Origin: an uncultured Pelagibacteraceae bacterium | GTDB lineage: Bacteria > Pseudomonadota > Alphaproteobacteria > Pelagibacterales > Pelagibacteraceae | Length of the DNA stretch: 54,446 nucleotides | Direction: 5' to 3' | NCBI GenBank assembly: GCA_902583645.1 | Contig: CACHWQ010000009.1 | Location: forward strand, 1 to 54,446 | In this document: piece by piece, positions 1 through 54,446 of the stretch | Position numbering within the stretch: the first letter of the stretch is position 1 | Layout: every line of letters begins with the position of its first letter | Program-made: the position numbers and the translations under genes | The notes under the pieces: generated by a model | The model's database searches: none | Told to the model about the DNA's origin: nothing | What the model saw: only the letters and a program-made list of their open reading frames with translations

Positions 1-1071
1 AACAAAAGACCATTTATGGCAACTTTTTACAAAGGTACTAGACAAAAGCTTAACATCTTGATGAAGAAAGATGGAACGCCCGAGGGTGGAAAATGGAGTT
101 TTGATGAAGATAATAGAAAGAAACTTCCTAAAAATACAAAAGTTCCAAAATTTCCAAACATGACTGAAACAAAACATACAAAAATTTTAAAACCTATTAT
201 TGAAAAAATATTTAAAGATCATCCAGGTAGTACGCGAAATTTTTGGTTTGCAACAGAGTATAATGATGTCTTAAAACTTTTAAGTTTTTTCCTAAAAGAA
301 AAGTCAAATTTATTTGGTGATTATGAAGACGCAGTTGATCAAGGAAACAACATCTTATTTCATAGTGCTTTAAGCCCATATATAAACTTAGGACTAATAA
401 CTCCTGAATTTATTATTTCTAAAACTTTAGAGTTCCATAAAAAAAATAAAATTAGACTTAATTCTCTAGAGGGTTATGTAAGACAGGTTATTGGTTGGCG
501 AGAATTCATGCGAGGCGTTTATCAAAGGTATAGTAATGAAATGGAAACAAGAAATTTCTTTAAACAAAATAGAAAAATGACAGACTCATGGTATGAAGGT
601 ACAACAGGTTTACCACCTTTGGACCACGCAATTAAAAACGCATTAAATCATGGATGGTCCCATCATATTGAAAGACTAATGATACTTTCAAATATTATGA
701 ACTTGTGCGAACTTAAACCTAAAATCGTTTATAAATGGTTTATGGAAATGTTTGTCGACTCATCCGATTGGGTAATGGTACCCAATGTTTATGGTATGGG
801 TTTATTCAGCGATGGAGGAATTTTTGCAACCAAACCTTATATTTGTGGATCAAGTTATTTTATGAAAATGATGGATTTTAAAAAAGGTGAATGGTGTAAT
901 ACCATGGATGGTTTATACTGGAGGTTCATTAACAGAAATAGATCTTTCTTTTTAAAAAATCCAAGACTTTCAATGATGGTAAGAATATTTGATAAAATGA
1001 AACCAGAAAGAAAAAAATTAATATTGTCAGAAGCTGAAAAATTTATAAATAAGAACACATATGGCAATTAA
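1..1071 (+). CDS. FeS-BCP/PhrB-type cryptochrome/photolyase family protein, 5' partial
   Basis: The reading frame is open back to base 1, and the residues before the first ATG at 16 read NKRPF, which fits the interior of PhrB-type proteins. The N-terminus therefore lies outside the window. What remains is the FAD-binding helical half of the bacterial (6-4) photolyase group. Landmarks are FHSALSPYINLGL, GYVRQVIGWREFMRG, the W/H-rich stretch near residue 215, and FMEMFVDSSDWVMVPNVYGM, counted from the ATG at 16. Only three cysteines are seen in this part (about 231, 277 and 294), and no CxxC pair near the expected iron-sulfur site. The family repairs (6-4) photoproducts or acts as a cryptochrome. 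It overlaps the next gene by 11 bp, and a DUF2256 gene follows, a common neighbour of photolyases. Family call firm; repair versus signalling unknown. Confidence 0.88.
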   Translation, partial: NKRPFMATFYKGTRQKLNILMKKDGTPEGGKWSFDEDNRKKLPKNTKVPKFPNMTETKHTKILKPIIEKIFKDHPGSTRNFWFATEYNDVLKLLSFFLKEKSNLFGDYEDAVDQGNNILFHSALSPYINLGLITPEFIISKTLEFHKKNKIRLNSLEGYVRQVIGWREFMRGVYQRYSNEMETRNFFKQNRKMTDSWYEGTTGLPPLDHAIKNALNHGWSHHIERLMILSNIMNLCELKPKIVYKWFMEMFVDSSDWVMVPNVYGMGLFSDGGIFATKPYICGSSYFMKMMDFKKGEWCNTMDGLYWRFINRNRSFFLKNPRLSMMVRIFDKMKPERKKLILSEAEKFINKNTYGN

Positions 1072-1411
1072 AGTATTTTTTAACGATTCATGCAATGTTT
1101 GTAGATTGGAGATAAACCACTACAAAAAAATTGCAGATAGCAATCTTGAGTGGATTGATATTACCAATAATGATGAAGCATTAAAATTAACATCTAAATC
1201 TCAAGCAGAATTATTAAGAAGACTTCATGTAATTGAAGATGGAAAAGTAATAGGAGGAGCAAAAGCATTTATTATAATTTGGTCAAAAATCCCAAAATAT
1301 AATTTTCTTGCAAAAATATTTTCAATTAAGCCATTATATATTTTATTTCATTACGGTTATGAAGTAGTTGCCTATTTTTTATTTTTGAAAAATAAAAATC
1401 AACTTAAATGA
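1061..1411 (+). CDS. DCC family (DUF393) thiol-disulfide oxidoreductase-like protein
   Basis: A 116-residue protein that begins with a beta strand followed by FFNDSCNVC, giving a CxxC pair at Cys11 and Cys14. This matches the YDGxCxxC signature of the DCC/DUF393 family, whose members are predicted thioredoxin-fold redox proteins of mostly unknown substrate. The middle WIDITNN and the segment [10 protein letters not shown] also fit the family. The C-terminus (about 85-110) is hydrophobic and may lie against the membrane. It overlaps the photolyase gene by 11 bp and its stop codon overlaps the ATG of the DUF2256 gene (ATGA), so the three are very likely one transcript. A redox role beside a flavin photoreceptor is a guess. 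Confidence 0.8.
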
Positions 1412-1533
1412 AAAAACAAAATTTGCCGTCTAAAATTTGTCCAGTTTGCAAAAGACCTTTTATTTGGAGAAAAAAGTGGAGGCTGAACTGGGATCGGGTA
1501 AAGTATTGCTCTAAAAGATGTTCTTCTAAATAA
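1408..1533 (+). CDS. DUF2256 zinc-binding small protein
   Basis: A 41-residue ORF starting at the ATG that overlaps the previous stop (ATGA). It carries the DUF2256 pattern: [20 protein letters not shown], then [11 protein letters not shown]. The four cysteines (CPVC and CSKRC, residues 11, 14, 34 and 38) could hold one zinc. DUF2256 genes are very often found beside cryptochrome/photolyase genes, as here two genes downstream of the PhrB-type gene. The stop at 1531-1533 overlaps the 3' end of the convergent gene at 1526. Function is unknown; the signature is clear despite the short length. Confidence 0.85.
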
Positions 1534-2668
1534 ATTCTTGAACTATCTTTGGTATATAATTTTTAAAATTAAAAAAGCCTTTATTACAATATTTCCAAGA
1601 ATACTGATCAATTTTTCTGTATAAAAAATCGATATTCTTTAAATTATTTGAGTTTATATAGTCGAGATTTTCACCAACAGAAGGATATAAAGCTAATAAA
1701 TTTCCTTTTATATCTTTTAAATTATCGATAGTGATCATTTTACAGTTCAAAGATTTATTTTTTAAATTTTCTATTTGATTATTTATTAAAGATTTCTTAA
1801 ATTCTAAAATTTTTTCATCAAGTTTAATTTGTCTTGTTTCATTTCCATTAAATACAAAATAAATATTTTTAAAAGATTGATCTTTAAAATCTGTTTGATC
1901 GAAGGATAAATTGTTTTCAAATATTAATAAATCTTGATCATTTGATCTATCTACATTTTGAAAACTATTATTTACTATTGAATAATTTTTATCATCAGTT
2001 ATTGGAACAGGGTTTGCATTAAGTTTTATATTGCTAAATCTATTATTGGTAAATTTTTTGATGTTCCATTCAGATGCAACATAATTTTTACCTTTAGTTT
2101 GAACACCAGCTACCCATCTCCATCCCAAAGTATTTGAGGCACTATCACCATCAAAAAGGTATTTCATGAAAAACTCAGCACCCAACTGCCAAGGCAATCC
2201 AAGAGTAAAAATCCAGATACTTGCAAACCACATTCTTGCATGATTATGAAGATAGTTATGATTTTTTAATTCATTAACCCAAGTGTTAAAGCATTCAATG
2301 TTAGTCTTACCTTCAATTGCATTCAAGTAATCCTTATTATCTTTAAATTTTTGCTTAAGTTTATTTAAATCTATTATGTAATCTGTCCATACCTTAGGCC
2401 TAAGCTCCAACCAGCCCTTCCAGTAAACACGCCATAAAACTTCCTGAATAAATTTTTCTATTTTTATAAAAGAATGTTTTTTTAAAGAAAGCTTCATCAC
2501 CTCTTGTTCAGTTAAAACTCCATGTGTTATGTATGGTGACAGACAAGAAATATTAGTTCTTTTATCTGGACCATAATCGAAGTTTCTCAGCTTAGAATAT
2601 TCAACCAACTTATTTTCAATAAAATCTATTAATTTTTTATTAGCAAAATCTCTATTAGGTTCAAACAT
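1526..2668 (-). CDS. Photolyase FAD-binding-domain protein lacking the usual N-terminal antenna domain
   Basis: A 380-residue protein that starts directly with the helical FAD-binding half of photolyases (residues about 1-215). Landmarks are [75 protein letters not shown] (split here by eye) and a QTKGKNY segment. The alpha/beta domain that normally precedes this is missing. Instead a C-terminal region (about 230-380) contains strand-like stretches ([28 protein letters not shown]) and ends with [18 protein letters not shown]. That tail could be a permuted alpha/beta domain. Family members use FAD for light-driven DNA repair or signalling; activity here is not known. It is convergent with the DUF2256 gene. 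Confidence 0.82.
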
Positions 2669-2692
2669 TTTCAGTTGTGGTTTTAGAAATTA

Positions 2693-2932
2693 TTAATTTC
2701 CTTTTTTTCTGGGATCTTTAAGACTTTGAAGCACTCCAGCTAATCCAGATAATTTTATGCTGATATAAACTATATAAACTAAAGTTGCACCAAGAGCCAT
2801 TGTTGAAAAAAATACAAATATCGCTGTTAGAAATTTTTCAGTAAACCAATTTTCAACATCAGAGTTAGATAAATATAATACATTCCAAAACGCTAAAAAT
2901 ATTAGTTCATAGGTAATTATAACTTTATACAT
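2693..2932 (-). CDS. Small membrane protein, unknown
   Basis: A 79-residue protein with two predicted membrane segments (about 4-22 and 34-58) and a short basic tail ending DPRKKGN. No family was recognised. It ends 24 bp from the start of the photolyase-domain gene and is preceded by the DUF2798 gene with a gap of one base, so it probably belongs to the minus-strand run of small genes. Confidence 0.6.
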   Translation of the reverse strand: MYKVIITYELIFLAFWNVLYLSNSDVENWFTEKFLTAIFVFFSTMALGATLVYIVYISIKLSGLAGVLQSLKDPRKKGN

Positions 2933-2933
2933 T

Positions 2934-3155
2934 TCAGTTGCTTATATTATCTACAAATCGTTTTGCAATAGGTCCCACAACTAATGAGACAATAATTGCA
3001 ATAGGCAAACCCACGGACCATGCCTTTAAAAACCTCTTAAAATACTCATTATCATAGCCAGTATTAATGAAAGTAATAATTAATGTCATTAAAAGACTCA
3101 TTCCAAAGCCCATAATTAAAATATAAATTAAATTTGAGTATTTTTTGGGAATCAT
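2934..3155 (-). CDS. DUF2798 family small membrane protein
   Basis: A 73-residue protein with two membrane segments (about 8-28 and 47-66). It opens with MIPKKYSNLIYILIMGFGMS and has WSVGLPIAIIVSLVVGPIAK near the end, which fits the short two-helix DUF2798 family (IPkry start, W-vA-P second helix). Function is unknown. Its start overlaps the stop of the SMR-like gene by 4 bp, which implies translational coupling with that transporter homologue. Confidence 0.72.
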   Translation of the reverse strand: MIPKKYSNLIYILIMGFGMSLLMTLIITFINTGYDNEYFKRFLKAWSVGLPIAIIVSLVVGPIAKRFVDNISN

Positions 3156-3490
3156 GAAGAAGTTTTGCCAAGTAAATTTACAATCAAAACACCTGAGATA
3201 ATTAATACCATTCCTAAAATTGTATAAAGATCAGGTAACTGGTTAAATTTAAGAATTCCAATTACGATTGTAGCGATAATACATAGACCAGCAAACGAAG
3301 CATAAGTTACACCAACGGGGATAGTTTTCATTACTAAAGATAATGTATACATACACCCTACAATAGTGATTGCAGTCATTAAACTTGGAAACAGCAACGT
3401 GAAACCTTGTGCGCTTTTAGCAAACCCATTTGCAGCAGTTCCTAGCGCTACAGCAATAACAAGAATTATATAGGGTAAAATGTTACTCAT
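3152..3490 (-). CDS. SMR (EmrE/SugE-like) family membrane protein lacking the key glutamate
   Basis: A 112-residue protein with four membrane helices and small-multidrug-resistance features: YIILVIAVALGTAANGFAK at the start, IPVGVTYASFAGLCII in the third helix, and GMVLIISGVLIVN at the end. In EmrE the proton- and drug-binding Glu14 lies in the motif A-E-V-I-G-T. The aligned stretch here is A-V-A-L-G-T, with valine at position 14. Proton-coupled drug export as in EmrE is therefore doubtful, and it may act as a heteromeric partner or carry something else. It overlaps the DUF2798 gene by 4 bp. Confidence 0.78.
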   Translation of the reverse strand: MSNILPYIILVIAVALGTAANGFAKSAQGFTLLFPSLMTAITIVGCMYTLSLVMKTIPVGVTYASFAGLCIIATIVIGILKFNQLPDLYTILGMVLIISGVLIVNLLGKTSS

Positions 3491-3497
3491 TTATGAA

Positions 3498-3716
3498 CTA
3501 TAAATGAAATATTAAAAAATAAAAATAAATTATCCAAAAGAAACAAGCTGCCATTGTTACAAAAATTAAAGTAATGCCTGTAGCAGTTTCGTTTTTATAT
3601 TTTTTATTAACCTGGTTTCTCCATTTTGTTGGATATAAAGGAATTGTAAATGCGTAAATGATTAAAAAAATATCAAGAGCAGTAATTATTATACAAAGAA
3701 AAAGCAATTGATCCAT
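3498..3716 (-). CDS. Small two-helix membrane protein, unknown
   Basis: A 72-residue protein with membrane segments at about 4-28 and 47-70, separated by a short polar, basic loop (PTKWRNQVNKKYKNE). No family recognised. It lies 7 bp upstream of the SMR-like gene and 6 bp downstream of the TPR gene in the same strand run, so it is probably co-transcribed. Confidence 0.55.
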   Translation of the reverse strand: MDQLLFLCIIITALDIFLIIYAFTIPLYPTKWRNQVNKKYKNETATGITLIFVTMAACFFWIIYFYFLIFHL

Positions 3717-3722
3717 TTCTTA

Positions 3723-4274
3723 TCATATACTTTCTTTTTTGATTATGTCTTTTAATCTTTCAATCATCATTAGAGGTGTTTCCATAGCAGGATATACTTT
3801 ATGAGCCTCTATATAACTATCGATAGCTTTTTGATAATTTTTCATAGCGGTTTGAACAAGTCCTTGGCCTGACAAAGCTCCAAAATGTCTTTTTTCTAAT
3901 TTTAAAACCATATCAATATCGCTTTGAGATAATTCTAGATTACCCATTAAATATAGTACTGTCGCTCTTTTATTCCAAGCTTCAGCCCAATTAGGATCTA
4001 ATTCGATTGCTTTTGAAAAAACATTATGTGCGCTAGTTAATTCGTTTTGCGCCATATACTCAGAACCTTTTGCTAATAGATTAGTCAAGCTATCCTGAGT
4101 TGGATGAGTAGTCCAAAGTTTCCAAATTTTTCCCTCAATTTTTCTTGCTGACATTGGATTATTTGTTTTTTTTAACTGACTAAATAACTGATCCAATTCC
4201 ACAGCAGTTTCATTTTGCGCAAATGTGCCAGAGGAAAATAAAAATATAATAAATATTAAAAATATTTTTTTCAC
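3723..4274 (-). CDS. Exported TPR-repeat protein
   Basis: A 183-residue protein. Residues 1-19 form a Sec signal peptide (basic MKK, hydrophobic core, cleavage after SSGTFA). Three TPR-like helical repeats follow between about 68 and 170, for example NVFSKAIELDPNWAEAWNKR and YQKAIDSYIEAHKVYP. TPR proteins of this size are usually periplasmic protein-protein scaffolds. It begins one base upstream of the end of the NTF2-like gene, so it is in the same operon. No specific partner can be named. Confidence 0.72.
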   Translation of the reverse strand: MKKIFLIFIIFLFSSGTFAQNETAVELDQLFSQLKKTNNPMSARKIEGKIWKLWTTHPTQDSLTNLLAKGSEYMAQNELTSAHNVFSKAIELDPNWAEAWNKRATVLYLMGNLELSQSDIDMVLKLEKRHFGALSGQGLVQTAMKNYQKAIDSYIEAHKVYPAMETPLMMIERLKDIIKKESI

Positions 4275-4595
4275 TTATTTTGACATAGGGGTAGCGCCAG
4301 TCTCTAAGCTTATAATTTTTCCATCTTTATATTTATAAACTGCCATTACTGCCTCTACATTTCCATCATCAAAAGTCACAATAGCATGGTGGACACCAAC
4401 TTCATTATTTTCATAAACTATTCTTGACTTGTCTTGTTTAATATCTCCACTCATTGCCCATTTAATTACATCTGCTTTTCCCAAAGTATTTCCAGATTTA
4501 TGCATAGTAAATTTAAAATCATCATGCAAAAGCTGATTCATTAATGCTTCATCTTTATTTTTTATAGCATTACTGTAGTTTTCTAATATAGACAT
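4275..4595 (-). CDS. SnoaL/NTF2-like (DUF4440-type) protein
   Basis: A 106-residue protein with a typical NTF2-like layout: an N-terminal helix pair (ILENYSNAIKNKDEALMNQL), HDDFKFTMHKSGNTLGKADV, then a sheet including AIVTFDDGNVEAVMAVYKYK. The fold makes a cone-shaped pocket used for many small ligands or as a dimer module. A good ribosome binding site (aaaggaga) lies upstream of the ATG at 4595. It is one of two NTF2-like genes in this run (the other is at 6364). Ligand unknown. Confidence 0.68.
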   Translation of the reverse strand: MSILENYSNAIKNKDEALMNQLLHDDFKFTMHKSGNTLGKADVIKWAMSGDIKQDKSRIVYENNEVGVHHAIVTFDDGNVEAVMAVYKYKDGKIISLETGATPMSK

Positions 4596-4615
4596 TTTAT
4601 CTCCTTTATTAATTG

Positions 4616-5032
4616 TTAAACGTAAATTTTATCAGCTAAACCATAGCATAAAATTGCACTCAGAATTGTTAAAACTAATGGAGCGTATATTCCATCATCA
4701 CGCGTTTTTTTGTTTATGCCCGTCTTATCAATTTTAAGTGAGTAGAAATTTATAACTAAGATTGATGCATTAATTATAAAAATTAAATTGAAGAAAGCCC
4801 AAGTTGCTTCTAAACCACCCGATCTAACAAAAGCCACGTAGATAGCCATAATCACTGTTGCAACCATAAATGAACCACCAAATCGAGTTAACAAAGTTGC
4901 AGATTTATCTACTCCTCGACCTTTAAGAAAGTTCTTAGTATCAAATACTAATTGGTAAGCATAAGCGCCCACTATTCCAAAATGAACCAAGTAAATAATT
5001 AAATAAAAAATATTATTGAATTTTTCAATCAT
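4616..5032 (-). CDS. Four-helix membrane protein, unknown
   Basis: A 138-residue protein with four hydrophobic segments (about 9-28, 50-68, 76-98 and 115-133) separated by short charged loops such as DTKNFLKGRGVDKSAT and KIDKTGINKKTRDDG. No family recognised. Its start overlaps the stop of the DUF1330 gene by 8 bp, so it is in the same operon. It may be the membrane partner of the small soluble proteins around it, which is only a guess from position. Confidence 0.6.
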   Translation of the reverse strand: MIEKFNNIFYLIIYLVHFGIVGAYAYQLVFDTKNFLKGRGVDKSATLLTRFGGSFMVATVIMAIYVAFVRSGGLEATWAFFNLIFIINASILVINFYSLKIDKTGINKKTRDDGIYAPLVLTILSAILCYGLADKIYV

Positions 5033-5321
5033 GAGAATCTCCTTTTATTATTATTAGGTTACCTTCAGAGTTATTTAAGCGCAAATGCTTAATTAACCCA
5101 TACTCTTCTGAATTGTACCACTCCAAAGCTTTTTCATAAGTTGGAAACTTAATTACCACATTTCTTGAGTAATCCCATTTTCCCTCTAAATGCTTAAATT
5201 CTCCAGCTCTGACAAGATACTTTCCCCCAAATGAAGCAACAGATTTAGGAACCTTTTCTGCATATTCTCTATAACCTTCTTTGTGTTTGAGATTTATTTG
5301 AGCAATAACGTAACCAGCCAT
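5025..5321 (-). CDS. DUF1330 family protein
   Basis: A 98-residue protein matching DUF1330: MAGYVIAQINLKHKEGYREY at the start, a central GGKYLVRAGEFKHLEGKW, then RNVVIKFPTYEKALEWYNSE. The family has a dimeric ferredoxin-like alpha/beta barrel fold related to EthD and monooxygenase-like proteins. Its reaction is unknown. It overlaps the GYD gene by one base and the membrane-protein gene by 8 bp, so it is tightly coupled to both. Confidence 0.82.
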   Translation of the reverse strand: MAGYVIAQINLKHKEGYREYAEKVPKSVASFGGKYLVRAGEFKHLEGKWDYSRNVVIKFPTYEKALEWYNSEEYGLIKHLRLNNSEGNLIIIKGDSHD

Positions 5322-5644
5322 TACTTGCCAGGTTTAATAACCGTATTTGCAGCATTTGCTGCATTTGTAAATGCTTTATTATAATCAATTACCTCATGAA
5401 CCATTAAATCATCCATAAGGCCAGAATTTTTAAAAGCTATTTTTAAGGCTACGGCTTGCTCGTACTCACCTTCCACGCACGATATTACATCAAACCTTCC
5501 TCTAACCCACTCATAACTAATGAGTTTTAATCCTGCAGCTTCAGTTACCTTTTTTGTAGAAGCAAATCTGTCTGCAGTTGGTTCATTCTGCATTCTCTTC
5601 ATTAACTCTCCACTTATCTTACCTATTAAGTAAAATTTTGCCAT
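5321..5644 (-). CDS. GYD domain protein
   Basis: A 107-residue protein with the GYD-domain layout: KFYLIGKISGELMKRMQNEP, then VTEAAGLKLISYEWVRGRFDVISCVEG, where the family's G-[YR]-[FY]-D motif reads GRFD. The fold is a ferredoxin-like dimer of unknown function. A strong Shine-Dalgarno (aaaggagga) lies just before the ATG at 5644. It shares one base with the DUF1330 gene downstream. Several such small alpha/beta-barrel proteins are clustered here. Confidence 0.78.
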   Translation of the reverse strand: MAKFYLIGKISGELMKRMQNEPTADRFASTKKVTEAAGLKLISYEWVRGRFDVISCVEGEYEQAVALKIAFKNSGLMDDLMVHEVIDYNKAFTNAANAANTVIKPGK

Positions 5645-5656
5645 TTATCCTCCTTT

Positions 5657-6034
5657 TTAGTATAAAGTTTGCACAACTTTTTCTACTCTTCCTTTTCCAT
5701 CTGGAATGGTTTTTTCTAAAAAAGCATGGCAACCATCAGTTAATTCTTTATTATATTTAGAACCATAATGTTTATCTACTGCTTTATTAGTTCCTTCATC
5801 CCAATCTTTCTCTTTTATACCAATCTCTAAAGCATAAGTTTTCCATACCTTGACAGAAGATATGGACTTTTCTTTCATACTGTATTCGAAAGTTTCTCCT
5901 GAAGGCAAAAAGTAGTTAGCCATATATATACCAACACAATCCCATGCTTTTTCCATATCTTTCTTGCTTAAATCTCCTGCATTTGCAGAGTTAATAAATA
6001 CGATACTAAACAAAATTAAAAATAATTTTTTCAT
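5657..6034 (-). CDS. Small secreted protein, unknown
   Basis: A 125-residue protein with a clear Sec signal peptide (MKKLFLILFSIVFINSANA, cleavage after about residue 19). The mature part is helical and charged, with two cysteines (about 33 and 102) that could form a disulfide in the periplasm, and aromatic stretches such as VGIYMANYFLPSGETFEY. No family recognised. It ends 12 bp before the GYD gene's start and lies 2 bp downstream of the next gene, so it is in the small-protein operon. Confidence 0.62.
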   Translation of the reverse strand: MKKLFLILFSIVFINSANAGDLSKKDMEKAWDCVGIYMANYFLPSGETFEYSMKEKSISSVKVWKTYALEIGIKEKDWDEGTNKAVDKHYGSKYNKELTDGCHAFLEKTIPDGKGRVEKVVQTLY

Positions 6035-6036
6035 AA

Positions 6037-6327
6037 TTAAACCTCTACTTTAGATAATTCCCATAATTGTACATTATCTACACATTCTGCATAAATCGCT
6101 TTAGCCTTTGGGTTATTTCCAGCAACGAATTCTTTCATTCCTGCCTCGTTATGAACTGAAACTTTAAATAGAATACCGCTTTTATCGGGTTTCATTCCTC
6201 CAATAGTTTTTTCTGGATAAGCAACACTTTTCCTTACTTCCATACCTTCATCAGATTGCATCCATCCCATAAAAGTTTCTAGTTTACCTTCTTTGAGATT
6301 TACTAAAGCTAACATTTCTTTTTCCAT
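6037..6327 (-). CDS. Small protein, probable ferredoxin-like alpha/beta fold
   Basis: A 96-residue soluble protein with alternating strands and helices: MLALVNLKEGKLETFMGWMQ, a middle PDKSGILFKVSVHNEAGMKE, and a last strand VDNVQLWELSKVEV. The pattern resembles the dimeric alpha/beta barrel families beside it (DUF1330, GYD), but no Pfam family can be named. A strong ribosome site (gggaggaa) precedes the ATG at 6327. It lies between a secreted protein and an NTF2-like protein on the same strand. Confidence 0.6.
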   Translation of the reverse strand: MEKEMLALVNLKEGKLETFMGWMQSDEGMEVRKSVAYPEKTIGGMKPDKSGILFKVSVHNEAGMKEFVAGNNPKAKAIYAECVDNVQLWELSKVEV

Positions 6328-6363
6328 TTTATTTTTCCTCCCTTTTTATAATTTATAACTGAT

Positions 6364-6747
6364 TTATTTTTTCATCGCATTAAACATGCTTAAAGTATCA
6401 TCAAAAGTCATCATAATTTTAGTTTTTCCATCATCACTAACTTCAAAATAATGACCAAACATCGTATCCATGTTGTCAGCAGTTGCATGTACTCTAACAA
6501 ATACTTTATTACCTTCACTGATCATATCTAAAATTTTTAAATGAAAATTTGGCCATGTAGCTGGAATTTTAGACATTGCAGCCATCATAGCTTGTTTACC
6601 TTTGTGAACTCCTGATAATGGGTGAACTCCTTCTTTACCTGGAAATGTCCATACAATATTGTCATCAATCATATCATTAAAAAAAGTTTCCATATCGCCT
6701 TTACCAAAAAGCTCGTAAGCTTTTCTTGTTTGTTCTTTAACGTCCAT
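6364..6747 (-). CDS. SnoaL-like (NTF2 superfamily) protein
   Basis: A 127-residue protein typical of SnoaL-like domains: RKAYELFGKGDMETFFNDMI, DDNIVWTFPGKEG, a helix at GKQAMMAAMSKIP, then VFVRVHATADN and a final MTFDDTLSMF. Members are polyketide cyclases, isomerases or ligand-binding modules. No catalytic residue can be assigned with confidence. The ATG at 6747 is preceded by a near-perfect Shine-Dalgarno (aaaggaggaa), suggesting high expression. It is the second NTF2-like gene of this run. Confidence 0.72.
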   Translation of the reverse strand: MDVKEQTRKAYELFGKGDMETFFNDMIDDNIVWTFPGKEGVHPLSGVHKGKQAMMAAMSKIPATWPNFHLKILDMISEGNKVFVRVHATADNMDTMFGHYFEVSDDGKTKIMMTFDDTLSMFNAMKK

Positions 6748-6784
6748 TTTTCCTCCTTTTGTTTATATTTTTGTATTGTTTGAT

Positions 6785-7069
6785 TTACATTTTTGAAAAG
6801 TCCATAACCTGCGAACATTCTTCAGAAGTAGTATCAAAAAAATTGTTCATATCTCCTAATTGATCAATAATGGCTTGAGGACTTTCTGCTTGCCATTTAC
6901 AATACATGTTCATTGAGTCGCCTGCACACATCATAGTCATATGACATACAGCTTTTTCTCCATTTACTCCTTTTTTTAAATCTTCAGGAGAAGTTGAACC
7001 GACAACCTCATGAAATTTTTTTTTCATTTCTTCTGATTTAAAAACGTGTGTTGCTAAATAGTCTTTCAT
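6785..7069 (-). CDS. Small Cys/Met-rich protein, possibly DUF4242-like
   Basis: The frame could begin at a TTG at 7084, but the ATG at 7069 has a GGAAG site six bases upstream and is the better start (94 residues). The protein begins MKDYLATHVFKSEEMKKKFH. Its central segment CHMTMMCAGDSMNMYC has three cysteines and many methionines, followed by KWQAESPQAIIDQL. The strand-helix order loosely resembles DUF4242 or related ferredoxin-like proteins, but this is weak. The Met/Cys cluster could bind a soft metal, which is speculation. It is the promoter-proximal gene of the small-protein run. Confidence 0.58.
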   Translation of the reverse strand: MKDYLATHVFKSEEMKKKFHEVVGSTSPEDLKKGVNGEKAVCHMTMMCAGDSMNMYCKWQAESPQAIIDQLGDMNNFFDTTSEECSQVMDFSKM

Positions 7070-7149
7070 ATTGCTTCCTTTCAATAGTATATTTAAACTT
7101 AGAATATCAAGAAAATGTATAGATTTTATTACAATGCAGGTATGCGGTC

Positions 7150-8151
7150 TTATATCCAGTTAGGAAATGGTAAGCCTTTTTCTTGAAGAAATTTCTTATT
7201 AAACAGCTTGGAGTTGTATTTATCTGATCGATCGCAAAGAATTGTTACAATAGTTTTTCCAGGTCCTAACTTTTTACCCAGTCTTATAGCTCCAGCTATA
7301 TTTACTCCGCAGCTTGTACCCAAACTTAAACCTTCATTTTGAATTAGATCGTACAAAATTGGTAATGACTCTTGATCACTTATAGAAAATGCACCATCAA
7401 TTTTGGCTTCTGCAAAATTTGCTGTTACTCTACTTGAGCCAATTCCTTCTGTAATTGAATTACCATCACCTTTAAGTTCTCCATTTTCTATATAATTGTA
7501 TAAAGAAGATCCAGCAGGATCTGATAAATAAATTTTTACATCTTTACTTTTTTCTTTTAAATAACTACTAACACCCGCTATTGTTCCACCTGTACCTGAT
7601 GCGCAAACAAATGCATCAACCTTACCTTCAGTTTGATCCCAAATTTCAGGTCCAGTAGATTCGTAATGTCCTTTCGAATTAGCAGTATTATCAAATTGGT
7701 TAGCCCAAACCACGCCATGATTGTTTGAACTTTTTAATTCATCAGCAAGTCTTCCTGCAACTTTTACGTAATTGCCATCGTCTTTATAGGGTTTTGGTGG
7801 CACTAATCTTAAATCTGCACCAATATTTTTAAGCATATCTTTTTTTTCTTGTGTTTGATTATCATTCATTACAATAACTGTTTTATAACCAACTGAATTT
7901 CCAATTAAACACAGTCCAATACCTGTATTTCCAGCTGTTCCCTCAACTATAGTTCCACCTTTAGATATGAGTTTTTTCTCCTCAGCATCTTTAATTAATG
8001 CTAAGGCTGCTCTATCTTTTACTGATCCACCGGGGTTTAAATATTCTGCTTTGCCGTAAATGTTACAACCAGTTATTTCTGACGCTGCTTTTAATTTAAC
8101 TAAAGGAGTATTTCCAATTCCTGAAATAAAATTATTCTGAAAATTCTTCAT
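7150..8151 (-). CDS. cysK: Cysteine synthase (O-acetylserine sulfhydrylase)
   Basis: A 333-residue PLP enzyme. The PLP lysine is in [12 protein letters not shown] (Lys45), the phosphate and substrate loop is [11 protein letters not shown], and the glycine-rich PLP phosphate site is [11 protein letters not shown]. The enzyme makes L-cysteine from O-acetylserine and sulfide. The C-terminal [17 protein letters not shown] is typical of one CysK subgroup. It overlaps the upstream cysE by 20 bp, giving a two-step serine-to-cysteine operon. Sulfide-oxidising genes (SQR, persulfide dioxygenase) sit just upstream, so the same block both uses and removes sulfide. A cystathionine beta-synthase-like role is less likely. 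Confidence 0.92.
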
Positions 8152-8716
8152 TTTTTTCGTCGTTGTTTATACCATAGGGTTTAAATTCTTCAGTTGTTGT
8201 GCCAACATTCTTAGCAGGTATACCTACCATAACTCCATTCTCCGGGACATCTTTTGTTACAACAGCATTTGCACCTATCTTTGCATTTTTTCCTACTGTA
8301 ATTGGTCCTAATACTTGCGCGCCAGACCCAACTACAACATTGTCTTGAAGAGTAGGGTGTCTTTTGACTTCTCTTTGGTCGTTGGAATTTATACTTGGTG
8401 AAATTCCACCAAGGGTTACCATATGATAAATTGTGACATTATCTCCAATGTCTGAAGTCTCTCCTATTACAACTCCCATACCATGATCAATAAATAAATT
8501 TTTACCAATCCTTGCTTTAGGATGTATTTCTATTCCAGTCATAAATCTTGAAAATTGTGAAATTATTCTCGCTATTAAATCGAATTTTGCAATTGCAAAA
8601 AAATTTGCAATCTTATGCATAAACACAGCCTTTACACCTGGATAAGTTAAAATTACAGCTAGTTTTGATTTAGCTGCTGGATCTCTTTCAATAATAGACT
8701 CTAAAAATTCGTTCAT
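8132..8716 (-). CDS. cysE: Serine O-acetyltransferase
   Basis: A 194-residue protein of the short (EpsC-type) serine acetyltransferase group. It starts with a helical part ([20 protein letters not shown]) and continues into a left-handed beta-helix of hexapeptide repeats. Active-site segments are [37 protein letters not shown] and [15 protein letters not shown]. It transfers acetyl from acetyl-CoA to serine, making the CysK substrate. Its 3' end overlaps cysK by 20 bp. The short C-terminal tail ends EEFSE and lacks the usual final isoleucine, so classic CysK complex formation is uncertain. Confidence 0.92.
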
Positions 8717-8752
8717 AAAATTTTATTTTTTAGGATTAACTAAAAACTACTT

Positions 8753-8866
8753 CTAGCAACAGCAAGAAGTGTCTTCTGGTTTACATAAACACTCTCTGCC
8801 GCTTTCGCAAGCGCAAGCGTCATTAGAGCAGTTTGCACATATGCATTTAGGGTTATTGCATGCCAT
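8753..8866 (-). CDS. Cysteine-rich metallothionein-like mini-protein
   Basis: A 37-residue ORF from ATG at 8866 to TAG at 8753-8755. Eleven residues are cysteine, at positions 3, 8, 10, 13, 18, 20, 26, 28, 35, 36 and 37, arranged as three CxC motifs and a terminal CCC. It has almost no hydrophobic residues. This composition is what is expected of a small metallothionein or metal/sulfane-sulfur binding peptide, although it does not fit the SmtA/BmtA type known to me. It lies alone between cysE and the persulfide dioxygenase gene, both on the same strand. Expression is not proven, but codon frame and cysteine spacing argue against chance. Confidence 0.7.
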   Translation of the reverse strand: MACNNPKCICANCSNDACACESGRECLCKPEDTSCCC

Positions 8867-8919
8867 AAGAAAGATATAAATATTTATTGATTAATTACAA
8901 TACTTTAATTTATCGCTGA

Positions 8920-9612
8920 TTATAACTGTTCTAAAGTAAGACCTTTTACGTTTGCAGGGACTGCAACATCCATCATTTTAGGATTTGCTAGATTTAGATT
9001 TTCCATTATTTCTGCGTATTGTTCTTTTGAACCAACTTGAAGCCTTGGATTATTGTTTTTTTCTTTTTCAATTGTGGAAAATTTTTTACCATTGTAATCG
9101 TGCGCAGGATAAACAAGTGTATTTTCAGGCAACTTTAATAGTTTATTAAATAAGGAGTCGTACGCATCATATGAACTACCATTTTGAAAGTCTGTTCTTC
9201 CAGTTCCATTAATCAGCAAAGTATCGCCTGTAAAAACTCTATCTTTCATTAAGTAACTATAAGAACAGTCAGTATGACCAGGGGTGTACATTGCCACAAG
9301 TTCGATATTTTCAATATTTATTTTTTCATTATCTTTAATTTTTAAATCAATTACTTCTGATTTTGAATTTTCACCCATTATTCTTGTACAGCTTGTTCTT
9401 TTATTAAGTTCGTTTAGTGCAGTAATGTGATCCGCATGAATATGGGTGTCAATTACTTTTACTAATTTTAACTTTAATTTTTCTAAAATTTTTAAATATT
9501 CATCAGTATGCTCAATTACTGGGTCAATAATTAAAGCTTCTCTACCTTCACCGCTAGATATTACGTAAGTGTAAGTTGAAGATTTAGTATCAAAAAGTTG
9601 TTCAAAAATCAT
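8920..9612 (-). CDS. ETHE1-like persulfide dioxygenase (MBL fold)
   Basis: A 230-residue metallo-beta-lactamase-fold protein with DTHIHADHITA (His57, His59, Asp61, His62), a second-site TPGHTDCSYS, and the ETHE1-type GTGRTDFQNGS and YPAHDYNGK segments. ETHE1-type enzymes use one iron (two His and one Asp) to oxidise glutathione persulfide to sulfite. It is followed closely upstream by a sulfide:quinone oxidoreductase gene on the same strand, the expected partner that makes the persulfide. Glyoxalase II is the main alternative; the GRTDFQ motif favours ETHE1. Confidence 0.86.
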   Translation of the reverse strand: MIFEQLFDTKSSTYTYVISSGEGREALIIDPVIEHTDEYLKILEKLKLKLVKVIDTHIHADHITALNELNKRTSCTRIMGENSKSEVIDLKIKDNEKINIENIELVAMYTPGHTDCSYSYLMKDRVFTGDTLLINGTGRTDFQNGSSYDAYDSLFNKLLKLPENTLVYPAHDYNGKKFSTIEKEKNNNPRLQVGSKEQYAEIMENLNLANPKMMDVAVPANVKGLTLEQL

Positions 9613-9646
9613 AAGGTAATAATATTGATATATTATTTACCTTAAA

Positions 9647-10888
9647 TTATTTTTCAAGTGCTTTATGATTTGGTTTTGCCCATTCTTTTCCTTTAAACAT
9701 TACATTCCATTGTAACCAAGGAAACAGTTTTGATTTCATTTGCCAGTACAAAGAACTCGGTTTTGTTGGATCGAAAGGAAAGCTTGGTGTGACCTTTCCT
9801 GCATAACAAAATTCTGCTAGCATTACTTTTCCATACGCAACAGTTAAAGGACATGCACCATAACCATCGTAATGTCTGTAACTTTCAGAGGATTTTTTAT
9901 AATCTTTAACAATATTATGTGCAACAATAGGAGCTTGTTTTCTAACTGCAGCTCCAGTTTTAGCATTTGGAGCATTCATAACATCTCCCAGACTATAAAC
10001 ATTTTCATATTTAGTGTGTCTTAATGTACCAACCTTATGATCAACATCAACCCAACCACCAGCATCAGCAAGTGGACTATTTTTTACAAAATCTGGCGAT
10101 GTTTGAGGAGGTGTTACATGAATAAAATCAAACTTTTTGGTAACTTCTTTTGAATTACCGTCTTTATCTGATTGTTTAAACACAGCTTCTTTTGACTGTC
10201 CATCAACGGATATTAAATTATGTTGGAAACTTCTTTTTATTCCATAAGAGTCACAAATTTCGTTTAAAGGTCCTTGAAAATGAGGCACTCCAAATATAAC
10301 TGGCTTAGCACATAAAAATTCTAAATTACTATCACTAAGCTTTCCTTTTTTCTTTAAATGATCTGCTGCTAAATAAGCTATTTTTTGTGGAGCACCTGCA
10401 CATTTTATTGGCATTGGTGGTTCAGTAAATAATAAAGTTCCACCGTCTAATTGTTTCAAACAGTCCCAAGTGTAAGTAGCCATCTCAGCCGAATAATTTG
10501 TACAAACATTATTTTTTCCTAAATTTTCTTTTAAACCTGCAACACCGTCATAGTTTAATTTTAAACCAGGACAAACAACAAGATAATCATAAGTGTATGT
10601 TCCTCCATTAGTTTTTAATGAATTTGAATCTGGTAGAAATTCTTCAGCGTACTCCTTTATCCATTTTACATAACTTGGCATAACTGAAGACATTGGTTTT
10701 ATTGTATCGTTTACATTGTAAGCCCCAGCGCCGACCAAAGTCCAAGCAGCTTGATATAAAGATTTTTCCGAAGGCTCTACAATTGATATTGTTAAATCTG
10801 ATTTTAAACTATTTATTCTTGAGGCAACAGCTATTCCTGCGCACCCACCTCCTACTATTAATACGTTAGAGTGATTTGATTTTTCCAT
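9647..10888 (-). CDS. sqr: Sulfide:quinone oxidoreductase, type II
   Basis: A 413-residue flavoprotein. The N-terminus has the FAD Rossmann motif LIVGGGCAGIAVASR. The redox cysteines expected for the eukaryote-like type II SQRs are seen at Cys163 in PIKCAGAPQK and Cys346 in GYGACPLTV. Other matching landmarks are HVTPPQTSPD, GGWVDVD and YSLGDVMNAPNAKTGAAV. It oxidises sulfide to sulfane sulfur and passes electrons to quinone at the inner membrane; the Trp/Phe-rich C-terminus (SLYWQMKSKLFPWLQW) fits membrane attachment. It heads the SQR-persulfide dioxygenase pair and is divergent from a peroxiredoxin gene. Confidence 0.9.
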   Translation of the reverse strand: MEKSNHSNVLIVGGGCAGIAVASRINSLKSDLTISIVEPSEKSLYQAAWTLVGAGAYNVNDTIKPMSSVMPSYVKWIKEYAEEFLPDSNSLKTNGGTYTYDYLVVCPGLKLNYDGVAGLKENLGKNNVCTNYSAEMATYTWDCLKQLDGGTLLFTEPPMPIKCAGAPQKIAYLAADHLKKKGKLSDSNLEFLCAKPVIFGVPHFQGPLNEICDSYGIKRSFQHNLISVDGQSKEAVFKQSDKDGNSKEVTKKFDFIHVTPPQTSPDFVKNSPLADAGGWVDVDHKVGTLRHTKYENVYSLGDVMNAPNAKTGAAVRKQAPIVAHNIVKDYKKSSESYRHYDGYGACPLTVAYGKVMLAEFCYAGKVTPSFPFDPTKPSSLYWQMKSKLFPWLQWNVMFKGKEWAKPNHKALEK

Positions 10889-10959
10889 ACAAAAATCATA
10901 GCATTTAAATTAAATAGATAATATACATCTTATAAGTTGAGTACTTAATTTGAATATCA

Positions 10960-10987
10960 TTGAAATATAAGCTTAATAACTTATAAT
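10960..10987 (+). promoter_or_regulatory. Candidate sigma70 promoter for the peroxiredoxin gene
   Basis: A TTGAAA box (10960-10965) lies 16 bp from a TATAAT box (10982-10987), in the 135-bp gap between the divergent sqr and peroxiredoxin genes. A GAAGGG ribosome site precedes the ATG at 11024. In DNA this AT-rich such matches arise easily, but spacing and position are right. Confidence 0.45.
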
Positions 10988-11023
10988 AATTCTAAAAAAT
11001 AAATTAATTGAAGGGTAAATATA

Positions 11024-11686
11024 ATGACATTAAAAATAAATAGTCTTGCTCCAGACTTTAAAGCAAAAACTCAAGAGGGTGATATATCTTTTCATGAGTG
11101 GTTAGGAGACAGTTGGGGAGTTTTATTTTCTCACCCAAAAGATTTCACTCCAGTTTGTACAACTGAATTGGGATCGTTAGCTAAAATGAAACCAGAATTT
11201 GATGCAAGGAATGTAAAAGTATTAGGTTTAAGCGTTGATCCTGTTTCTGACCATGTAAAATGGTTAGAAGATATTAAAGATGTTTGCGGAATGAAACCAA
11301 CTTATCCAATTATTGCAGATGAAAAATTGGAAGTTGCAAAACTTTACAATATGTTAGAAGGCGATGCTGGTGTTACTTCAATGGGAAGAACAGCTGTAGA
11401 TAATGAAACAGTAAGAACTGTTTATATAATTAGACCAGATAAGAGAATTGGTCTATTCTTAACATATCCAATGACAACTGGAAGAAACTTTGCTGAAATA
11501 CTAAGAGCAATTGACTCAATGCAAAGGACTGCCAAACATAAAATAGCAACCCCTGCAGACTGGAAACCAGGTGAGGATGTTATTATTGTTCCTAAAGTAA
11601 CTAACGAAGAAGCAAAAAAAATATATCCTGATGGATGGGAAACTGTAAAACCATATTTAAGAAAAGTTCCAGATCCAAATAAGTAA
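11024..11686 (+). CDS. 1-Cys peroxiredoxin (Prx6 type)
   Basis: A 220-residue peroxiredoxin. The peroxidatic motif is HPKDFTPVCTTELG with Cys45. The length and the long C-terminal dimerisation arm (TPADWKPGEDVIIVPKVTNE) are those of the Prx6/AhpC-like 1-Cys group. The enzyme reduces hydrogen peroxide and organic peroxides. There is another Cys near 88, but no resolving CP motif at the C-terminus. It is transcribed away from the sulfide-oxidation genes, with its own likely promoter and a clear terminator after the stop. Confidence 0.9.
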   Translation: MTLKINSLAPDFKAKTQEGDISFHEWLGDSWGVLFSHPKDFTPVCTTELGSLAKMKPEFDARNVKVLGLSVDPVSDHVKWLEDIKDVCGMKPTYPIIADEKLEVAKLYNMLEGDAGVTSMGRTAVDNETVRTVYIIRPDKRIGLFLTYPMTTGRNFAEILRAIDSMQRTAKHKIATPADWKPGEDVIIVPKVTNEEAKKIYPDGWETVKPYLRKVPDPNK

Positions 11687-11699
11687 ATTTAAATAAAAT

Positions 11700-11725
11700 C
11701 AACAATCTTAGAAATAAGGTTGTTG
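11700..11725 (+). terminator. Rho-independent terminator after peroxiredoxin gene
   Basis: An 11-bp stem (11700-11710 with 11715-11725, one G-U pair) with a GAAA tetraloop, followed by GTTTT. It lies 14 bp after the peroxiredoxin stop, and the opposite strand also has a T-rich tract after it (ATTTTATTT). It could therefore end transcripts from both convergent genes. Confidence 0.78.
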
Positions 11726-11728
11726 GTT

Positions 11729-12421
11729 TTATCTATACTTTTTCATAGATATTTCTGCTAACAACAAATTAGGATCAATAAATATTTTTGACTCTTTAAC
11801 TCTTTTGAAAGATTTATAAGCAAATATTGCAATTGGTATTTCAGTGCATCCTAATATTATTTTTTTACACTTCATTTTGAGAAGATAATTTACTGCAGGT
11901 CGTAATGCTCTTTCTGCATCTTTTACTTTACCCATTTTCACAAGGTTGATTGATTTATTTACATTTTTCTTTTGAATTGATTTGCTTGGACTTATTAAAC
12001 TGAAGTTTTTGTCAAAGTATTTGTTATAAACTTTTGTTTCAAGTGTTGCTTCAGTGCAAAGAATTCCAATTTTAGAATTATTTTTACATTTCTTTTTTGT
12101 ATGCAAAAATACTTCTTTTGGCATGCTTAATATTGGAATTTTAATATTTTTTTGAATATCTTTATGCCAATAATGTGCTGTATTACAGGGCATCACTATA
12201 AATTTGCATTTATTTTTTTGAAGAAGTTTACACCCTGCAACTAAGCTTTTAAGAACATTTTTATATTTTTTTAGATTTTTAATTCTATTTGGGATTTTCG
12301 ATTTATTATAAAGCATGAACATAGGATATTTTTGATCAATTTTTCCTCTATTGATCACGGCTAGTTTGTTACAAAAATCTAACCCTGCTCTGGTTCCCAT
12401 TCCACCTAGAATTCCAATCAT
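11729..12421 (-). CDS. Aspartate/glutamate racemase family protein
   Basis: A 230-residue protein of the PLP-independent Asp/Glu racemase (RacX/YgeA) family. It begins GILGGMGTRAGLDFC. The two catalytic cysteines lie in VMPCNTAHYW and ILGCTEIPIA. The enzyme would interconvert D- and L-amino acids using a two-thiol proton exchange. Sequence alone does not separate aspartate racemase from broad-specificity RacX-type enzymes. It is convergent with the peroxiredoxin gene and divergent from a LysE-type exporter, which suggests an amino-acid context. Confidence 0.85.
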   Translation of the reverse strand: MIGILGGMGTRAGLDFCNKLAVINRGKIDQKYPMFMLYNKSKIPNRIKNLKKYKNVLKSLVAGCKLLQKNKCKFIVMPCNTAHYWHKDIQKNIKIPILSMPKEVFLHTKKKCKNNSKIGILCTEATLETKVYNKYFDKNFSLISPSKSIQKKNVNKSINLVKMGKVKDAERALRPAVNYLLKMKCKKIILGCTEIPIAIFAYKSFKRVKESKIFIDPNLLLAEISMKKYR

Positions 12422-12504
12422 AAGTAATGTTGATATTATTTTTTAAAATATTGCAAGATATTTATGTCAATTAAGATAAAAGGTACCAAATAGAATTATA
12501 ATTT

Positions 12505-13122
12505 ATGAGTTTTTTCTTATTAGGTTTTTTTACAGGATTAAGTTTAATATTAGCGTTAGGTGCACAAAATATTTTTGTTATCGAACAAGGTCTAAAAAAA
12601 AATTACATTTTCATTGTTTGTTTAATTTGTTCTATCTCAGACTTAATCCTCATATTTTTAGGAATTTTTCTTTTTAATTTTTTTGAAAATTATTTATCAG
12701 GAATAATTGAATTCATTCTGAATATTCTATTGTTAATATTCTTGATTTATTTCATATTTGAAAAAGTCAGTTCAAATTATCAAAATGTTAGCCTCAATAA
12801 ACAACAAACATTCCTATCTTTTAAAGGTGTAATAATCAAAACTGTTGGTTTTACTTATTTAAATCCACATGTCTATTCTGATACTGTTTTCTTTCTTGGG
12901 AATTTTTCGAAAAATTTTGAAATTTTTAATAAATATTATTTTGGTTTTGGAGCTGCAACGTCATCATTTATCTTCTTTTTTTTGTTAGGATATTTATCAA
13001 AATTTTTTTCTAAATATTTAATAGGTAAAAAAGTTTGGAAGTATATAAATAACTTTATTATTATATTTATGAGTTGTTTATGTATCTATATTTTAACTGA
13101 TTTGTATAATTTTATAGCTTAA
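12505..13122 (+). CDS. LysE/ArgO family amino acid exporter
   Basis: A 205-residue membrane protein with about six helices and LysE-family motifs: GLSLILALGAQNIFVIEQGL at the start, the family's NPHVYSDTVFFLG in the middle (usually NPHvYLDT), and a GAATSSFIFFFLLG helix. The NPHxY-DT motif points to the ArgO/LysE group exporting basic amino acids. The Asp of that motif is kept. It is divergent from the racemase gene. The next gene is a 42-residue membrane ORF on the other strand overlapping its 3' end by 4 bp. Confidence 0.86.
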   Translation: MSFFLLGFFTGLSLILALGAQNIFVIEQGLKKNYIFIVCLICSISDLILIFLGIFLFNFFENYLSGIIEFILNILLLIFLIYFIFEKVSSNYQNVSLNKQQTFLSFKGVIIKTVGFTYLNPHVYSDTVFFLGNFSKNFEIFNKYYFGFGAATSSFIFFFLLGYLSKFFSKYLIGKKVWKYINNFIIIFMSCLCIYILTDLYNFIA

Positions 13123-13247
13123 GTAAAGTTTATAAAACCAAGCCAAGCCATAGCAAACACAGCTAACCAAATTAAACCCTTTATTAAAAAGAATAAAAAA
13201 CTTCCAGTAACAAGATATTTGATAATTTTTTTAACTCTATTTCTCAA
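13119..13247 (-). CDS. Single-helix membrane mini-protein
   Basis: A 42-residue ORF that starts at a TTG (13245-13247) and ends at 13119-13121. The protein has a basic start (RNRVKKIIKYL) followed by two hydrophobic stretches around a GLIW core. It fills the 137-bp gap between the LysE gene and the HisD-family gene, and its stop overlaps the convergent LysE stop by 4 bp. No family is known to me. The non-ATG start and short length leave doubt, but the frame has typical inner-membrane peptide composition. Confidence 0.5.
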   Translation of the reverse strand: MRNRVKKIIKYLVTGSFLFFLIKGLIWLAVFAMAWLGFINFT

Positions 13248-13259
13248 TATATATTAGGT

Positions 13260-14546
13260 TTAATTTAAATATCCGTATTTTCTTAATCGAACATCGCCGG
13301 TTCTTGCGTGTGCTTCCATACCTTCATATCTTGATATTCTTGCGGCCGCAGAGCCAACCTCTTTTGTAGATTCTTTAGTCATTCTTTGAAAACTTAATGT
13401 TTTAATAAATTTTCCTACAAACAAACCACCTGTATATTTACCAGCCCCTTTTGTAGGTAAAATATGATTGGTTCCTGAACATTTATCTCCATAAGCAACA
13501 GTAGTTTCTTCTCCAATAAATAATGATCCATAATTTTTTAGTCGATCATGGAACCATTTTAGATTTTTTGTTTGCACTTCTAAGTGTTCTGGAGCATATT
13601 CATCACTGATTTTTGCCATCTCTTCATCAGTATCACAAAGAATTACTTCACCATAATCTCTCCAAGCTGCTTCAGCGCTTGTTCTCGGTAATTCTGGAAG
13701 TTCAGAAATTAGTTCTGGAACTCTTTTCATAACTTGTTCAGCGAGTTTTTTGCTTGTTGTATAAAGCCATGCAGGTGAATTATATCCATGCTCAGCTTGC
13801 CCAACTAAATCAACTGCTACGATTTCTGGGTCTGCAGTTTCGTCTGCGATTATCGCAATTTCAGTTGGTCCAGCAAATAAATCTATACCAACCTTTCCAA
13901 ATAGAATTCTTTTTGCTTCCGCTACAAATTGGTTACCAGGACCAACTAATATATCTGCTGGTTTATTTCCGAACAAACCATAAGTCATTGCAGCAATAGC
14001 TGGAACACCACCAAGATTTAAAATTACATCTGCTCCACACAGATTTGCAGTATAAATAATAGCAGGATGTGCACCTAATTTTTCTTTAGGAGGACTACAA
14101 GCAATTATATTTTTAACACCAGCTACTTTTGCAGTGGTTACACTCATGACAGCAGATGCTATGTGAGCATATCTTCCTCCAGGTATATAACATCCTGCAG
14201 TATTCACAGGGATTAATTTTTGTCCAGCATAAAGTCCTTTTGATAACTCGACTTCAAAATCTTGACCATAATTTTTTAATTGCGCTTCTGCAAATTTTCT
14301 TACTCTTTCATATGAAAATTGAATGTCATCTTTGGTTTTTTGATCAAGTGATTTATTTATTTGATCAATTTTTTCTTTAGAAACTATTATCTCACCATTA
14401 AATTTATCAAATTTTTTTGTTAGTTCTTTACATCCAACTTCTTTAGATTTTTCCAATTCAGATAACAATTTTTGAACTATATCTCGAGTTTTTGTGTCAT
14501 CCGTCGAGGCAGTTTTGACTGCTTTTTTTAAATATTGAATTCCCAT
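13260..14546 (-). CDS. hisD: Histidinol dehydrogenase family, likely HpsN-type sulfopropanediol dehydrogenase
   Basis: A 428-residue HisD-fold NAD enzyme. Zinc and catalytic residues are kept: Gln250 and His253 in GQAEHG, the YAPEHLEV glutamate/histidine pair, the Asp in YGDKCSGTNH, and the final His in GMEAHARTGD. The signature YIPGGRYAHIASAVMSVTTA and AWRDYGEVILCDT resemble what I recall of HpsN, which oxidises (R)-2,3-dihydroxypropane-1-sulfonate to (R)-3-sulfolactate, more than biosynthetic HisD. No his genes are nearby. The neighbour is a Pta-type acyltransferase, and a taurine transport block follows about 9 kb on. The family is certain; the sulfonate role is an inference. Confidence 0.8.
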   Translation of the reverse strand: MGIQYLKKAVKTASTDDTKTRDIVQKLLSELEKSKEVGCKELTKKFDKFNGEIIVSKEKIDQINKSLDQKTKDDIQFSYERVRKFAEAQLKNYGQDFEVELSKGLYAGQKLIPVNTAGCYIPGGRYAHIASAVMSVTTAKVAGVKNIIACSPPKEKLGAHPAIIYTANLCGADVILNLGGVPAIAAMTYGLFGNKPADILVGPGNQFVAEAKRILFGKVGIDLFAGPTEIAIIADETADPEIVAVDLVGQAEHGYNSPAWLYTTSKKLAEQVMKRVPELISELPELPRTSAEAAWRDYGEVILCDTDEEMAKISDEYAPEHLEVQTKNLKWFHDRLKNYGSLFIGEETTVAYGDKCSGTNHILPTKGAGKYTGGLFVGKFIKTLSFQRMTKESTKEVGSAAARISRYEGMEAHARTGDVRLRKYGYLN

Positions 14547-14571
14547 TTTGGCTTTATTTATATTTTGATTA

Positions 14572-15483
14572 TTAATCTAATGCAACCACCGCTGCTGCTA
14601 TAGATGCCATTCTTGCAGTTGCTTCATCTGATCTACTTGTTATTACTATTGGAACTTTTCCACCAACTACAACTCCGGCTGCACATGCACCCATAAAATA
14701 TATCATCATTTTCACTAATGCGTTACCTGCTTCAACATTAGGAACTAATAATACATCAGCCTGGCCAGCAACTGAATTTTTAATACCTTTAATTCCTGAT
14801 GATACTTTAGAAACACTATTATCAAAAGCTAATGGTCCAAATACATCTGCTTTAAGATTTTCTTTTTTAGCAAGCTCTGTTATCTCTTTTGCGTCAATAG
14901 AACTTTGAACGCTTTCTAAAACTTCCTCTGTTGCGGAAAGTACAGATACTTTTGGTCTTTCAATACCAATTCTTTGACAGAAATTAATAACATTTTTTAG
15001 AATATGCATTTTTGTTTTAACGTTTGGAGAAACATTTAAAGCACCATCAGTAATAATTATAGGTCGATCATTTTTTTCTAATGTCATGTGCCAGATATGA
15101 CTTAGTCTAGTTTTACCTAATAAATTATATTCTTTTTTAATTACTTCTTTCATTAAAACATCTGTATGGATATGACCTTTAACAATAATTTTTATTTTAC
15201 CCTGAGATGCAAGTTTTGTGGCTATTTTAGCTGTCGAATTCTCATCAGACTCATGAATAATTTTATAATTTGAAATATCAAATTTTAGTTCTTCTGCGCA
15301 TTTTTTAATCTCATTTTTGTCACCAATTAAAATAGGATTTATTAAATTTTCTTTCACAGAATCTATTACAGAAAGCATTGGTAGCATTTTTCCAGCATTA
15401 ACAATCCCTGCTGGGATATCTTTTTTTTTATGTGCAATACTTAATAGATTAATAGGACAAATTATTTCTTTATTTGAAAGCAT
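14572..15483 (-). CDS. pta: Phosphate acetyl/butyryltransferase (Pta/Ptb family)
   Basis: A 303-residue protein of the PTA/PTB family: VKGHIHTDVLMKEV, IITDGALNVSPNVKTK, VFGPLAFDNSVS, and the C-terminal VPNVEAGNALVKMMIYFMGA followed by SRSDEATARMASIA. The length is that of the catalytic domain alone. It would convert acetyl phosphate plus CoA to acetyl-CoA. In sulfonate degraders, Pta uses the acetyl phosphate made by sulfoacetaldehyde acetyltransferase (Xsc). No xsc or ackA gene is in the window. It lies 25 bp upstream of the HisD-family gene on the same strand, so the two are likely co-transcribed. Confidence 0.84.
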   Translation of the reverse strand: MLSNKEIICPINLLSIAHKKKDIPAGIVNAGKMLPMLSVIDSVKENLINPILIGDKNEIKKCAEELKFDISNYKIIHESDENSTAKIATKLASQGKIKIIVKGHIHTDVLMKEVIKKEYNLLGKTRLSHIWHMTLEKNDRPIIITDGALNVSPNVKTKMHILKNVINFCQRIGIERPKVSVLSATEEVLESVQSSIDAKEITELAKKENLKADVFGPLAFDNSVSKVSSGIKGIKNSVAGQADVLLVPNVEAGNALVKMMIYFMGACAAGVVVGGKVPIVITSRSDEATARMASIAAAVVALD

Positions 15484-15491
15484 AAGTAATT

Positions 15492-15520
15492 TTTACATAT
15501 ATTTACGATGTGTATATAAT
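15492..15520 (+). promoter_or_regulatory. Candidate sigma70 promoter for the BASS transporter gene
   Basis: TTTACA (15492-15497) and TATAAT (15515-15520) with a 17-bp spacer, in the 55-bp divergent gap between pta and the BASS gene. The ATG at 15539 is 18 bp after the -10 box, so the leader would be only about 11 bases. Confidence 0.5.
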
Positions 15521-15538
15521 AAGTTAATATGGCATAAA

Positions 15539-16387
15539 ATGGAAATTGTAACTAAAATAGCGCCAATCGCATTGGCTTTGATAATGCTAACTTTAGGTTT
15601 AGGACTAACATTTAGAGATTTTACTAGAGTCGTTAATCAACCAAAGGATTTTATTTTAGGAGTTATTTGTCAGCTAATTATTCTTCCAATTGTTGCTTTT
15701 ATATTAATAAAAATATTTAAAACACCATTAGAACTAGCATTAGGAGTCATGATTATAGCAGCAGCCCCAGGTGGAGTAACCTCAAATGTACTAACAAGAT
15801 TCGCAAAAGGAGATGTTGCACTATCGGTTTCATTAACAGCCATAATAAGTTTAGTAAGTATAATTTCAGTTCCTTTTATAGTTTTTAAATCGGCGGATGT
15901 TCTACAGGTAAATTATTTAAGTAAAGAAATTTCAATGATTGGGATTTCAATAAAGATGTTTTTAGTTGTCACTTTACCTGTAATTATTGGAATGATTATT
16001 AGAAAATTTGCAACTATATTTATTTCATCTAATGAAAAAATAATTCAAAGAATTTCACTTTTACTATTTGTTATTGTTTTTTTAGCAATTTGGATTGAGG
16101 AGTGGGAAAATATTACATCTTATTTAAAACAAGCAGGAGTTATTACCTTAGTTTTAAATATAGTGATGATGATTATTGGATACTTTATAGCTAAGATATT
16201 TGCGTCAGGAATAGAGCAAAGAAAATGTATTTCTTTAGAATGCGGTTTACAAAATGGAACTCTAGCAGTTTTTGTAGCATCTCAAATTTTTAATGATGTT
16301 ATATATCTTGTACCCACGGCAGCATATGCTCTCATAATGTTTATAACTTCAATATTTTTTGTTATTTTTATAAAGAATAAAAATTAA
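15539..16387 (+). CDS. Bile acid:sodium symporter (BASS) family transporter
   Basis: A 282-residue membrane protein with 9-10 helices. The frame is open further upstream, but that part overlaps the divergent pta gene, so the ATG at 15539 is taken as the start. Family motifs are LALIMLTLGLGLTFRDF, the AAPGGVTSNVLTRFAKGD sodium-site region, and ECGLQNGTLAVFVA. BASS proteins import organic anions with sodium. Its divergent partners are pta and an HpsN-like gene, so a small carboxylate or sulfonate is a possible substrate. A second, more diverged BASS gene is at 34194. Confidence 0.86.
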   Translation: MEIVTKIAPIALALIMLTLGLGLTFRDFTRVVNQPKDFILGVICQLIILPIVAFILIKIFKTPLELALGVMIIAAAPGGVTSNVLTRFAKGDVALSVSLTAIISLVSIISVPFIVFKSADVLQVNYLSKEISMIGISIKMFLVVTLPVIIGMIIRKFATIFISSNEKIIQRISLLLFVIVFLAIWIEEWENITSYLKQAGVITLVLNIVMMIIGYFIAKIFASGIEQRKCISLECGLQNGTLAVFVASQIFNDVIYLVPTAAYALIMFITSIFFVIFIKNKN

Positions 16388-16441
16388 ATTACGGACATTT
16401 TGCATCTATTTAGATAAAAAAAAATTGGTATACAAATAAGA

Positions 16442-16825
16442 ATGCAAATCGAGATAATTTTACCGTCTGTAGTTCTAGGTATAATGCTATTTTTTTCTTT
16501 TGCAGTTGCACCAGTGATTTTTAAGGTACTTAAAGAGAATGAGGCAAGAAAGTTTGTTAGAACAATATTTCCTTACTATTACTTAATAAATTTAATATTA
16601 ATTTTATTAATTTGTATATTTTTATTTTATAAAAGTTTTATCAGTTTTGATTTTTACTTATTAGCATGTGTAGCAATAATGTTTGCTATTTCGTTGTTTA
16701 TTTTAATGCCAATGATTAATAATGCTAGGGATCGAGGAGAGGAAAATAAGTTTAAGTACTTGCACACAATATCAGTAATAATAAATTTTCTACAAATTAT
16801 CATTTTAATTTATGTTTTGTTTTAA
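16442..16825 (+). CDS. DUF4149-like four-helix membrane protein
   Basis: A 127-residue membrane protein with four helices (about 4-25, 44-64, 70-90 and 108-126). It has the DUF4149/TMEM205-like layout: VVLGIMLFFSFAVAPVIFKVL, FPYYYLINLI, and a loop with NARDRGEENKFKYLHTISV. Function unknown. It starts 54 bp after the BASS gene and overlaps the next gene by 14 bp, so it belongs to the same transcript. Confidence 0.68.
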   Translation: MQIEIILPSVVLGIMLFFSFAVAPVIFKVLKENEARKFVRTIFPYYYLINLILILLICIFLFYKSFISFDFYLLACVAIMFAISLFILMPMINNARDRGEENKFKYLHTISVIINFLQIIILIYVLF

Positions 16826-17372
16826 GAAATTTTTTATTTCTTTTTTAATCTTATTATCTCTTTTTTTTAATAAAGCACTTGCAAACAGTGAAATATTAAA
16901 TTCTCTCAAAGAAGGTAATAAAATAGTATTTATAAGACACGCGATTGCCCCAGGTAATGGGGACCCAGAAAATTTTGCGATAAGTGATTGTTCTACACAA
17001 AGAAACTTAGGCAAAAAAGGTGTAGAGCAGTCAAAAAAAATAGGCAATTTTTTTAGAAAAAATAAAATTAAAATAGATGCAGTTTTAAGCAGTGAGTGGT
17101 GCAGATGTAAAGATACCGCTTTTCATGCTTTTGAAAATTTTATTACTTTTGATGCGCTGAACTCTTTTTATGATCCAAAATTTTCAAAAAATGAGGAATT
17201 GCAAATTGTTAATCTTAAAAAACTAATCGAAAGCTGGGAAAGTGATAAAAATTTGATTCTCATAACTCATTTTGTAGTAATTTCATCTTTGTTGAAAACC
17301 AGTTCATCATCTGGAGAGATTATTGTAGTTAATAAAGAGCTAGAGATACTAGGTAGAATGGAGACTTTTTAA
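16812..17372 (+). CDS. Exported histidine phosphatase family protein
   Basis: A 186-residue protein with a Sec signal peptide (MFCFKKFFISFLILLSLFFN, cleavage near residue 24) and a phosphoglycerate-mutase-like phosphatase core. The phosphohistidine motif is IVFIRHAIAPG (Arg42, His43), the arginine-containing SSEWCRCKDTA follows, and the second active-site histidine is in LILITHFVVISSLL. The export signal places it in the periplasm, where it would hydrolyse phosphate esters; substrate unknown. It overlaps the DUF4149-like gene by 14 bp. Confidence 0.84.
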   Translation: MFCFKKFFISFLILLSLFFNKALANSEILNSLKEGNKIVFIRHAIAPGNGDPENFAISDCSTQRNLGKKGVEQSKKIGNFFRKNKIKIDAVLSSEWCRCKDTAFHAFENFITFDALNSFYDPKFSKNEELQIVNLKKLIESWESDKNLILITHFVVISSLLKTSSSSGEIIVVNKELEILGRMETF

Positions 17373-17432
17373 ATATTAGCTAGGACAATTGTTCCCATTA
17401 TATGATTAAATATAATTTATTAATTTAAAAGT

Positions 17433-17576
17433 ATGGTACCTGTTATATTCTCTCTAACTGTTATTACGGTAATCTTATTTATTTCGTTTATATTTAGAAA
17501 ACCTTCAAAAAAAGAAATAACAAAATTTGTAAACAAAACACAAGAAAAAAGTATTTGGTCAAAATTAGGATTTTAA
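17433..17576 (+). CDS. Small membrane-anchored protein, unknown
   Basis: A 47-residue ORF. Residues 1-21 form a hydrophobic helix (VPVIFSLTVITVILFISFIF) followed by a basic, polar tail (RKPSKKEITKFVNKTQE). No known family. It lies in the 316-bp gap between the phosphatase and msrB genes, followed 4 bp later by a second mini-ORF. No strong ribosome site is seen. Confidence 0.45.
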   Translation: MVPVIFSLTVITVILFISFIFRKPSKKEITKFVNKTQEKSIWSKLGF

Positions 17577-17580
17577 TCTT

Positions 17581-17682
17581 GTGAAGAAAAAAATAAAATA
17601 TTTAATCTATTTTGCAGTTTATATAATACTCATATTAATTTTGGCAGTAATATTTTATGTCAACGGAATAAGTTTAATTTAA
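17581..17682 (+). CDS. Single-helix membrane mini-protein
   Basis: A 33-residue ORF starting at GTG 17581 and ending six bases before the msrB ATG. It has a basic start (KKKIKYL) and one hydrophobic helix (YFAVYIILILILAVIFYV). Size and make-up resemble small inner-membrane subunits, but no family can be named. The GTG start and small size keep confidence low. Confidence 0.4.
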   Translation: MKKKIKYLIYFAVYIILILILAVIFYVNGISLI

Positions 17683-17688
17683 AAAATA

Positions 17689-18150
17689 ATGAAAAAAAGA
17701 AAATTTATTAAATTACTAGTCTCAATTTTTTCATCGTTTTTTTTAGTCCCTATATCCTCTTTGTACGCAAATATAGAAAAAAAAATTATAAATAAGTCAC
17801 TAACCAAAGAACAAAAAAAAATAATGTTTAAAGAGGGAACAGAAAGGCCGTTTACAAGTAGTTTAAATTATGAAACTAGAGAAGGTTTTTATCATTGTGC
17901 GAATTGTAACGCCAAACTGTTTTCTTCAAATTCTAAATTTGACAGTGGGACAGGGTGGCCATCATTTTCAGAAGCTCTCCCAGGTGCTTTTAAAACAAAA
18001 GTTGATTATTCATTTGGGATGAAACGAACTGAATATCATTGTGCCAATTGTGGTGCACACCATGGTCATGTATTTGATGATGGACCTTCAGAAACTGGAA
18101 AGAGATTCTGTAATAATGGTCTTTGTTTAATTTTTATTCCCTCTAATTAA
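17689..18150 (+). CDS. msrB: Peptide-methionine (R)-S-oxide reductase, exported
   Basis: A 153-residue MsrB. An N-terminal export signal (MKKRKFIKLLVSIFSSFFLV, cleavage near residue 27) is followed by the MsrB domain. The structural zinc is held by two CxxC pairs (Cys70/73 in YHCANC, Cys118/121 in YHCANC). GTGWPSF is conserved and the catalytic cysteine is Cys141 in GKRFCNNG. Cys146 might act as resolving cysteine. It repairs oxidised methionine, here outside the cytoplasm. The catalytic motif normally reads R-[FY]-C-[IV]-N; here it is RFCNN. Confidence 0.92.
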   Translation: MKKRKFIKLLVSIFSSFFLVPISSLYANIEKKIINKSLTKEQKKIMFKEGTERPFTSSLNYETREGFYHCANCNAKLFSSNSKFDSGTGWPSFSEALPGAFKTKVDYSFGMKRTEYHCANCGAHHGHVFDDGPSETGKRFCNNGLCLIFIPSN

Positions 18151-18590
18151 TCTACAAATTTAAGCTTGATTAATTTTTCTTTTTTAATTTCTTTACACCA
18201 AAGCTCGTAAGTTTCACACATTCTCCAAATTAAACCAAAGGCGTTTTGTGAATTAGATAATGGAAAAGAACTTTTTGCATAATAAGTTTCACTATCTTCT
18301 TTAAATTGTTTCATTACTGTATTCTTTTGTATGTTAAGCAAATCTATCGTTTCTTTCGGTATTTTATTTCCAGTTTCAAGATTAATAAAATTGTTTTCTT
18401 TTATTTTAGCAAAAAGGTTATCATGAAAATTACCTTTTTTAATTTCATTAAATTCTTTAGATGCTAAAAACCTTTCTACAAGTTCAATATTTGTTATTTG
18501 AGGTTCTGATTCTTTTATTTTAATTAATTGTAAATAGATAGATTCAGGTAAATATAGCATTAATGGTTTTGAAGTATCTTTTTTTTTCAT
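18147..18590 (-). CDS. Unknown protein with possible ribbon-helix-helix start, under Fur-type boxes
   Basis: A 147-residue protein. Residues about 9-42 (PLMLYLPESIYLQLIKIKES, then a second helix ending ERFLASKE) have the strand-helix-helix look of a CopG/Arc-type DNA-binding domain. This is a weak impression. The rest is helical and charged, with a Trp/Cys segment near the end (LIWRMCETYELWCKEIKKEK). No family recognised. The start lies 12 bp from one Fur-type palindrome (18601-18619) and 68 bp from another, so it is probably metal-regulated. The 3' end overlaps msrB by 4 bp (convergent). Confidence 0.6.
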   Translation of the reverse strand: MKKKDTSKPLMLYLPESIYLQLIKIKESEPQITNIELVERFLASKEFNEIKKGNFHDNLFAKIKENNFINLETGNKIPKETIDLLNIQKNTVMKQFKEDSETYYAKSSFPLSNSQNAFGLIWRMCETYELWCKEIKKEKLIKLKFVD

Positions 18591-18600
18591 TTTACTTTTT

Positions 18601-18619
18601 GTTAATGATAATCATTACT
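18601..18619. promoter_or_regulatory. Fur-type operator, site 1
   Basis: A perfect 7-1-7 inverted repeat TAATGAT-A-ATCATTA at 18603-18617. Over 19 bp it matches the classical Fur consensus GATAATGATAATCATTATC at 16 positions. It lies immediately upstream of the minus-strand gene starting at 18590, where a bound repressor would block transcription or the ribosome-site region. Confidence 0.72.
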
Positions 18620-18658
18620 AACTAAATTTTTTTCTATCTATTTTATGCATTTTTTTTA

Positions 18659-18673
18659 TGATAATGATTATCA
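18659..18673. promoter_or_regulatory. Fur-type operator, site 2
   Basis: A perfect 7-1-7 palindrome TGATAAT-G-ATTATCA, the textbook Fur box core. It sits 56 bp from site 1 (centre to centre) in the divergent gap between the 147-residue gene and the Cys-rich gene at 18745. It could control either or both. Confidence 0.78.
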
Positions 18674-18744
18674 TTAGTTCAGAGATTTATTATCAAAAAA
18701 TTTTAAAATGTTGAAAAAATATTTTTTTTTATTATTTTAATGTC

Positions 18745-18924
18745 ATGGAACTAGAAACTCATAATTGTAGAAAATGTGGTTTAACAATATCAGCAACATG
18801 CTCAAAATGTCATAGAGTTGTTGATGTTAAAAAACTTGATGATGGATGTATTGTAAAAGTTACTAAGTGTGGTGATTGTGCAAATACCCCAGTAATAAGA
18901 GATATCTGCTCTAATCAAGCTTAA
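18745..18924 (+). CDS. Eight-cysteine zinc-ribbon-like mini-protein
   Basis: A 59-residue ORF. Eight cysteines lie at 8, 11, 19, 22, 35, 42, 45 and 55. The first four form two CxxC knuckles (CRKC and CSKC) separated by seven residues, and a third CGDC pair follows. The spacing suggests one zinc ribbon or rubredoxin-like knuckle plus a second metal site. No family recognised. It lies downstream of a perfect Fur-type box, divergent from the 147-residue gene, and convergent with the GMC oxidoreductase gene. A role in metal storage or sensing is plausible but unproven. Confidence 0.6.
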   Translation: MELETHNCRKCGLTISATCSKCHRVVDVKKLDDGCIVKVTKCGDCANTPVIRDICSNQA

Positions 18925-18930
18925 GTTAAA

Positions 18931-20511
18931 TCAATTAAGAACTAATTCTGATCCTTTTTCAGCAATCATAAGAACAGGTGCATTCAAATTAGCACTAGGA
19001 ATTTCTGGTATCACAGATGCATCGATAACTCTTAAATTTTTTATGCCTTTTACTTTTAAGTTTTCATCAACCACTGCCATATTATCAACCCCCATTTTAC
19101 ACGTTCCACATGGATGATAAGCAGTGTCAGCTTTAGATCTTATATACTCATCTAATTCATCATCTGTTTGAGCATCTGAGCCAGGCCCCACTTCCTTGCC
19201 AGCATGTTCTGAGAGAGCAGGTTGAGATAATATTTTTCTTGCAACATGAATACATTCTCTTGTTTGTTTTAAGTCTTCTTCATCTTTTAAGTAATTAAAC
19301 AATATTTTTGGATACTCATATGGATCAGAAGTATTTAAAGTAATTTGCCCTCTACTTCTTGGGTGATTAGGACTTGCATGTAATTGATAACCATGAGTAT
19401 CAGGATCAACTAGTCCATGATTTATTACAAATGAAGGAAAGAAGTGAAATTGGATATTTGCAACTTTTCTATCTGCTGATGATTTTGCAAATCCACCTGC
19501 TTCTAAAAAAGATTTTGAGCATGGTCCAGATTTAAACATAAACCATTGAATACCTGCCAATACTTTTGGTACTAGTTTTGTGTATGTGTATAATGTATTT
19601 GGCGTTTTGCATTCTTGTTGAATATACGTTTCTAAATGATCATGTAAATTTTTTCCTACTCCCTTTACATCATTTACTACTTCAATACCCTTTTCTTTTA
19701 GATGATTTGCGTCACCAATTCCTGATAACATTAGTAATTGTGGAGAGTTTATTGAGCCACCACTCAGTATGACTTCTTTATTTGCATAAATTTTTTTAAC
19801 TTCATTTTTAATTTTAACCTGAAGACCTATAGCTTTTTTTCCATCAAATAATATTTTTTCTACATACGAATTTTTTAAAATATTCAAATTTTTTCTATTT
19901 TTAACTGGATTTAAATAATACTTACCCGCGCCAGCTCTTTCTCCTTTATGCATGGTTGTATCAAACATACCGAAACCTTCTTGTTCTTCACCATTCATAT
20001 CAATATTTGTTTTGTGACCAGCCTGTCCAGCTGCATTAATAAAAGCTTCAAATAATGGGTTTGAGTTTTTTGATAAATTTATTGGCAATGGACCTAGAGA
20101 TCCTCTATATTGATTTTCACCTTCAGACCAGGTTTCTATTTTTTTAAAATATGGCAAAACCTTTTCGTAAGACCAATTTTTTAAACCAAAATTTTCCCAT
20201 CTTGAATAATCGTCTCTATTTCCCCTCACAAAAACCATTCCATTATGGGAAGAACAGCCTCCTATCATTTTACCCCTTGGGCAAAAAATTCTTCTATTAT
20301 TTAAATAAGGTTCTGGCTCTGAATAATATTTCCAATTATATTTTGGATCATGCATCGTATAAAGTAAAGCAAGAGGCATTTTTACTTTCCACATATCACT
20401 TGATCCGCCTGCCTCAAATATCGCAACTTTATGATTACTATTTTCAGACAATCTATTAGCAAGAACACATCCTGCGGATCCAGCACCAACAATTAAATAA
20501 TCATAATTCAT
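18931..20511 (-). CDS. GMC family oxidoreductase (choline dehydrogenase-like)
   Basis: A 526-residue flavoprotein of the glucose-methanol-choline family. The FAD motif is YLIVGAGSAGCVLANRL at residues 5-21; RGKMIGGCSSHNGMVFVRG and GGSINSPQLLMLSGIG are GMC signatures; the catalytic His lies in DTAYHPCGTCKMG, with SANLNAPVLMIAEKG at the end. The family oxidises alcohols such as choline to aldehydes. The length and motifs are BetA-like, but betaine aldehyde dehydrogenase and betI are not adjacent, so choline is not assured. It lies 4 bp downstream of a PQQ sugar dehydrogenase-like gene. Confidence 0.87.
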   Translation of the reverse strand: MNYDYLIVGAGSAGCVLANRLSENSNHKVAIFEAGGSSDMWKVKMPLALLYTMHDPKYNWKYYSEPEPYLNNRRIFCPRGKMIGGCSSHNGMVFVRGNRDDYSRWENFGLKNWSYEKVLPYFKKIETWSEGENQYRGSLGPLPINLSKNSNPLFEAFINAAGQAGHKTNIDMNGEEQEGFGMFDTTMHKGERAGAGKYYLNPVKNRKNLNILKNSYVEKILFDGKKAIGLQVKIKNEVKKIYANKEVILSGGSINSPQLLMLSGIGDANHLKEKGIEVVNDVKGVGKNLHDHLETYIQQECKTPNTLYTYTKLVPKVLAGIQWFMFKSGPCSKSFLEAGGFAKSSADRKVANIQFHFFPSFVINHGLVDPDTHGYQLHASPNHPRSRGQITLNTSDPYEYPKILFNYLKDEEDLKQTRECIHVARKILSQPALSEHAGKEVGPGSDAQTDDELDEYIRSKADTAYHPCGTCKMGVDNMAVVDENLKVKGIKNLRVIDASVIPEIPSANLNAPVLMIAEKGSELVLN

Positions 20512-20515
20512 AAAA

Positions 20516-21577
20516 TTACATTTTTTCCATTATCCATAAACTTTTTTTGCTTAAAAAATAAATCTTACCATTTTTAGGATGTACTTGAATATCTCTTATT
20601 CTCCCGATTTTTCCTTGAAAAATAATATCTTCTTCTACACTTTCTAAATTATTAAAATCTAATTTTCTTAAAGACATATCTTTTAAAGAGGTAATTAATG
20701 CATGGCCATTCCATTCTTTGAATTCTTCTCCTTTATAAATTGTTATTGCACTAGTTGCTATTGAAGGAACCCAGTATTGTATTGCTTTTGTAAAACCAGG
20801 TTTCCATTTTGGACCAATTTTAGTTCCACTATAATTTGTTCCTCCCCATCCTAAAATTTTCCAACCATAATTTTCACCTTTTTTAACTTCACCGAACCAA
20901 TCGCCACCTTTTGCACCGTGATTACTAATGTAAATTTTTTCATCGAAGGTTGAAAAAGTAAGTCCTTGTGGATTTCTTACTCCTATTTGATAAATTTCTG
21001 GCAACCAATCTTTCTTATCTAAGAATTTTGGATTATCTTTTGGAATTTTACCATTTAAATAAATTCTTATAATGCTACCTGGATGCTTTGAGGCGTCTTG
21101 CGCAATCATTCCTTGTCCTCTTTCTCCAACAGACGCAAACAAATATTCTCCCTGTATAGCTAACCTTGATCCAAAATGGTATGGAGAATCAATTGGTGGA
21201 TAGGCTTGAAAAATATTTTTAAATTCGATTTTGCCTCTATTAAAGTTACCTCTTGCAATAGAAGTGCTGGTTTTATAGTTACCTCGATTTTCTGTATAAG
21301 AAACCCAAACTATATTATCTTTGAAAAGAATATCTAATAACCCTCCTTGTCCATATTCTAAAACATTAAGATTGTGATCTATAGTTTTTATATTTTTATT
21401 TTTAAGATTTATAAGTTTAATCTTTCCTGATTTTTCAGTAATAAGTAATTCTTCTTTATTTATAAACGTTGATCCCCATGGCTCATTTAGATCAACAATA
21501 TTTCTTATAGTGAATTCACTAGCTTTTAAAGGGTTGGTTGTAAAAAAAAATAAAAAAAAAATTAAAATTTTCCTCAT
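20516..21577 (-). CDS. Exported PQQ-dependent sugar dehydrogenase-like (YliI/Asd type) protein
   Basis: A 353-residue six-bladed beta-propeller protein with a Sec signal peptide (MRKILIFFLFFFTTNPLKA). Family landmarks are LNEPWGSTF, the catalytic-histidine region around YHFGSRLAIQGEYLFASVG, RNPQGLTFS, ISNHGAKGGDWFGEVKKGEN and YGWKILGWG. Soluble aldose dehydrogenases of this type bind PQQ and oxidise sugars in the periplasm. Whether this organism makes PQQ cannot be seen here. Its start overlaps the stop of the Ldh-family gene by 4 bp. Confidence 0.84.
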   Translation of the reverse strand: MRKILIFFLFFFTTNPLKASEFTIRNIVDLNEPWGSTFINKEELLITEKSGKIKLINLKNKNIKTIDHNLNVLEYGQGGLLDILFKDNIVWVSYTENRGNYKTSTSIARGNFNRGKIEFKNIFQAYPPIDSPYHFGSRLAIQGEYLFASVGERGQGMIAQDASKHPGSIIRIYLNGKIPKDNPKFLDKKDWLPEIYQIGVRNPQGLTFSTFDEKIYISNHGAKGGDWFGEVKKGENYGWKILGWGGTNYSGTKIGPKWKPGFTKAIQYWVPSIATSAITIYKGEEFKEWNGHALITSLKDMSLRKLDFNNLESVEEDIIFQGKIGRIRDIQVHPKNGKIYFLSKKSLWIMEKM

Positions 21578-22572
21578 AGATTTTCAAAATCTTTTAAAAT
21601 AGCGTGAGGTATTTTAATTTTTCCTTTCATATTTTTTTTATATCTTTTGTATTTATTTTGACCAGGGTACAAAATATCACTTGTTCCCTTTGTTTTAGGT
21701 AATTTCTTAACTCTTTTTATATTTTCCTTAATCCTTTGACTATAGTTTCCAACAAATAAATTTGGTTTAAATACTATGAATAAATGACCTACATTCTGTG
21801 GTCCGCTAAAGTCATCGAATGGATCTCTGACTTTTCCTGCATGATTGCTTCCAGTCAAAACTCCACTTAAAATATCTACCATCCAAGCAAGACCAGATCC
21901 TCTAAATCCTGCGATTGGTAATTGTACACCCTTTAACGCCTTTAAAGCATCGGTGGTAAGTTGACCGTTTTTATCAAGCGCAGTTCCTTTTGGTATGCTC
22001 CTTTTTGTTTTTGCAGCTAATCTTATTTTACCTCTATTGATTATTGAAACAGAAGCATCAAAAATAAATGGGACTTTTAATGAGGTTGGAGCACCAAAGC
22101 AAATTGGGTTTGTTCCAAATAATGCTTTTTTTGATCCAAATGGAGCTAATGCGGGAGGTGCGTTGGTGAAGCATAGTGCTATAAGATTTTTTTTAACAGC
22201 TTGCTCTGCGTAATATCCTGATAATCCATAGTGACCACTATTTTTAATTCCAATAAAACCTAATCCAGTTTTTTTAGCACTTTTAATCGCCTGTTTAATT
22301 GCTACATCTGCAGCTACAAATCCAATGCTATTATCTGCATCTACATGAAAAATTGAATTAGATATTTTTTTTAATCTTATTTTAGGTTTTGGATTAATTA
22401 CTTTCTTTTTAATTCTATCACAATACATTTTTACTCTTGAAATACCATGAGAACTAGCGCCCACTAACTCTGCATTTATAATAGCATCTGAACAAATTTT
22501 TGCATGTGTTTTACTTAGTTTATAATTCATAAAAATTTCTGTAAGTTTTTTTTTTAATTTATTTATCTTCAT
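21574..22572 (-). CDS. Malate/L-lactate/ureidoglycolate dehydrogenase family (Ldh/YlbC type)
   Basis: A 332-residue NAD(P)-dependent oxidoreductase of the LDH2/MDH2 family. Landmarks are AELVGASSHGISRVKMYCDR near residue 34, the catalytic-site region KNSGHYGLSGYYAEQA, FTNAPPALAPFGSKKALFGT, and AGFRGSGLAWMVDILSGVL. Members reduce 2-oxo acids or oxidise malate, L-lactate, sulfolactate (ComC) or ureidoglycolate; the substrate here is not evident. It overlaps the PQQ gene by 4 bp and the GT17 gene by one base. A 3-sulfolactate role is conceivable given the organosulfur genes nearby, but unsupported. Confidence 0.83.
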   Translation of the reverse strand: MKINKLKKKLTEIFMNYKLSKTHAKICSDAIINAELVGASSHGISRVKMYCDRIKKKVINPKPKIRLKKISNSIFHVDADNSIGFVAADVAIKQAIKSAKKTGLGFIGIKNSGHYGLSGYYAEQAVKKNLIALCFTNAPPALAPFGSKKALFGTNPICFGAPTSLKVPFIFDASVSIINRGKIRLAAKTKRSIPKGTALDKNGQLTTDALKALKGVQLPIAGFRGSGLAWMVDILSGVLTGSNHAGKVRDPFDDFSGPQNVGHLFIVFKPNLFVGNYSQRIKENIKRVKKLPKTKGTSDILYPGQNKYKRYKKNMKGKIKIPHAILKDFENL

Positions 22573-23459
22573 TATTCATCAAACCAATTTTGAAACGTTT
22601 TACTATTATCTCTTAAATATTTAGGTAAAAGCGTATTATCAATTTTTTTTAATTTATAGCTTGCTTTCCATTTTTCTGAGCTCGTTTTATCTGTAAAATG
22701 ATCATAAAAAACTTCCTTATTCTTTATCTTTGACTTAATAAATTCTATATCTATACCACTCTCATCAAATTCATCATGGTGACCAAAATTTTTAAATTTT
22801 TCAAATAGAGCTTCAGGACTTTTGATATTAGTAAAATGCCAGCCTCCATCATCTATAATTTCTAGATCTCGTCTTTTTAATTTTGAAAAAAATGTATCAA
22901 ATCTCCACCATGGATATTTTTTATTTTTTAAATTTCTTAACCATGACATACTTTTTAAGTGTTTTTTCTTACAACCCTTAGACCCAAACCAGTTTAAATT
23001 TTCATAGTATAAGTTAAATTTATAATAGAATATCATCTGTTTAAAAATAAAAACATTACTTTTTGATTTTAAAAATTGATCAGATTTTAAATTAGGGATC
23101 TCATCATTATCGCTTAACAAAATTAAATCATCATCATCAGCGTCTTTTAAACTATTGAACATATAGTCATATGATTGTTCTATTCTCTTAAGTGAATTCA
23201 TTCTTTTATCTAAAGAATTTACTTCACCATTTTTAGGAAATTTAATATTATCTGGCTCTTTTTCTATTACTATATAAATAATTTTATCTTTAAACTTTGA
23301 ATAATTATTAATATTGAAATTAAGTTTTTTTTTATTACCACTATGTGAAAATAATGATTCTACAATTATAAATTTTTCGACTTGATCATTTAAGGTGTTA
23401 AACCTTATATCAATCATTAATTCTTCATCATAATATGTAGTACAATCAAAAATTCTCAT
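22572..23459 (-). CDS. Glycosyltransferase family 17 protein
   Basis: A 295-residue protein resembling bacterial GT17 (beta-1,4-mannosyl-glycoprotein N-acetylglucosaminyltransferase-like). It starts MRIFDCTTYYDEELMIDIRF; FIIVESLFSHSG and LILLSDNDEIPN give the nucleotide-sugar metal motif; DDGGWHFTNIKSPEALFEKF is typical near the C-terminus. It probably modifies surface glycans. It is flanked by a dehydrogenase gene and tauC, unlike the main glycan regions further on. Acceptor and sugar unknown. Confidence 0.8.
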   Translation of the reverse strand: MRIFDCTTYYDEELMIDIRFNTLNDQVEKFIIVESLFSHSGNKKKLNFNINNYSKFKDKIIYIVIEKEPDNIKFPKNGEVNSLDKRMNSLKRIEQSYDYMFNSLKDADDDDLILLSDNDEIPNLKSDQFLKSKSNVFIFKQMIFYYKFNLYYENLNWFGSKGCKKKHLKSMSWLRNLKNKKYPWWRFDTFFSKLKRRDLEIIDDGGWHFTNIKSPEALFEKFKNFGHHDEFDESGIDIEFIKSKIKNKEVFYDHFTDKTSSEKWKASYKLKKIDNTLLPKYLRDNSKTFQNWFDE

Positions 23460-23474
23460 TAAGGGATTTAATTT

Positions 23475-25400
23475 TTATCCTTTTCCTCTCCATGGAATTG
23501 TTTTATCTATTATTTTCCTTAAAGTAACATCAAACAAGAGTCCTAGCATACCCATTATAAAAATTGTTATCCATATAACTTCATACTGGAAATATTTTTT
23601 TGCAACATTTTCCACAAATCCAATTCCAGTTGTGCCAGCTAAAAATTCTGCTGCCACCAACGTTCCCCAGCACATACCAACTGCTACTCGTATACCTGTT
23701 AAAATTTCAGGAAGGGAATTTGGAAAAATTACATGTCTTAATATTTGTTGTTTTGAAGCACCTAATGAGTGAGCAGCATGTATTTTAGACAATTGAGTCC
23801 CCGATGCTCCCGCTCTTGCTGAAATTATCATTATCGATAGAGACACCATAAATAATAAAAATACTTTTCCAGTGTTATCAATTCCTAAAACCGAAATAAT
23901 AAGTGGGGCCCAAGCGAGTGGAGGAACAGGTCTGTAAAGTTCAATTAAAGGATCAAAAAATCCTTTTGCAAATCTATTTAATCCCATAAATAGACCAAGA
24001 GGTACACCAATTAATATTCCAAAAACTAATCCGAGAAAAACTCTTAAAAAAGAATCCCAAATATGTCCATAAGGCACAGGTACTTTAAACAAATTAAAAT
24101 CACCAGTTACAATTTTTAGAACTCCACCTTTGAAGTTCTGTTTTACTATTCCATCTTTATTGTGAACAGGATATTCACCCGGTAAAACATCTGCAATCCA
24201 GTCTGGCAAAATAAAGCCAATCATTTTGCTCACATCAACCATTTGTATCCACAATAGAGGAATATCTTTGTAACCCACACTTGGTTTTGACATTAATATG
24301 AATTTATTGAAAGTATCGGACGGTTTAGGTAGCCATCTACCTGATCCTTGTTCTGAACAACTAGGACCACTAGCAACGATAGTTCCTGCAGGAAATAAGA
24401 AAATATCTATTAATCTCAATCCACCTTGTTCTTTTTTTTGAGCATTATCAAATTTGACAATTGCTGCCTGCATCTTATCTAATGAATTTGGAGGATAGAT
24501 ACTTGCAAATTCAATTCTTCTAGCAATCTTAACAATATTCTTTGCGTATGTTGAGGTCACTTCCTCACTATCACTTAAGTTTTTTCTATAAGATTTAATT
24601 TCCTCTTTTAGTTCTTTAATCCTGCTTTTAAATTGAGGGTTATGATTTCTTAACTTAAAAAATTCATCACTTATTAAATTTAATTCTTGGGCGGCGGTGT
24701 GAAACTTTAAACCCCTAGATGTTGCAGGAACCAAAGGTACCTCTAATGTATTTTCAATAGATCCTGACCCTGCATCTACCTTAGTGATACCCCAACCACC
24801 TTCTTCATTTACAGCTTTCAGTCTTTCATTGAGCTCTTGCTCGGTTTCAAACGGGTAATCAGATTTTTGGAAATTTTCAGTTAATAGATTAATTTTTCCA
24901 GTGATATCATCTATTTTTAGTTGGGTCTCAAGTTCTAATAAATCTTCATTTGTAAGTAATGGGATAAGTTGATTAGTTTTACTTATGTAACTAATTAGTA
25001 TTGTTTTTTGTTGGTTATTTAGTTCCTCAGAATTTTGAATTTCATTTTGAATTAATTTTAAATTTTTATTCTCCTTTTTGATTTGTGAAGTGCTTTTGAA
25101 CTCTCTTTCCTTAATTGGAAATTGATATTTCAATCCGAGAAGAGAGTCATTCACTTTTGCAACTTGGCACAGCTCATTTGCAGATTTTGGATAAAATCCT
25201 TTAGCAATATCCCAAGAATAATAGAGCCAAATTAAAAGTAAAAAGCTACTTCCAACAATTACCCAGTGAGTACCACCCAAAGCTCTTTCTGGATTTCCAA
25301 ATACTGCATCTACTTTTTCAGTTCTTATTAATCTTCGCCCATAAAGAATACAGCCAACTACAGCGAAGAATATTAGAAAAGTTAATATTTGAGTTAACAT
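23475..25400 (-). CDS. tauC: Taurine/sulfonate-type ABC transporter permease with large N-terminal extension
   Basis: A 641-residue protein. The last 200 or so residues (about 440-641) are a standard TauC/SsuC permease, with helices and the EAA loop SLGASKQQILRHVIFPNSLP. About 370 residues precede this, two to three times the usual size: helices near 2-20 and 46-65, then a mostly charged, coiled-coil-rich region (70-320) predicted to be periplasmic, and a further hydrophobic part (DIFLFPAGTIVASGPSC). It imports a sulfonate or nitrate-like ion with TauB and TauA. Its ATG immediately follows the stop of tauB. The extension may be a second substrate-interacting domain. Confidence 0.85.
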   Translation of the reverse strand: MLTQILTFLIFFAVVGCILYGRRLIRTEKVDAVFGNPERALGGTHWVIVGSSFLLLIWLYYSWDIAKGFYPKSANELCQVAKVNDSLLGLKYQFPIKEREFKSTSQIKKENKNLKLIQNEIQNSEELNNQQKTILISYISKTNQLIPLLTNEDLLELETQLKIDDITGKINLLTENFQKSDYPFETEQELNERLKAVNEEGGWGITKVDAGSGSIENTLEVPLVPATSRGLKFHTAAQELNLISDEFFKLRNHNPQFKSRIKELKEEIKSYRKNLSDSEEVTSTYAKNIVKIARRIEFASIYPPNSLDKMQAAIVKFDNAQKKEQGGLRLIDIFLFPAGTIVASGPSCSEQGSGRWLPKPSDTFNKFILMSKPSVGYKDIPLLWIQMVDVSKMIGFILPDWIADVLPGEYPVHNKDGIVKQNFKGGVLKIVTGDFNLFKVPVPYGHIWDSFLRVFLGLVFGILIGVPLGLFMGLNRFAKGFFDPLIELYRPVPPLAWAPLIISVLGIDNTGKVFLLFMVSLSIMIISARAGASGTQLSKIHAAHSLGASKQQILRHVIFPNSLPEILTGIRVAVGMCWGTLVAAEFLAGTTGIGFVENVAKKYFQYEVIWITIFIMGMLGLLFDVTLRKIIDKTIPWRGKG

Positions 25401-26198
25401 TTAATTATCTTTCCCCATAATTTCCTCTTCCATGTTCCATATCATGGACAATATCTCTTCTCTTTTTGATGAAAATTCTTTGTTTTTTTTAATTTCTCGC
25501 AAGTCTTCTTTCAAACCCATTTCTGCAAAAGGAAGATTGTATTCTTTATGTATTCGACCTGGTCTTGGCGCCATAACATATAATCTTTCACCAAGCAACA
25601 AAGCCTCCTCAACAGAGTGAGTGATTAAGATAATTGTTTTTCCTGTCTCTTTCCAAATTTTTAAAACTAATGATTGCATCTTTTCTCTTGTTAGCGCATC
25701 AAGCGCACCCAAAGGTTCGTCCATAAGAATTAAGTCTGGGTCATTAATTAGACATCTTGCAAGAGCAACTCTTTGCTGCATACCACCGGATAATTGATAA
25801 GTTGGCGTATTTCCAAATCCTTTAAGCCCAACTATATCTAACCATTCCTCAACTTTTTTTGCGGTAGTCTCAGGATTTTCTTTTTTCATCCTAAGTCCAA
25901 AATTCACATTTTCAGAAACAGTTAACCATTCAAACAAAGCCCCTTGTTGGAAAACCATTCCTCTATCTACTCCTGGTCCATTTATTTCATTATTACCTAA
26001 AGTTATAGTTCCAGATGTTGGTCTAATAAAACCAGCGGCAATATTTAGTAATGTAGTTTTTCCACATCCAGATGGACCCAGTACTGTTAAAAGCTCACCT
26101 TTTTTGATTGTAAAGTTTAAATCTTTTAATGCATGAACAGTCTCTCCCTTTGGAGATTTAAAAATCATGTTTAGATTTTGAGAAACTAAATCACTCAT
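25401..26198 (-). CDS. tauB: Taurine/sulfonate-type ABC transporter ATPase
   Basis: A 265-residue ABC ATPase: Walker A GPSGCGKTT near residue 40, Q-loop VFQQGALFEWL, signature YQLSGGMQQRVALAR, Walker B DLILMDEPLGALD, and switch LITHSVEEALLLG. The length and motifs fit the TauB/SsuB/NrtD group. Its stop abuts the tauC start, and tauA lies upstream with a stem-loop between. It energises import of taurine or a related sulfonate. Confidence 0.9.
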   Translation of the reverse strand: MSDLVSQNLNMIFKSPKGETVHALKDLNFTIKKGELLTVLGPSGCGKTTLLNIAAGFIRPTSGTITLGNNEINGPGVDRGMVFQQGALFEWLTVSENVNFGLRMKKENPETTAKKVEEWLDIVGLKGFGNTPTYQLSGGMQQRVALARCLINDPDLILMDEPLGALDALTREKMQSLVLKIWKETGKTIILITHSVEEALLLGERLYVMAPRPGRIHKEYNLPFAEMGLKEDLREIKKNKEFSSKREEILSMIWNMEEEIMGKDN

Positions 26199-26233
26199 AA
26201 GGAAAAGTTTATACCTAAATTTTCATAAAAAAA

Positions 26234-26263
26234 ATAGGCACCAATTATTAAACTGGTGCCTAT
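26234..26263 (-). terminator. Stem-loop with U-tract between tauA and tauB
   Basis: A perfect 10-bp stem (ATAGGCACCA with TGGTGCCTAT; arms 26234-26243 and 26254-26263) with a 10-base loop. Read on the minus strand it is followed by seven U. It stands in the 87-bp gap between the substrate-binding-protein gene and the ATPase gene. It is likely a leaky terminator or a 3' stabiliser that lets tauA be made in excess of tauBC. Confidence 0.8.
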
Positions 26264-26285
26264 CAATTTTTTTATACCTTAAAAA

Positions 26286-27227
26286 TTATAAAGGTAAAAA
26301 ACTTGTATCTACGTTACCTTTAGGAGTTCCCATACCTTTTAAAAAAGCATCAAGATTTCCACTTTTCATAGACTTTTCTGTTTCAGCCGGCGTTAGAAAT
26401 TTAAAACCGCTTAAAGTTTCTTTCATATCACCAACTTTCATTTCTGAAGCTTTTGCCATAGAATTCATATCGCTTTTTCCTGCTCTATATCTTGCATTTG
26501 CTTCATGAGTCACTTCAATAAAAGTTCTAAGCATACCAGGATTTTCCTTCATAAACTTTGTAGTTACCGAAGTAATATCTATACCAAGTATACCAGCGTC
26601 TCTAGCCTCTTGTACTGTTAATAATCTAGATCCAACTGCTGTTGCTGCTTTAATAGAGTTTCCTCCAAATAGACATGACATTACAACATCACCGCTTACT
26701 AATGCAGCAGCTCCTTCTTCAGGATCCATTTGAATTATATCCATTTTACTTCTATCAGCGCCAACAACTTTCATACTTTCATCAAAAACATACTCAGCCA
26801 TTGTTCCTAGAGGAACAGCAACTTTTTTACCTTCTAGTTCAGTAGCATTAGCTTTTGTAATACCAGATGCATTCGAAGTCACACAAGTTGTTCCGCCCAT
26901 TCCATATTCCATAGCTATATCTACAAGCTTAATTGGTGCTTTAGATTTAACTGCGTTAATGAAAGGTACTAATCCCTGTGAATAGGAAATATCAATGTCG
27001 CCAGCAAGCATTGCATCAGTCATTGCTCCACCGTTAGTGAAGTTAGTCCATTTAACTGGTACACCTAAAGCTTTAGCAAAACTTTTCTTTTGCATGTCCT
27101 CAAGGTTAGGACTTGGCCATTCTAGAAAGTAAGCAACTCTTACTTCGTTTGCTGCAGAATTTGCAACAGAAATAGTTAAGTTAAGAGCAACAAAACAACC
27201 TAGAAGAAAACTAATTATTTTTTTCAT
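26286..27227 (-). CDS. tauA: Taurine-type ABC transporter substrate-binding protein
   Basis: A 313-residue periplasmic binding protein with a Sec signal peptide (about residues 1-25, ending SVANSA). The mature part reads VRVAYFLEWPSPNLEDMQKK, AMLAGDIDISYSQGLVPFIN, and has the conserved GTMAEYVFDESM loop of TauA/SsuA proteins. Ligand preference cannot be read directly; taurine is favoured by the divergent aminotransferase and alanine dehydrogenase genes. A good ribosome site (aagggg) precedes the ATG. This gene opens the tauABC operon. Confidence 0.86.
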   Translation of the reverse strand: MKKIISFLLGCFVALNLTISVANSAANEVRVAYFLEWPSPNLEDMQKKSFAKALGVPVKWTNFTNGGAMTDAMLAGDIDISYSQGLVPFINAVKSKAPIKLVDIAMEYGMGGTTCVTSNASGITKANATELEGKKVAVPLGTMAEYVFDESMKVVGADRSKMDIIQMDPEEGAAALVSGDVVMSCLFGGNSIKAATAVGSRLLTVQEARDAGILGIDITSVTTKFMKENPGMLRTFIEVTHEANARYRAGKSDMNSMAKASEMKVGDMKETLSGFKFLTPAETEKSMKSGNLDAFLKGMGTPKGNVDTSFLPL

Positions 27228-27284
27228 TTTTCCCCTTTTTCATTATTATTAATAAGTATATTTAAGTTCAAAATTTAGCTGATG

Positions 27285-27298
27285 TAAATGATCATTTA
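27285..27298. promoter_or_regulatory. Palindrome in the tauA/aminotransferase divergent region
   Basis: A perfect 14-bp palindrome, TAAATGATCATTTA. A second perfect 10-bp palindrome (TTAAGCTTAA, 27306-27315) follows eight bases on. Together they sit in the 199-bp gap between the divergent transport and catabolic genes and could be operator half-sites. AT-rich DNA makes such palindromes fairly frequent by chance. Confidence 0.3.
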
Positions 27299-27319
27299 GT
27301 TTAATTTAAGCTTAAGGAT

Positions 27320-27347
27320 TTGATTAAACAATCTATGGTTGTATAAT
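27320..27347 (+). promoter_or_regulatory. Candidate sigma70 promoter for the aminotransferase operon
   Basis: TTGATT (27320-27325) and TATAAT (27342-27347) separated by 16 bp, giving a leader of about 73 bases to the ATG at 27427. The position in the divergent gap and the strong -10 support it. Confidence 0.5.
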
Positions 27348-27426
27348 TTTATACTAGTGATAAGTTAAGAAAATTTTCTAGTGAAAAATTAATAATTAGT
27401 CTAGAAACTAAATAACAACAAAATTT

Positions 27427-28773
27427 ATGAGCACAGATAATAAAACAAAAATTCCAAATTCTTTAAATGAGCATTGGATGCCATTTACATCTAATAAAGA
27501 TTTTAAAGAAAGACCAAGATTAATTACAGAAGCTAAAGGATGTTATTTAAAAAATCATGAAGGCAAAACGATGATAGACGCAAGTTCAGGCTTGTTCTGC
27601 AATCCTTTAGGACATGGAAGAAAAGAAATTATCGAAGCAATTACAAATCAATTAAATGTACTTGATTATTGCCAACCTTTCCAACAAGGTTTTGGTGGAT
27701 CATTTGATTTAGCAACAAAAATTTCAAAACACACACCAGGAAATTTAAATAAAATATTTTATACAATTTGCGGTTCAACTGCAGTTGAAACTGCAATTAA
27801 AATAGCAATAGCATATCATAAGGCAAGAGGAGAAGGACATAGATACAGATTTGTTGGCAGAGAAAGAGCTTACCATGGCATGAATATTGGAGCTACATCT
27901 GTTGGAGGAATGATTAATAACGTAAAAACTTTTGCAAGTGTTTTAATGCCTGGCGTGCTTCATATGAGGCATACTCATTTGCCAGAGCATAGATTTGTAA
28001 GCGGTCAGCCTGAAACTGGTGCTGAAATGGCAGATGATTTAGAAAGAATTTGTACAAATTTTGGAGCAGAGAATATTGCTGCATGTATAGTGGAACCAGT
28101 TGCAGGATCCACTGGTACGCTTGTTCCACCAAAAGGATATTTACAAAGATTAAGAGAGATTTGTGATAAGCATGGAATACTTTTAATATTTGATGAGGTA
28201 ATTACAGGCTGGGGAAGAATGGGCTCAGCATTTGGTTCACAAGAGTTCGGTGTTACACCAGATATTATGACAATGGCAAAAGCCACAACAAATGGAATAA
28301 GTCCAATGGGTGTTGTTGCATGTAAAGATGAAATTTACGATGGGATAGTAGATAATGCTCCAAAGGGTACAATAGAATTATTTCATGGTTATACTTATTC
28401 TGGAATTCCTATTTCAGTTGCAGCTGCATTAGCAGTTCAAGATATTATTGAGAAGGATGATATTTTTAAAAGAGCTAAAGAAATGTCTCCTTATTTTCAG
28501 GAAGGTTTATTTTCATTAAAAGATATCGATGTTGTAGATAATATAAGAGGATATGGAATGATGGGTGGAGTTGATATTAAAATGGATAAAAAACCTGGTG
28601 TCGCAGGTCTTACAACTTTTAAACACTGCTATGAAGCAGGAGTAAATTTTAAAGCTACAGGAGATTGTCTAATTATAGCACCAATGTTTATTTCAGAAAA
28701 AAAACACATTGATGAAATTATAGAAAAACTAAGAAAAGGGATAACAAACTATTCAAAAAGTAAAAAAAATTAA
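27427..28773 (+). CDS. Omega-amino acid (taurine or beta-alanine):pyruvate aminotransferase
   Basis: A 448-residue class III PLP aminotransferase. It starts with the family's HWMPFTSNKDFKERPRLI, has GLFCNPLGHGRKEI, LIFDEVITGWGRMG, and the PLP lysine in MAKATTNGISPMG (Lys285). The closest type known to me is omega-amino acid:pyruvate aminotransferase, which takes amino groups from beta-alanine or taurine and makes alanine from pyruvate. Taurine is favoured here because tauABC is divergent and alanine dehydrogenase, which would recycle the alanine, follows 17 bp later. It would give sulfoacetaldehyde. Beta-alanine remains possible. Confidence 0.88.
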   Translation: MSTDNKTKIPNSLNEHWMPFTSNKDFKERPRLITEAKGCYLKNHEGKTMIDASSGLFCNPLGHGRKEIIEAITNQLNVLDYCQPFQQGFGGSFDLATKISKHTPGNLNKIFYTICGSTAVETAIKIAIAYHKARGEGHRYRFVGRERAYHGMNIGATSVGGMINNVKTFASVLMPGVLHMRHTHLPEHRFVSGQPETGAEMADDLERICTNFGAENIAACIVEPVAGSTGTLVPPKGYLQRLREICDKHGILLIFDEVITGWGRMGSAFGSQEFGVTPDIMTMAKATTNGISPMGVVACKDEIYDGIVDNAPKGTIELFHGYTYSGIPISVAAALAVQDIIEKDDIFKRAKEMSPYFQEGLFSLKDIDVVDNIRGYGMMGGVDIKMDKKPGVAGLTTFKHCYEAGVNFKATGDCLIIAPMFISEKKHIDEIIEKLRKGITNYSKSKKN

Positions 28774-28790
28774 TTTTCATTGGGAGGGAT

Positions 28791-29906
28791 ATGAAAATTG
28801 GTGTTCCTAAAGAAATAAAACCACAAGAAAATAGAATTGGTCTTACACCTGAGAGTGTGAAAGATCTTATTAAAAATGGTCATGAAGTATTAGTAGAAAA
28901 TAATGGTGGCTATGAAGCAGGCTTTGAGAACAAGCAATATGAGGATGCTGGCGCTAAGATAGTAAATAAAGCTGAAGATATATTCAACGATTCTGAAATA
29001 ATTGTAAAAGTTAAAGAACCTTTATCAAGCGAAGTTCAAATGATAAGAGAAGATCAAATTATTTTTACATATCTACATCTTGCAGCAGCAAAAGAACTTA
29101 CTAATGGATTAATCAAATCAAAAGGCGTTTGTATTGCATATGAAACGGTTACAGATAACAATGGAAGACTACCGCTGTTAGCACCGATGAGTGCTGTTGC
29201 AGGAAGAATGTCAGTTCAAGCCGGCGCACATTGTTTAGAAAAAAATCAAAAGGGAAGAGGTGTCTTATTAGGAGGAGCTCCAGGAGGTGATCCTGCTGAT
29301 GTTGTAATACTTGGAGGTGGAGTTGTTGGGGAAAATGCGGCAGTTATTGCAACAGGAATGAGAGCAAAAGTTCATGTTGTAGACAAATCCCAAGAAAGAC
29401 TTGATCAACTTACAAATATGTTTGGAGACAAAATAATTCCTGAGCTAAGTGATAAATGTGATTTAAATAAATTAATTGCTGAGTGTGATTTATTAGTAGG
29501 GGGAGTTTTGATACCTGGAGCAGAAGCACCAAAATTAGTTACAAAAAAAATGTTAAAAAACATGAAACGAGGTTCGGTAATTGTTGATGTTGCTATTGAT
29601 CAAGGTGGATGTGTAGAGACTAGTAAACCGACTACTCATGCAAATCCAACATATATAGTTGATGATATTGTTCATTATTGTGTAGCTAATATGCCTGGTG
29701 GAGTTCCAAGAACCTCAACTTTTGCACTGAATAAAGCAACATTACCATTTTTAAATAAACTTGCAAAACATGGATATAAAAAAGCTCTCAGTGAAGATAA
29801 AAATTTTCTTGCAGGATTAAATGTTTGCAAAGGTGATGTGACATATAAAGCAGTAGCAGATGTTTTTGGACATAGCTATGTTTCACCTGATAAAGCAATA
29901 AATTAA
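28791..29906 (+). CDS. ald: Alanine dehydrogenase
   Basis: A 371-residue enzyme matching alanine dehydrogenase over its length: MKIGVPKEIKPQENRIGLTP, YLHLAAAKELTNGL, the NAD motif VVILGGGVVGENAAVIATG, VDVAIDQGGC and NMPGGVPRTSTFALNKATLP. It converts alanine to pyruvate, ammonium and NADH, regenerating the pyruvate used by the preceding aminotransferase. A strong GGGAGG site precedes the ATG. Second gene of the operon. Confidence 0.95.
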   Translation: MKIGVPKEIKPQENRIGLTPESVKDLIKNGHEVLVENNGGYEAGFENKQYEDAGAKIVNKAEDIFNDSEIIVKVKEPLSSEVQMIREDQIIFTYLHLAAAKELTNGLIKSKGVCIAYETVTDNNGRLPLLAPMSAVAGRMSVQAGAHCLEKNQKGRGVLLGGAPGGDPADVVILGGGVVGENAAVIATGMRAKVHVVDKSQERLDQLTNMFGDKIIPELSDKCDLNKLIAECDLLVGGVLIPGAEAPKLVTKKMLKNMKRGSVIVDVAIDQGGCVETSKPTTHANPTYIVDDIVHYCVANMPGGVPRTSTFALNKATLPFLNKLAKHGYKKALSEDKNFLAGLNVCKGDVTYKAVADVFGHSYVSPDKAIN

Positions 29907-29922
29907 TTAAAGAGAGTAAAAG

Positions 29923-30363
29923 ATGTATAGGCCTTTGCCAGATGGATTAACAATTAAAAACTCGCCTATTGAAGGATTAGGTTTATTTACTAATGTTAAT
30001 ATAAAAAAAAATACATTTATTGGTGTTACTCACATCAGAGATGAACAATTTGAGAACAAGTACATAAGAACACCATTGGGAGGATTTTATAACCATTCTG
30101 ATGATCCAACAGTAGTTAGAATGGTGACTGACTCTTTACCAAAACTTAAATTTGGTGATGTATTAGATATTGATGCTACAACAAAAAAGTTCCCAGGAAA
30201 TGACAATGATGGTGAAAATGTTTTTTTTAATTTACAAGAAAAACCAGATGCAAAATATTTTTTTATGGTTGCTGCTAAAGATATAAAAGCTGGCAATGAA
30301 TTAACTGCAAATTATAATCTTTATACATATCCAAAGACAGGTGTTGGATTACAAATGATTTAA
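29923..30363 (+). CDS. Small SET-domain protein
   Basis: A 146-residue protein with SET-domain motifs: IKNSPIEGLGLFTNVNIKKN at the start, GFYNHSDDPTVVRMV (the NHS motif of the SAM and active site), and NELTANYNLYTY (the ELT-DY-like motif with YNLY). SET proteins methylate lysines with SAM. Small bacterial ones have unknown targets. It sits between ald (16 bp gap) and the FAD/GcvT gene (15 bp gap), clearly in the same operon as metabolic enzymes, which is an odd place for a protein methyltransferase. It could modify one of them. Confidence 0.72.
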   Translation: MYRPLPDGLTIKNSPIEGLGLFTNVNIKKNTFIGVTHIRDEQFENKYIRTPLGGFYNHSDDPTVVRMVTDSLPKLKFGDVLDIDATTKKFPGNDNDGENVFFNLQEKPDAKYFFMVAAKDIKAGNELTANYNLYTYPKTGVGLQMI

Positions 30364-30378
30364 TTTTTTTCTAAATAA

Positions 30379-32823
30379 ATGAAAAAAGAACTTCCAAAAA
30401 GCACTAAAGTAGTTGTAATTGGAGGTGGAGTGATTGGTTGTTCATGTGCTTATCATCTTGCAAAATTTGGCTGGAAGGATGTTATTCTTTTAGAAAGAGA
30501 TAAACTTACATCAGGGACTACCTGGCATGCAGCTGGATTGGTTAGTCAATTAGGCCCATCTGCAACAATAACTAAAATTAGAAAATACTCTCTAGATTTA
30601 TACAAGCAACTTGAAAAAAAAGTAGGTCATTCAGCTGGGCTTCGTTTAAATGGTGCTATGTCTGTTGCTCAAGAAGAGGGTAGATGGCAGGAATTGAAAA
30701 GACAAGCAACTACTGCTCAACTTTACGATGTTGATGTACAAATTTTAAATAAAGATGAAATTAAAGAAAAAGTTCCTTTAATAAAAAATGATGATTTATT
30801 AGGTGGAATATTTATGCCTGGAGATGGTGCAGGAGATCCATCTGGAATTACCCACTTGCTTGCTAAAGCAGCAAAATTAGAAGGAGCAAAAATATTTGAA
30901 GATTCACCAGTGGAGGACATTTTGGTTAAAAACAAAAGGATAGAAGGAGTTATTGTAAATGGTAAAAAAATAGAGTGTGAATATATTGTTTTAGCAACTG
31001 GAATGTGGTCTAGACAGATTGGAGAGAAAATCGGCGTAAGTATTCCGCTATATCCAGCTGAGCATTTTTATGTCATCACTGAGCCAATAAATGAAATTCC
31101 AAAAACTTTACCAGTGATTAGAGACTTTGATAGCAGAACTTATTTTAAAGAGGATGCTGGTAAATTATTGTTAGGTATTTTTGAGGGCAAATCAATCCCA
31201 GCTTTTGGTGAAACAAATAAGGTTCCAGAAGATTTTTCTTTTGGAGAATTTCCTGAAAATTTAGAACATTTTGAGCCTTACTTAAACGCATGCATGAAAA
31301 GATTTCCAATTCTGGAAAAAACTGGAATTAGAAAATTCTTTGCAGGACCAGAGTCATTTACCCCTGATACAAATTCACTTTTAGGCGAAGTACCTGAAGT
31401 AAAAAATTTTTTTGTTTGTTGTGGATTAAATAGCATTGGTATAGCCAGTGCTGGCGGTGTAGGAAAAGTCACAGCTGAATGGATGATGAATGGACATATA
31501 AATGAAGATATATTTAATTATGATATAAAAAGATTTCAAAAATTTCATTCAGAAATTAAATTTATAAAAAATAGAATTACTGAAACATTAGGTGATTTAT
31601 ATGGTATGCATTGGCCTTACAAACAACATTCCACCTCACGAAATCAAAAACTTCTTCCATATCACAATGAGTTAAAAGATGCTGGAGCTTGCTTTGGTGC
31701 GACAGGAGGTTTTGAAAGACCTATGTGGTATTCTTTGAATGGTAAAGATCCAAAATATGATTACAGTTATAAGTATCAAAATTGGTATCCTTCAGCCAAA
31801 TACGAAACAATAAATGCAAGAAAAAATGTAGGCCTTTTTGATTTATCATCTTTTTCAAAATTTGATCTTAAAGGTGAAACTGTTCACAATGAATTACAAA
31901 AAATAAGTACTGCAAATGTTAAATGTATTCCAGGAAAAACAACGTATACTCAAATGCTAAATGAGGATGGTGGTATCGAAACCGATTTAAGTATTGTTTG
32001 TATTGATAAAAATTATTTTAGAGTTGTAAGTTCAGCCTCAACAAGAGAGCATGATAAAGTACATATCCAAAAATATTTATCCAACAAAGTACAATTTAAT
32101 GATGTTACCGAGGATATTTGTTGTTTTGGTTTATTTGGTCCAAAGAGTAGAGATATGATAGTAAAACTAAGTAAAGACGATTTTACTAATGAAAATTTTA
32201 AATTTGGTACTGCAAAATTAATTAAAATTGGAGAAATAGAGGTATGGGCACAAAGATTGTCTTATGTTGGTGAACTAGGTTACGAGCTTTATGTAAACAG
32301 CGTAGATGCAAAAAAATTATATAATACCATTGTTTCAAAAGGAAAAAATTTTAGTTTGTCTCACTGTGGAATGCATGCCATGGATATAATGAGAATGGAA
32401 AGTGGTTTTTTACATTGGGGACACGATATTTCTCCTGAGGAAAACCAATATCAGGCAGGATTAAGTTTTGCGATAAGCTATAAAAAAAATATAGACTTTA
32501 TAGGGAGGAAAGCTTTACTAAAATCAAAAGAAAAATCTCCATCTAAGCAGCTTATAATGTTAACATTGAAAGAGAATAAACCTGGAGAACCTCTTTTATT
32601 GCACGACGAGCCAATTTATTTAAATAATGAAATTATCGGAAGGACAACATCTGGTAATTATTCTTTCTGTTTTAATAAAAACTTAACATTTGGATATATA
32701 GACGGAAAAATCTCAATAAAAGACCTTGAAAATAAAGATATTTTCGTTGAAGTAGCCAAAAAAAAACACGCTGCTGAGTTACAGAAAAAAAGTTTGAACC
32801 AAAATAATTTTAAATCAATTTAA
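30379..32823 (+). CDS. Dimethylglycine/sarcosine dehydrogenase-like FAD and GcvT-domain protein
   Basis: An 814-residue two-domain protein. Residues 1-400 are a DAO-type FAD oxidoreductase: VVVIGGGVIGCSCAYHLAK, and TSGTTWHAAGLVSQL, where the His corresponds to the covalent FAD site of DMGDH. Residues about 430-800 are a GcvT-like folate-binding domain (NVGLFDLSSFSKFDLKG, GMHAMDIMRMESGFLHWGHD). Such enzymes demethylate methylamino acids and pass the carbon to tetrahydrofolate. The substrate here may be dimethylglycine or sarcosine, but its place in a taurine-type operon raises N-methyltaurine as an option. Confidence 0.87.
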   Translation: MKKELPKSTKVVVIGGGVIGCSCAYHLAKFGWKDVILLERDKLTSGTTWHAAGLVSQLGPSATITKIRKYSLDLYKQLEKKVGHSAGLRLNGAMSVAQEEGRWQELKRQATTAQLYDVDVQILNKDEIKEKVPLIKNDDLLGGIFMPGDGAGDPSGITHLLAKAAKLEGAKIFEDSPVEDILVKNKRIEGVIVNGKKIECEYIVLATGMWSRQIGEKIGVSIPLYPAEHFYVITEPINEIPKTLPVIRDFDSRTYFKEDAGKLLLGIFEGKSIPAFGETNKVPEDFSFGEFPENLEHFEPYLNACMKRFPILEKTGIRKFFAGPESFTPDTNSLLGEVPEVKNFFVCCGLNSIGIASAGGVGKVTAEWMMNGHINEDIFNYDIKRFQKFHSEIKFIKNRITETLGDLYGMHWPYKQHSTSRNQKLLPYHNELKDAGACFGATGGFERPMWYSLNGKDPKYDYSYKYQNWYPSAKYETINARKNVGLFDLSSFSKFDLKGETVHNELQKISTANVKCIPGKTTYTQMLNEDGGIETDLSIVCIDKNYFRVVSSASTREHDKVHIQKYLSNKVQFNDVTEDICCFGLFGPKSRDMIVKLSKDDFTNENFKFGTAKLIKIGEIEVWAQRLSYVGELGYELYVNSVDAKKLYNTIVSKGKNFSLSHCGMHAMDIMRMESGFLHWGHDISPEENQYQAGLSFAISYKKNIDFIGRKALLKSKEKSPSKQLIMLTLKENKPGEPLLLHDEPIYLNNEIIGRTTSGNYSFCFNKNLTFGYIDGKISIKDLENKDIFVEVAKKKHAAELQKKSLNQNNFKSI

Positions 32824-32857
32824 AAGCGAAACTCATTCAGAGCTTAAAATTTCGCTT
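32824..32857 (+). other. Stem-loop after the FAD/GcvT gene
   Basis: Perfect 8-bp arms AAGCGAAA (32824-32831) and TTTCGCTT (32850-32857) with an 18-base loop, directly after the stop of the preceding gene. No U-run follows, so it is not a standard terminator. It may protect the 3' end of the mRNA or mark a leader structure of the small gene that follows. Confidence 0.4.
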
Positions 32858-32918
32858 GAAACCTCAAATTGAACAACCTATAGATTGTAAAATTTTTGAA
32901 CTCATGCTTTATTTTAGC

Positions 32919-33143
32919 ATGTCTACAGAAAATTTGGCAAAAAAAAATAATCCTGAATTTATACTAGATACAGACTCTTTAGAAGATGAAACTTCAGCAA
33001 AAAATGCTAAATTAAAAGTAGATATTAATACTTTGATGGACAGAGTCAGAGAAGAGAAAAAAAAAGAAAAAAAAGAAAATCTTCTTTTTGTTGGTTTGAT
33101 TGCATCAGCTGTTTTGATTACAGGTGCAATTGCATCATTCTGA
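32919..33143 (+). CDS. Small tail-anchored membrane protein, unknown
   Basis: The frame extends back to a TTG at 32856, but the ATG at 32919 gives a more typical start (MSTENLAKKNNPEFILDTD). The resulting 74-residue protein has a polar, acidic then lysine-rich part (EEKKKEKKE) and one C-terminal helix (LLFVGLIASAVLITGAIASF). An ATG at 32904 is another option. No family recognised. It ends four bases from the convergent regulator gene. Confidence 0.55.
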   Translation: MSTENLAKKNNPEFILDTDSLEDETSAKNAKLKVDINTLMDRVREEKKKEKKENLLFVGLIASAVLITGAIASF

Positions 33144-33147
33144 AAAT

Positions 33148-34137
33148 TTAATTTTTATATATTCTTGCAGCGTTAAATAACTTGCAACTCATCTCAGAAA
33201 TTTTATTAACATTTTCTAATCTATATTTATCAATCTCTTTTACATTGCTAGAGTTAGATACAACGTATAAACCACTTTTATTTTTATCTATAAATTTATT
33301 TTTTACTAAAAAGTTTAGTTTTCTAATTACAGTTGGTCTTGGTATTCCTGTTAAATCCGAAATTGTCATTGCATTCAAACCCAATGTTTCAGTCAAAGAT
33401 AAAAGTTCACTTAGATAAGTATCTTTTGCTTTTTCAGGATATTTAGCAGATGTTTTAATTTTTTTAGTTAATGCTAAATTTTGATTATAAACAATCATTG
33501 CCCATATTTGAACTGTTTCATAATCTCTAAAAAACTTCTTTTTAAATTTAGTCAACATTTCAATTTGAAACTTTAAAAAATAATTCCAGCAATGCGTATA
33601 ATTGTTCTTTATTAATAATTCTAAATCTATTGAAGATATTTGTTGTTTTATAATATTTGATTTTTGTAAATGTTTAGAAATATTTGCTAGGAATTTAGAT
33701 ATCATATGTATGGATGTAGTAGGCTTTTGTAGATTATAAGCATTCCTATTTACTACGACAGCTTTTTTATTTTTTTTTATTATACCAATTTTTTCTAATT
33801 CCAAAATTTTTCTACGAGCAGTTTCTTTTGAAATTGAAAGCTCTTTAGCTATATTAACTATATTAAATTTTTTTAGTTCATATTGATTAACATTATAAAA
33901 TTGTTCAAAATCATATTTTATAAAATATTCTGCATAACTATCAAAAGTTTTACTTACTAAGCTCATCAAGATAAAATACTTATCTAAATCCTTAAAGGTT
34001 ATATAAGCATTGTTTAACCAAATTCTTTGGAGTTCAAAATAATCTGTAATTATTTCAATATAGTTTTTAGTCAGGGTATTATATACTTGTGATACCTCAA
34101 CTTCTGTTGAAAATTTTAATCTTATTTCCTTTGACAT
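33148..34137 (-). CDS. Transcriptional regulator with two winged-helix domains
   Basis: A 329-residue protein with two helix-turn-helix units of the same style. The first (about 92-123) reads FNIVNIAKELSISKETARRK followed by LELEKIGII. The second (about 255-290) reads LNAMTISDLTGIPRPTVIRK followed by LNFLVKNKFI. Both match the ArsR/Crp-like pattern that places the recognition helix before a basic wing. The regions before each domain are helical and may dimerise or bind a ligand. No family name can be given. It is divergent from the second BASS gene (56 bp gap), the most likely target. Confidence 0.7.
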   Translation of the reverse strand: MSKEIRLKFSTEVEVSQVYNTLTKNYIEIITDYFELQRIWLNNAYITFKDLDKYFILMSLVSKTFDSYAEYFIKYDFEQFYNVNQYELKKFNIVNIAKELSISKETARRKILELEKIGIIKKNKKAVVVNRNAYNLQKPTTSIHMISKFLANISKHLQKSNIIKQQISSIDLELLIKNNYTHCWNYFLKFQIEMLTKFKKKFFRDYETVQIWAMIVYNQNLALTKKIKTSAKYPEKAKDTYLSELLSLTETLGLNAMTISDLTGIPRPTVIRKLNFLVKNKFIDKNKSGLYVVSNSSNVKEIDKYRLENVNKISEMSCKLFNAARIYKN

Positions 34138-34193
34138 TTTATTTATATAAATATTTAACTTAGTAATAAAAATAAATTATGTAAATTAATTTT

Positions 34194-35036
34194 ATGGAAT
34201 TTGTCAAATTAGTAGGACCTTTTGGCGTTTTTTTTATTATGTTTGCATTAGGTCTAAACTTAAGCATTAAAAGATTTTTAAGAGTATTCAGTAGACCTAA
34301 AAATTTTATAGTCGGAATACTATGTCAAACACTTGTTCTCCCAATTATTGGTTTAATAGTTATTAGTTATTTGCAAATGGATAAAGAATTTCAAATTGGA
34401 GTATTTCTATTATTAATAATGCCATCTGCTGCAATGTCAAATTATGCAACAAAAATCGCGGATGGAAATGTTCCTTTATCAATTTGTTTAACATCAGTAT
34501 GCGCATTAGTTTCATTTATAACTGTTCCTTTATATTTAAATTTTTTTTCGATTTTTTTATATGACGAGAGTTTTAATTTAAAATTATTTACTTTTTCACT
34601 TAAAACATTTTTATTTATAACTTTACCTGTATTTATTGGAATTTTTATTAGAGAAAAATTTTCAAAATTTGTAAAAAAATATGTTTTCACACTTGATAGA
34701 ATAGCTTTTGTACTTTTTTTAATAATTGTTTTCATAGCAATTTATACAGAGAAAAATAATTTAATCAGTTATTTTGATGATGTTGGGGTGGTAATGAGTT
34801 TAATTTTAGTTTTAGTGTTCACATCATCTTTTATTATTACACAGATATTTATTGATGATATACAGACAAAAAGAGCAATCAGAATAGAAGCAATATTGCA
34901 AAATGGAGCAATGGGTTTTGTTGTTGGTGCTTTAATTTTTACAGAAATTCAATATCTTGTTCCGATAACAATTTATGCGCTTTTACAATACTGTTTTCTT
35001 TTATTTTATTTGGGAAATATGAAATTAAAAAAATAA
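34194..35036 (+). CDS. Bile acid:sodium symporter family protein, diverged paralogue
   Basis: A 280-residue membrane protein with the BASS layout, similar in order to the protein at 15539 (IMFALGLNLSIKRF; CQTLVLPIIGL; LPVFIGIFIREKFSK). The sodium-site motif that reads APGGVTSN in the other copy is MPSAAMSN here, and the ECGLQNGT region reads EAILQNGA. Substrate or ion coupling may therefore differ. It is divergent from the tandem-winged-helix regulator and lies 11 bp before a FkbM methyltransferase gene. Confidence 0.78.
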   Translation: MEFVKLVGPFGVFFIMFALGLNLSIKRFLRVFSRPKNFIVGILCQTLVLPIIGLIVISYLQMDKEFQIGVFLLLIMPSAAMSNYATKIADGNVPLSICLTSVCALVSFITVPLYLNFFSIFLYDESFNLKLFTFSLKTFLFITLPVFIGIFIREKFSKFVKKYVFTLDRIAFVLFLIIVFIAIYTEKNNLISYFDDVGVVMSLILVLVFTSSFIITQIFIDDIQTKRAIRIEAILQNGAMGFVVGALIFTEIQYLVPITIYALLQYCFLLFYLGNMKLKK

Positions 35037-35047
35037 TTCAATTATCA

Positions 35048-35740
35048 ATGATTAAATTATTTTACAAACCCTACCTATACTACAACTTATTTATTCGTCA
35101 TAAAATTATTAAAAAAAGAAAAACATACTCTCAATTCCAAGAAGATTTATTTATATCTAATTATTTTAAAAATAACTTTAATGGATTTTATGTTGATGTA
35201 GGATGCTATCACCCTTTAAAGTATAGTAATACGGCATTGATGCATAACCGAGGATGGAAAGGTTTAAATATTGATATAAATCAAACGTCAATAGATTTAT
35301 TTAATATTGCAAGACCTAAAGATTTAAATATTTGTGCAGCTCTATCAAATACTAATGAAACATCAGAGTTTTATTTTGACCACAAAATGAGTCCTGTAAA
35401 TACGTTAAATAAGGAATTCTCAGATTATTGTTCGAAAAAAATATCTTTTAATAAATTTTCAAAAATAAAAATACAAAAATATAAATTTGATAAACTTGTT
35501 GAACAATATAATTTAACTTTACCTACTATTGATTTTGTTAATATCGATGTTGAGGCTCATGATTTAGAAGTTTTAGAGGGATTTAATCTTTTAAAATATA
35601 AGCCTAAATTAATTTGTATTGAACTGTATAATTCAAAGTTAGAATTAATAGAACAAACCTTTAGCAATTTTTTGACAAAACTGAGATATAAATTAATAAA
35701 AAAAATTGGTCCCAATGGTTTTTTTCAATATAATGATTGA
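35048..35740 (+). CDS. FkbM family methyltransferase
   Basis: A 230-residue SAM-dependent methyltransferase: YSQFQEDLFISNYF, the SAM motif FYVDVGCYHPLKYSNT, GWKGLNIDINQTSIDLF, and DFVNIDVEAHDLEVLEGF near the C-terminus. FkbM proteins methylate hydroxyls, often on surface polysaccharide sugars. It is followed 12 bp later by a TylF-type methyltransferase, which supports a glycan-modification role. Acceptor unknown. Confidence 0.85.
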   Translation: MIKLFYKPYLYYNLFIRHKIIKKRKTYSQFQEDLFISNYFKNNFNGFYVDVGCYHPLKYSNTALMHNRGWKGLNIDINQTSIDLFNIARPKDLNICAALSNTNETSEFYFDHKMSPVNTLNKEFSDYCSKKISFNKFSKIKIQKYKFDKLVEQYNLTLPTIDFVNIDVEAHDLEVLEGFNLLKYKPKLICIELYNSKLELIEQTFSNFLTKLRYKLIKKIGPNGFFQYND

Positions 35741-35752
35741 TATATTCGTTTT

Positions 35753-36538
35753 ATGCCAAACAGTAAAAGCTCACATAAAAAATATTTTAAACAAATTATA
35801 AAATCAATTTTTAACTTATTTGGATACGAAATTCATAAAAAAAATAATTTTATGAATAGATTCAGTGATTACATTGTTGAAGCATCAGATTATGAGTTAA
35901 AAAATTTAGAAAAATTCGAAAGATTGTGCTTAGCTTCCAAAACTAATCTTTGGTCTATAAAACAAAGTTTACACCATATAAAAAATAAAAGTATTCCTGG
36001 AGAAGTAGTCGAATGTGGAATTTATAATGGTTTTACTATTGCCTTTATTAATCAAATATCTGAGCAAATTGGTTTAAATAAGTCAATTTGGGGATACGAC
36101 ACTTTTGAGGAAGGTTTTTTAAAGGATACAGTTTCTGAAAATGATAATTTTAACATTAAGAAAAAAAAATTTGACGTTACTAATGATAAAACTGATTACT
36201 ACACAAAAGAACAAGTAATAAAAAATATAAACAAACATACTAATTTTAATAATGAGCGTATAAAATTAATAAAAGGAAATATAATTGAAACTCTAAAAAA
36301 AGAAGAAAATACTCCCAATAAGATTTCTTTTTTAAGGATGGATACTGATATCTATCAAACTACAAAAAAACAGCTTGAGATACTTTATCCTAGATTATCA
36401 GTTGGTGGGGTTCTCCACATAGATGACTACGGTTGGATGAGCGGTGTAAAAGATGCGGTAGATGAATATTTTAAGGATAAAAAAATATGGTTACATCGTG
36501 TAGATTTGACTTGCAGATATTTAATTAAAGAAGATTAA
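35753..36538 (+). CDS. TylF/MycF-type macrocin O-methyltransferase family protein
   Basis: A 261-residue methyltransferase: PGEVVECGIYNGFTIAFINQ, WGYDTFEEGF, the metal-site segment ISFLRMDTDIYQTTKKQLEI and VGGVLHIDDYGWMSGVKDAV. TylF-type enzymes methylate sugar hydroxyls and need a divalent metal held by the D-D pair. It lies between the FkbM gene and tRNA-Met, in a surface-glycan region. Specificity unknown. Confidence 0.86.
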   Translation: MPNSKSSHKKYFKQIIKSIFNLFGYEIHKKNNFMNRFSDYIVEASDYELKNLEKFERLCLASKTNLWSIKQSLHHIKNKSIPGEVVECGIYNGFTIAFINQISEQIGLNKSIWGYDTFEEGFLKDTVSENDNFNIKKKKFDVTNDKTDYYTKEQVIKNINKHTNFNNERIKLIKGNIIETLKKEENTPNKISFLRMDTDIYQTTKKQLEILYPRLSVGGVLHIDDYGWMSGVKDAVDEYFKDKKIWLHRVDLTCRYLIKED

Positions 36539-36566
36539 TTAAAAAATGATTTTAAGGAAAACTTGT

Positions 36567-36594
36567 TTGAAACAAAAAAAATAAGTAGTATATC
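36567..36594 (+). promoter_or_regulatory. Candidate promoter for tRNA-Met
   Basis: TTGAAA (36567-36572) and a weak TATATC -10 (36589-36594) with a 16-bp spacer, ending 14 bases before the tRNA. The match is modest. Confidence 0.35.
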
Positions 36595-36608
36595 AACTTA
36601 AATTTAAT

Positions 36609-36685
36609 GGCGGGGTAGCTCAGTTGGTTAGAGCGCGGGACTCATAAGCCCGAGGTCAGTGGTTCGATCCCACTTCCCGCTACCA
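36609..36685 (+). tRNA. tRNA-Met (anticodon CAU)
   Basis: A 77-base cloverleaf with an encoded CCA: acceptor 5' GGCGGGG, U8-A9, D arm GCUC with GAGC, anticodon loop CUCAUAA (CAU at 36643-36645), and T arm with GGUUCGAUCC. It is not the initiator, because the three consecutive G-C pairs of the anticodon stem are absent. The A31-G39 position is a mismatch where most bacteria have A-U, and G1-U72 and G7-U66 are wobble pairs. CAU could also read AUA if modified by TilS, but the overall sequence is Met-type. Confidence 0.96.
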
Positions 36686-36696
36686 TAATAAGTTTT

Positions 36697-37392
36697 ATGA
36701 AACTTAATAAACTGAAACTTTCAACTTATAGAGATATAAAGAATTACTATGACTCAAATAAAATTAAAAATGTTATTTTATTTTCTCAAGCAAGATCAGG
36801 ATCTACTTTTGTAACTAATTTTCTATCGAATTACTTAAACTTTGAAAAAAAAAATATTTTTCCAGAAAATTATTTTATAAATCGACATTTTAGTTATTTA
36901 AATGAATTTGTAAAAAGACATGATAATTTTTTTATTAATATCAATACTTTTGTATATCGTAGAATTGACATAAAAAAAGAAAATACACTATTTGTTTACT
37001 TATACAGAGATACAAATGAAATTTTAGGATCATACGAAAAGGCAAAAAAAAACAATTACTATCTTGGTTGGGAAGAATACTACAGTAGATACAAAGAATT
37101 ATATCCAGATATAGATAAATCTGTTTCAATACCTGAATTTAATCACCTAGTTTGGCAAAAACAAATCAATACATTTAATCATGCAATCACTTTATCTTTT
37201 GAAAGTTTTAAAGATGTTTCAAATTTTATGAAAAATAGATCTGGTATCAAAAAGATTAAACAGATTAACGCAAGTGGCAAAGAATATATTCCTGATATGA
37301 AAAATAAGATTAATTTTTCTTTAATAATAAAACTGTATTTATTTCTGTTAAAAAAAAAGGACAGTAAAAAAAATTCAGTAAAAAATTATTAA
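36697..37392 (+). CDS. Sulfotransferase-like protein
   Basis: A 231-residue protein. A PAPS-binding-like P-loop is visible at VILFSQARSGSTFVTNFLSN (residues about 26-45), and YLYRDTNEILGSYEKA fits the 3'-phosphate-binding strand-helix (the usual R-D/N-P motif). The C-terminus is lysine-rich. These are features of the sulfotransferase superfamily, which transfers sulfate to sugars or lipids. It is shorter than most members. It starts 11 bp after the tRNA and is convergent with rmlA, so decoration of a surface glycan is likely. Confidence 0.68.
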   Translation: MKLNKLKLSTYRDIKNYYDSNKIKNVILFSQARSGSTFVTNFLSNYLNFEKKNIFPENYFINRHFSYLNEFVKRHDNFFININTFVYRRIDIKKENTLFVYLYRDTNEILGSYEKAKKNNYYLGWEEYYSRYKELYPDIDKSVSIPEFNHLVWQKQINTFNHAITLSFESFKDVSNFMKNRSGIKKIKQINASGKEYIPDMKNKINFSLIIKLYLFLLKKKDSKKNSVKNY

Positions 37393-37403
37393 AAAAATTA
37401 TAT

Positions 37404-38267
37404 TCAAAGCATTTTTAGATAATTTGAATATTCGCATTTACCATAAAATTTTATAGCATTCGTTATCTGGGATTTATTTATCCACTTATTATTTAATGCA
37501 ATTTCCTCTAAGCATGCAATTTTAAAACCTTGCCTATTCTCAATTGCTGAAACAAATGCACTTGTTTTATAATAATCCTCAATCGAGCCAGAATCTAGCC
37601 ACGCACCACCTCTGCCAATTAAATCAGCACTTAATTTATTTTTTTTTTTATATCTGTTGATTAAATCTACAATTTCCAATTCATTTCTTTTTGAAGGTTT
37701 TAATTGTTTTGCAAATTTGACAACATTATTATCAAAGAAATACAACCCTGTAATAGCAAGATTCGAAATAAATTTCTTTGGTTTTTCTTTTATTCTTATA
37801 ACTTTATTTCTACTGTCTACTTTTGCTACCCCATAAAGCTCAGGTTTCTTTACTTTATGAAGAATAATTTTTGCTCCATTTTTTAATTTAACAGAATTTA
37901 AAAGTTGGCTTGTTAAGTTTTGCCCATAAAAAAAATTATCTCCTAGTATAAGTGCAACGTTATCTTTTCCTATAAACTTTTCACCTAATATAAATGCATC
38001 AGGAAGGCCTTTTGGAGAATTTTGTTCTTTATATGTAATATTTACCCCAAGATTATTTCCATTAGGAATTAATTTTTTGTATTGATTGAGTTGACCTTTG
38101 TTAACAATTATTAATATATCCTTAATCTTTGCTAACATTAATATTGAAAGAGGATAAAAAATAAGGGGTTTATCATATATTGGAAGAAGTTGCTTATTCA
38201 CAGCTTTTGTTAAGGGGCTCATTCGAGTTCCCATTCCTCCAGATAAAATAATACCCTTTTTAATCAT
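37404..38267 (-). CDS. rmlA: Glucose-1-phosphate thymidylyltransferase
   Basis: A 287-residue nucleotidyltransferase: GIILSGGMGTRMSPLTKAVN (the G-x-G-T-R loop), KQLLPIYDKPLIFYPL, LGDNFFYGQN, and GGAWLDSGSIEDYYKTS. The length and motifs are those of RmlA/RfbA, first step to dTDP-L-rhamnose or other dTDP sugars. Its start overlaps the rmlB stop by 4 bp. rmlC and rmlD are not in the window, so the final sugar might be rhamnose or another 6-deoxy sugar. Confidence 0.93.
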   Translation of the reverse strand: MIKKGIILSGGMGTRMSPLTKAVNKQLLPIYDKPLIFYPLSILMLAKIKDILIIVNKGQLNQYKKLIPNGNNLGVNITYKEQNSPKGLPDAFILGEKFIGKDNVALILGDNFFYGQNLTSQLLNSVKLKNGAKIILHKVKKPELYGVAKVDSRNKVIRIKEKPKKFISNLAITGLYFFDNNVVKFAKQLKPSKRNELEIVDLINRYKKKNKLSADLIGRGGAWLDSGSIEDYYKTSAFVSAIENRQGFKIACLEEIALNNKWINKSQITNAIKFYGKCEYSNYLKML

Positions 38268-39289
38268 TTAACTTTGTTACCTAAACGTGCAGTTATATCT
38301 TTTTTTTTTAGAGATAAATAATATTTTGGATTATTTAAATACCAATCAAAAGTTTTCCGCAATCCCTTTGTAATATTTGTTTTTGGCTTCCATTTAAGTT
38401 TATTAATTAATTTACTACTATTTAGCGCATACCTCATATCGTGACCGGGTCGGTCTTTTACGTATCTTATTTTTACATTTTTTCCAATAGAGAATTTCAT
38501 TTTTGCAATTTTAATTAAAGTTTTAGAAATTTGTATATTATTAAGATTTATATTTGATCCTATATTATAAAAATTTCCAACTTTCCCTTTTTCAAAAATT
38601 TTTACTAGAGCTTGACAGTGATCATCAACATAAATCCACTCTCTCGAGTTCAATCCTTTGCCATAAATTGGTAAATTTTGATTATTTATAATATTATAAA
38701 CTAATTTAGGAATTAGTTTCTCTGGATGTTGTCTGGGACCATAATTATTTGAGCAATTAGTAACTATTGCGGGAATTTTAAAAGTTCTAATATAAGAATA
38801 AACTAAATGATCCGAAGCAGCTTTTGATGCTGCGTATGGTGAGCTCGGTTTGTATCGATCATCTTCTTTAGATCTGCCAGTTAAAACATCTCCATACACT
38901 TCATCTGTCGAAATATGAATTAATAAAGATTTTTTATTTTTTTTAATAAATTTTTTGAATGATTGTAATAATTTAAAAGTACCCAAAATATTACTCTTGA
39001 TAAAATTTTCTGGTTCATCTATTGACCTGTCGACATGAGTTTCTGCTGCAAGATTAAAAACAACATTTGGCTTATACTTTTCTAATATTTTAAGAATTCT
39101 TTTTTCATTATTAATATCAACTTTTAAAAATTTATAATTTTTATTTTTAGAGAATGTTTTAACATTATAGAAATTGGAGGAATATGTAGCTTTATCAATA
39201 TTAATAACAAAATATTTTTTTTTAAGAAGAATTTTAATCAAATTACTCCCAATAAAGCCTAAACCACCAGTAACTATAACTCTTTTCAT
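38264..39289 (-). CDS. rmlB: dTDP-glucose 4,6-dehydratase
   Basis: A 341-residue extended SDR: NAD motif VTGGLGFIGSNL, FNLAAETHVDRSID, STDEVYGD, active-site SPYAASKAASDHL (Y-x-x-x-K), and NCSNNYGPRQHPEKLIP. It makes dTDP-4-keto-6-deoxyglucose from dTDP-glucose. Translationally coupled to rmlA (4-bp overlap), and divergent from a GT2 gene. The C-terminus ends in a lysine-rich tail. Confidence 0.94.
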   Translation of the reverse strand: MKRVIVTGGLGFIGSNLIKILLKKKYFVINIDKATYSSNFYNVKTFSKNKNYKFLKVDINNEKRILKILEKYKPNVVFNLAAETHVDRSIDEPENFIKSNILGTFKLLQSFKKFIKKNKKSLLIHISTDEVYGDVLTGRSKEDDRYKPSSPYAASKAASDHLVYSYIRTFKIPAIVTNCSNNYGPRQHPEKLIPKLVYNIINNQNLPIYGKGLNSREWIYVDDHCQALVKIFEKGKVGNFYNIGSNINLNNIQISKTLIKIAKMKFSIGKNVKIRYVKDRPGHDMRYALNSSKLINKLKWKPKTNITKGLRKTFDWYLNNPKYYLSLKKKDITARLGNKVK

Positions 39290-39337
39290 AATTTTTTTTA
39301 CAATAATTATCTATTTAAGTATACTTTTTTAATTTCA

Positions 39338-40186
39338 ATGAAATTAAATTTAAAAGACATAACATTTATAATAGTCACTTATCATAGTGATAATATTATT
39401 AAAAATTGTCTAGACTCACTTCCAAAAGAGTCAAAAAAAATTATCATCGAAAATTCAAATAACATTAAGTTAGAGAAAGAATTAAAAAATAAATATGACA
39501 ACATTGAGGTAATTGTCTCGAGTAATATTGGTATGGGAGCGGGAAATAATATTGGTTTAAAAGCCTGTAAAACCAATTATGCGTATGTTTTAAATCCAGA
39601 TACTAAACTTCATAACGATACACTCAATAAACTTATAGAAACACTTAGTAATGTTTCTGATTTTACATTAGCATCTCCTTTAAATGATAATGTAAATTTT
39701 CCAAACTATAAAAAAATATCTCCACCTGCAAAAAAAGATAAAAACATTTTATCAGTGAATAGTATTGATGGATTTTCAATGTTAATTAATTTAAAAAAAT
39801 TTAAAGATCAAAATTTTTTTGATGAAAACTTTTTTCTTTATTTAGAAAATGATGATTTATGCTTGAGAGTAAGAAAAAAAAAGGAATTAATATATATTAT
39901 TACTAATTCTCTAATTTATCATAAAGGAGGCATATCTAGGAGCGAAAAACTTGAGTATTTGAGAAATTGGCATTGGATGTGGTCAAAATTTTATTACAAT
40001 AATAAACATAATGGTTTTGTGATTGCAATATCAAAAATTTCAGTAAATTTTATTTCCGCATGTTTTAAATTTCTTTTTTATCTTTTAATATTTAATTCAC
40101 ATAAAAAAAAAATTGCTAAAATGAGAATTTGTGGAATCTACTCATCAGTGTTAGGAAAAAAATCTAGTTTTAGAATAGAGAATTAG
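39338..40186 (+). CDS. Glycosyltransferase family 2 protein
   Basis: A 282-residue GT-A enzyme: FIIVTYHSDNIIKNCLDSLP at the start, NIGMGAGNNIGLKACKTNYA, then VLNPDTKLH in place of a DxD motif, and DENFFLYLENDDLCLRVRKK carrying the catalytic acidic residues. The layout matches rhamnosyltransferases of the WbbL/RfbF kind. Next to rmlAB it may transfer a dTDP sugar. The last 60 residues are hydrophobic. Its 3' end overlaps apt by 4 bp (convergent). Confidence 0.84.
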   Translation: MKLNLKDITFIIVTYHSDNIIKNCLDSLPKESKKIIIENSNNIKLEKELKNKYDNIEVIVSSNIGMGAGNNIGLKACKTNYAYVLNPDTKLHNDTLNKLIETLSNVSDFTLASPLNDNVNFPNYKKISPPAKKDKNILSVNSIDGFSMLINLKKFKDQNFFDENFFLYLENDDLCLRVRKKKELIYIITNSLIYHKGGISRSEKLEYLRNWHWMWSKFYYNNKHNGFVIAISKISVNFISACFKFLFYLLIFNSHKKKIAKMRICGIYSSVLGKKSSFRIEN

Positions 40187-40710
40187 TGTCCAGGAAATTC
40201 AATTAAATTTTCAACTTTATAATTTTTTTTTTTTAAATTATCATTTCCATCAAGATCAAATAAATTTATTACAAATATAAAACCTGCTACATTTCCTTCA
40301 GAAATTTTAACAAGCTTTGCAGCTGCCTCTGCTGTACCACCGGTAGCAATTAAGTCATCAATTATTAAGACATTATCATTTTTTTCTATAGAATCTTTGT
40401 GTACCTCAATAGATGCTGTTCCATACTCAAGTTCAAAGTCGACAGAATAAGTTTCTGCAGGGAGCTTATTTTTTTTTCTCAACATTATAAAAGGTTTTCT
40501 TACTAAATATGATACCGCTGAAGCAAATACAAAACCTCTAGATTCTATTGCTGCAATTTTATTAAAGCTAAAATTTTTGGATTTTTTAACTATTAAATCT
40601 ATACAGTATGAAAATGCTTTTTCATTTTTTATTAAAGTTGTTATATCTCTAAATAAAATTCCCTTTTTAGGATAGTCAGGTATCGATCTAATATAATCTT
40701 TTAAATCCAT
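40183..40710 (-). CDS. apt: Adenine phosphoribosyltransferase
   Basis: A 175-residue phosphoribosyltransferase: IRSIPDYPKKGILFRDITTL, AAIESRGFVFASAV, KLPAETYSVDFELEYG, and the PRPP motif VLIIDDLIATGGTAEAAAKL. It converts adenine and PRPP to AMP. It is divergent from mtnP with a 40-bp gap, and adenine is the second product of MtnP, so the two act in sequence. Family length normal. Confidence 0.95.
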   Translation of the reverse strand: MDLKDYIRSIPDYPKKGILFRDITTLIKNEKAFSYCIDLIVKKSKNFSFNKIAAIESRGFVFASAVSYLVRKPFIMLRKKNKLPAETYSVDFELEYGTASIEVHKDSIEKNDNVLIIDDLIATGGTAEAAAKLVKISEGNVAGFIFVINLFDLDGNDNLKKKNYKVENLIEFPGH

Positions 40711-40750
40711 AAATTTTTAAGTTATAAATAATTAAAGCATTTTAAATAAT

Positions 40751-41620
40751 ATGACAAACAAATTAGCAATTATAGGTGGAAGTGGGTTGTATGATGTAGA
40801 AGAGTTTAAAGATAGAGAATTCTTAGAAATAAAAACATCCTGGGGAAACCCATCTGATAAAATATTAAAAACAAAATATAACAGCAAAGAGGTTTATTTC
40901 ATTCCAAGACATGGAAGAGGTCATTATATTTCACCATCAAAAATTAATTTTAGAGCAAATATCGACGCTTTAAAACAACTTGGGGTATCAGATATTGTAT
41001 CTATCTCTGCAGTTGGATCTCTCAAAGAAAATTTACCACCAGGAAAATTTGTAATTGTAGATCAATTTATAGATCGGACATTTGCTAGAAATAAAACTTT
41101 TTTTGACAATGAGATAGTTGCCCATGTCTCAATGGCTCATCCCACATCTAATGGTTTAATGAATGCCTGTGAGGACGCAATTAAAAAATCTAATATAGAT
41201 TATCAAAGAGGTGGAACTTATGTTGTTATGGAGGGGCCACAATTTTCTACACTTGCTGAATCTAATTTATACAGAAGCTGGCAGGCTGATGTTATTGGAA
41301 TGACAAATATGCCTGAAGCAAAATTAGCTAGAGAAGCAGAAATAAGATATGCATCTGTATCAATGGTTACAGATTTTGATTGTTGGCATTCAGATCATGA
41401 AAATGTTGATGTTCAAAAAGTTATTAAAGTACTTTTAGAAAACGCTGCAAAGGCAAAGGATATGATTAAAAATTTGATAGATAATTTTGAAAAGAATATA
41501 GATCCTAATGATCCTACTAATAATTGTTTAGATGTTGCAATTATAACTGCTCCAGAAAAAAGAACTGAAAAAACTAAAGATAAACTTAAATTTATCGCTG
41601 GCAGAGTTTTGGGAAAATGA
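40751..41620 (+). CDS. mtnP: S-methyl-5'-thioadenosine phosphorylase
   Basis: A 289-residue nucleoside phosphorylase (PNP/MTAP family): KLAIIGGSGLYDVEEF, IPRHGRGHYISPSKINFRAN, VVMEGPQFSTLAESNLYRSW, and MTNMPEAKLAREAEIRYAS. It splits methylthioadenosine to adenine and methylthioribose-1-phosphate, and may accept 5'-deoxyadenosine. The ATGA overlap links it to the GFA gene and then mtnA. The MTA source is the spermidine pathway gene at 45460. Confidence 0.94.
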   Translation: MTNKLAIIGGSGLYDVEEFKDREFLEIKTSWGNPSDKILKTKYNSKEVYFIPRHGRGHYISPSKINFRANIDALKQLGVSDIVSISAVGSLKENLPPGKFVIVDQFIDRTFARNKTFFDNEIVAHVSMAHPTSNGLMNACEDAIKKSNIDYQRGGTYVVMEGPQFSTLAESNLYRSWQADVIGMTNMPEAKLAREAEIRYASVSMVTDFDCWHSDHENVDVQKVIKVLLENAAKAKDMIKNLIDNFEKNIDPNDPTNNCLDVAIITAPEKRTEKTKDKLKFIAGRVLGK

Positions 41621-42066
41621 CTAAAAAAAAAGAATTGAAGGGCCGATGTGGATGTGGAAATGTTAAATATATTATCAAAGACGAACCACTATTTACTCAG
41701 GCCTGTCATTGTAAAGATTGTAAGATTTCTACAGGGTCATCTTTCGTAATTCACACAATGGTTTTAGAAAAAGATTTAGAGGTCAAAGGGGATGTTGCAT
41801 CTATAGAATTACCGACAGGAAGTGGGAAGGGTGTCAATGCTTATTTTTGTATTATTTGTGGTGTGTACGTTTATTGTAAATATAATATTTCGCAAGGCAG
41901 AATTGCCATCAGAACTCAAACTCTAGAAGATCCTATTACACCACAAGCTCATATTTTTGTAAAAAATAAAGATCCCTGGATAGAAATAACAGATAAAAAA
42001 ATTTGTTATGACAAATTTTATGACAGAGATAAAATTTGGCCTAGAAAAAGTTTAGATAGAATTTAA
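41617..42066 (+). CDS. GFA (glutathione-dependent formaldehyde-activating)/CENP-V family protein
   Basis: A 149-residue zinc protein: GRCGCGNVKYII, the CHCKDCKISTGSSF ligand cluster, and YFCIICGVYVYCKYN. The spacing is that of the GFA/CENP-V family, whose members bind one or two zinc ions. Only some bind glutathione. Enclosed between mtnP and mtnA with a 4-bp overlap and a one-base gap. It may act on a small thiol adduct or aldehyde of the same pathway, which is an inference from position. Confidence 0.85.
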   Translation: MTKKKELKGRCGCGNVKYIIKDEPLFTQACHCKDCKISTGSSFVIHTMVLEKDLEVKGDVASIELPTGSGKGVNAYFCIICGVYVYCKYNISQGRIAIRTQTLEDPITPQAHIFVKNKDPWIEITDKKICYDKFYDRDKIWPRKSLDRI

Positions 42067-42067
42067 A

Positions 42068-43138
42068 ATGAAAATTGAGTCAAAAGAATATCGTACAATC
42101 TGGTTTGAAAATAATATTGTTAAAATAATTGATCAAACAAAATTACCACACAGATTTGTAATTAAGGATCTTAAAACTATAAAAGATGTAATAAATGCGA
42201 TCACAATAATGGAGGTTAGGGGTGCACCATTAATAGGAGCCACAGCTGCATATGGAATTGTATTATCTATTTTAGAAAACAATGACCAATCTTTTTTGAA
42301 AAAATCAGCAGATGAGCTAATTAAATCAAGACCTACAGCGATAAATTTAAAATGGGCTGTAGACAGAATGATGAAAAAAATATCAGGAGTGAATAGTAAT
42401 AAAATTTTTGAAATCGCTTTAAATGAAGCAAAAGAAATTTGCGATGAAGATGAAAAATTTTGCGAAAGTATCGGATTAAATGGTCTTAAAATAATTGAGG
42501 AGATTCATAATAAAAAAAAAGATACTGTTAATATTTTAACACATTGTAATGCAGGTTGGCTCGCTACAATAAACTGGGGAACCGCAACATCTCCCATATA
42601 TCACGCACACAAGAAAGGTATTCCTATCCATATATGGGTAGATGAAACTAGACCAAGAAATCAAGGAGCAAATCTTACATCATTTGAACTTAATGAGGAG
42701 GAGGTTCCAAATACAATAATTGCAGATAATACAGGAGGATTACTAATGCAAAGGGGTAAAGTAGATATGTGTATTGTTGGAACAGATAGAACTTTATCAA
42801 ATGGAGATGTTTGTAATAAAATTGGCACTTATCTTAAAGCGTTAGCAGCAAAAGATAACAATATTCCTTTTTATGTAGCACTACCGAGTTCTACAATTGA
42901 CTGGAATATAAAAGATCACAAAGACATTCCTATTGAAGAGAGAAATTCTGATGAATTATCACACATAGAAGGATTGGACAATAAAGGGAATTTAAGAAAA
43001 TTACAAATATATCCAAAAAAAAGTAAAGCAATTAACCTGGCTTTTGATATTACGCCAGCTAAATATGTAACAGGTTTAATTACTGAAAAAGGAGTTTGTG
43101 AAGCATCAACTGAGGGACTTAAAAATTTGTTTAAATGA
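42068..43138 (+). CDS. mtnA: S-methyl-5-thioribose-1-phosphate isomerase
   Basis: A 356-residue enzyme of the MtnA/eIF2B family: VRGAPLIGATAAYGIV, catalytic cysteine in ILTHCNAGWLAT, and catalytic aspartate in IVGTDRTLSNGDVCNKIGTY. It converts methylthioribose-1-phosphate (or the 5-deoxy analogue) to the ribulose form. The Cys-Asp pair shows a true isomerase rather than an initiation-factor relative. It follows mtnP and GFA closely; its stop overlaps the next small gene by 4 bp. Confidence 0.94.
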   Translation: MKIESKEYRTIWFENNIVKIIDQTKLPHRFVIKDLKTIKDVINAITIMEVRGAPLIGATAAYGIVLSILENNDQSFLKKSADELIKSRPTAINLKWAVDRMMKKISGVNSNKIFEIALNEAKEICDEDEKFCESIGLNGLKIIEEIHNKKKDTVNILTHCNAGWLATINWGTATSPIYHAHKKGIPIHIWVDETRPRNQGANLTSFELNEEEVPNTIIADNTGGLLMQRGKVDMCIVGTDRTLSNGDVCNKIGTYLKALAAKDNNIPFYVALPSSTIDWNIKDHKDIPIEERNSDELSHIEGLDNKGNLRKLQIYPKKSKAINLAFDITPAKYVTGLITEKGVCEASTEGLKNLFK

Positions 43139-43338
43139 AAAAAAACTTATACTTTATATTATTTTTGATTATTGCTTTTATTATGCTTTATGTATCAAGA
43201 ATAGAGTACGGATCTCATAGTTTGGATAAATCAATGAAAGCATGCATCATTGCTCAAAAAAAATTAGATAAAAGTAAAAATATTGATGACATCAAATCTT
43301 TTTGCGAGAGAGAAGTTAATAAAAAATTAAAAAAGTAA
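43135..43338 (+). CDS. Small membrane-anchored protein, unknown
   Basis: A 67-residue protein with one N-terminal helix (NLYFILFLIIAFIMLYV) and a charged remainder with two cysteines (about 33 and 59) and many lysines. It could be anchored with a periplasmic tail. It overlaps the mtnA stop (ATGA) and ends one base before the convergent aldolase-SDR gene. No family recognised. Confidence 0.55.
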   Translation: MKKNLYFILFLIIAFIMLYVSRIEYGSHSLDKSMKACIIAQKKLDKSKNIDDIKSFCEREVNKKLKK

Positions 43339-43339
43339 T

Positions 43340-45373
43340 CTATCTTAAAGAGGCCGCAATATTTCCACCATCTACTGTTAAGATTGCACCAGTTGTTTTT
43401 TTAGAAATTGCTAAATGGAAAAACGCTTTTGCCACGTCAATCGCTTTGACCTCATCTGAGAGAAGATTTCCACTCATATATTCTTTAGTAGTTACTGACC
43501 TCGCTTTAGCTCTAGTTTTAATCATACGATCATTTAACAAACCACTTCTAATTCTATCAGCATTTATCCCATTAGATCTGATACCAATAGATCCATAGTC
43601 AACCGCATACTGTTTACACAAATTAAGAAGAGCTGATTTAGGAAGTCCATATGGACCAAAGTTTTTTCCAGGATTAACTGACTGTTTTGAAATATTAAAT
43701 AATAGGCACCCATTTATATTTTGTTTTTTCATAATTTTAATAGTTTCTGATGCACAATTTTGATGGGAAAAAAAATTATCTTCAAAACTTTGTCTTAAAA
43801 TATTATCATCTATCTCAGCTATTGGTCCGCCAATTGCTGTACCAGCATTCGATATTAAAATATCTATTCCACCATAGACTTCTGAAATTTTTTTAAATGC
43901 TTTCTGGACACTTTGTTTTTTTGTAACGTCACAGTACAAGCACAATTCGTTAAACTTCTTCCTAAATTCCTCAATTTTTTTTTTATCTTTGTCTAATAAC
44001 ACAACATCTGCACCATTATTTTTAAAAATTTTATAAATTTCAGATCCAATTGCGCCTGCGCTTCCTGTAATAACAACTACATGTCCTTCCAAGACTTTTT
44101 TTGGTTTCATTATTTTGGCTTGTTCTAATGACCAATATTCAACATCAAATAAGTCTTTTCGAGAAATAAATTTATAGGCACTACTTTCCTGAACACTTGA
44201 AATTACTTTTGCGTTTGTTTCTGATAGATCCCCTGCAATTTTTGCTGATTTGAGATTATTACCAGCTGAAAATAAACCAATATCTTGAACAAAAATAACT
44301 CTAGGAGAAGTGTCAAGCATTATTTTTTTTTGTTTAGTTTTTAATTGATTGTCTAGAAAATAATTTTTATATTTTTTTCTATATTTGTTAAAAGCATTTT
44401 TTGCAGTAGTCTCAAAATCTCTAAGGGTTGAGTTTTTTTTTGGTTTTATTATTAATGGGAAGGGTTTCACTCTGATTACATGGTCTGGTGTAGCCGTTCC
44501 CTTATCATAAAAGTTATCTATATTTTTACTATTAAAAAAATATTTTAACTTATTGTTAACTCTGAAATTTAAAACAAATTTATTATCTTTATTTTCTGAA
44601 AGTAAACCTCTTAAAATTGGTGCTATTTCATTTGGTTTAAACTTTAAACCCAAGTTTTTAATTTGTTTTATTTTTTTTGTTTTTAATTTTTTTAAACCTT
44701 TTTCTGCATCAGATACGTATTTTATCATTAAAGAATAAGCATCTTTCGCATTATTTGCAAAAGTGAATATTCCATGATTCATTAAAATTAAACAATTGAT
44801 GTTTGGGTTATTTCTATAAACCTCGTCGATTTTTTTTGCTAAAGAAAAACCTGGCATAACGTAAGGAACAATACTCACTTTATTTCCAAATATCTTTTTA
44901 CAAAATTTAAAACCGTCTTTTCTATTGGTTACTTCCATAATTGCATCAGAGTGGGTATGATCTACAAATTTGAATGGTAAAAATGCATGCAAAAACGTTT
45001 CTACAGATGGATTTGGAGATTTAATATTAATGAGATTTTTTTTTTGAAAAGCAACCATATCTTCATCGCTTAGATTTTTTTTATTTTTTAAAGATAATAA
45101 TGGATCAAGTTTTACCGCGGGGAGACCTTCAGGTTCAATTTCGGCCATATCCCACCCACTTCCTTTTACACATAGTACATTGTAATTTTTACCATCAATA
45201 TCTTTTAAAGATGTTTTAACCGAAGTATTACCACCCCCATGCAAAACTAGTTCATTATTTCTACCCAATAATCTGGTTGTATAAACTCTAAGCGCTAAAT
45301 CCTTCGAAATACCCTTAGCCTTGTAAAAACTAATGTATTTTTTTGCCTCTATATTAGACCAATTATTTTTCAT
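43340..45373 (-). CDS. Bifunctional class II aldolase / short-chain dehydrogenase
   Basis: A 677-residue fusion. Residues 1 to about 260 are a class II (RhaD/FucA-type) aldolase: HGGGNTSVK (45-53), Glu125, zinc ligands His139 and His141 in DHTHSDA, and His200 in LMNHGIF. Residues about 430-677 are an SDR: ITGSAGAIG, SNAG at 508-511, and Tyr575-x-x-x-Lys579. The known family includes rhamnulose-1-phosphate aldolase/lactaldehyde dehydrogenase (RhaEW). No rhamnose isomerase or kinase gene is present. The location next to mtnA suggests cleavage of (methylthio)ribulose-1-phosphate to DHAP and an aldehyde, then reduction. Divergent from the SpeD-SpeE gene. Confidence 0.87.
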   Translation of the reverse strand: MKNNWSNIEAKKYISFYKAKGISKDLALRVYTTRLLGRNNELVLHGGGNTSVKTSLKDIDGKNYNVLCVKGSGWDMAEIEPEGLPAVKLDPLLSLKNKKNLSDEDMVAFQKKNLINIKSPNPSVETFLHAFLPFKFVDHTHSDAIMEVTNRKDGFKFCKKIFGNKVSIVPYVMPGFSLAKKIDEVYRNNPNINCLILMNHGIFTFANNAKDAYSLMIKYVSDAEKGLKKLKTKKIKQIKNLGLKFKPNEIAPILRGLLSENKDNKFVLNFRVNNKLKYFFNSKNIDNFYDKGTATPDHVIRVKPFPLIIKPKKNSTLRDFETTAKNAFNKYRKKYKNYFLDNQLKTKQKKIMLDTSPRVIFVQDIGLFSAGNNLKSAKIAGDLSETNAKVISSVQESSAYKFISRKDLFDVEYWSLEQAKIMKPKKVLEGHVVVITGSAGAIGSEIYKIFKNNGADVVLLDKDKKKIEEFRKKFNELCLYCDVTKKQSVQKAFKKISEVYGGIDILISNAGTAIGGPIAEIDDNILRQSFEDNFFSHQNCASETIKIMKKQNINGCLLFNISKQSVNPGKNFGPYGLPKSALLNLCKQYAVDYGSIGIRSNGINADRIRSGLLNDRMIKTRAKARSVTTKEYMSGNLLSDEVKAIDVAKAFFHLAISKKTTGAILTVDGGNIAASLR

Positions 45374-45459
45374 ATTTTTTTAAAAAATAAATTTATAGTA
45401 GTTTTTTATTTGAAAGAAGTAAAAAATTTGGTTAAGATTTTTTTGGAGAATCATTAACT

Positions 45460-46500
45460 ATGACAAAAGTTGGAGAGCACATAACTTTAGATATATTGGG
45501 TACACACGGTGAGAAAAAACCTGAATTTTTTGAAAAACTCGTTTACAAAATTGCAAAAAAAGCAAAGGTTACTGTTTTAGAGATATCTAAGCACAAATTT
45601 GAGCCACAAGGATTTACTTTGGTAGCTCTTCTTGCTGAAAGTCATATAAGTTTTCACACTTTTCCAGAAAAAGGAATTATTAGCTTTGATTTTTTTACTT
45701 GTGGGAAAATCAACCCTATAGTTGCCCTAGATATAATAAAAAAAGAGATCAAGCATAAAAAAATTGTAAAAAAAGAATTTAATAGAGATAATATTATTTA
45801 CTATGATGATATTTATAGTTCACCAGGACTTAAGAAATATTATTTAGTTAAAGATGTTTTAGAAGATTTCAGCTCTAAAGTTGGTCAGCATATAGAAATT
45901 TTAAATCTTGAACAGTTTGGAAAATCTTTATTTATTGATAACGAACTTCAAGTTGCTGAAAGCGACGAACATTTGTATAGCTCAACCTTTGTTAATTCTG
46001 GTATCAAATTAAATCCTCGAAAAGATAAATCTGCAATTATTGGTGGTGGAGACGGAGGTGTAGCAAGAGAGTGTATATCACAAGAATTTAATTATATAGA
46101 TTGGTTTGAACTAGATCCAGAAGTTGTCGAAGTATGTGAAAAACATCTAAGTAAAATAGGTAAAAAAGCTACCACAAAGAACTCAGTTAAATGTGTTTGG
46201 GGGGATGCCTTTGAAAGTATTAAAAAAGTAGAAGATAATAAATATGATAAAATATTCGTAGACCTTAATGATGATCAATATTGTATTGATCTTGCAGCCA
46301 AAAATATAAATTCGCTAAAAAGAATTTTGAAACCAAATGGAACAATAACTGCACAAGTTGGAAGCCAAGATAAAAAACCAAAACAGGTTAAAAAATGGCT
46401 TAGTTTGTTTGAAAAAAGCTTTGGTAATACATCTTTAGATAGAATCTATATACCAAGCTTTGATTGTTCTTGGAATTTTGCTTCTTCATTAAATAAATAA
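45460..46500 (+). CDS. speD/speE: S-adenosylmethionine decarboxylase-spermidine synthase fusion
   Basis: A 346-residue fusion. Residues 1 to about 115 are a SpeD: self-cleavage is expected between Glu60 and Ser61 (LLAESHISFHTFPE), with His66 and Cys81 as the processing and catalytic residues. Residues about 120-346 are a SpeE: the SAM-binding GGGDGGVARE at 195-204, then FELDPEVVEV and the WGDAFES stretch. The expected D-E-x-x-Y-H-E motif reads DEHLYSSTFV, so the usual His and Glu after the Tyr are changed. It makes decarboxylated SAM and transfers aminopropyl to putrescine or another amine, releasing MTA. A GGAG site lies 11 bases before the ATG. Confidence 0.9.
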   Translation: MTKVGEHITLDILGTHGEKKPEFFEKLVYKIAKKAKVTVLEISKHKFEPQGFTLVALLAESHISFHTFPEKGIISFDFFTCGKINPIVALDIIKKEIKHKKIVKKEFNRDNIIYYDDIYSSPGLKKYYLVKDVLEDFSSKVGQHIEILNLEQFGKSLFIDNELQVAESDEHLYSSTFVNSGIKLNPRKDKSAIIGGGDGGVARECISQEFNYIDWFELDPEVVEVCEKHLSKIGKKATTKNSVKCVWGDAFESIKKVEDNKYDKIFVDLNDDQYCIDLAAKNINSLKRILKPNGTITAQVGSQDKKPKQVKKWLSLFEKSFGNTSLDRIYIPSFDCSWNFASSLNK

Positions 46501-46557
46501 TTTCTTTTTAAATCATATAATTTGTGAAATACTTATTAAAAAAATATTGGAGGCGAT

Positions 46558-47385
46558 ATGAATATTATTAAAAAATTTAGCTTAGGAGTTTTGATTACTT
46601 TATTTTTATCATTTTCTGCTAACGCTGATAAAATTAAGATTGGAACAGAGGGGGCATATCCACCTTGGAATTCAAAAGATGCTTCAGGTAAATTAATTGG
46701 ATTTGAAGTTGAACTTGCTTGGACACTTTGTAGATATATAGGTCAACAATGTGAGATAGTTGAGCAAGATTGGGATGGAATGATACCAGCTCTTATTATG
46801 AGAAAATTTGATGCAATAATGGCAGGTATGTCAATAACTGCTGAAAGACAAAAAGCAATTAGTTTTTCTCAAGGTTATGCAGATGAAGTTGCATCACTTG
46901 CTGTGATGAAAGGTTCAAATTTAGAGGGTATGGACACGCCAGCTGGAATTAATCTTACTAAACCAAATGCCGAAGCAAAAAAAGCACTAAAAACTTTGAC
47001 AGCTGCTTTAGCAGGTAAAACAGTATGTGTACAAACTGCAACAATTCACCAAAACTTTTTAGACTCGGGTGATGTTGGAAAAGTGAATGTAAGAACATAT
47101 AAAACACAAGACGAAGTTAATTTAGATTTAGCATCTGGTAGATGTGATGCTGCATTAGCTGCCGCTGTAGCTTTTAGTGATTATGCAGAAAAATCGGGTA
47201 AACCAGTTGTATTAGTTGGACCAACTTTTTCAGGTGGTGCATTTGGTAATGGTGTAGGTGTTGGTATAAGAAAAGATGATACAGAGTTACTAAACGCTTT
47301 TAATAAAGCAATCGACAAAGCAAGAAAGAACGGCGACATTAGTAGAATTGCTACTAAATGGTTCGGCTTCGATGCATCTATGTAA
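46558..47385 (+). CDS. Polar amino acid/opine ABC transporter substrate-binding protein
   Basis: A 275-residue periplasmic binding protein of family 3. The signal peptide is about residues 1-23 (ending FSANA). Mature landmarks are IKIGTEGAYPPWNSKDASG, GFEVELAWTLCRYIGQQC, DWDGMIPALIMRKFDAIMAG and ISFSQGYADE, close to the Lys/Arg/ornithine, octopine and nopaline group. Ligand is likely a basic amino acid or opine-like compound. A strong GGAGG site precedes the ATG. A stem-loop separates it from the permease genes. Confidence 0.88.
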   Translation: MNIIKKFSLGVLITLFLSFSANADKIKIGTEGAYPPWNSKDASGKLIGFEVELAWTLCRYIGQQCEIVEQDWDGMIPALIMRKFDAIMAGMSITAERQKAISFSQGYADEVASLAVMKGSNLEGMDTPAGINLTKPNAEAKKALKTLTAALAGKTVCVQTATIHQNFLDSGDVGKVNVRTYKTQDEVNLDLASGRCDAALAAAVAFSDYAEKSGKPVVLVGPTFSGGAFGNGVGVGIRKDDTELLNAFNKAIDKARKNGDISRIATKWFGFDASM

Positions 47386-47397
47386 ATAATTTTAGAT

Positions 47398-47424
47398 TTG
47401 GCGACTATAATATATAGTCGCCAA
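47398..47424 (+). other. Stable hairpin between binding-protein and permease genes
   Basis: A perfect 11-bp stem (TTGGCGACTAT with ATAGTCGCCAA; arms 47398-47408 and 47414-47424) and a 5-base loop, in the 44-bp gap between two genes of one operon. There is no U-tract, and the permease ATG follows only six bases later, so the hairpin occupies its ribosome-binding region. It probably protects the upstream mRNA and lowers permease translation. Confidence 0.8.
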
Positions 47425-47429
47425 TCTGT

Positions 47430-48122
47430 ATGGAACTTCTTTCATTTGGAAAAACTGGTTGGGGCGATGAACTACTAATCGCAACAATGATGACAATTGC
47501 TGTGTCAATCACAGCTATGTTAATTGGTTTTCTTTTTGCATTAATATTCACTCCATTAAAGTTATCAAAAAGTAAATTTCTAAATCTTATCGGAAATAGT
47601 TACACCACAGTTATCAGAGGAGTTCCTGAATTATTGGTTATTTATTTATTTTTCTTTGGCGGAAGTGGCGCCGTTATGTATGTTGCGTCTATATTTGGAT
47701 ATAATCAATATATTGAAATTAATGCATTTATTACTGGGTCATTTGCTATTGGCATCATTTCAGGAGCGTATTCGACAGAAGTTTTTAGAGGAGCAATTCA
47801 ATCAATTGATAAAGGGCAATTTGAGGCATCAAAAGTTTTAGGTTTAAAAAAATCAGTCCATTTTTTAAAAGTTATAATGCCACAAATGTTAAGACTCGCT
47901 ATTCCTAACTTGAGCAATGTTTGGCAAATTACTTTAAAAGATACTTCACTTATTTCGGTGACCGGTTTAGTTGAAATAATGAGACAATCTTATATTGCCG
48001 CTGGATCAACAAGAGATCCTTTATTTTTTTATTCATTCGCAGCAGTTCTATATTTATTACTCACATATTTAAGTATGAAACTAATAAATAAATTAGAAGT
48101 TAGATACAGTAGAGGGTATTGA
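47430..48122 (+). CDS. Polar amino acid ABC transporter permease (HisQ/OccQ type)
   Basis: A 230-residue permease with five helices and the EAA loop at GQFEASKVLGLKKSVHFLKV. The start MELLSFGKTGWGDELLIATM is typical of HisQ/ArtQ/OccQ. It pairs with the next permease and the preceding binding protein. No ribosome site is visible because the hairpin at 47398 fills the upstream bases. No ATPase gene follows within the window. Confidence 0.88.
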   Translation: MELLSFGKTGWGDELLIATMMTIAVSITAMLIGFLFALIFTPLKLSKSKFLNLIGNSYTTVIRGVPELLVIYLFFFGGSGAVMYVASIFGYNQYIEINAFITGSFAIGIISGAYSTEVFRGAIQSIDKGQFEASKVLGLKKSVHFLKVIMPQMLRLAIPNLSNVWQITLKDTSLISVTGLVEIMRQSYIAAGSTRDPLFFYSFAAVLYLLLTYLSMKLINKLEVRYSRGY

Positions 48123-48796
48123 TGGATTTTGAACTAATGATAAATAGTTTTCCAAAATTACTTAATGCTACTTTAATTACTCTAAAATTATTATCTGCTT
48201 CATTAATTTTTGGATTATTTATTGGACTTTTATTTGCAATTTTAAGAATTAATAAAAATCCAATCATAAATAAGTTCGCTTATGGTTATTCATATGTATT
48301 TAGAGGAACGCCACTTTTAGTTCAAATATTCATTATTTATTTTGGGTTAGGTCAGATAGAGTATTTGAGATCAACAGTATTATGGGTTATCTTAAAAGAA
48401 CCTTATTGGTGTGCAATAATTGCTTTTTCGCTTAATACTGGGGCTTATACATCTGAAATATTACGATCTGCATTTCAAACTATAAAACCTGGTATAATTG
48501 AAGCAGGTCAGAGTTTAGGAATATCAAGTAAAATTATTTTTTATAAAATTCAAATTCCTATCGCTATTCGACAGTCTTTACCAGCATACGGCAATGAAAT
48601 CATTTTAATGATGAAAGGGACTTCTTTAGCAAGTACTGTTACCCTTATGGATTTGACAGGTGTTGCAAAATATATAATTTCTACTACTTTTAAACCAATT
48701 GAAGTTTTTATTGTTGCTGGCGGTATTTACTTATTTATGACTTTTATAATCCATAATGTAGTTAAATTCCTGGAGAAAAAATACAGTTTTAATTAA
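48122..48796 (+). CDS. Polar amino acid ABC transporter permease (HisM/OccM type)
   Basis: A 224-residue permease with five helices and EAA-loop residues at PGIIEAGQSLGISSKIIFYK. A TTG start at 48119 is possible, but the ATG at 48122 overlaps the preceding stop (TGATG) and is preferred. It completes the heterodimeric membrane channel. The next gene is convergent, so the transporter lacks a linked ATPase and must use one from another locus. Confidence 0.88.
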   Translation: MDFELMINSFPKLLNATLITLKLLSASLIFGLFIGLLFAILRINKNPIINKFAYGYSYVFRGTPLLVQIFIIYFGLGQIEYLRSTVLWVILKEPYWCAIIAFSLNTGAYTSEILRSAFQTIKPGIIEAGQSLGISSKIIFYKIQIPIAIRQSLPAYGNEIILMMKGTSLASTVTLMDLTGVAKYIISTTFKPIEVFIVAGGIYLFMTFIIHNVVKFLEKKYSFN

Positions 48797-49944
48797 AGAA
48801 TAACCAAATCTAGTTTTTGTTTACCAAGTCTTTCGTTGCCTTTGTCATTAACTAGGTAAGTTTCTCCTAAGTTCATAGCTAATTGGTTTTCTGAATCCAT
48901 TAAAATCATGTGCATAAAGAATACATTTCCAGGTTCTATTACATACGGATTGCCCGTGTATAGCATAGGCCAATCCATCCAATTTGGAGAAAATGTAGCA
49001 CCCAAAGAGTAACCACACGCATTCATTCTTGCTTTATTAAAACCAAGATTATCAAAAGTTTTAGCATGAACATCAAAAATTTCTCCGATTTTAAATCCTG
49101 GTTTAAGTTTATTTTCACAATTTTTTAATGCCTCAACACAAGCTTCATGCATTTTATAATGTTTAGCATTGGCTTTGCCGATTGGAATAGTTCTAAACAT
49201 TGCTGAATGATAATGTCTATAAGTTCCAGCCCATTCGACAGTTAATTGATCTTGTTTATTTAAAATTTGTTTTTCTGATTGATAACGGCAAAGAAGAGCA
49301 TTTTTTCCTGAACCAATAATGAATTCATTTGCAGGATAATCTCCACCTCCCTCAAAAATAACTCTATTCATTTCAGCTAGTATTTTAGACTCACTTACCC
49401 CTGCTTTTGTATATTTCCAGACCTCATCTAAAGCTCTATCAGCAAGCTCCGCAGCTTTTTTAACACAAAGAATCTCTTCTTTTGATTTGACTACTCTTAA
49501 CTTTGTGATTAGGTCTGAATTATCTTCTAAACTGCAATAATCATTTAAAGATTTGTTAAGTCTTAAAGCATTACTTCCAGTTAAACCATACGCTTCATAT
49601 TCAACTCCTAACTTTTTTCCTTTAAGATTTAACTCATCAAAAATAATTTTAAGATCATTTATGGGATTGGAACCATCTTTATCAACCCAAATTCTAATAT
49701 CTTCTATGTTCGATGTATTTTGAGCTTGTCGTAAATCAGGAGCTCTAGTTAGTAATATTGTATTACCATCTTTATCTAAAACTAAAGTTTGGAAGAAAAC
49801 ATATCCAAAAGTATCATAACCAGTTAACCAATACATAGACTCTTGTCTAAACATTAGAAGAGCATCAAGATTTTGTTCTTTCATTGATCTTAAAACTTTT
49901 TTTTTCCTGTTTGAAAATTCTTCTTTTGAAAAATGTAGCCCCAT
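48793..49944 (-). CDS. Creatinase/aminopeptidase P-fold hydrolase, EutD/DoeA-like, without metal ligands
   Basis: A 383-residue two-domain pita-bread protein. The N-domain is the creatinase-type (LDALLMFRQESMYWLTGYDT), and the C-domain has the M24 fold. The usual metal ligands are changed: the D-x-G strand reads VEWAGTYRHYHSAMFRT (Glu for the first Asp, Ala for the second), and the His of the GHG motif is lost in CGYSLGATFSP. This matches what I recall of the ectoine hydrolases EutD/DoeA and creatinase, which act without metal, better than peptidases. It is next to an amino acid importer, so it may hydrolyse an imported cyclic or guanidino compound. Confidence 0.82.
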   Translation of the reverse strand: MGLHFSKEEFSNRKKKVLRSMKEQNLDALLMFRQESMYWLTGYDTFGYVFFQTLVLDKDGNTILLTRAPDLRQAQNTSNIEDIRIWVDKDGSNPINDLKIIFDELNLKGKKLGVEYEAYGLTGSNALRLNKSLNDYCSLEDNSDLITKLRVVKSKEEILCVKKAAELADRALDEVWKYTKAGVSESKILAEMNRVIFEGGGDYPANEFIIGSGKNALLCRYQSEKQILNKQDQLTVEWAGTYRHYHSAMFRTIPIGKANAKHYKMHEACVEALKNCENKLKPGFKIGEIFDVHAKTFDNLGFNKARMNACGYSLGATFSPNWMDWPMLYTGNPYVIEPGNVFFMHMILMDSENQLAMNLGETYLVNDKGNERLGKQKLDLVIL

Positions 49945-49952
49945 TAAATAAT

Positions 49953-50342
49953 TTAATAACTAGTATATTCTTTAATTTCCTTAATTAATGATCCGGTGTG
50001 ATTATTTATCTGTAATTTAATTTTTGCCCGATCGTCATTTAGAAAATGTACATCTCTTGAAAGGTTAATGAACTTCTCCGCAAAATCTTTATCTTTTTCA
50101 CATTGTCTTTTATCGTCTTCAATTATCCAAAGTTTAGCGTTTATTTCTTTAAGCGATTGATAAAGTTTATTAAGCTTGTCATCAGATATTATATTTTTTT
50201 CCAATTGCTCTTTTAATATAGAGTGTTCATTATTAATAAATTTTAATTTTTCAGGATCTTTTATTTTTTCTTGCTTGATCTCTAAAATAGAAATTTTGTC
50301 TAAAAGTTCCCCTATTGAAACTTCAACAAGTATTTTATTCAT
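49953..50342 (-). CDS. DUF6165-like protein
   Basis: A 129-residue, mostly helical and charged protein starting MNKILVEVSIGELLDKISIL, a start I associate with the DUF6165 family found beside glycan genes. The remainder (KLWIIEDDKRQCEKDKDFAE) suggests a coiled coil. Function unknown. It is divergent from a GT9 glycosyltransferase, with a 33-bp gap. Confidence 0.62.
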   Translation of the reverse strand: MNKILVEVSIGELLDKISILEIKQEKIKDPEKLKFINNEHSILKEQLEKNIISDDKLNKLYQSLKEINAKLWIIEDDKRQCEKDKDFAEKFINLSRDVHFLNDDRAKIKLQINNHTGSLIKEIKEYTSY

Positions 50343-50375
50343 AAGTTTTTTATATTATGTTAAGTTGTTAAAAAT

Positions 50376-51308
50376 ATGTCTAATATTTTAATTATAAAGC
50401 ATGGATCTTTAGGTGATATAGCCCAAGCAAGTGGTGCAATTCAAGATATTTATGAAAATAATAAGGATCATAAGCTTTATATAATGACCTCTAAACACTA
50501 TTTTGATTTGTATAAAAAAAACCCTCTTATTACTGATGTAATTTTAGATAAACGATTATCTAGATTTAATCTTATTTATTTATATTTATTAATGAGAAAA
50601 ATAAAAAAACTTAAATTTATAAAAGTATTTGATTTACAAAATTCATCAAGAACTTCATTCTATAAAAAAGTATTATTCCCAAATTCAAATTATAATTCTT
50701 GGTCATCTTCAGAAACAACATTGCCTTCAAATACCAATAAAGAAAAATTTGATAAACTTCCAGTTTTAGAGAGATTTGAACATCAATTAAAAACTTCTGG
50801 ATTAAATACCAAATATACGCTTGAACCAAATTTTGACTGGTCTTGTTCAGACATATCAGAAATTAATTCTAAATATAAATTAGGAAAATATATTATTTTA
50901 TTTCCGTTTTGTTCACCACACCTTCATTTAAAAAAATGGCCTCACTACAACGAACTTACAAAAATAATTAAAGATGATTTAAAAAATGAATATAAAGTTG
51001 TAATCGCGCCAGGACCTAATGAGCTTCAAGAGGCAAAAAACTTTAATGCAGAATGTATTTTAGATAATGGAAAAGCTCTTAAAATTCCTCAACTCGCATC
51101 TCTTATTAAAAGTAGTTCGTTTGTAGTGGCCAATGATACAGGACCAGCTCATATGTCAGCTCATCTTGATGTAAAAGGTATTGCTCTTTTTGGGTCTCAT
51201 ACAACTGCTTACAAGGTAAGCATAGAAAGGGAAAAATTTAAAGCAATTCAAGTTCAAGACTTAAATAAATTAAGTGCAAGAAAAGTCTTTGAAAAAATTA
51301 AGTTATAA
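50376..51308 (+). CDS. Glycosyltransferase family 9 (heptosyltransferase-like)
   Basis: A 310-residue GT-B enzyme. The N-terminus ILIIKHGSLGDIAQASGAIQ is the GT9 signature. The C-terminal donor region has ILFPFCSPHLHLKKWP and the VVANDTGPAHMSAHLDVKGI motif with the conserved D-x-G-x-x-H. It probably adds a heptose or related sugar to lipopolysaccharide core. Divergent from the DUF6165-like gene; convergent with a GT4 gene overlapping by 6 bp. Confidence 0.87.
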   Translation: MSNILIIKHGSLGDIAQASGAIQDIYENNKDHKLYIMTSKHYFDLYKKNPLITDVILDKRLSRFNLIYLYLLMRKIKKLKFIKVFDLQNSSRTSFYKKVLFPNSNYNSWSSSETTLPSNTNKEKFDKLPVLERFEHQLKTSGLNTKYTLEPNFDWSCSDISEINSKYKLGKYIILFPFCSPHLHLKKWPHYNELTKIIKDDLKNEYKVVIAPGPNELQEAKNFNAECILDNGKALKIPQLASLIKSSSFVVANDTGPAHMSAHLDVKGIALFGSHTTAYKVSIEREKFKAIQVQDLNKLSARKVFEKIKL

Positions 51309-52385
51309 AATTTTTTGATAATTTTTGATTATTTTTTTCCAATTGAAATTTTCTGAGTACTCCTTAGCAGCTTTACCGTATTCTTTATATCTATGGTCTT
51401 TAAGTAGTTTATCTATAGATGAATATATTTCTTCAAGATTATTTCCATCACAAATAATACCTGTTTTTTCGTGTATGATAGCATCAGATGCACCACCATC
51501 TTTTCCACCAATTGAAGGAACACCATACTGAGCTGCCTCAATATACGAAATCCCAAAACCCTCAACAGATTTATTATGAATAACAGAGGGCATAACGAAA
51601 ATATTTGATTTAGATAGCAAAGCATTCTTAAGACCTGTTTCAATATTTTTAAGAAAAAGGACATGGTTATTTAAGTTTAATTCATTTACTAGTTTTTTTA
51701 AGTTTTCTTCTTCATCCCCATATCCAATACAAACATAAATAATACTTGGATAAAGTTCTTTCAAATTTCTTAAAGCCATAATAACCTTTTCGTGATTTTT
51801 TCTTTTATCAAACCTCGAAACAGTTATTAATCTATTAGTTTTGCCTTTAAATATTTTTTCAGCTTCCTCGGCATTAGATTTAGAAATTTCTATAACATCA
51901 TCTATACCAGGATTAATAACACTTATTTTATTTTCATTAATACCAACACTTATTGCTAATTTTTTCGTGAAAACTGAATTTGAAATTACGTGATCAACAT
52001 TATTTAAAACTTTTGTTAATTTTCTATTTTGTCTTGACCCTTTTTCGTGATTGATTTCTTTTGAGTGAATTAAACATATTTTTTTTTTATTTGTATTTAT
52101 AAGTTCAAGGCTTTTCCAGTGATCGGCTATAACACATTCAATATTTTTATTTTTTTTTAAAAAATTATTTATTAAATAAGACTTTCTGTATTTTCTAAGT
52201 AATTTAGGTCCCCCAACTCTTTCTATCGAAAAATTTAAACTATTATCAAAAATAGAATAATTATCATGATAATCTGCAAAAACTTTTACAATGTTTATTT
52301 TTGATAAAGCATTTGTTAAGCCATGCATTAAATTTTGCATACCTCCTACGTCTGGTGGAAAATTTCTAGTTAGAATTAAGAACAT
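51303..52385 (-). CDS. Glycosyltransferase family 4 protein
   Basis: A 360-residue GT-B enzyme: FLILTRNFPPDVGGMQNLMH at the start, LITVSRFDKRKNHEKVIMAL in the middle, and the donor-binding SVEGFGISYIEAAQYGVPSIGG (the E-x-x-x-x-x-x-E pair) near residue 290. Family 4 transfers sugars to lipid- or glycan-bound acceptors. Its stop overlaps the GT9 gene, and its ATG abuts the end of the redoxin gene. Sugar and acceptor unknown. Confidence 0.89.
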   Translation of the reverse strand: MFLILTRNFPPDVGGMQNLMHGLTNALSKINIVKVFADYHDNYSIFDNSLNFSIERVGGPKLLRKYRKSYLINNFLKKNKNIECVIADHWKSLELINTNKKKICLIHSKEINHEKGSRQNRKLTKVLNNVDHVISNSVFTKKLAISVGINENKISVINPGIDDVIEISKSNAEEAEKIFKGKTNRLITVSRFDKRKNHEKVIMALRNLKELYPSIIYVCIGYGDEEENLKKLVNELNLNNHVLFLKNIETGLKNALLSKSNIFVMPSVIHNKSVEGFGISYIEAAQYGVPSIGGKDGGASDAIIHEKTGIICDGNNLEEIYSSIDKLLKDHRYKEYGKAAKEYSENFNWKKIIKNYQKIL

Positions 52386-52940
52386 TTATTTAATCCACTT
52401 AATATTGCATCCCATGCTAGGGTGTTGTTCCTCAGGTCCTTTACCGGTTTCTGAAATTAATTTTAATGCTTTAAATAGTTCACTCTCGCCATTATTGATA
52501 GGTTTAAGATCTTTTAGCTGTTTAATTCGACCTCTGTACTGAAGTTCTAGGTTTCCATTATATGCAAAAAAATCTGGTGTACAAACTGCATCGTAGATTT
52601 TAGCAACATCTTGCATTTCATCATGAAGATATGGAAAAGAAAAATTATTTTCTTTCGAAAATGCAATCATGTTTTCAAAAGAATCTTCAGGATAATTTTT
52701 TACATCATTAGAACATATTGCAGCTGAATTAATTCCAAATCTTTCTAAATTTTTACAATCCTCAACTAAATCTTTAATTATCGCTTTAACATAAGGACAG
52801 TGATTACAAATAAACATTATTAGTGTTCCTTTTTCACCCTTAATATTATTTAAAGAAATTAATTTATTATCTGTAGATTTTAGTTTGAAATCTTCAGCTT
52901 TTTTTCCAAAATCGCATATTGGAGTTTTTGTTAGAGCCAT
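52386..52940 (-). CDS. AhpC/TSA-type thioredoxin-fold protein
   Basis: A 184-residue thioredoxin-fold protein without a visible signal peptide. The redox motif is MFICNHCPYVKAIIKDL, a CxxC pair with His (C-N-H-C). EDSFENMIAFSKENNFSFPY and YDAVCTPDFFAYN, with the cis-proline loop at TPDFF, fit the redoxin family related to AhpC/TSA. It would reduce disulfides or peroxides in the cytoplasm. It abuts the GT4 gene and is divergent from the gamma carbonic anhydrase gene. Confidence 0.82.
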   Translation of the reverse strand: MALTKTPICDFGKKAEDFKLKSTDNKLISLNNIKGEKGTLIMFICNHCPYVKAIIKDLVEDCKNLERFGINSAAICSNDVKNYPEDSFENMIAFSKENNFSFPYLHDEMQDVAKIYDAVCTPDFFAYNGNLELQYRGRIKQLKDLKPINNGESELFKALKLISETGKGPEEQHPSMGCNIKWIK

Positions 52941-52960
52941 GGTACAACAATATATAATTT

Positions 52961-53473
52961 ATGTTTTATGATTTAAAAGATAAAAAACCAAAAAACTCTG
53001 GCGAAAATTGGGTGGCACCTAATGCGGTTGTAATAGGGGATGTAACTTTAGAAAAAAATACAAGTATATGGTTTAATGCAACTTTAAGAGGTGATTTAGA
53101 AAATATTCATATAGGCGAAGGATCCAATGTACAAGATGGATGTGTTCTTCATACTGACCCAGGTTACCCTTTAAAGATAGGAAAAAATGTTACTGTTGGT
53201 CATTTAGTTATGCTTCATGGATGTTTAATAGGAGACAACAGTTTAATTGGAATTGGAGCCGTGATATTAAACAACGCAAAAATTGGAAAAAATTGTATTA
53301 TTGGTGCAAAAGCATTAATCACTGAGAATAAAGAAATTCCTGATAATTCACTAGTAATCGGATCACCTGGTAAAGTAGTAAGAGAGGTCACGGAGGAAGA
53401 AAAAAAAGCTGTATTTGAAAATACTAAACACTATCAAGATAATTGGAAAAAATATTCTAAATCAATATTTTAG
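52961..53473 (+). CDS. Gamma-class carbonic anhydrase-like protein
   Basis: A 170-residue left-handed beta-helix protein with hexapeptide repeats ([20 protein letters not shown]). The three zinc/iron histidines expected for gamma carbonic anhydrases are seen in CVLHTDPG and [10 protein letters not shown]. Members (YrdA, PaaY, CaiE) range from real carbonic anhydrases to acyltransferase-like proteins, so catalysis is not assured. It lies 2 bp before a methyltransferase gene. Confidence 0.88.
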
Positions 53474-53475
53474 AA

Positions 53476-54288
53476 ATGTCAGAAATTAAAAATCTCAAAT
53501 CAATAGCAGAGATTTATAAATCAGATAAAATTGAGCATGGATATATTCAAAAGTATGAGAGTTATTTTGAAAAAATAAGAGACGAAAAGTTGAAAATACT
53601 TGAAATTGGCATAGCAGATGGAAAATCTTTATTAACCTGGAGCGATTATTTTAAAAACTCAATCATAATTGGGATTGATATTCATAAGATTAATATTGTA
53701 GAAAAAAATCTAGATAGAAATAACATAGAAGTACACCAAGGTTCGCAAGGTGATCAATCTTTTATTGAGGAACTTATTTCTAAATATACTGAATTCGATA
53801 TAATTATTGATGACGGAAGTCATTTATCTAAAGACGTACAAAAAAGCTTTGAGCTACTTTTTCCAGCATTAAAGGATAATGGATTGTATATTGTTGAAGA
53901 TATGCAGACTAGCTATAACCATTTTTTTGGTGGAAATCCATTTGACCTAAAATATTCAAATTCACATATGAATTTTTTTAAAAATTTAACAGATAGATTA
54001 AATTATCAAGAAATAGCTAATCCTTTTTATATAAAAAACAAATATGATGGAAAAATTACAAATATTTCATTTTATCACAATATGGTTTTTCTAAAAAAAG
54101 GTGAAAATAACCATTTAAGTACTGAGCTGATTAACCATTCTTACGAAAATATGAAATTTAAAGAAAAATCTAACAGATCTGGAAACCATTTCAGATATTT
54201 TGTAAAATATAAAATTTTTTATAAATCTTTTACATTGATTTTGTATATTTATAATTTATTAAAAAGAATACTTTTATTTAGATTTTAA
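53476..54288 (+). CDS. Class I SAM methyltransferase, sugar O-methyltransferase type
   Basis: A 270-residue protein: KSIAEIYKSDKIEHGYIQKY, SAM motif LKILEIGIADGKSLLTWSDY, GIDIHKINIVEKNL, and the metal-binding DIIIDDGSHLSKDVQKSFEL followed by GLYIVEDMQTSY. This is the pattern of metal-dependent sugar O-methyltransferases such as the MycE/ElmMII type. The D-D-G-S-H site is intact. It fits the nearby surface-glycan genes. The C-terminal tail (about 245-270) is hydrophobic and lysine-rich, perhaps an amphipathic anchor. Confidence 0.85.
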   Translation: MSEIKNLKSIAEIYKSDKIEHGYIQKYESYFEKIRDEKLKILEIGIADGKSLLTWSDYFKNSIIIGIDIHKINIVEKNLDRNNIEVHQGSQGDQSFIEELISKYTEFDIIIDDGSHLSKDVQKSFELLFPALKDNGLYIVEDMQTSYNHFFGGNPFDLKYSNSHMNFFKNLTDRLNYQEIANPFYIKNKYDGKITNISFYHNMVFLKKGENNHLSTELINHSYENMKFKEKSNRSGNHFRYFVKYKIFYKSFTLILYIYNLLKRILLFRF

Positions 54289-54306
54289 GCAATATAACTT
54301 AATTTA

Positions 54307-54446
54307 ATGAAAAAAATTATTTTAATAATAATTACAATATTACTTTTACCAAATATATCTATTGCTAATGAAAGATTTATTCCTTTGGAATTGTTCACAG
54401 GTGGTGATATTAGAGACGACCAAGAAATTATATATACTCCTGCAGA
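54307..54446 (+). CDS. Start of a secreted protein, 3' partial
   Basis: An ORF beginning at ATG 54307 and running off the end of the window. Residues 1-20 are a Sec signal peptide (KKIILIIITILLLPNISIA, cleavage after about 20). The mature start ERFIPLELFTGGDIRDDQEI resembles no family that can be named from this fragment. The 18-bp gap after the methyltransferase gene suggests the same transcript. Confidence 0.6.
   Translation, partial: MKKIILIIITILLLPNISIANERFIPLELFTGGDIRDDQEIIYTPA

Follow-up and report, generated by a model that had tools for sequence, protein, structure and literature searches.

An HpsN-type dehydrogenase gene beside a small phosphotransacylase gene at a putative organosulfonate locus of an uncultured SAR11 bacterium

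The window analysed here is a stretch of 54,446 nt on contig CACHWQ010000009.1 (GCA_902583645.1) of an uncultured Pelagibacteraceae (SAR11) bacterium. The list of open reading frames and family profiles identify three real genes at 13260-16387, with hpsN and pta on the minus strand and a divergent transporter gene on the plus strand. In profile searches, HpsN scored 445 bits against Histidinol_dh (PF00815; cut-off 27), Pta 115 bits against PTA_PTB (PF01515) and the transporter 123 bits against SBF (PF01758). The listed start of the transporter at 15317 (TTG) overlaps pta, and the gene is taken as 15542-16387 because the 281-aa product from the in-frame ATG at 15542 fits the family. The features considered are as follows.

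11729-12421, minus strand: Asp/Glu-racemase family protein, CuyB (cysteate racemase)-like, 159.8 bits, below the cut-off of 190
13260-14546, minus strand: hpsN, predicted HpsN-type (R)-DHPS 3-dehydrogenase of the HisD family, 428 aa, GRYAH at residues 124-128
14572-15483, minus strand: pta, small PTA_PTB-family phosphotransacylase, 303 aa, 25 bp upstream of hpsN
15542-16387, plus strand: BASS (SBF family) transporter, loosely associated, 281 aa, divergent from pta
21574-22572, minus strand: Ldh_2-family dehydrogenase, L-sulfolactate dehydrogenase-like, 245.6 bits, below the cut-off of 500
23475-25400, minus strand: TauC-like ABC permease, 641 aa, below the model cut-off
25401-26198, minus strand: TauB-like ABC ATPase, below the model cut-off
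26286-27227, minus strand: TauA/SsuA-like binding protein, below the model cut-offs, closest solved relative 6ssy
27427-28773, plus strand: AptA-type omega-aminotransferase over the AptA model cut-off, candidate taurine:pyruvate aminotransferase (Tpa)
28791-29906, plus strand: alanine dehydrogenase Ald, over the cut-off

By its sequence, the HisD-family gene is of the HpsN type and not a histidine gene. A PDB sequence search with its product returned Cupriavidus HpsN at E 1.2e-159 and an (R)-DHPS dehydrogenase at 5.2e-150, with HisD entries at 2.4e-73 or weaker. In a tree of 35 rows, which carries a long-branch warning above all for the genome's own HisD, the SAR11 rows cluster with the HpsN references, and HisD of E. 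coli, Neorhizobium and the genome itself falls on the opposite side (100/99). The motif G-R-Y-A/S-H with its sulfonate-binding His and the catalytic residues have been defined previously (PMC11382572). The alignment places GRYAH in the window HpsN, with the motif absent from the genome's own HisD and E. coli HisD, and all of the segments APEHLE, GDK (YGDK), NH and EGMEAHA are kept. Through APEHLE and YGDK, the catalytic Glu318-His319, the Zn ligand Asp352 and Lys353 (Cupriavidus numbering) are matched. A supposed stop codon in hpsN of genome G063 was rejected as the ordinary gene end.

A biosynthetic or redundant histidinol dehydrogenase is a highly improbable reading of the gene. The protein is a PF00815/TIGR00069 member well over the hisD model cut-off (432 bits vs 243.8), but the other HisD-family gene of this genome clears TIGR00069 as well, and the hisD label is likewise given to hpsN-type genes from TRAP clusters of Rhodobacterales. 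The second hisD (G000:C1:37258-38439; TIGR00069 418 bits) adjoins murA (TIGR01072 420 bits, over the cut-off) and is probably the biosynthetic copy. The original prediction had proposed an HpsN-like enzyme free of his neighbours and had suggested a phylogeny and a search for another hisD. Both analyses agree with it, as do motif and PDB scores, and no further his genes were recognised around hpsN among the 30 window ORFs scanned of 60 listed.

The pairing of pta with hpsN is common among close Pelagibacteraceae relatives. The pta gene is directly upstream of and co-directional with hpsN in 63 of the 79 named loci with enough flank, taken from the best 80 of at least 581 and biased to close relatives. 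The same holds for 21 of the 37 family loci whose flanks were long enough, out of a set of 38 drawn from genomes picked among the 62 with HpsN. Profile and sequence searches across 147 family genomes, many of them incomplete drafts in which absence is soft, detected HpsN in 62 (E<=1e-120, four partial matches included), Pta in 63 and both in 54; p-values for co-occurrence ignore shared ancestry. HpsN also occurs together with Xsc in 54 of the 147. Exceptions comprise HpsN without Pta (8 genomes), Pta without HpsN (9), Pta without Xsc (10) and Xsc without Pta (12), where Xsc was counted in the 65 genomes over the cut-off among 70 at 1e-100, and G116 and G140, scored as lacking Xsc, hold pieces below the cut-off.

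The window Pta is the sole match to itself in its genome at E<=1e-20. It exceeds only the PRK08190 cut-off, with 58 bits against TIGR00651 (cut-off 311), and its closest solved relative is a phosphate butyryltransferase, so that acetyl is no more than a candidate acyl group. Acetate kinase (PF00871) was found in none of the 147 family genomes at E<=1e-5, with the control positive in 9 of 14, and the acetyl phosphate produced by Xsc is therefore the most likely substrate of Pta. The own-genome Xsc (C13:22249-23976) scores 970 bits against a cut-off of 676.4. The earlier proposal that Pta serves sulfoacetaldehyde thus gains from Xsc in the same genome, the lack of acetate kinase in the family and the co-occurrence of Pta and Xsc. 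A role for Pta in processing carbon derived from DHPS, also implied there, is unlikely because no sulfopyruvate decarboxylase over the cut-off was found in the 147 genomes and SuyAB is present. ComE (TIGR03846) exceeded its cut-off in 0 of 147, with weaker matches in 53. The own-genome match, at 109.9 bits with a cut-off of 221.5, belongs to the phosphonopyruvate decarboxylases (368.7 bits against TIGR03297, cut-off 312.5) and adjoins a PEP-mutase-like gene, and a route from DHPS through ComDE, Xsc and Pta was rejected on these grounds. Plasmid-borne relatives of both Pta and BASS occur among the matches listed.

The taurine block at 23475-29906 encodes TauA/SsuA-, TauB- and TauC-like ABC proteins, the AptA-type aminotransferase and Ald. 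None of the three ABC proteins reaches the curated cut-offs set for the taurine models, whereas the aminotransferase and Ald exceed theirs. The closest solved relative of the TauA/SsuA-like protein is the taurine-binding protein 6ssy (E 2.5e-13), and a literature search returned nothing usable on the specificity of SAR11 TauA. In several relatives the genes form a single run tauA-tauB-tauC-ldh2-pta-hpsN, with ldh2 directly upstream of pta. The proposed link between the two blocks is thereby borne out by contiguity in some relatives, and the near end of the taurine block is 8 kb from pta, not nine. From such linkage one would expect the use of taurine and that of DHPS to be regulated together.

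We consider it likely that the locus forms part of SAR11 organosulfonate catabolism, with HpsN acting on R-DHPS together with SuyAB and a separate branch from taurine through Xsc and Pta. This reading draws on family membership, motifs, phylogeny, linkage and the presence or absence of partner genes, from which we infer the substrates, co-transcription and the identity of the transporter carrying DHPS. HpsN most likely catalyses the NAD+-dependent oxidation of R-DHPS to R-sulfolactate. Two NAD+ would be used in converting (R)-2,3-dihydroxypropanesulfonate to sulfolactaldehyde and then (R)-sulfolactate, by the Zn/His/Glu chemistry of HisD and with His128 (Cupriavidus His126) binding the sulfonate. 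SuyAB, encoded with Xsc on another contig and 50% (SuyA) and 66% (SuyB) identical to Cupriavidus SuyAB, would split sulfolactate into pyruvate and sulfite. SuyB was tallied in 66 family genomes, of which 64 were used; G065 and G143 were left out because their sole match is a longer relative of about 506 aa. Taurine would be the main source of sulfoacetaldehyde through the aminotransferase, with Xsc producing acetyl phosphate and Pta converting it to acetyl-CoA. The genes pta and hpsN probably adjoin through shared membership of a C2/C3 sulfonate gene set, which also includes tauABC and a candidate sulfolactate dehydrogenase of the Ldh_2 type. No hpsO, hpsP or DHPS transporter was recognised beside the window hpsN. 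Contig C13 carries a TRAP transporter together with SDR relatives that share 27-28% identity with HpsO. According to PMC11131964, the hps genes of SAR11 do not form one operon, in contrast to the TRAP-hpsN-hpsP-like runs of sister genera.

Uptake of DHPS is most likely better explained by the TRAP transporter than by BASS. A dedicated unit of BASS and hpsN for DHPS uptake and oxidation would fit the divergent position of BASS beside pta, an arrangement that recurs at a distance of up to 2 kb in 27 of 71 named loci (among the best 80 of at least 581) and 8 of 32 family loci. However, hpsN is absent from 41 of the 90 family genomes that carry BASS (19 of these 41 belong to genus g2), and 13 of the 62 with hpsN lack BASS, where the 90 include two genomes at 32-33% identity and one 66-residue fragment. 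Among the 147 family genomes and ignoring shared ancestry, the association of HpsN with BASS (p 1.6e-4) is far weaker than with TRAP (p 1e-25). The TRAP test used the 55 genomes at >=76% identity among matches listed in 126 genomes at 1e-60, the others listed being a paralogue at about 41-45% identity. The divergent gene order in the original prediction stands, and the suggested role of BASS as a DHPS carrier finds no conserved link to hpsN in loci or genome counts, making the proposed unit quite improbable. The TRAP transporter precedes hpsN in sister genera and sits on the Xsc/SuyAB contig C13 here, with TRAP-hpsN-hpsP-like runs in sister Pelagibacteraceae genera. Orthology with Rhodobacterales TRAP proteins is a weak proposition at only 21-32% identity.

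The substrate of HpsN invites a further reading, which we consider unlikely overall, in which the main substrate is a C3 sulfonate other than DHPS, such as cysteinolate (oxidised to cysteate) or sulfolactaldehyde, DHPS is turned over only on the side, and the racemase-like gene and TauABC-like uptake serve the same route. The CuyB-like gene lies about 840 bp beyond hpsN, and a racemase gene stands between ldh2 and tauC in L038 and in some named loci, e.g. L090, L091 and L092 (among the best 80 of at least 581). In Ruegeria, the neighbours of an HpsN-clade gene are an ABC transporter (ATPase 67% identical to the window TauB-like protein), a cuyA-like gene annotated as D-cysteine desulfhydrase and a racemase, so that the substrate cannot be read from clade and motif. 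A CuyA homologue adjoins pta in genomes of sister genera. Cupriavidus HpsN favours sulfolactaldehyde over R-DHPS by about 12-fold in efficiency (PMC11382572). For the SAR11 HpsN PU1002_02401, Table 1 of PMC11131964 gives a Km of 106 mM for R-DHPS, equal to that of E. coli HisD, and only a 2.2-fold preference for R-DHPS over L-histidinol. If that enzyme is an orthologue, DHPS may not be the true substrate of the window HpsN. In genome G026, HpsN and the best HpsO-like gene are 54 kb apart. The published locus tags would fit this spacing if tags step by five, as we presume, which suggests that PU1002_02401 is the orthologue. The kinetics also raised the idea that the published protein is a misassigned plain HisD, dropped as unproven given the fit of the G026 spacing.

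Against a cysteinolate route, CuyA was found at E<=1e-25 in 11 of 147 family genomes and not in the window's own, for which a CuyA route was rejected, and the window racemase scores under the CuyB cut-off and shares 22.5% identity with its Ruegeria counterpart. The SAR11 group does not include the Ruegeria HpsN-clade gene, which nests with HpsN of Paracoccus and Leisingera, and the tree does not decide on the substrate. Oxidation of R-DHPS is retained as the preferred reading. More tentatively, and doubtful in our view, the order tauABC-ldh2-pta-hpsN in the window genus, in place of TRAP-hpsN-hpsP in sister genera, might mark one co-regulated C2/C3 unit around sulfolactate, and the weak DHPS kinetics of the published SAR11 HpsN might stem from a substrate shifted towards, for example, sulfolactaldehyde or cysteinolate. 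There is also an HpsN sub-branch with GRYNN replacing GRYAH, which would be a further substrate change.

DHPS is an algal sulfur compound, and SAR11 is among the most abundant ocean bacterial groups. A firm HpsN assignment aids the reading of transcripts, as the common hisD model passes HpsN and HisD alike here. PMC11131964 calls DHPS a globally abundant organosulfur compound.

Known systems share several elements with the locus. The window HpsN is 57% identical over 422 residues to Cupriavidus pinatubonensis HpsN (PDB 8v35), with GRYAH shared and the catalytic Glu/His and Asp-Lys pairs in place. Compared with the Cupriavidus hpsRNOUP-suyAB cluster, the window hpsN has pta beside it instead of a recognised hpsO, hpsP or hpsU, and SuyAB is present in the genome but on a contig other than that of hpsN. 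Identity to HpsN of the Rhodobacterales hps-type plasmid clusters reaches 61% (Paracoccus seriniphilus) and 57% (Leisingera caerulea). The TRAP-hpsN-dehydrogenase order of these clusters recurs in sister Pelagibacteraceae genera, whereas TRAP and hpsN are on separate contigs in the window genome. Tpa-Xsc-Pta is a taurine route of Alphaproteobacteria, and the window genome encodes a Tpa-type aminotransferase, Ald, Xsc, Pta and a Tau-like ABC transporter. It differs in having Xsc and pta on different contigs and in its Pta of the small PTA_PTB type, far below the TIGR00651 pta cut-off. A published counterpart is PU1002_02401 (Table 1 of PMC11131964), of the same enzyme family, also from SAR11 and probably the orthologue. 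The presence of HpsN, Xsc and SuyAB in SAR11 has been published, and the gene grouping described here is a modest addition in arrangement and detail.

The window holds all three genes, hpsN-like, pta-like and BASS, that the original prediction had combined into a dihydroxypropanesulfonate (DHPS) module linked to the taurine block:

13260-14546, minus strand, HpsN-like dehydrogenase (hpsN)
14572-15483, minus strand, Pta-like protein (pta)
15542-16387, plus strand, BASS-family transporter
23475-29906, taurine block

The co-directional hpsN and pta are separated by 25 bp. BASS is read in the opposite, divergent direction and probably begins at 15542, which leaves 58 bp between its start and that of pta. 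The genome assembly, of which the window is contig C9, comprises 39 contigs and 1.06 Mb at 82% completeness.

PDB scores, phylogeny and motif support HpsN well over biosynthetic HisD. Searched against PDB sequences, the window protein matched Cupriavidus HpsN with E 1.2e-159 and, with 5.2e-150, an (R)-DHPS dehydrogenase; no HisD entry did better than 2.4e-73. BLAST aligned it with the product of an hpsN annotated on a C. pinatubonensis plasmid at 57.1% identity across 422 residues, and with E. coli HisD at 32.7%. In a 35-row tree, the protein and 20 other SAR11-family rows join HpsN-type proteins of Cupriavidus, Paracoccus and Leisingera, and starred branches (100/99) separate this side from the HisD of E. 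coli, Neorhizobium and the own genome, with a long-branch warning from the tree tool, above all for the own HisD. The original prediction had named grouping with biosynthetic HisD, or a sole hisD in the genome, as evidence against itself; the tree places the protein on the HpsN side, and the genome has a single other PF00815 gene, next to murA, whose product shares 34-35% identity with it. The motif G-R-Y-A/S-H is presented as HpsN-specific in the available text of PMC11382572. The window protein carries GRYAH at residues 124-128, and its catalytic Glu-His and Asp-Lys pairs are in place along with further segments of the metal site. Among the named loci (the best 80 of 581), all from Pelagibacteraceae or Pelagibacterales, i.e. 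SAR11, 68 encode GRYAH and 12 GRFAH. A further 66 family-genome loci, some of them duplicates from one genome, encode GRYAH (58), GRFAH (5) or GRYNN (3). The GRYNN homologues (L046 in G123, L047 in G101, L151 in G069) show about 75% identity to their window counterpart and are encoded beside pta and BASS. They therefore lack the sulfonate-binding His, and their substrate may possibly be altered.

The kinetics reported in PMC11131964 for a SAR11 HpsN, a putative counterpart of the window protein, are evidence against the DHPS reading. The Km for R-DHPS was 106 mM, kcat/Km was 1.7e-3 per mM per s, and R-DHPS stood just 2.2-fold above histidinol; the same source mentions promiscuous activities in SAR11. 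A Ruegeria HpsN-clade gene adjoins a cuyA-like gene and a racemase, so the substrate does not follow from clade or motif.

The order of genes in relatives ties hpsN to pta and both to taurine genes. Directly 5' of hpsN and in the same direction, at a gap of 20-95 bp, pta occurs in 63 of the 79 named loci (from the best 80 of 581) with the required at least 1.2 kb upstream, and directly 5' in 21 of 37 family loci with enough flank, drawn from 38 of the 62 HpsN-bearing family genomes. The predicted link to the taurine block was borne out by L039 and L042, loci of the window's genus with an unbroken run tauA-tauB-tauC-ldh2-pta-hpsN; at L034 and L035 a sugar-dehydrogenase-like gene splits the run between tauC and ldh2. 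The apparent distance in the window arises because BASS and other genes interrupt this run. In a set of 20 loci, pta lies directly 5' of hpsN in nine and a TRAP large permease in six (L038, L044, L050-L053), with a TRAP permease 1.6-4.1 kb away in four more. A medium-chain dehydrogenase follows hpsN (3') in seven, the L038 copy being 38% identical to Cupriavidus HpsP. The TRAP-type arrangement occurs in genera other than the window's, and several such loci carry pta some kilobases off with tau genes and often ldh2.

The own genome also encodes the remaining partners on another contig, C13. Xsc (22249-23976) scores 970 bits, above its cut-off of 676.4, and the divergent suyA and suyB adjoin it. 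SuyA is 50% identical to its Cupriavidus counterpart and 47% to that of Paracoccus; for SuyB the values are 66% and 69%. TRAP genes are found there as well, the large permease 94% identical to one directly 5' of hpsN in a sister genus. Across 147 family genomes, HpsN was found in 62, Pta in 63, Xsc in 65, SuyB in 64, TRAP (at least 76% identity) in 55, BASS in 90 and the Asp/Glu-racemase-family protein encoded in the window at 11729-12421 in 44. HpsN occurs together with Pta in 54, Xsc in 54, SuyB in 52, TRAP in 52 and BASS in 49; Fisher p-values are small but inflated by shared ancestry, and many genomes are incomplete. Six genomes have HpsN without both Xsc and SuyB, one of which (G140) holds a sub-cut-off Xsc piece. 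The proposed membership of BASS fared poorly: in this co-occurrence comparison it is the weakest HpsN partner, 41 BASS-bearing genomes lack HpsN, and its attachment to the module is loose at best. At 34194-35036 lies another BASS-family transporter, which shares about 35% identity with the one beside pta.

ComE exceeded its cut-off in none of the 147 genomes; the weak match in the own genome was rejected as a phosphonopyruvate decarboxylase next to a PEP-mutase-like gene. These two genes and an iron alcohol dehydrogenase relative stand in a row (L178:1074-3989, contig C8), which looks like phosphonate biosynthesis. CuyA occurs in 11 of the 147 genomes, the own genome not among them; in L048 (G002) and L045 (G013) a CuyA homologue directly adjoins pta, at the place of ldh2 in other genomes. 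None of the 147 genomes yielded an acetate kinase; the control was positive in 9 of 14.

Like its solved homologue, the window HpsN would take R-DHPS to R-sulfolactate in a four-electron oxidation (PMC11382572, available text), and SuyAB would convert R-sulfolactate to pyruvate and sulfite. Taurine would yield sulfoacetaldehyde via a Tpa-type aminotransferase and Ald, and Xsc and then Pta would lead on to acetyl-CoA. The window pta is the single Pta match in the genome at E up to 1e-20; its sequence does not settle which acyl group it uses. The Ldh_2 protein resembles L-sulfolactate dehydrogenase, with a score under the model cut-off, and could join sulfopyruvate to sulfolactate.

Other genes of the window were recorded alongside. 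A PALP-family protein, a hexapeptide transferase and a metallo-beta-lactamase-fold protein (7150-9612) recur close to hpsN in some relatives; the first two look like cysK-cysE, and the group is possibly a sulfur-assimilation neighbourhood. The protein encoded at 9647-10888 is distantly related to type III sulfide:quinone reductase (202 bits, cut-off 525), and such a gene occurs in the fetched flanks of one of the best 80 of 581 named loci. An FAD oxidase fused to a GcvT-like protein (30379-32823) adjoins the taurine block, and a class II aldolase and a short-chain dehydrogenase are fused at 43340-45373.

Taken together, the genes form an ordinary SAR11 module for sulfonate catabolism whose gene order is informative. 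In the available texts, SAR11 is named a likely DHPS degrader (PMC8269247), SAR11 HpsN transcripts and enzyme activity are already published (PMC11131964), and suyAB and xsc are counted among core or near-core Pelagibacteraceae genes (PMC12636525). No description of the pta-hpsN-tau linkage was found in open-licence literature, judged mostly at listing level. According to the available text of PMC11131964, the hps genes of SAR11 are not grouped into a single operon, whereas L038 and similar loci of other SAR11 genera carry a TRAP-hpsN-hpsP-like run.
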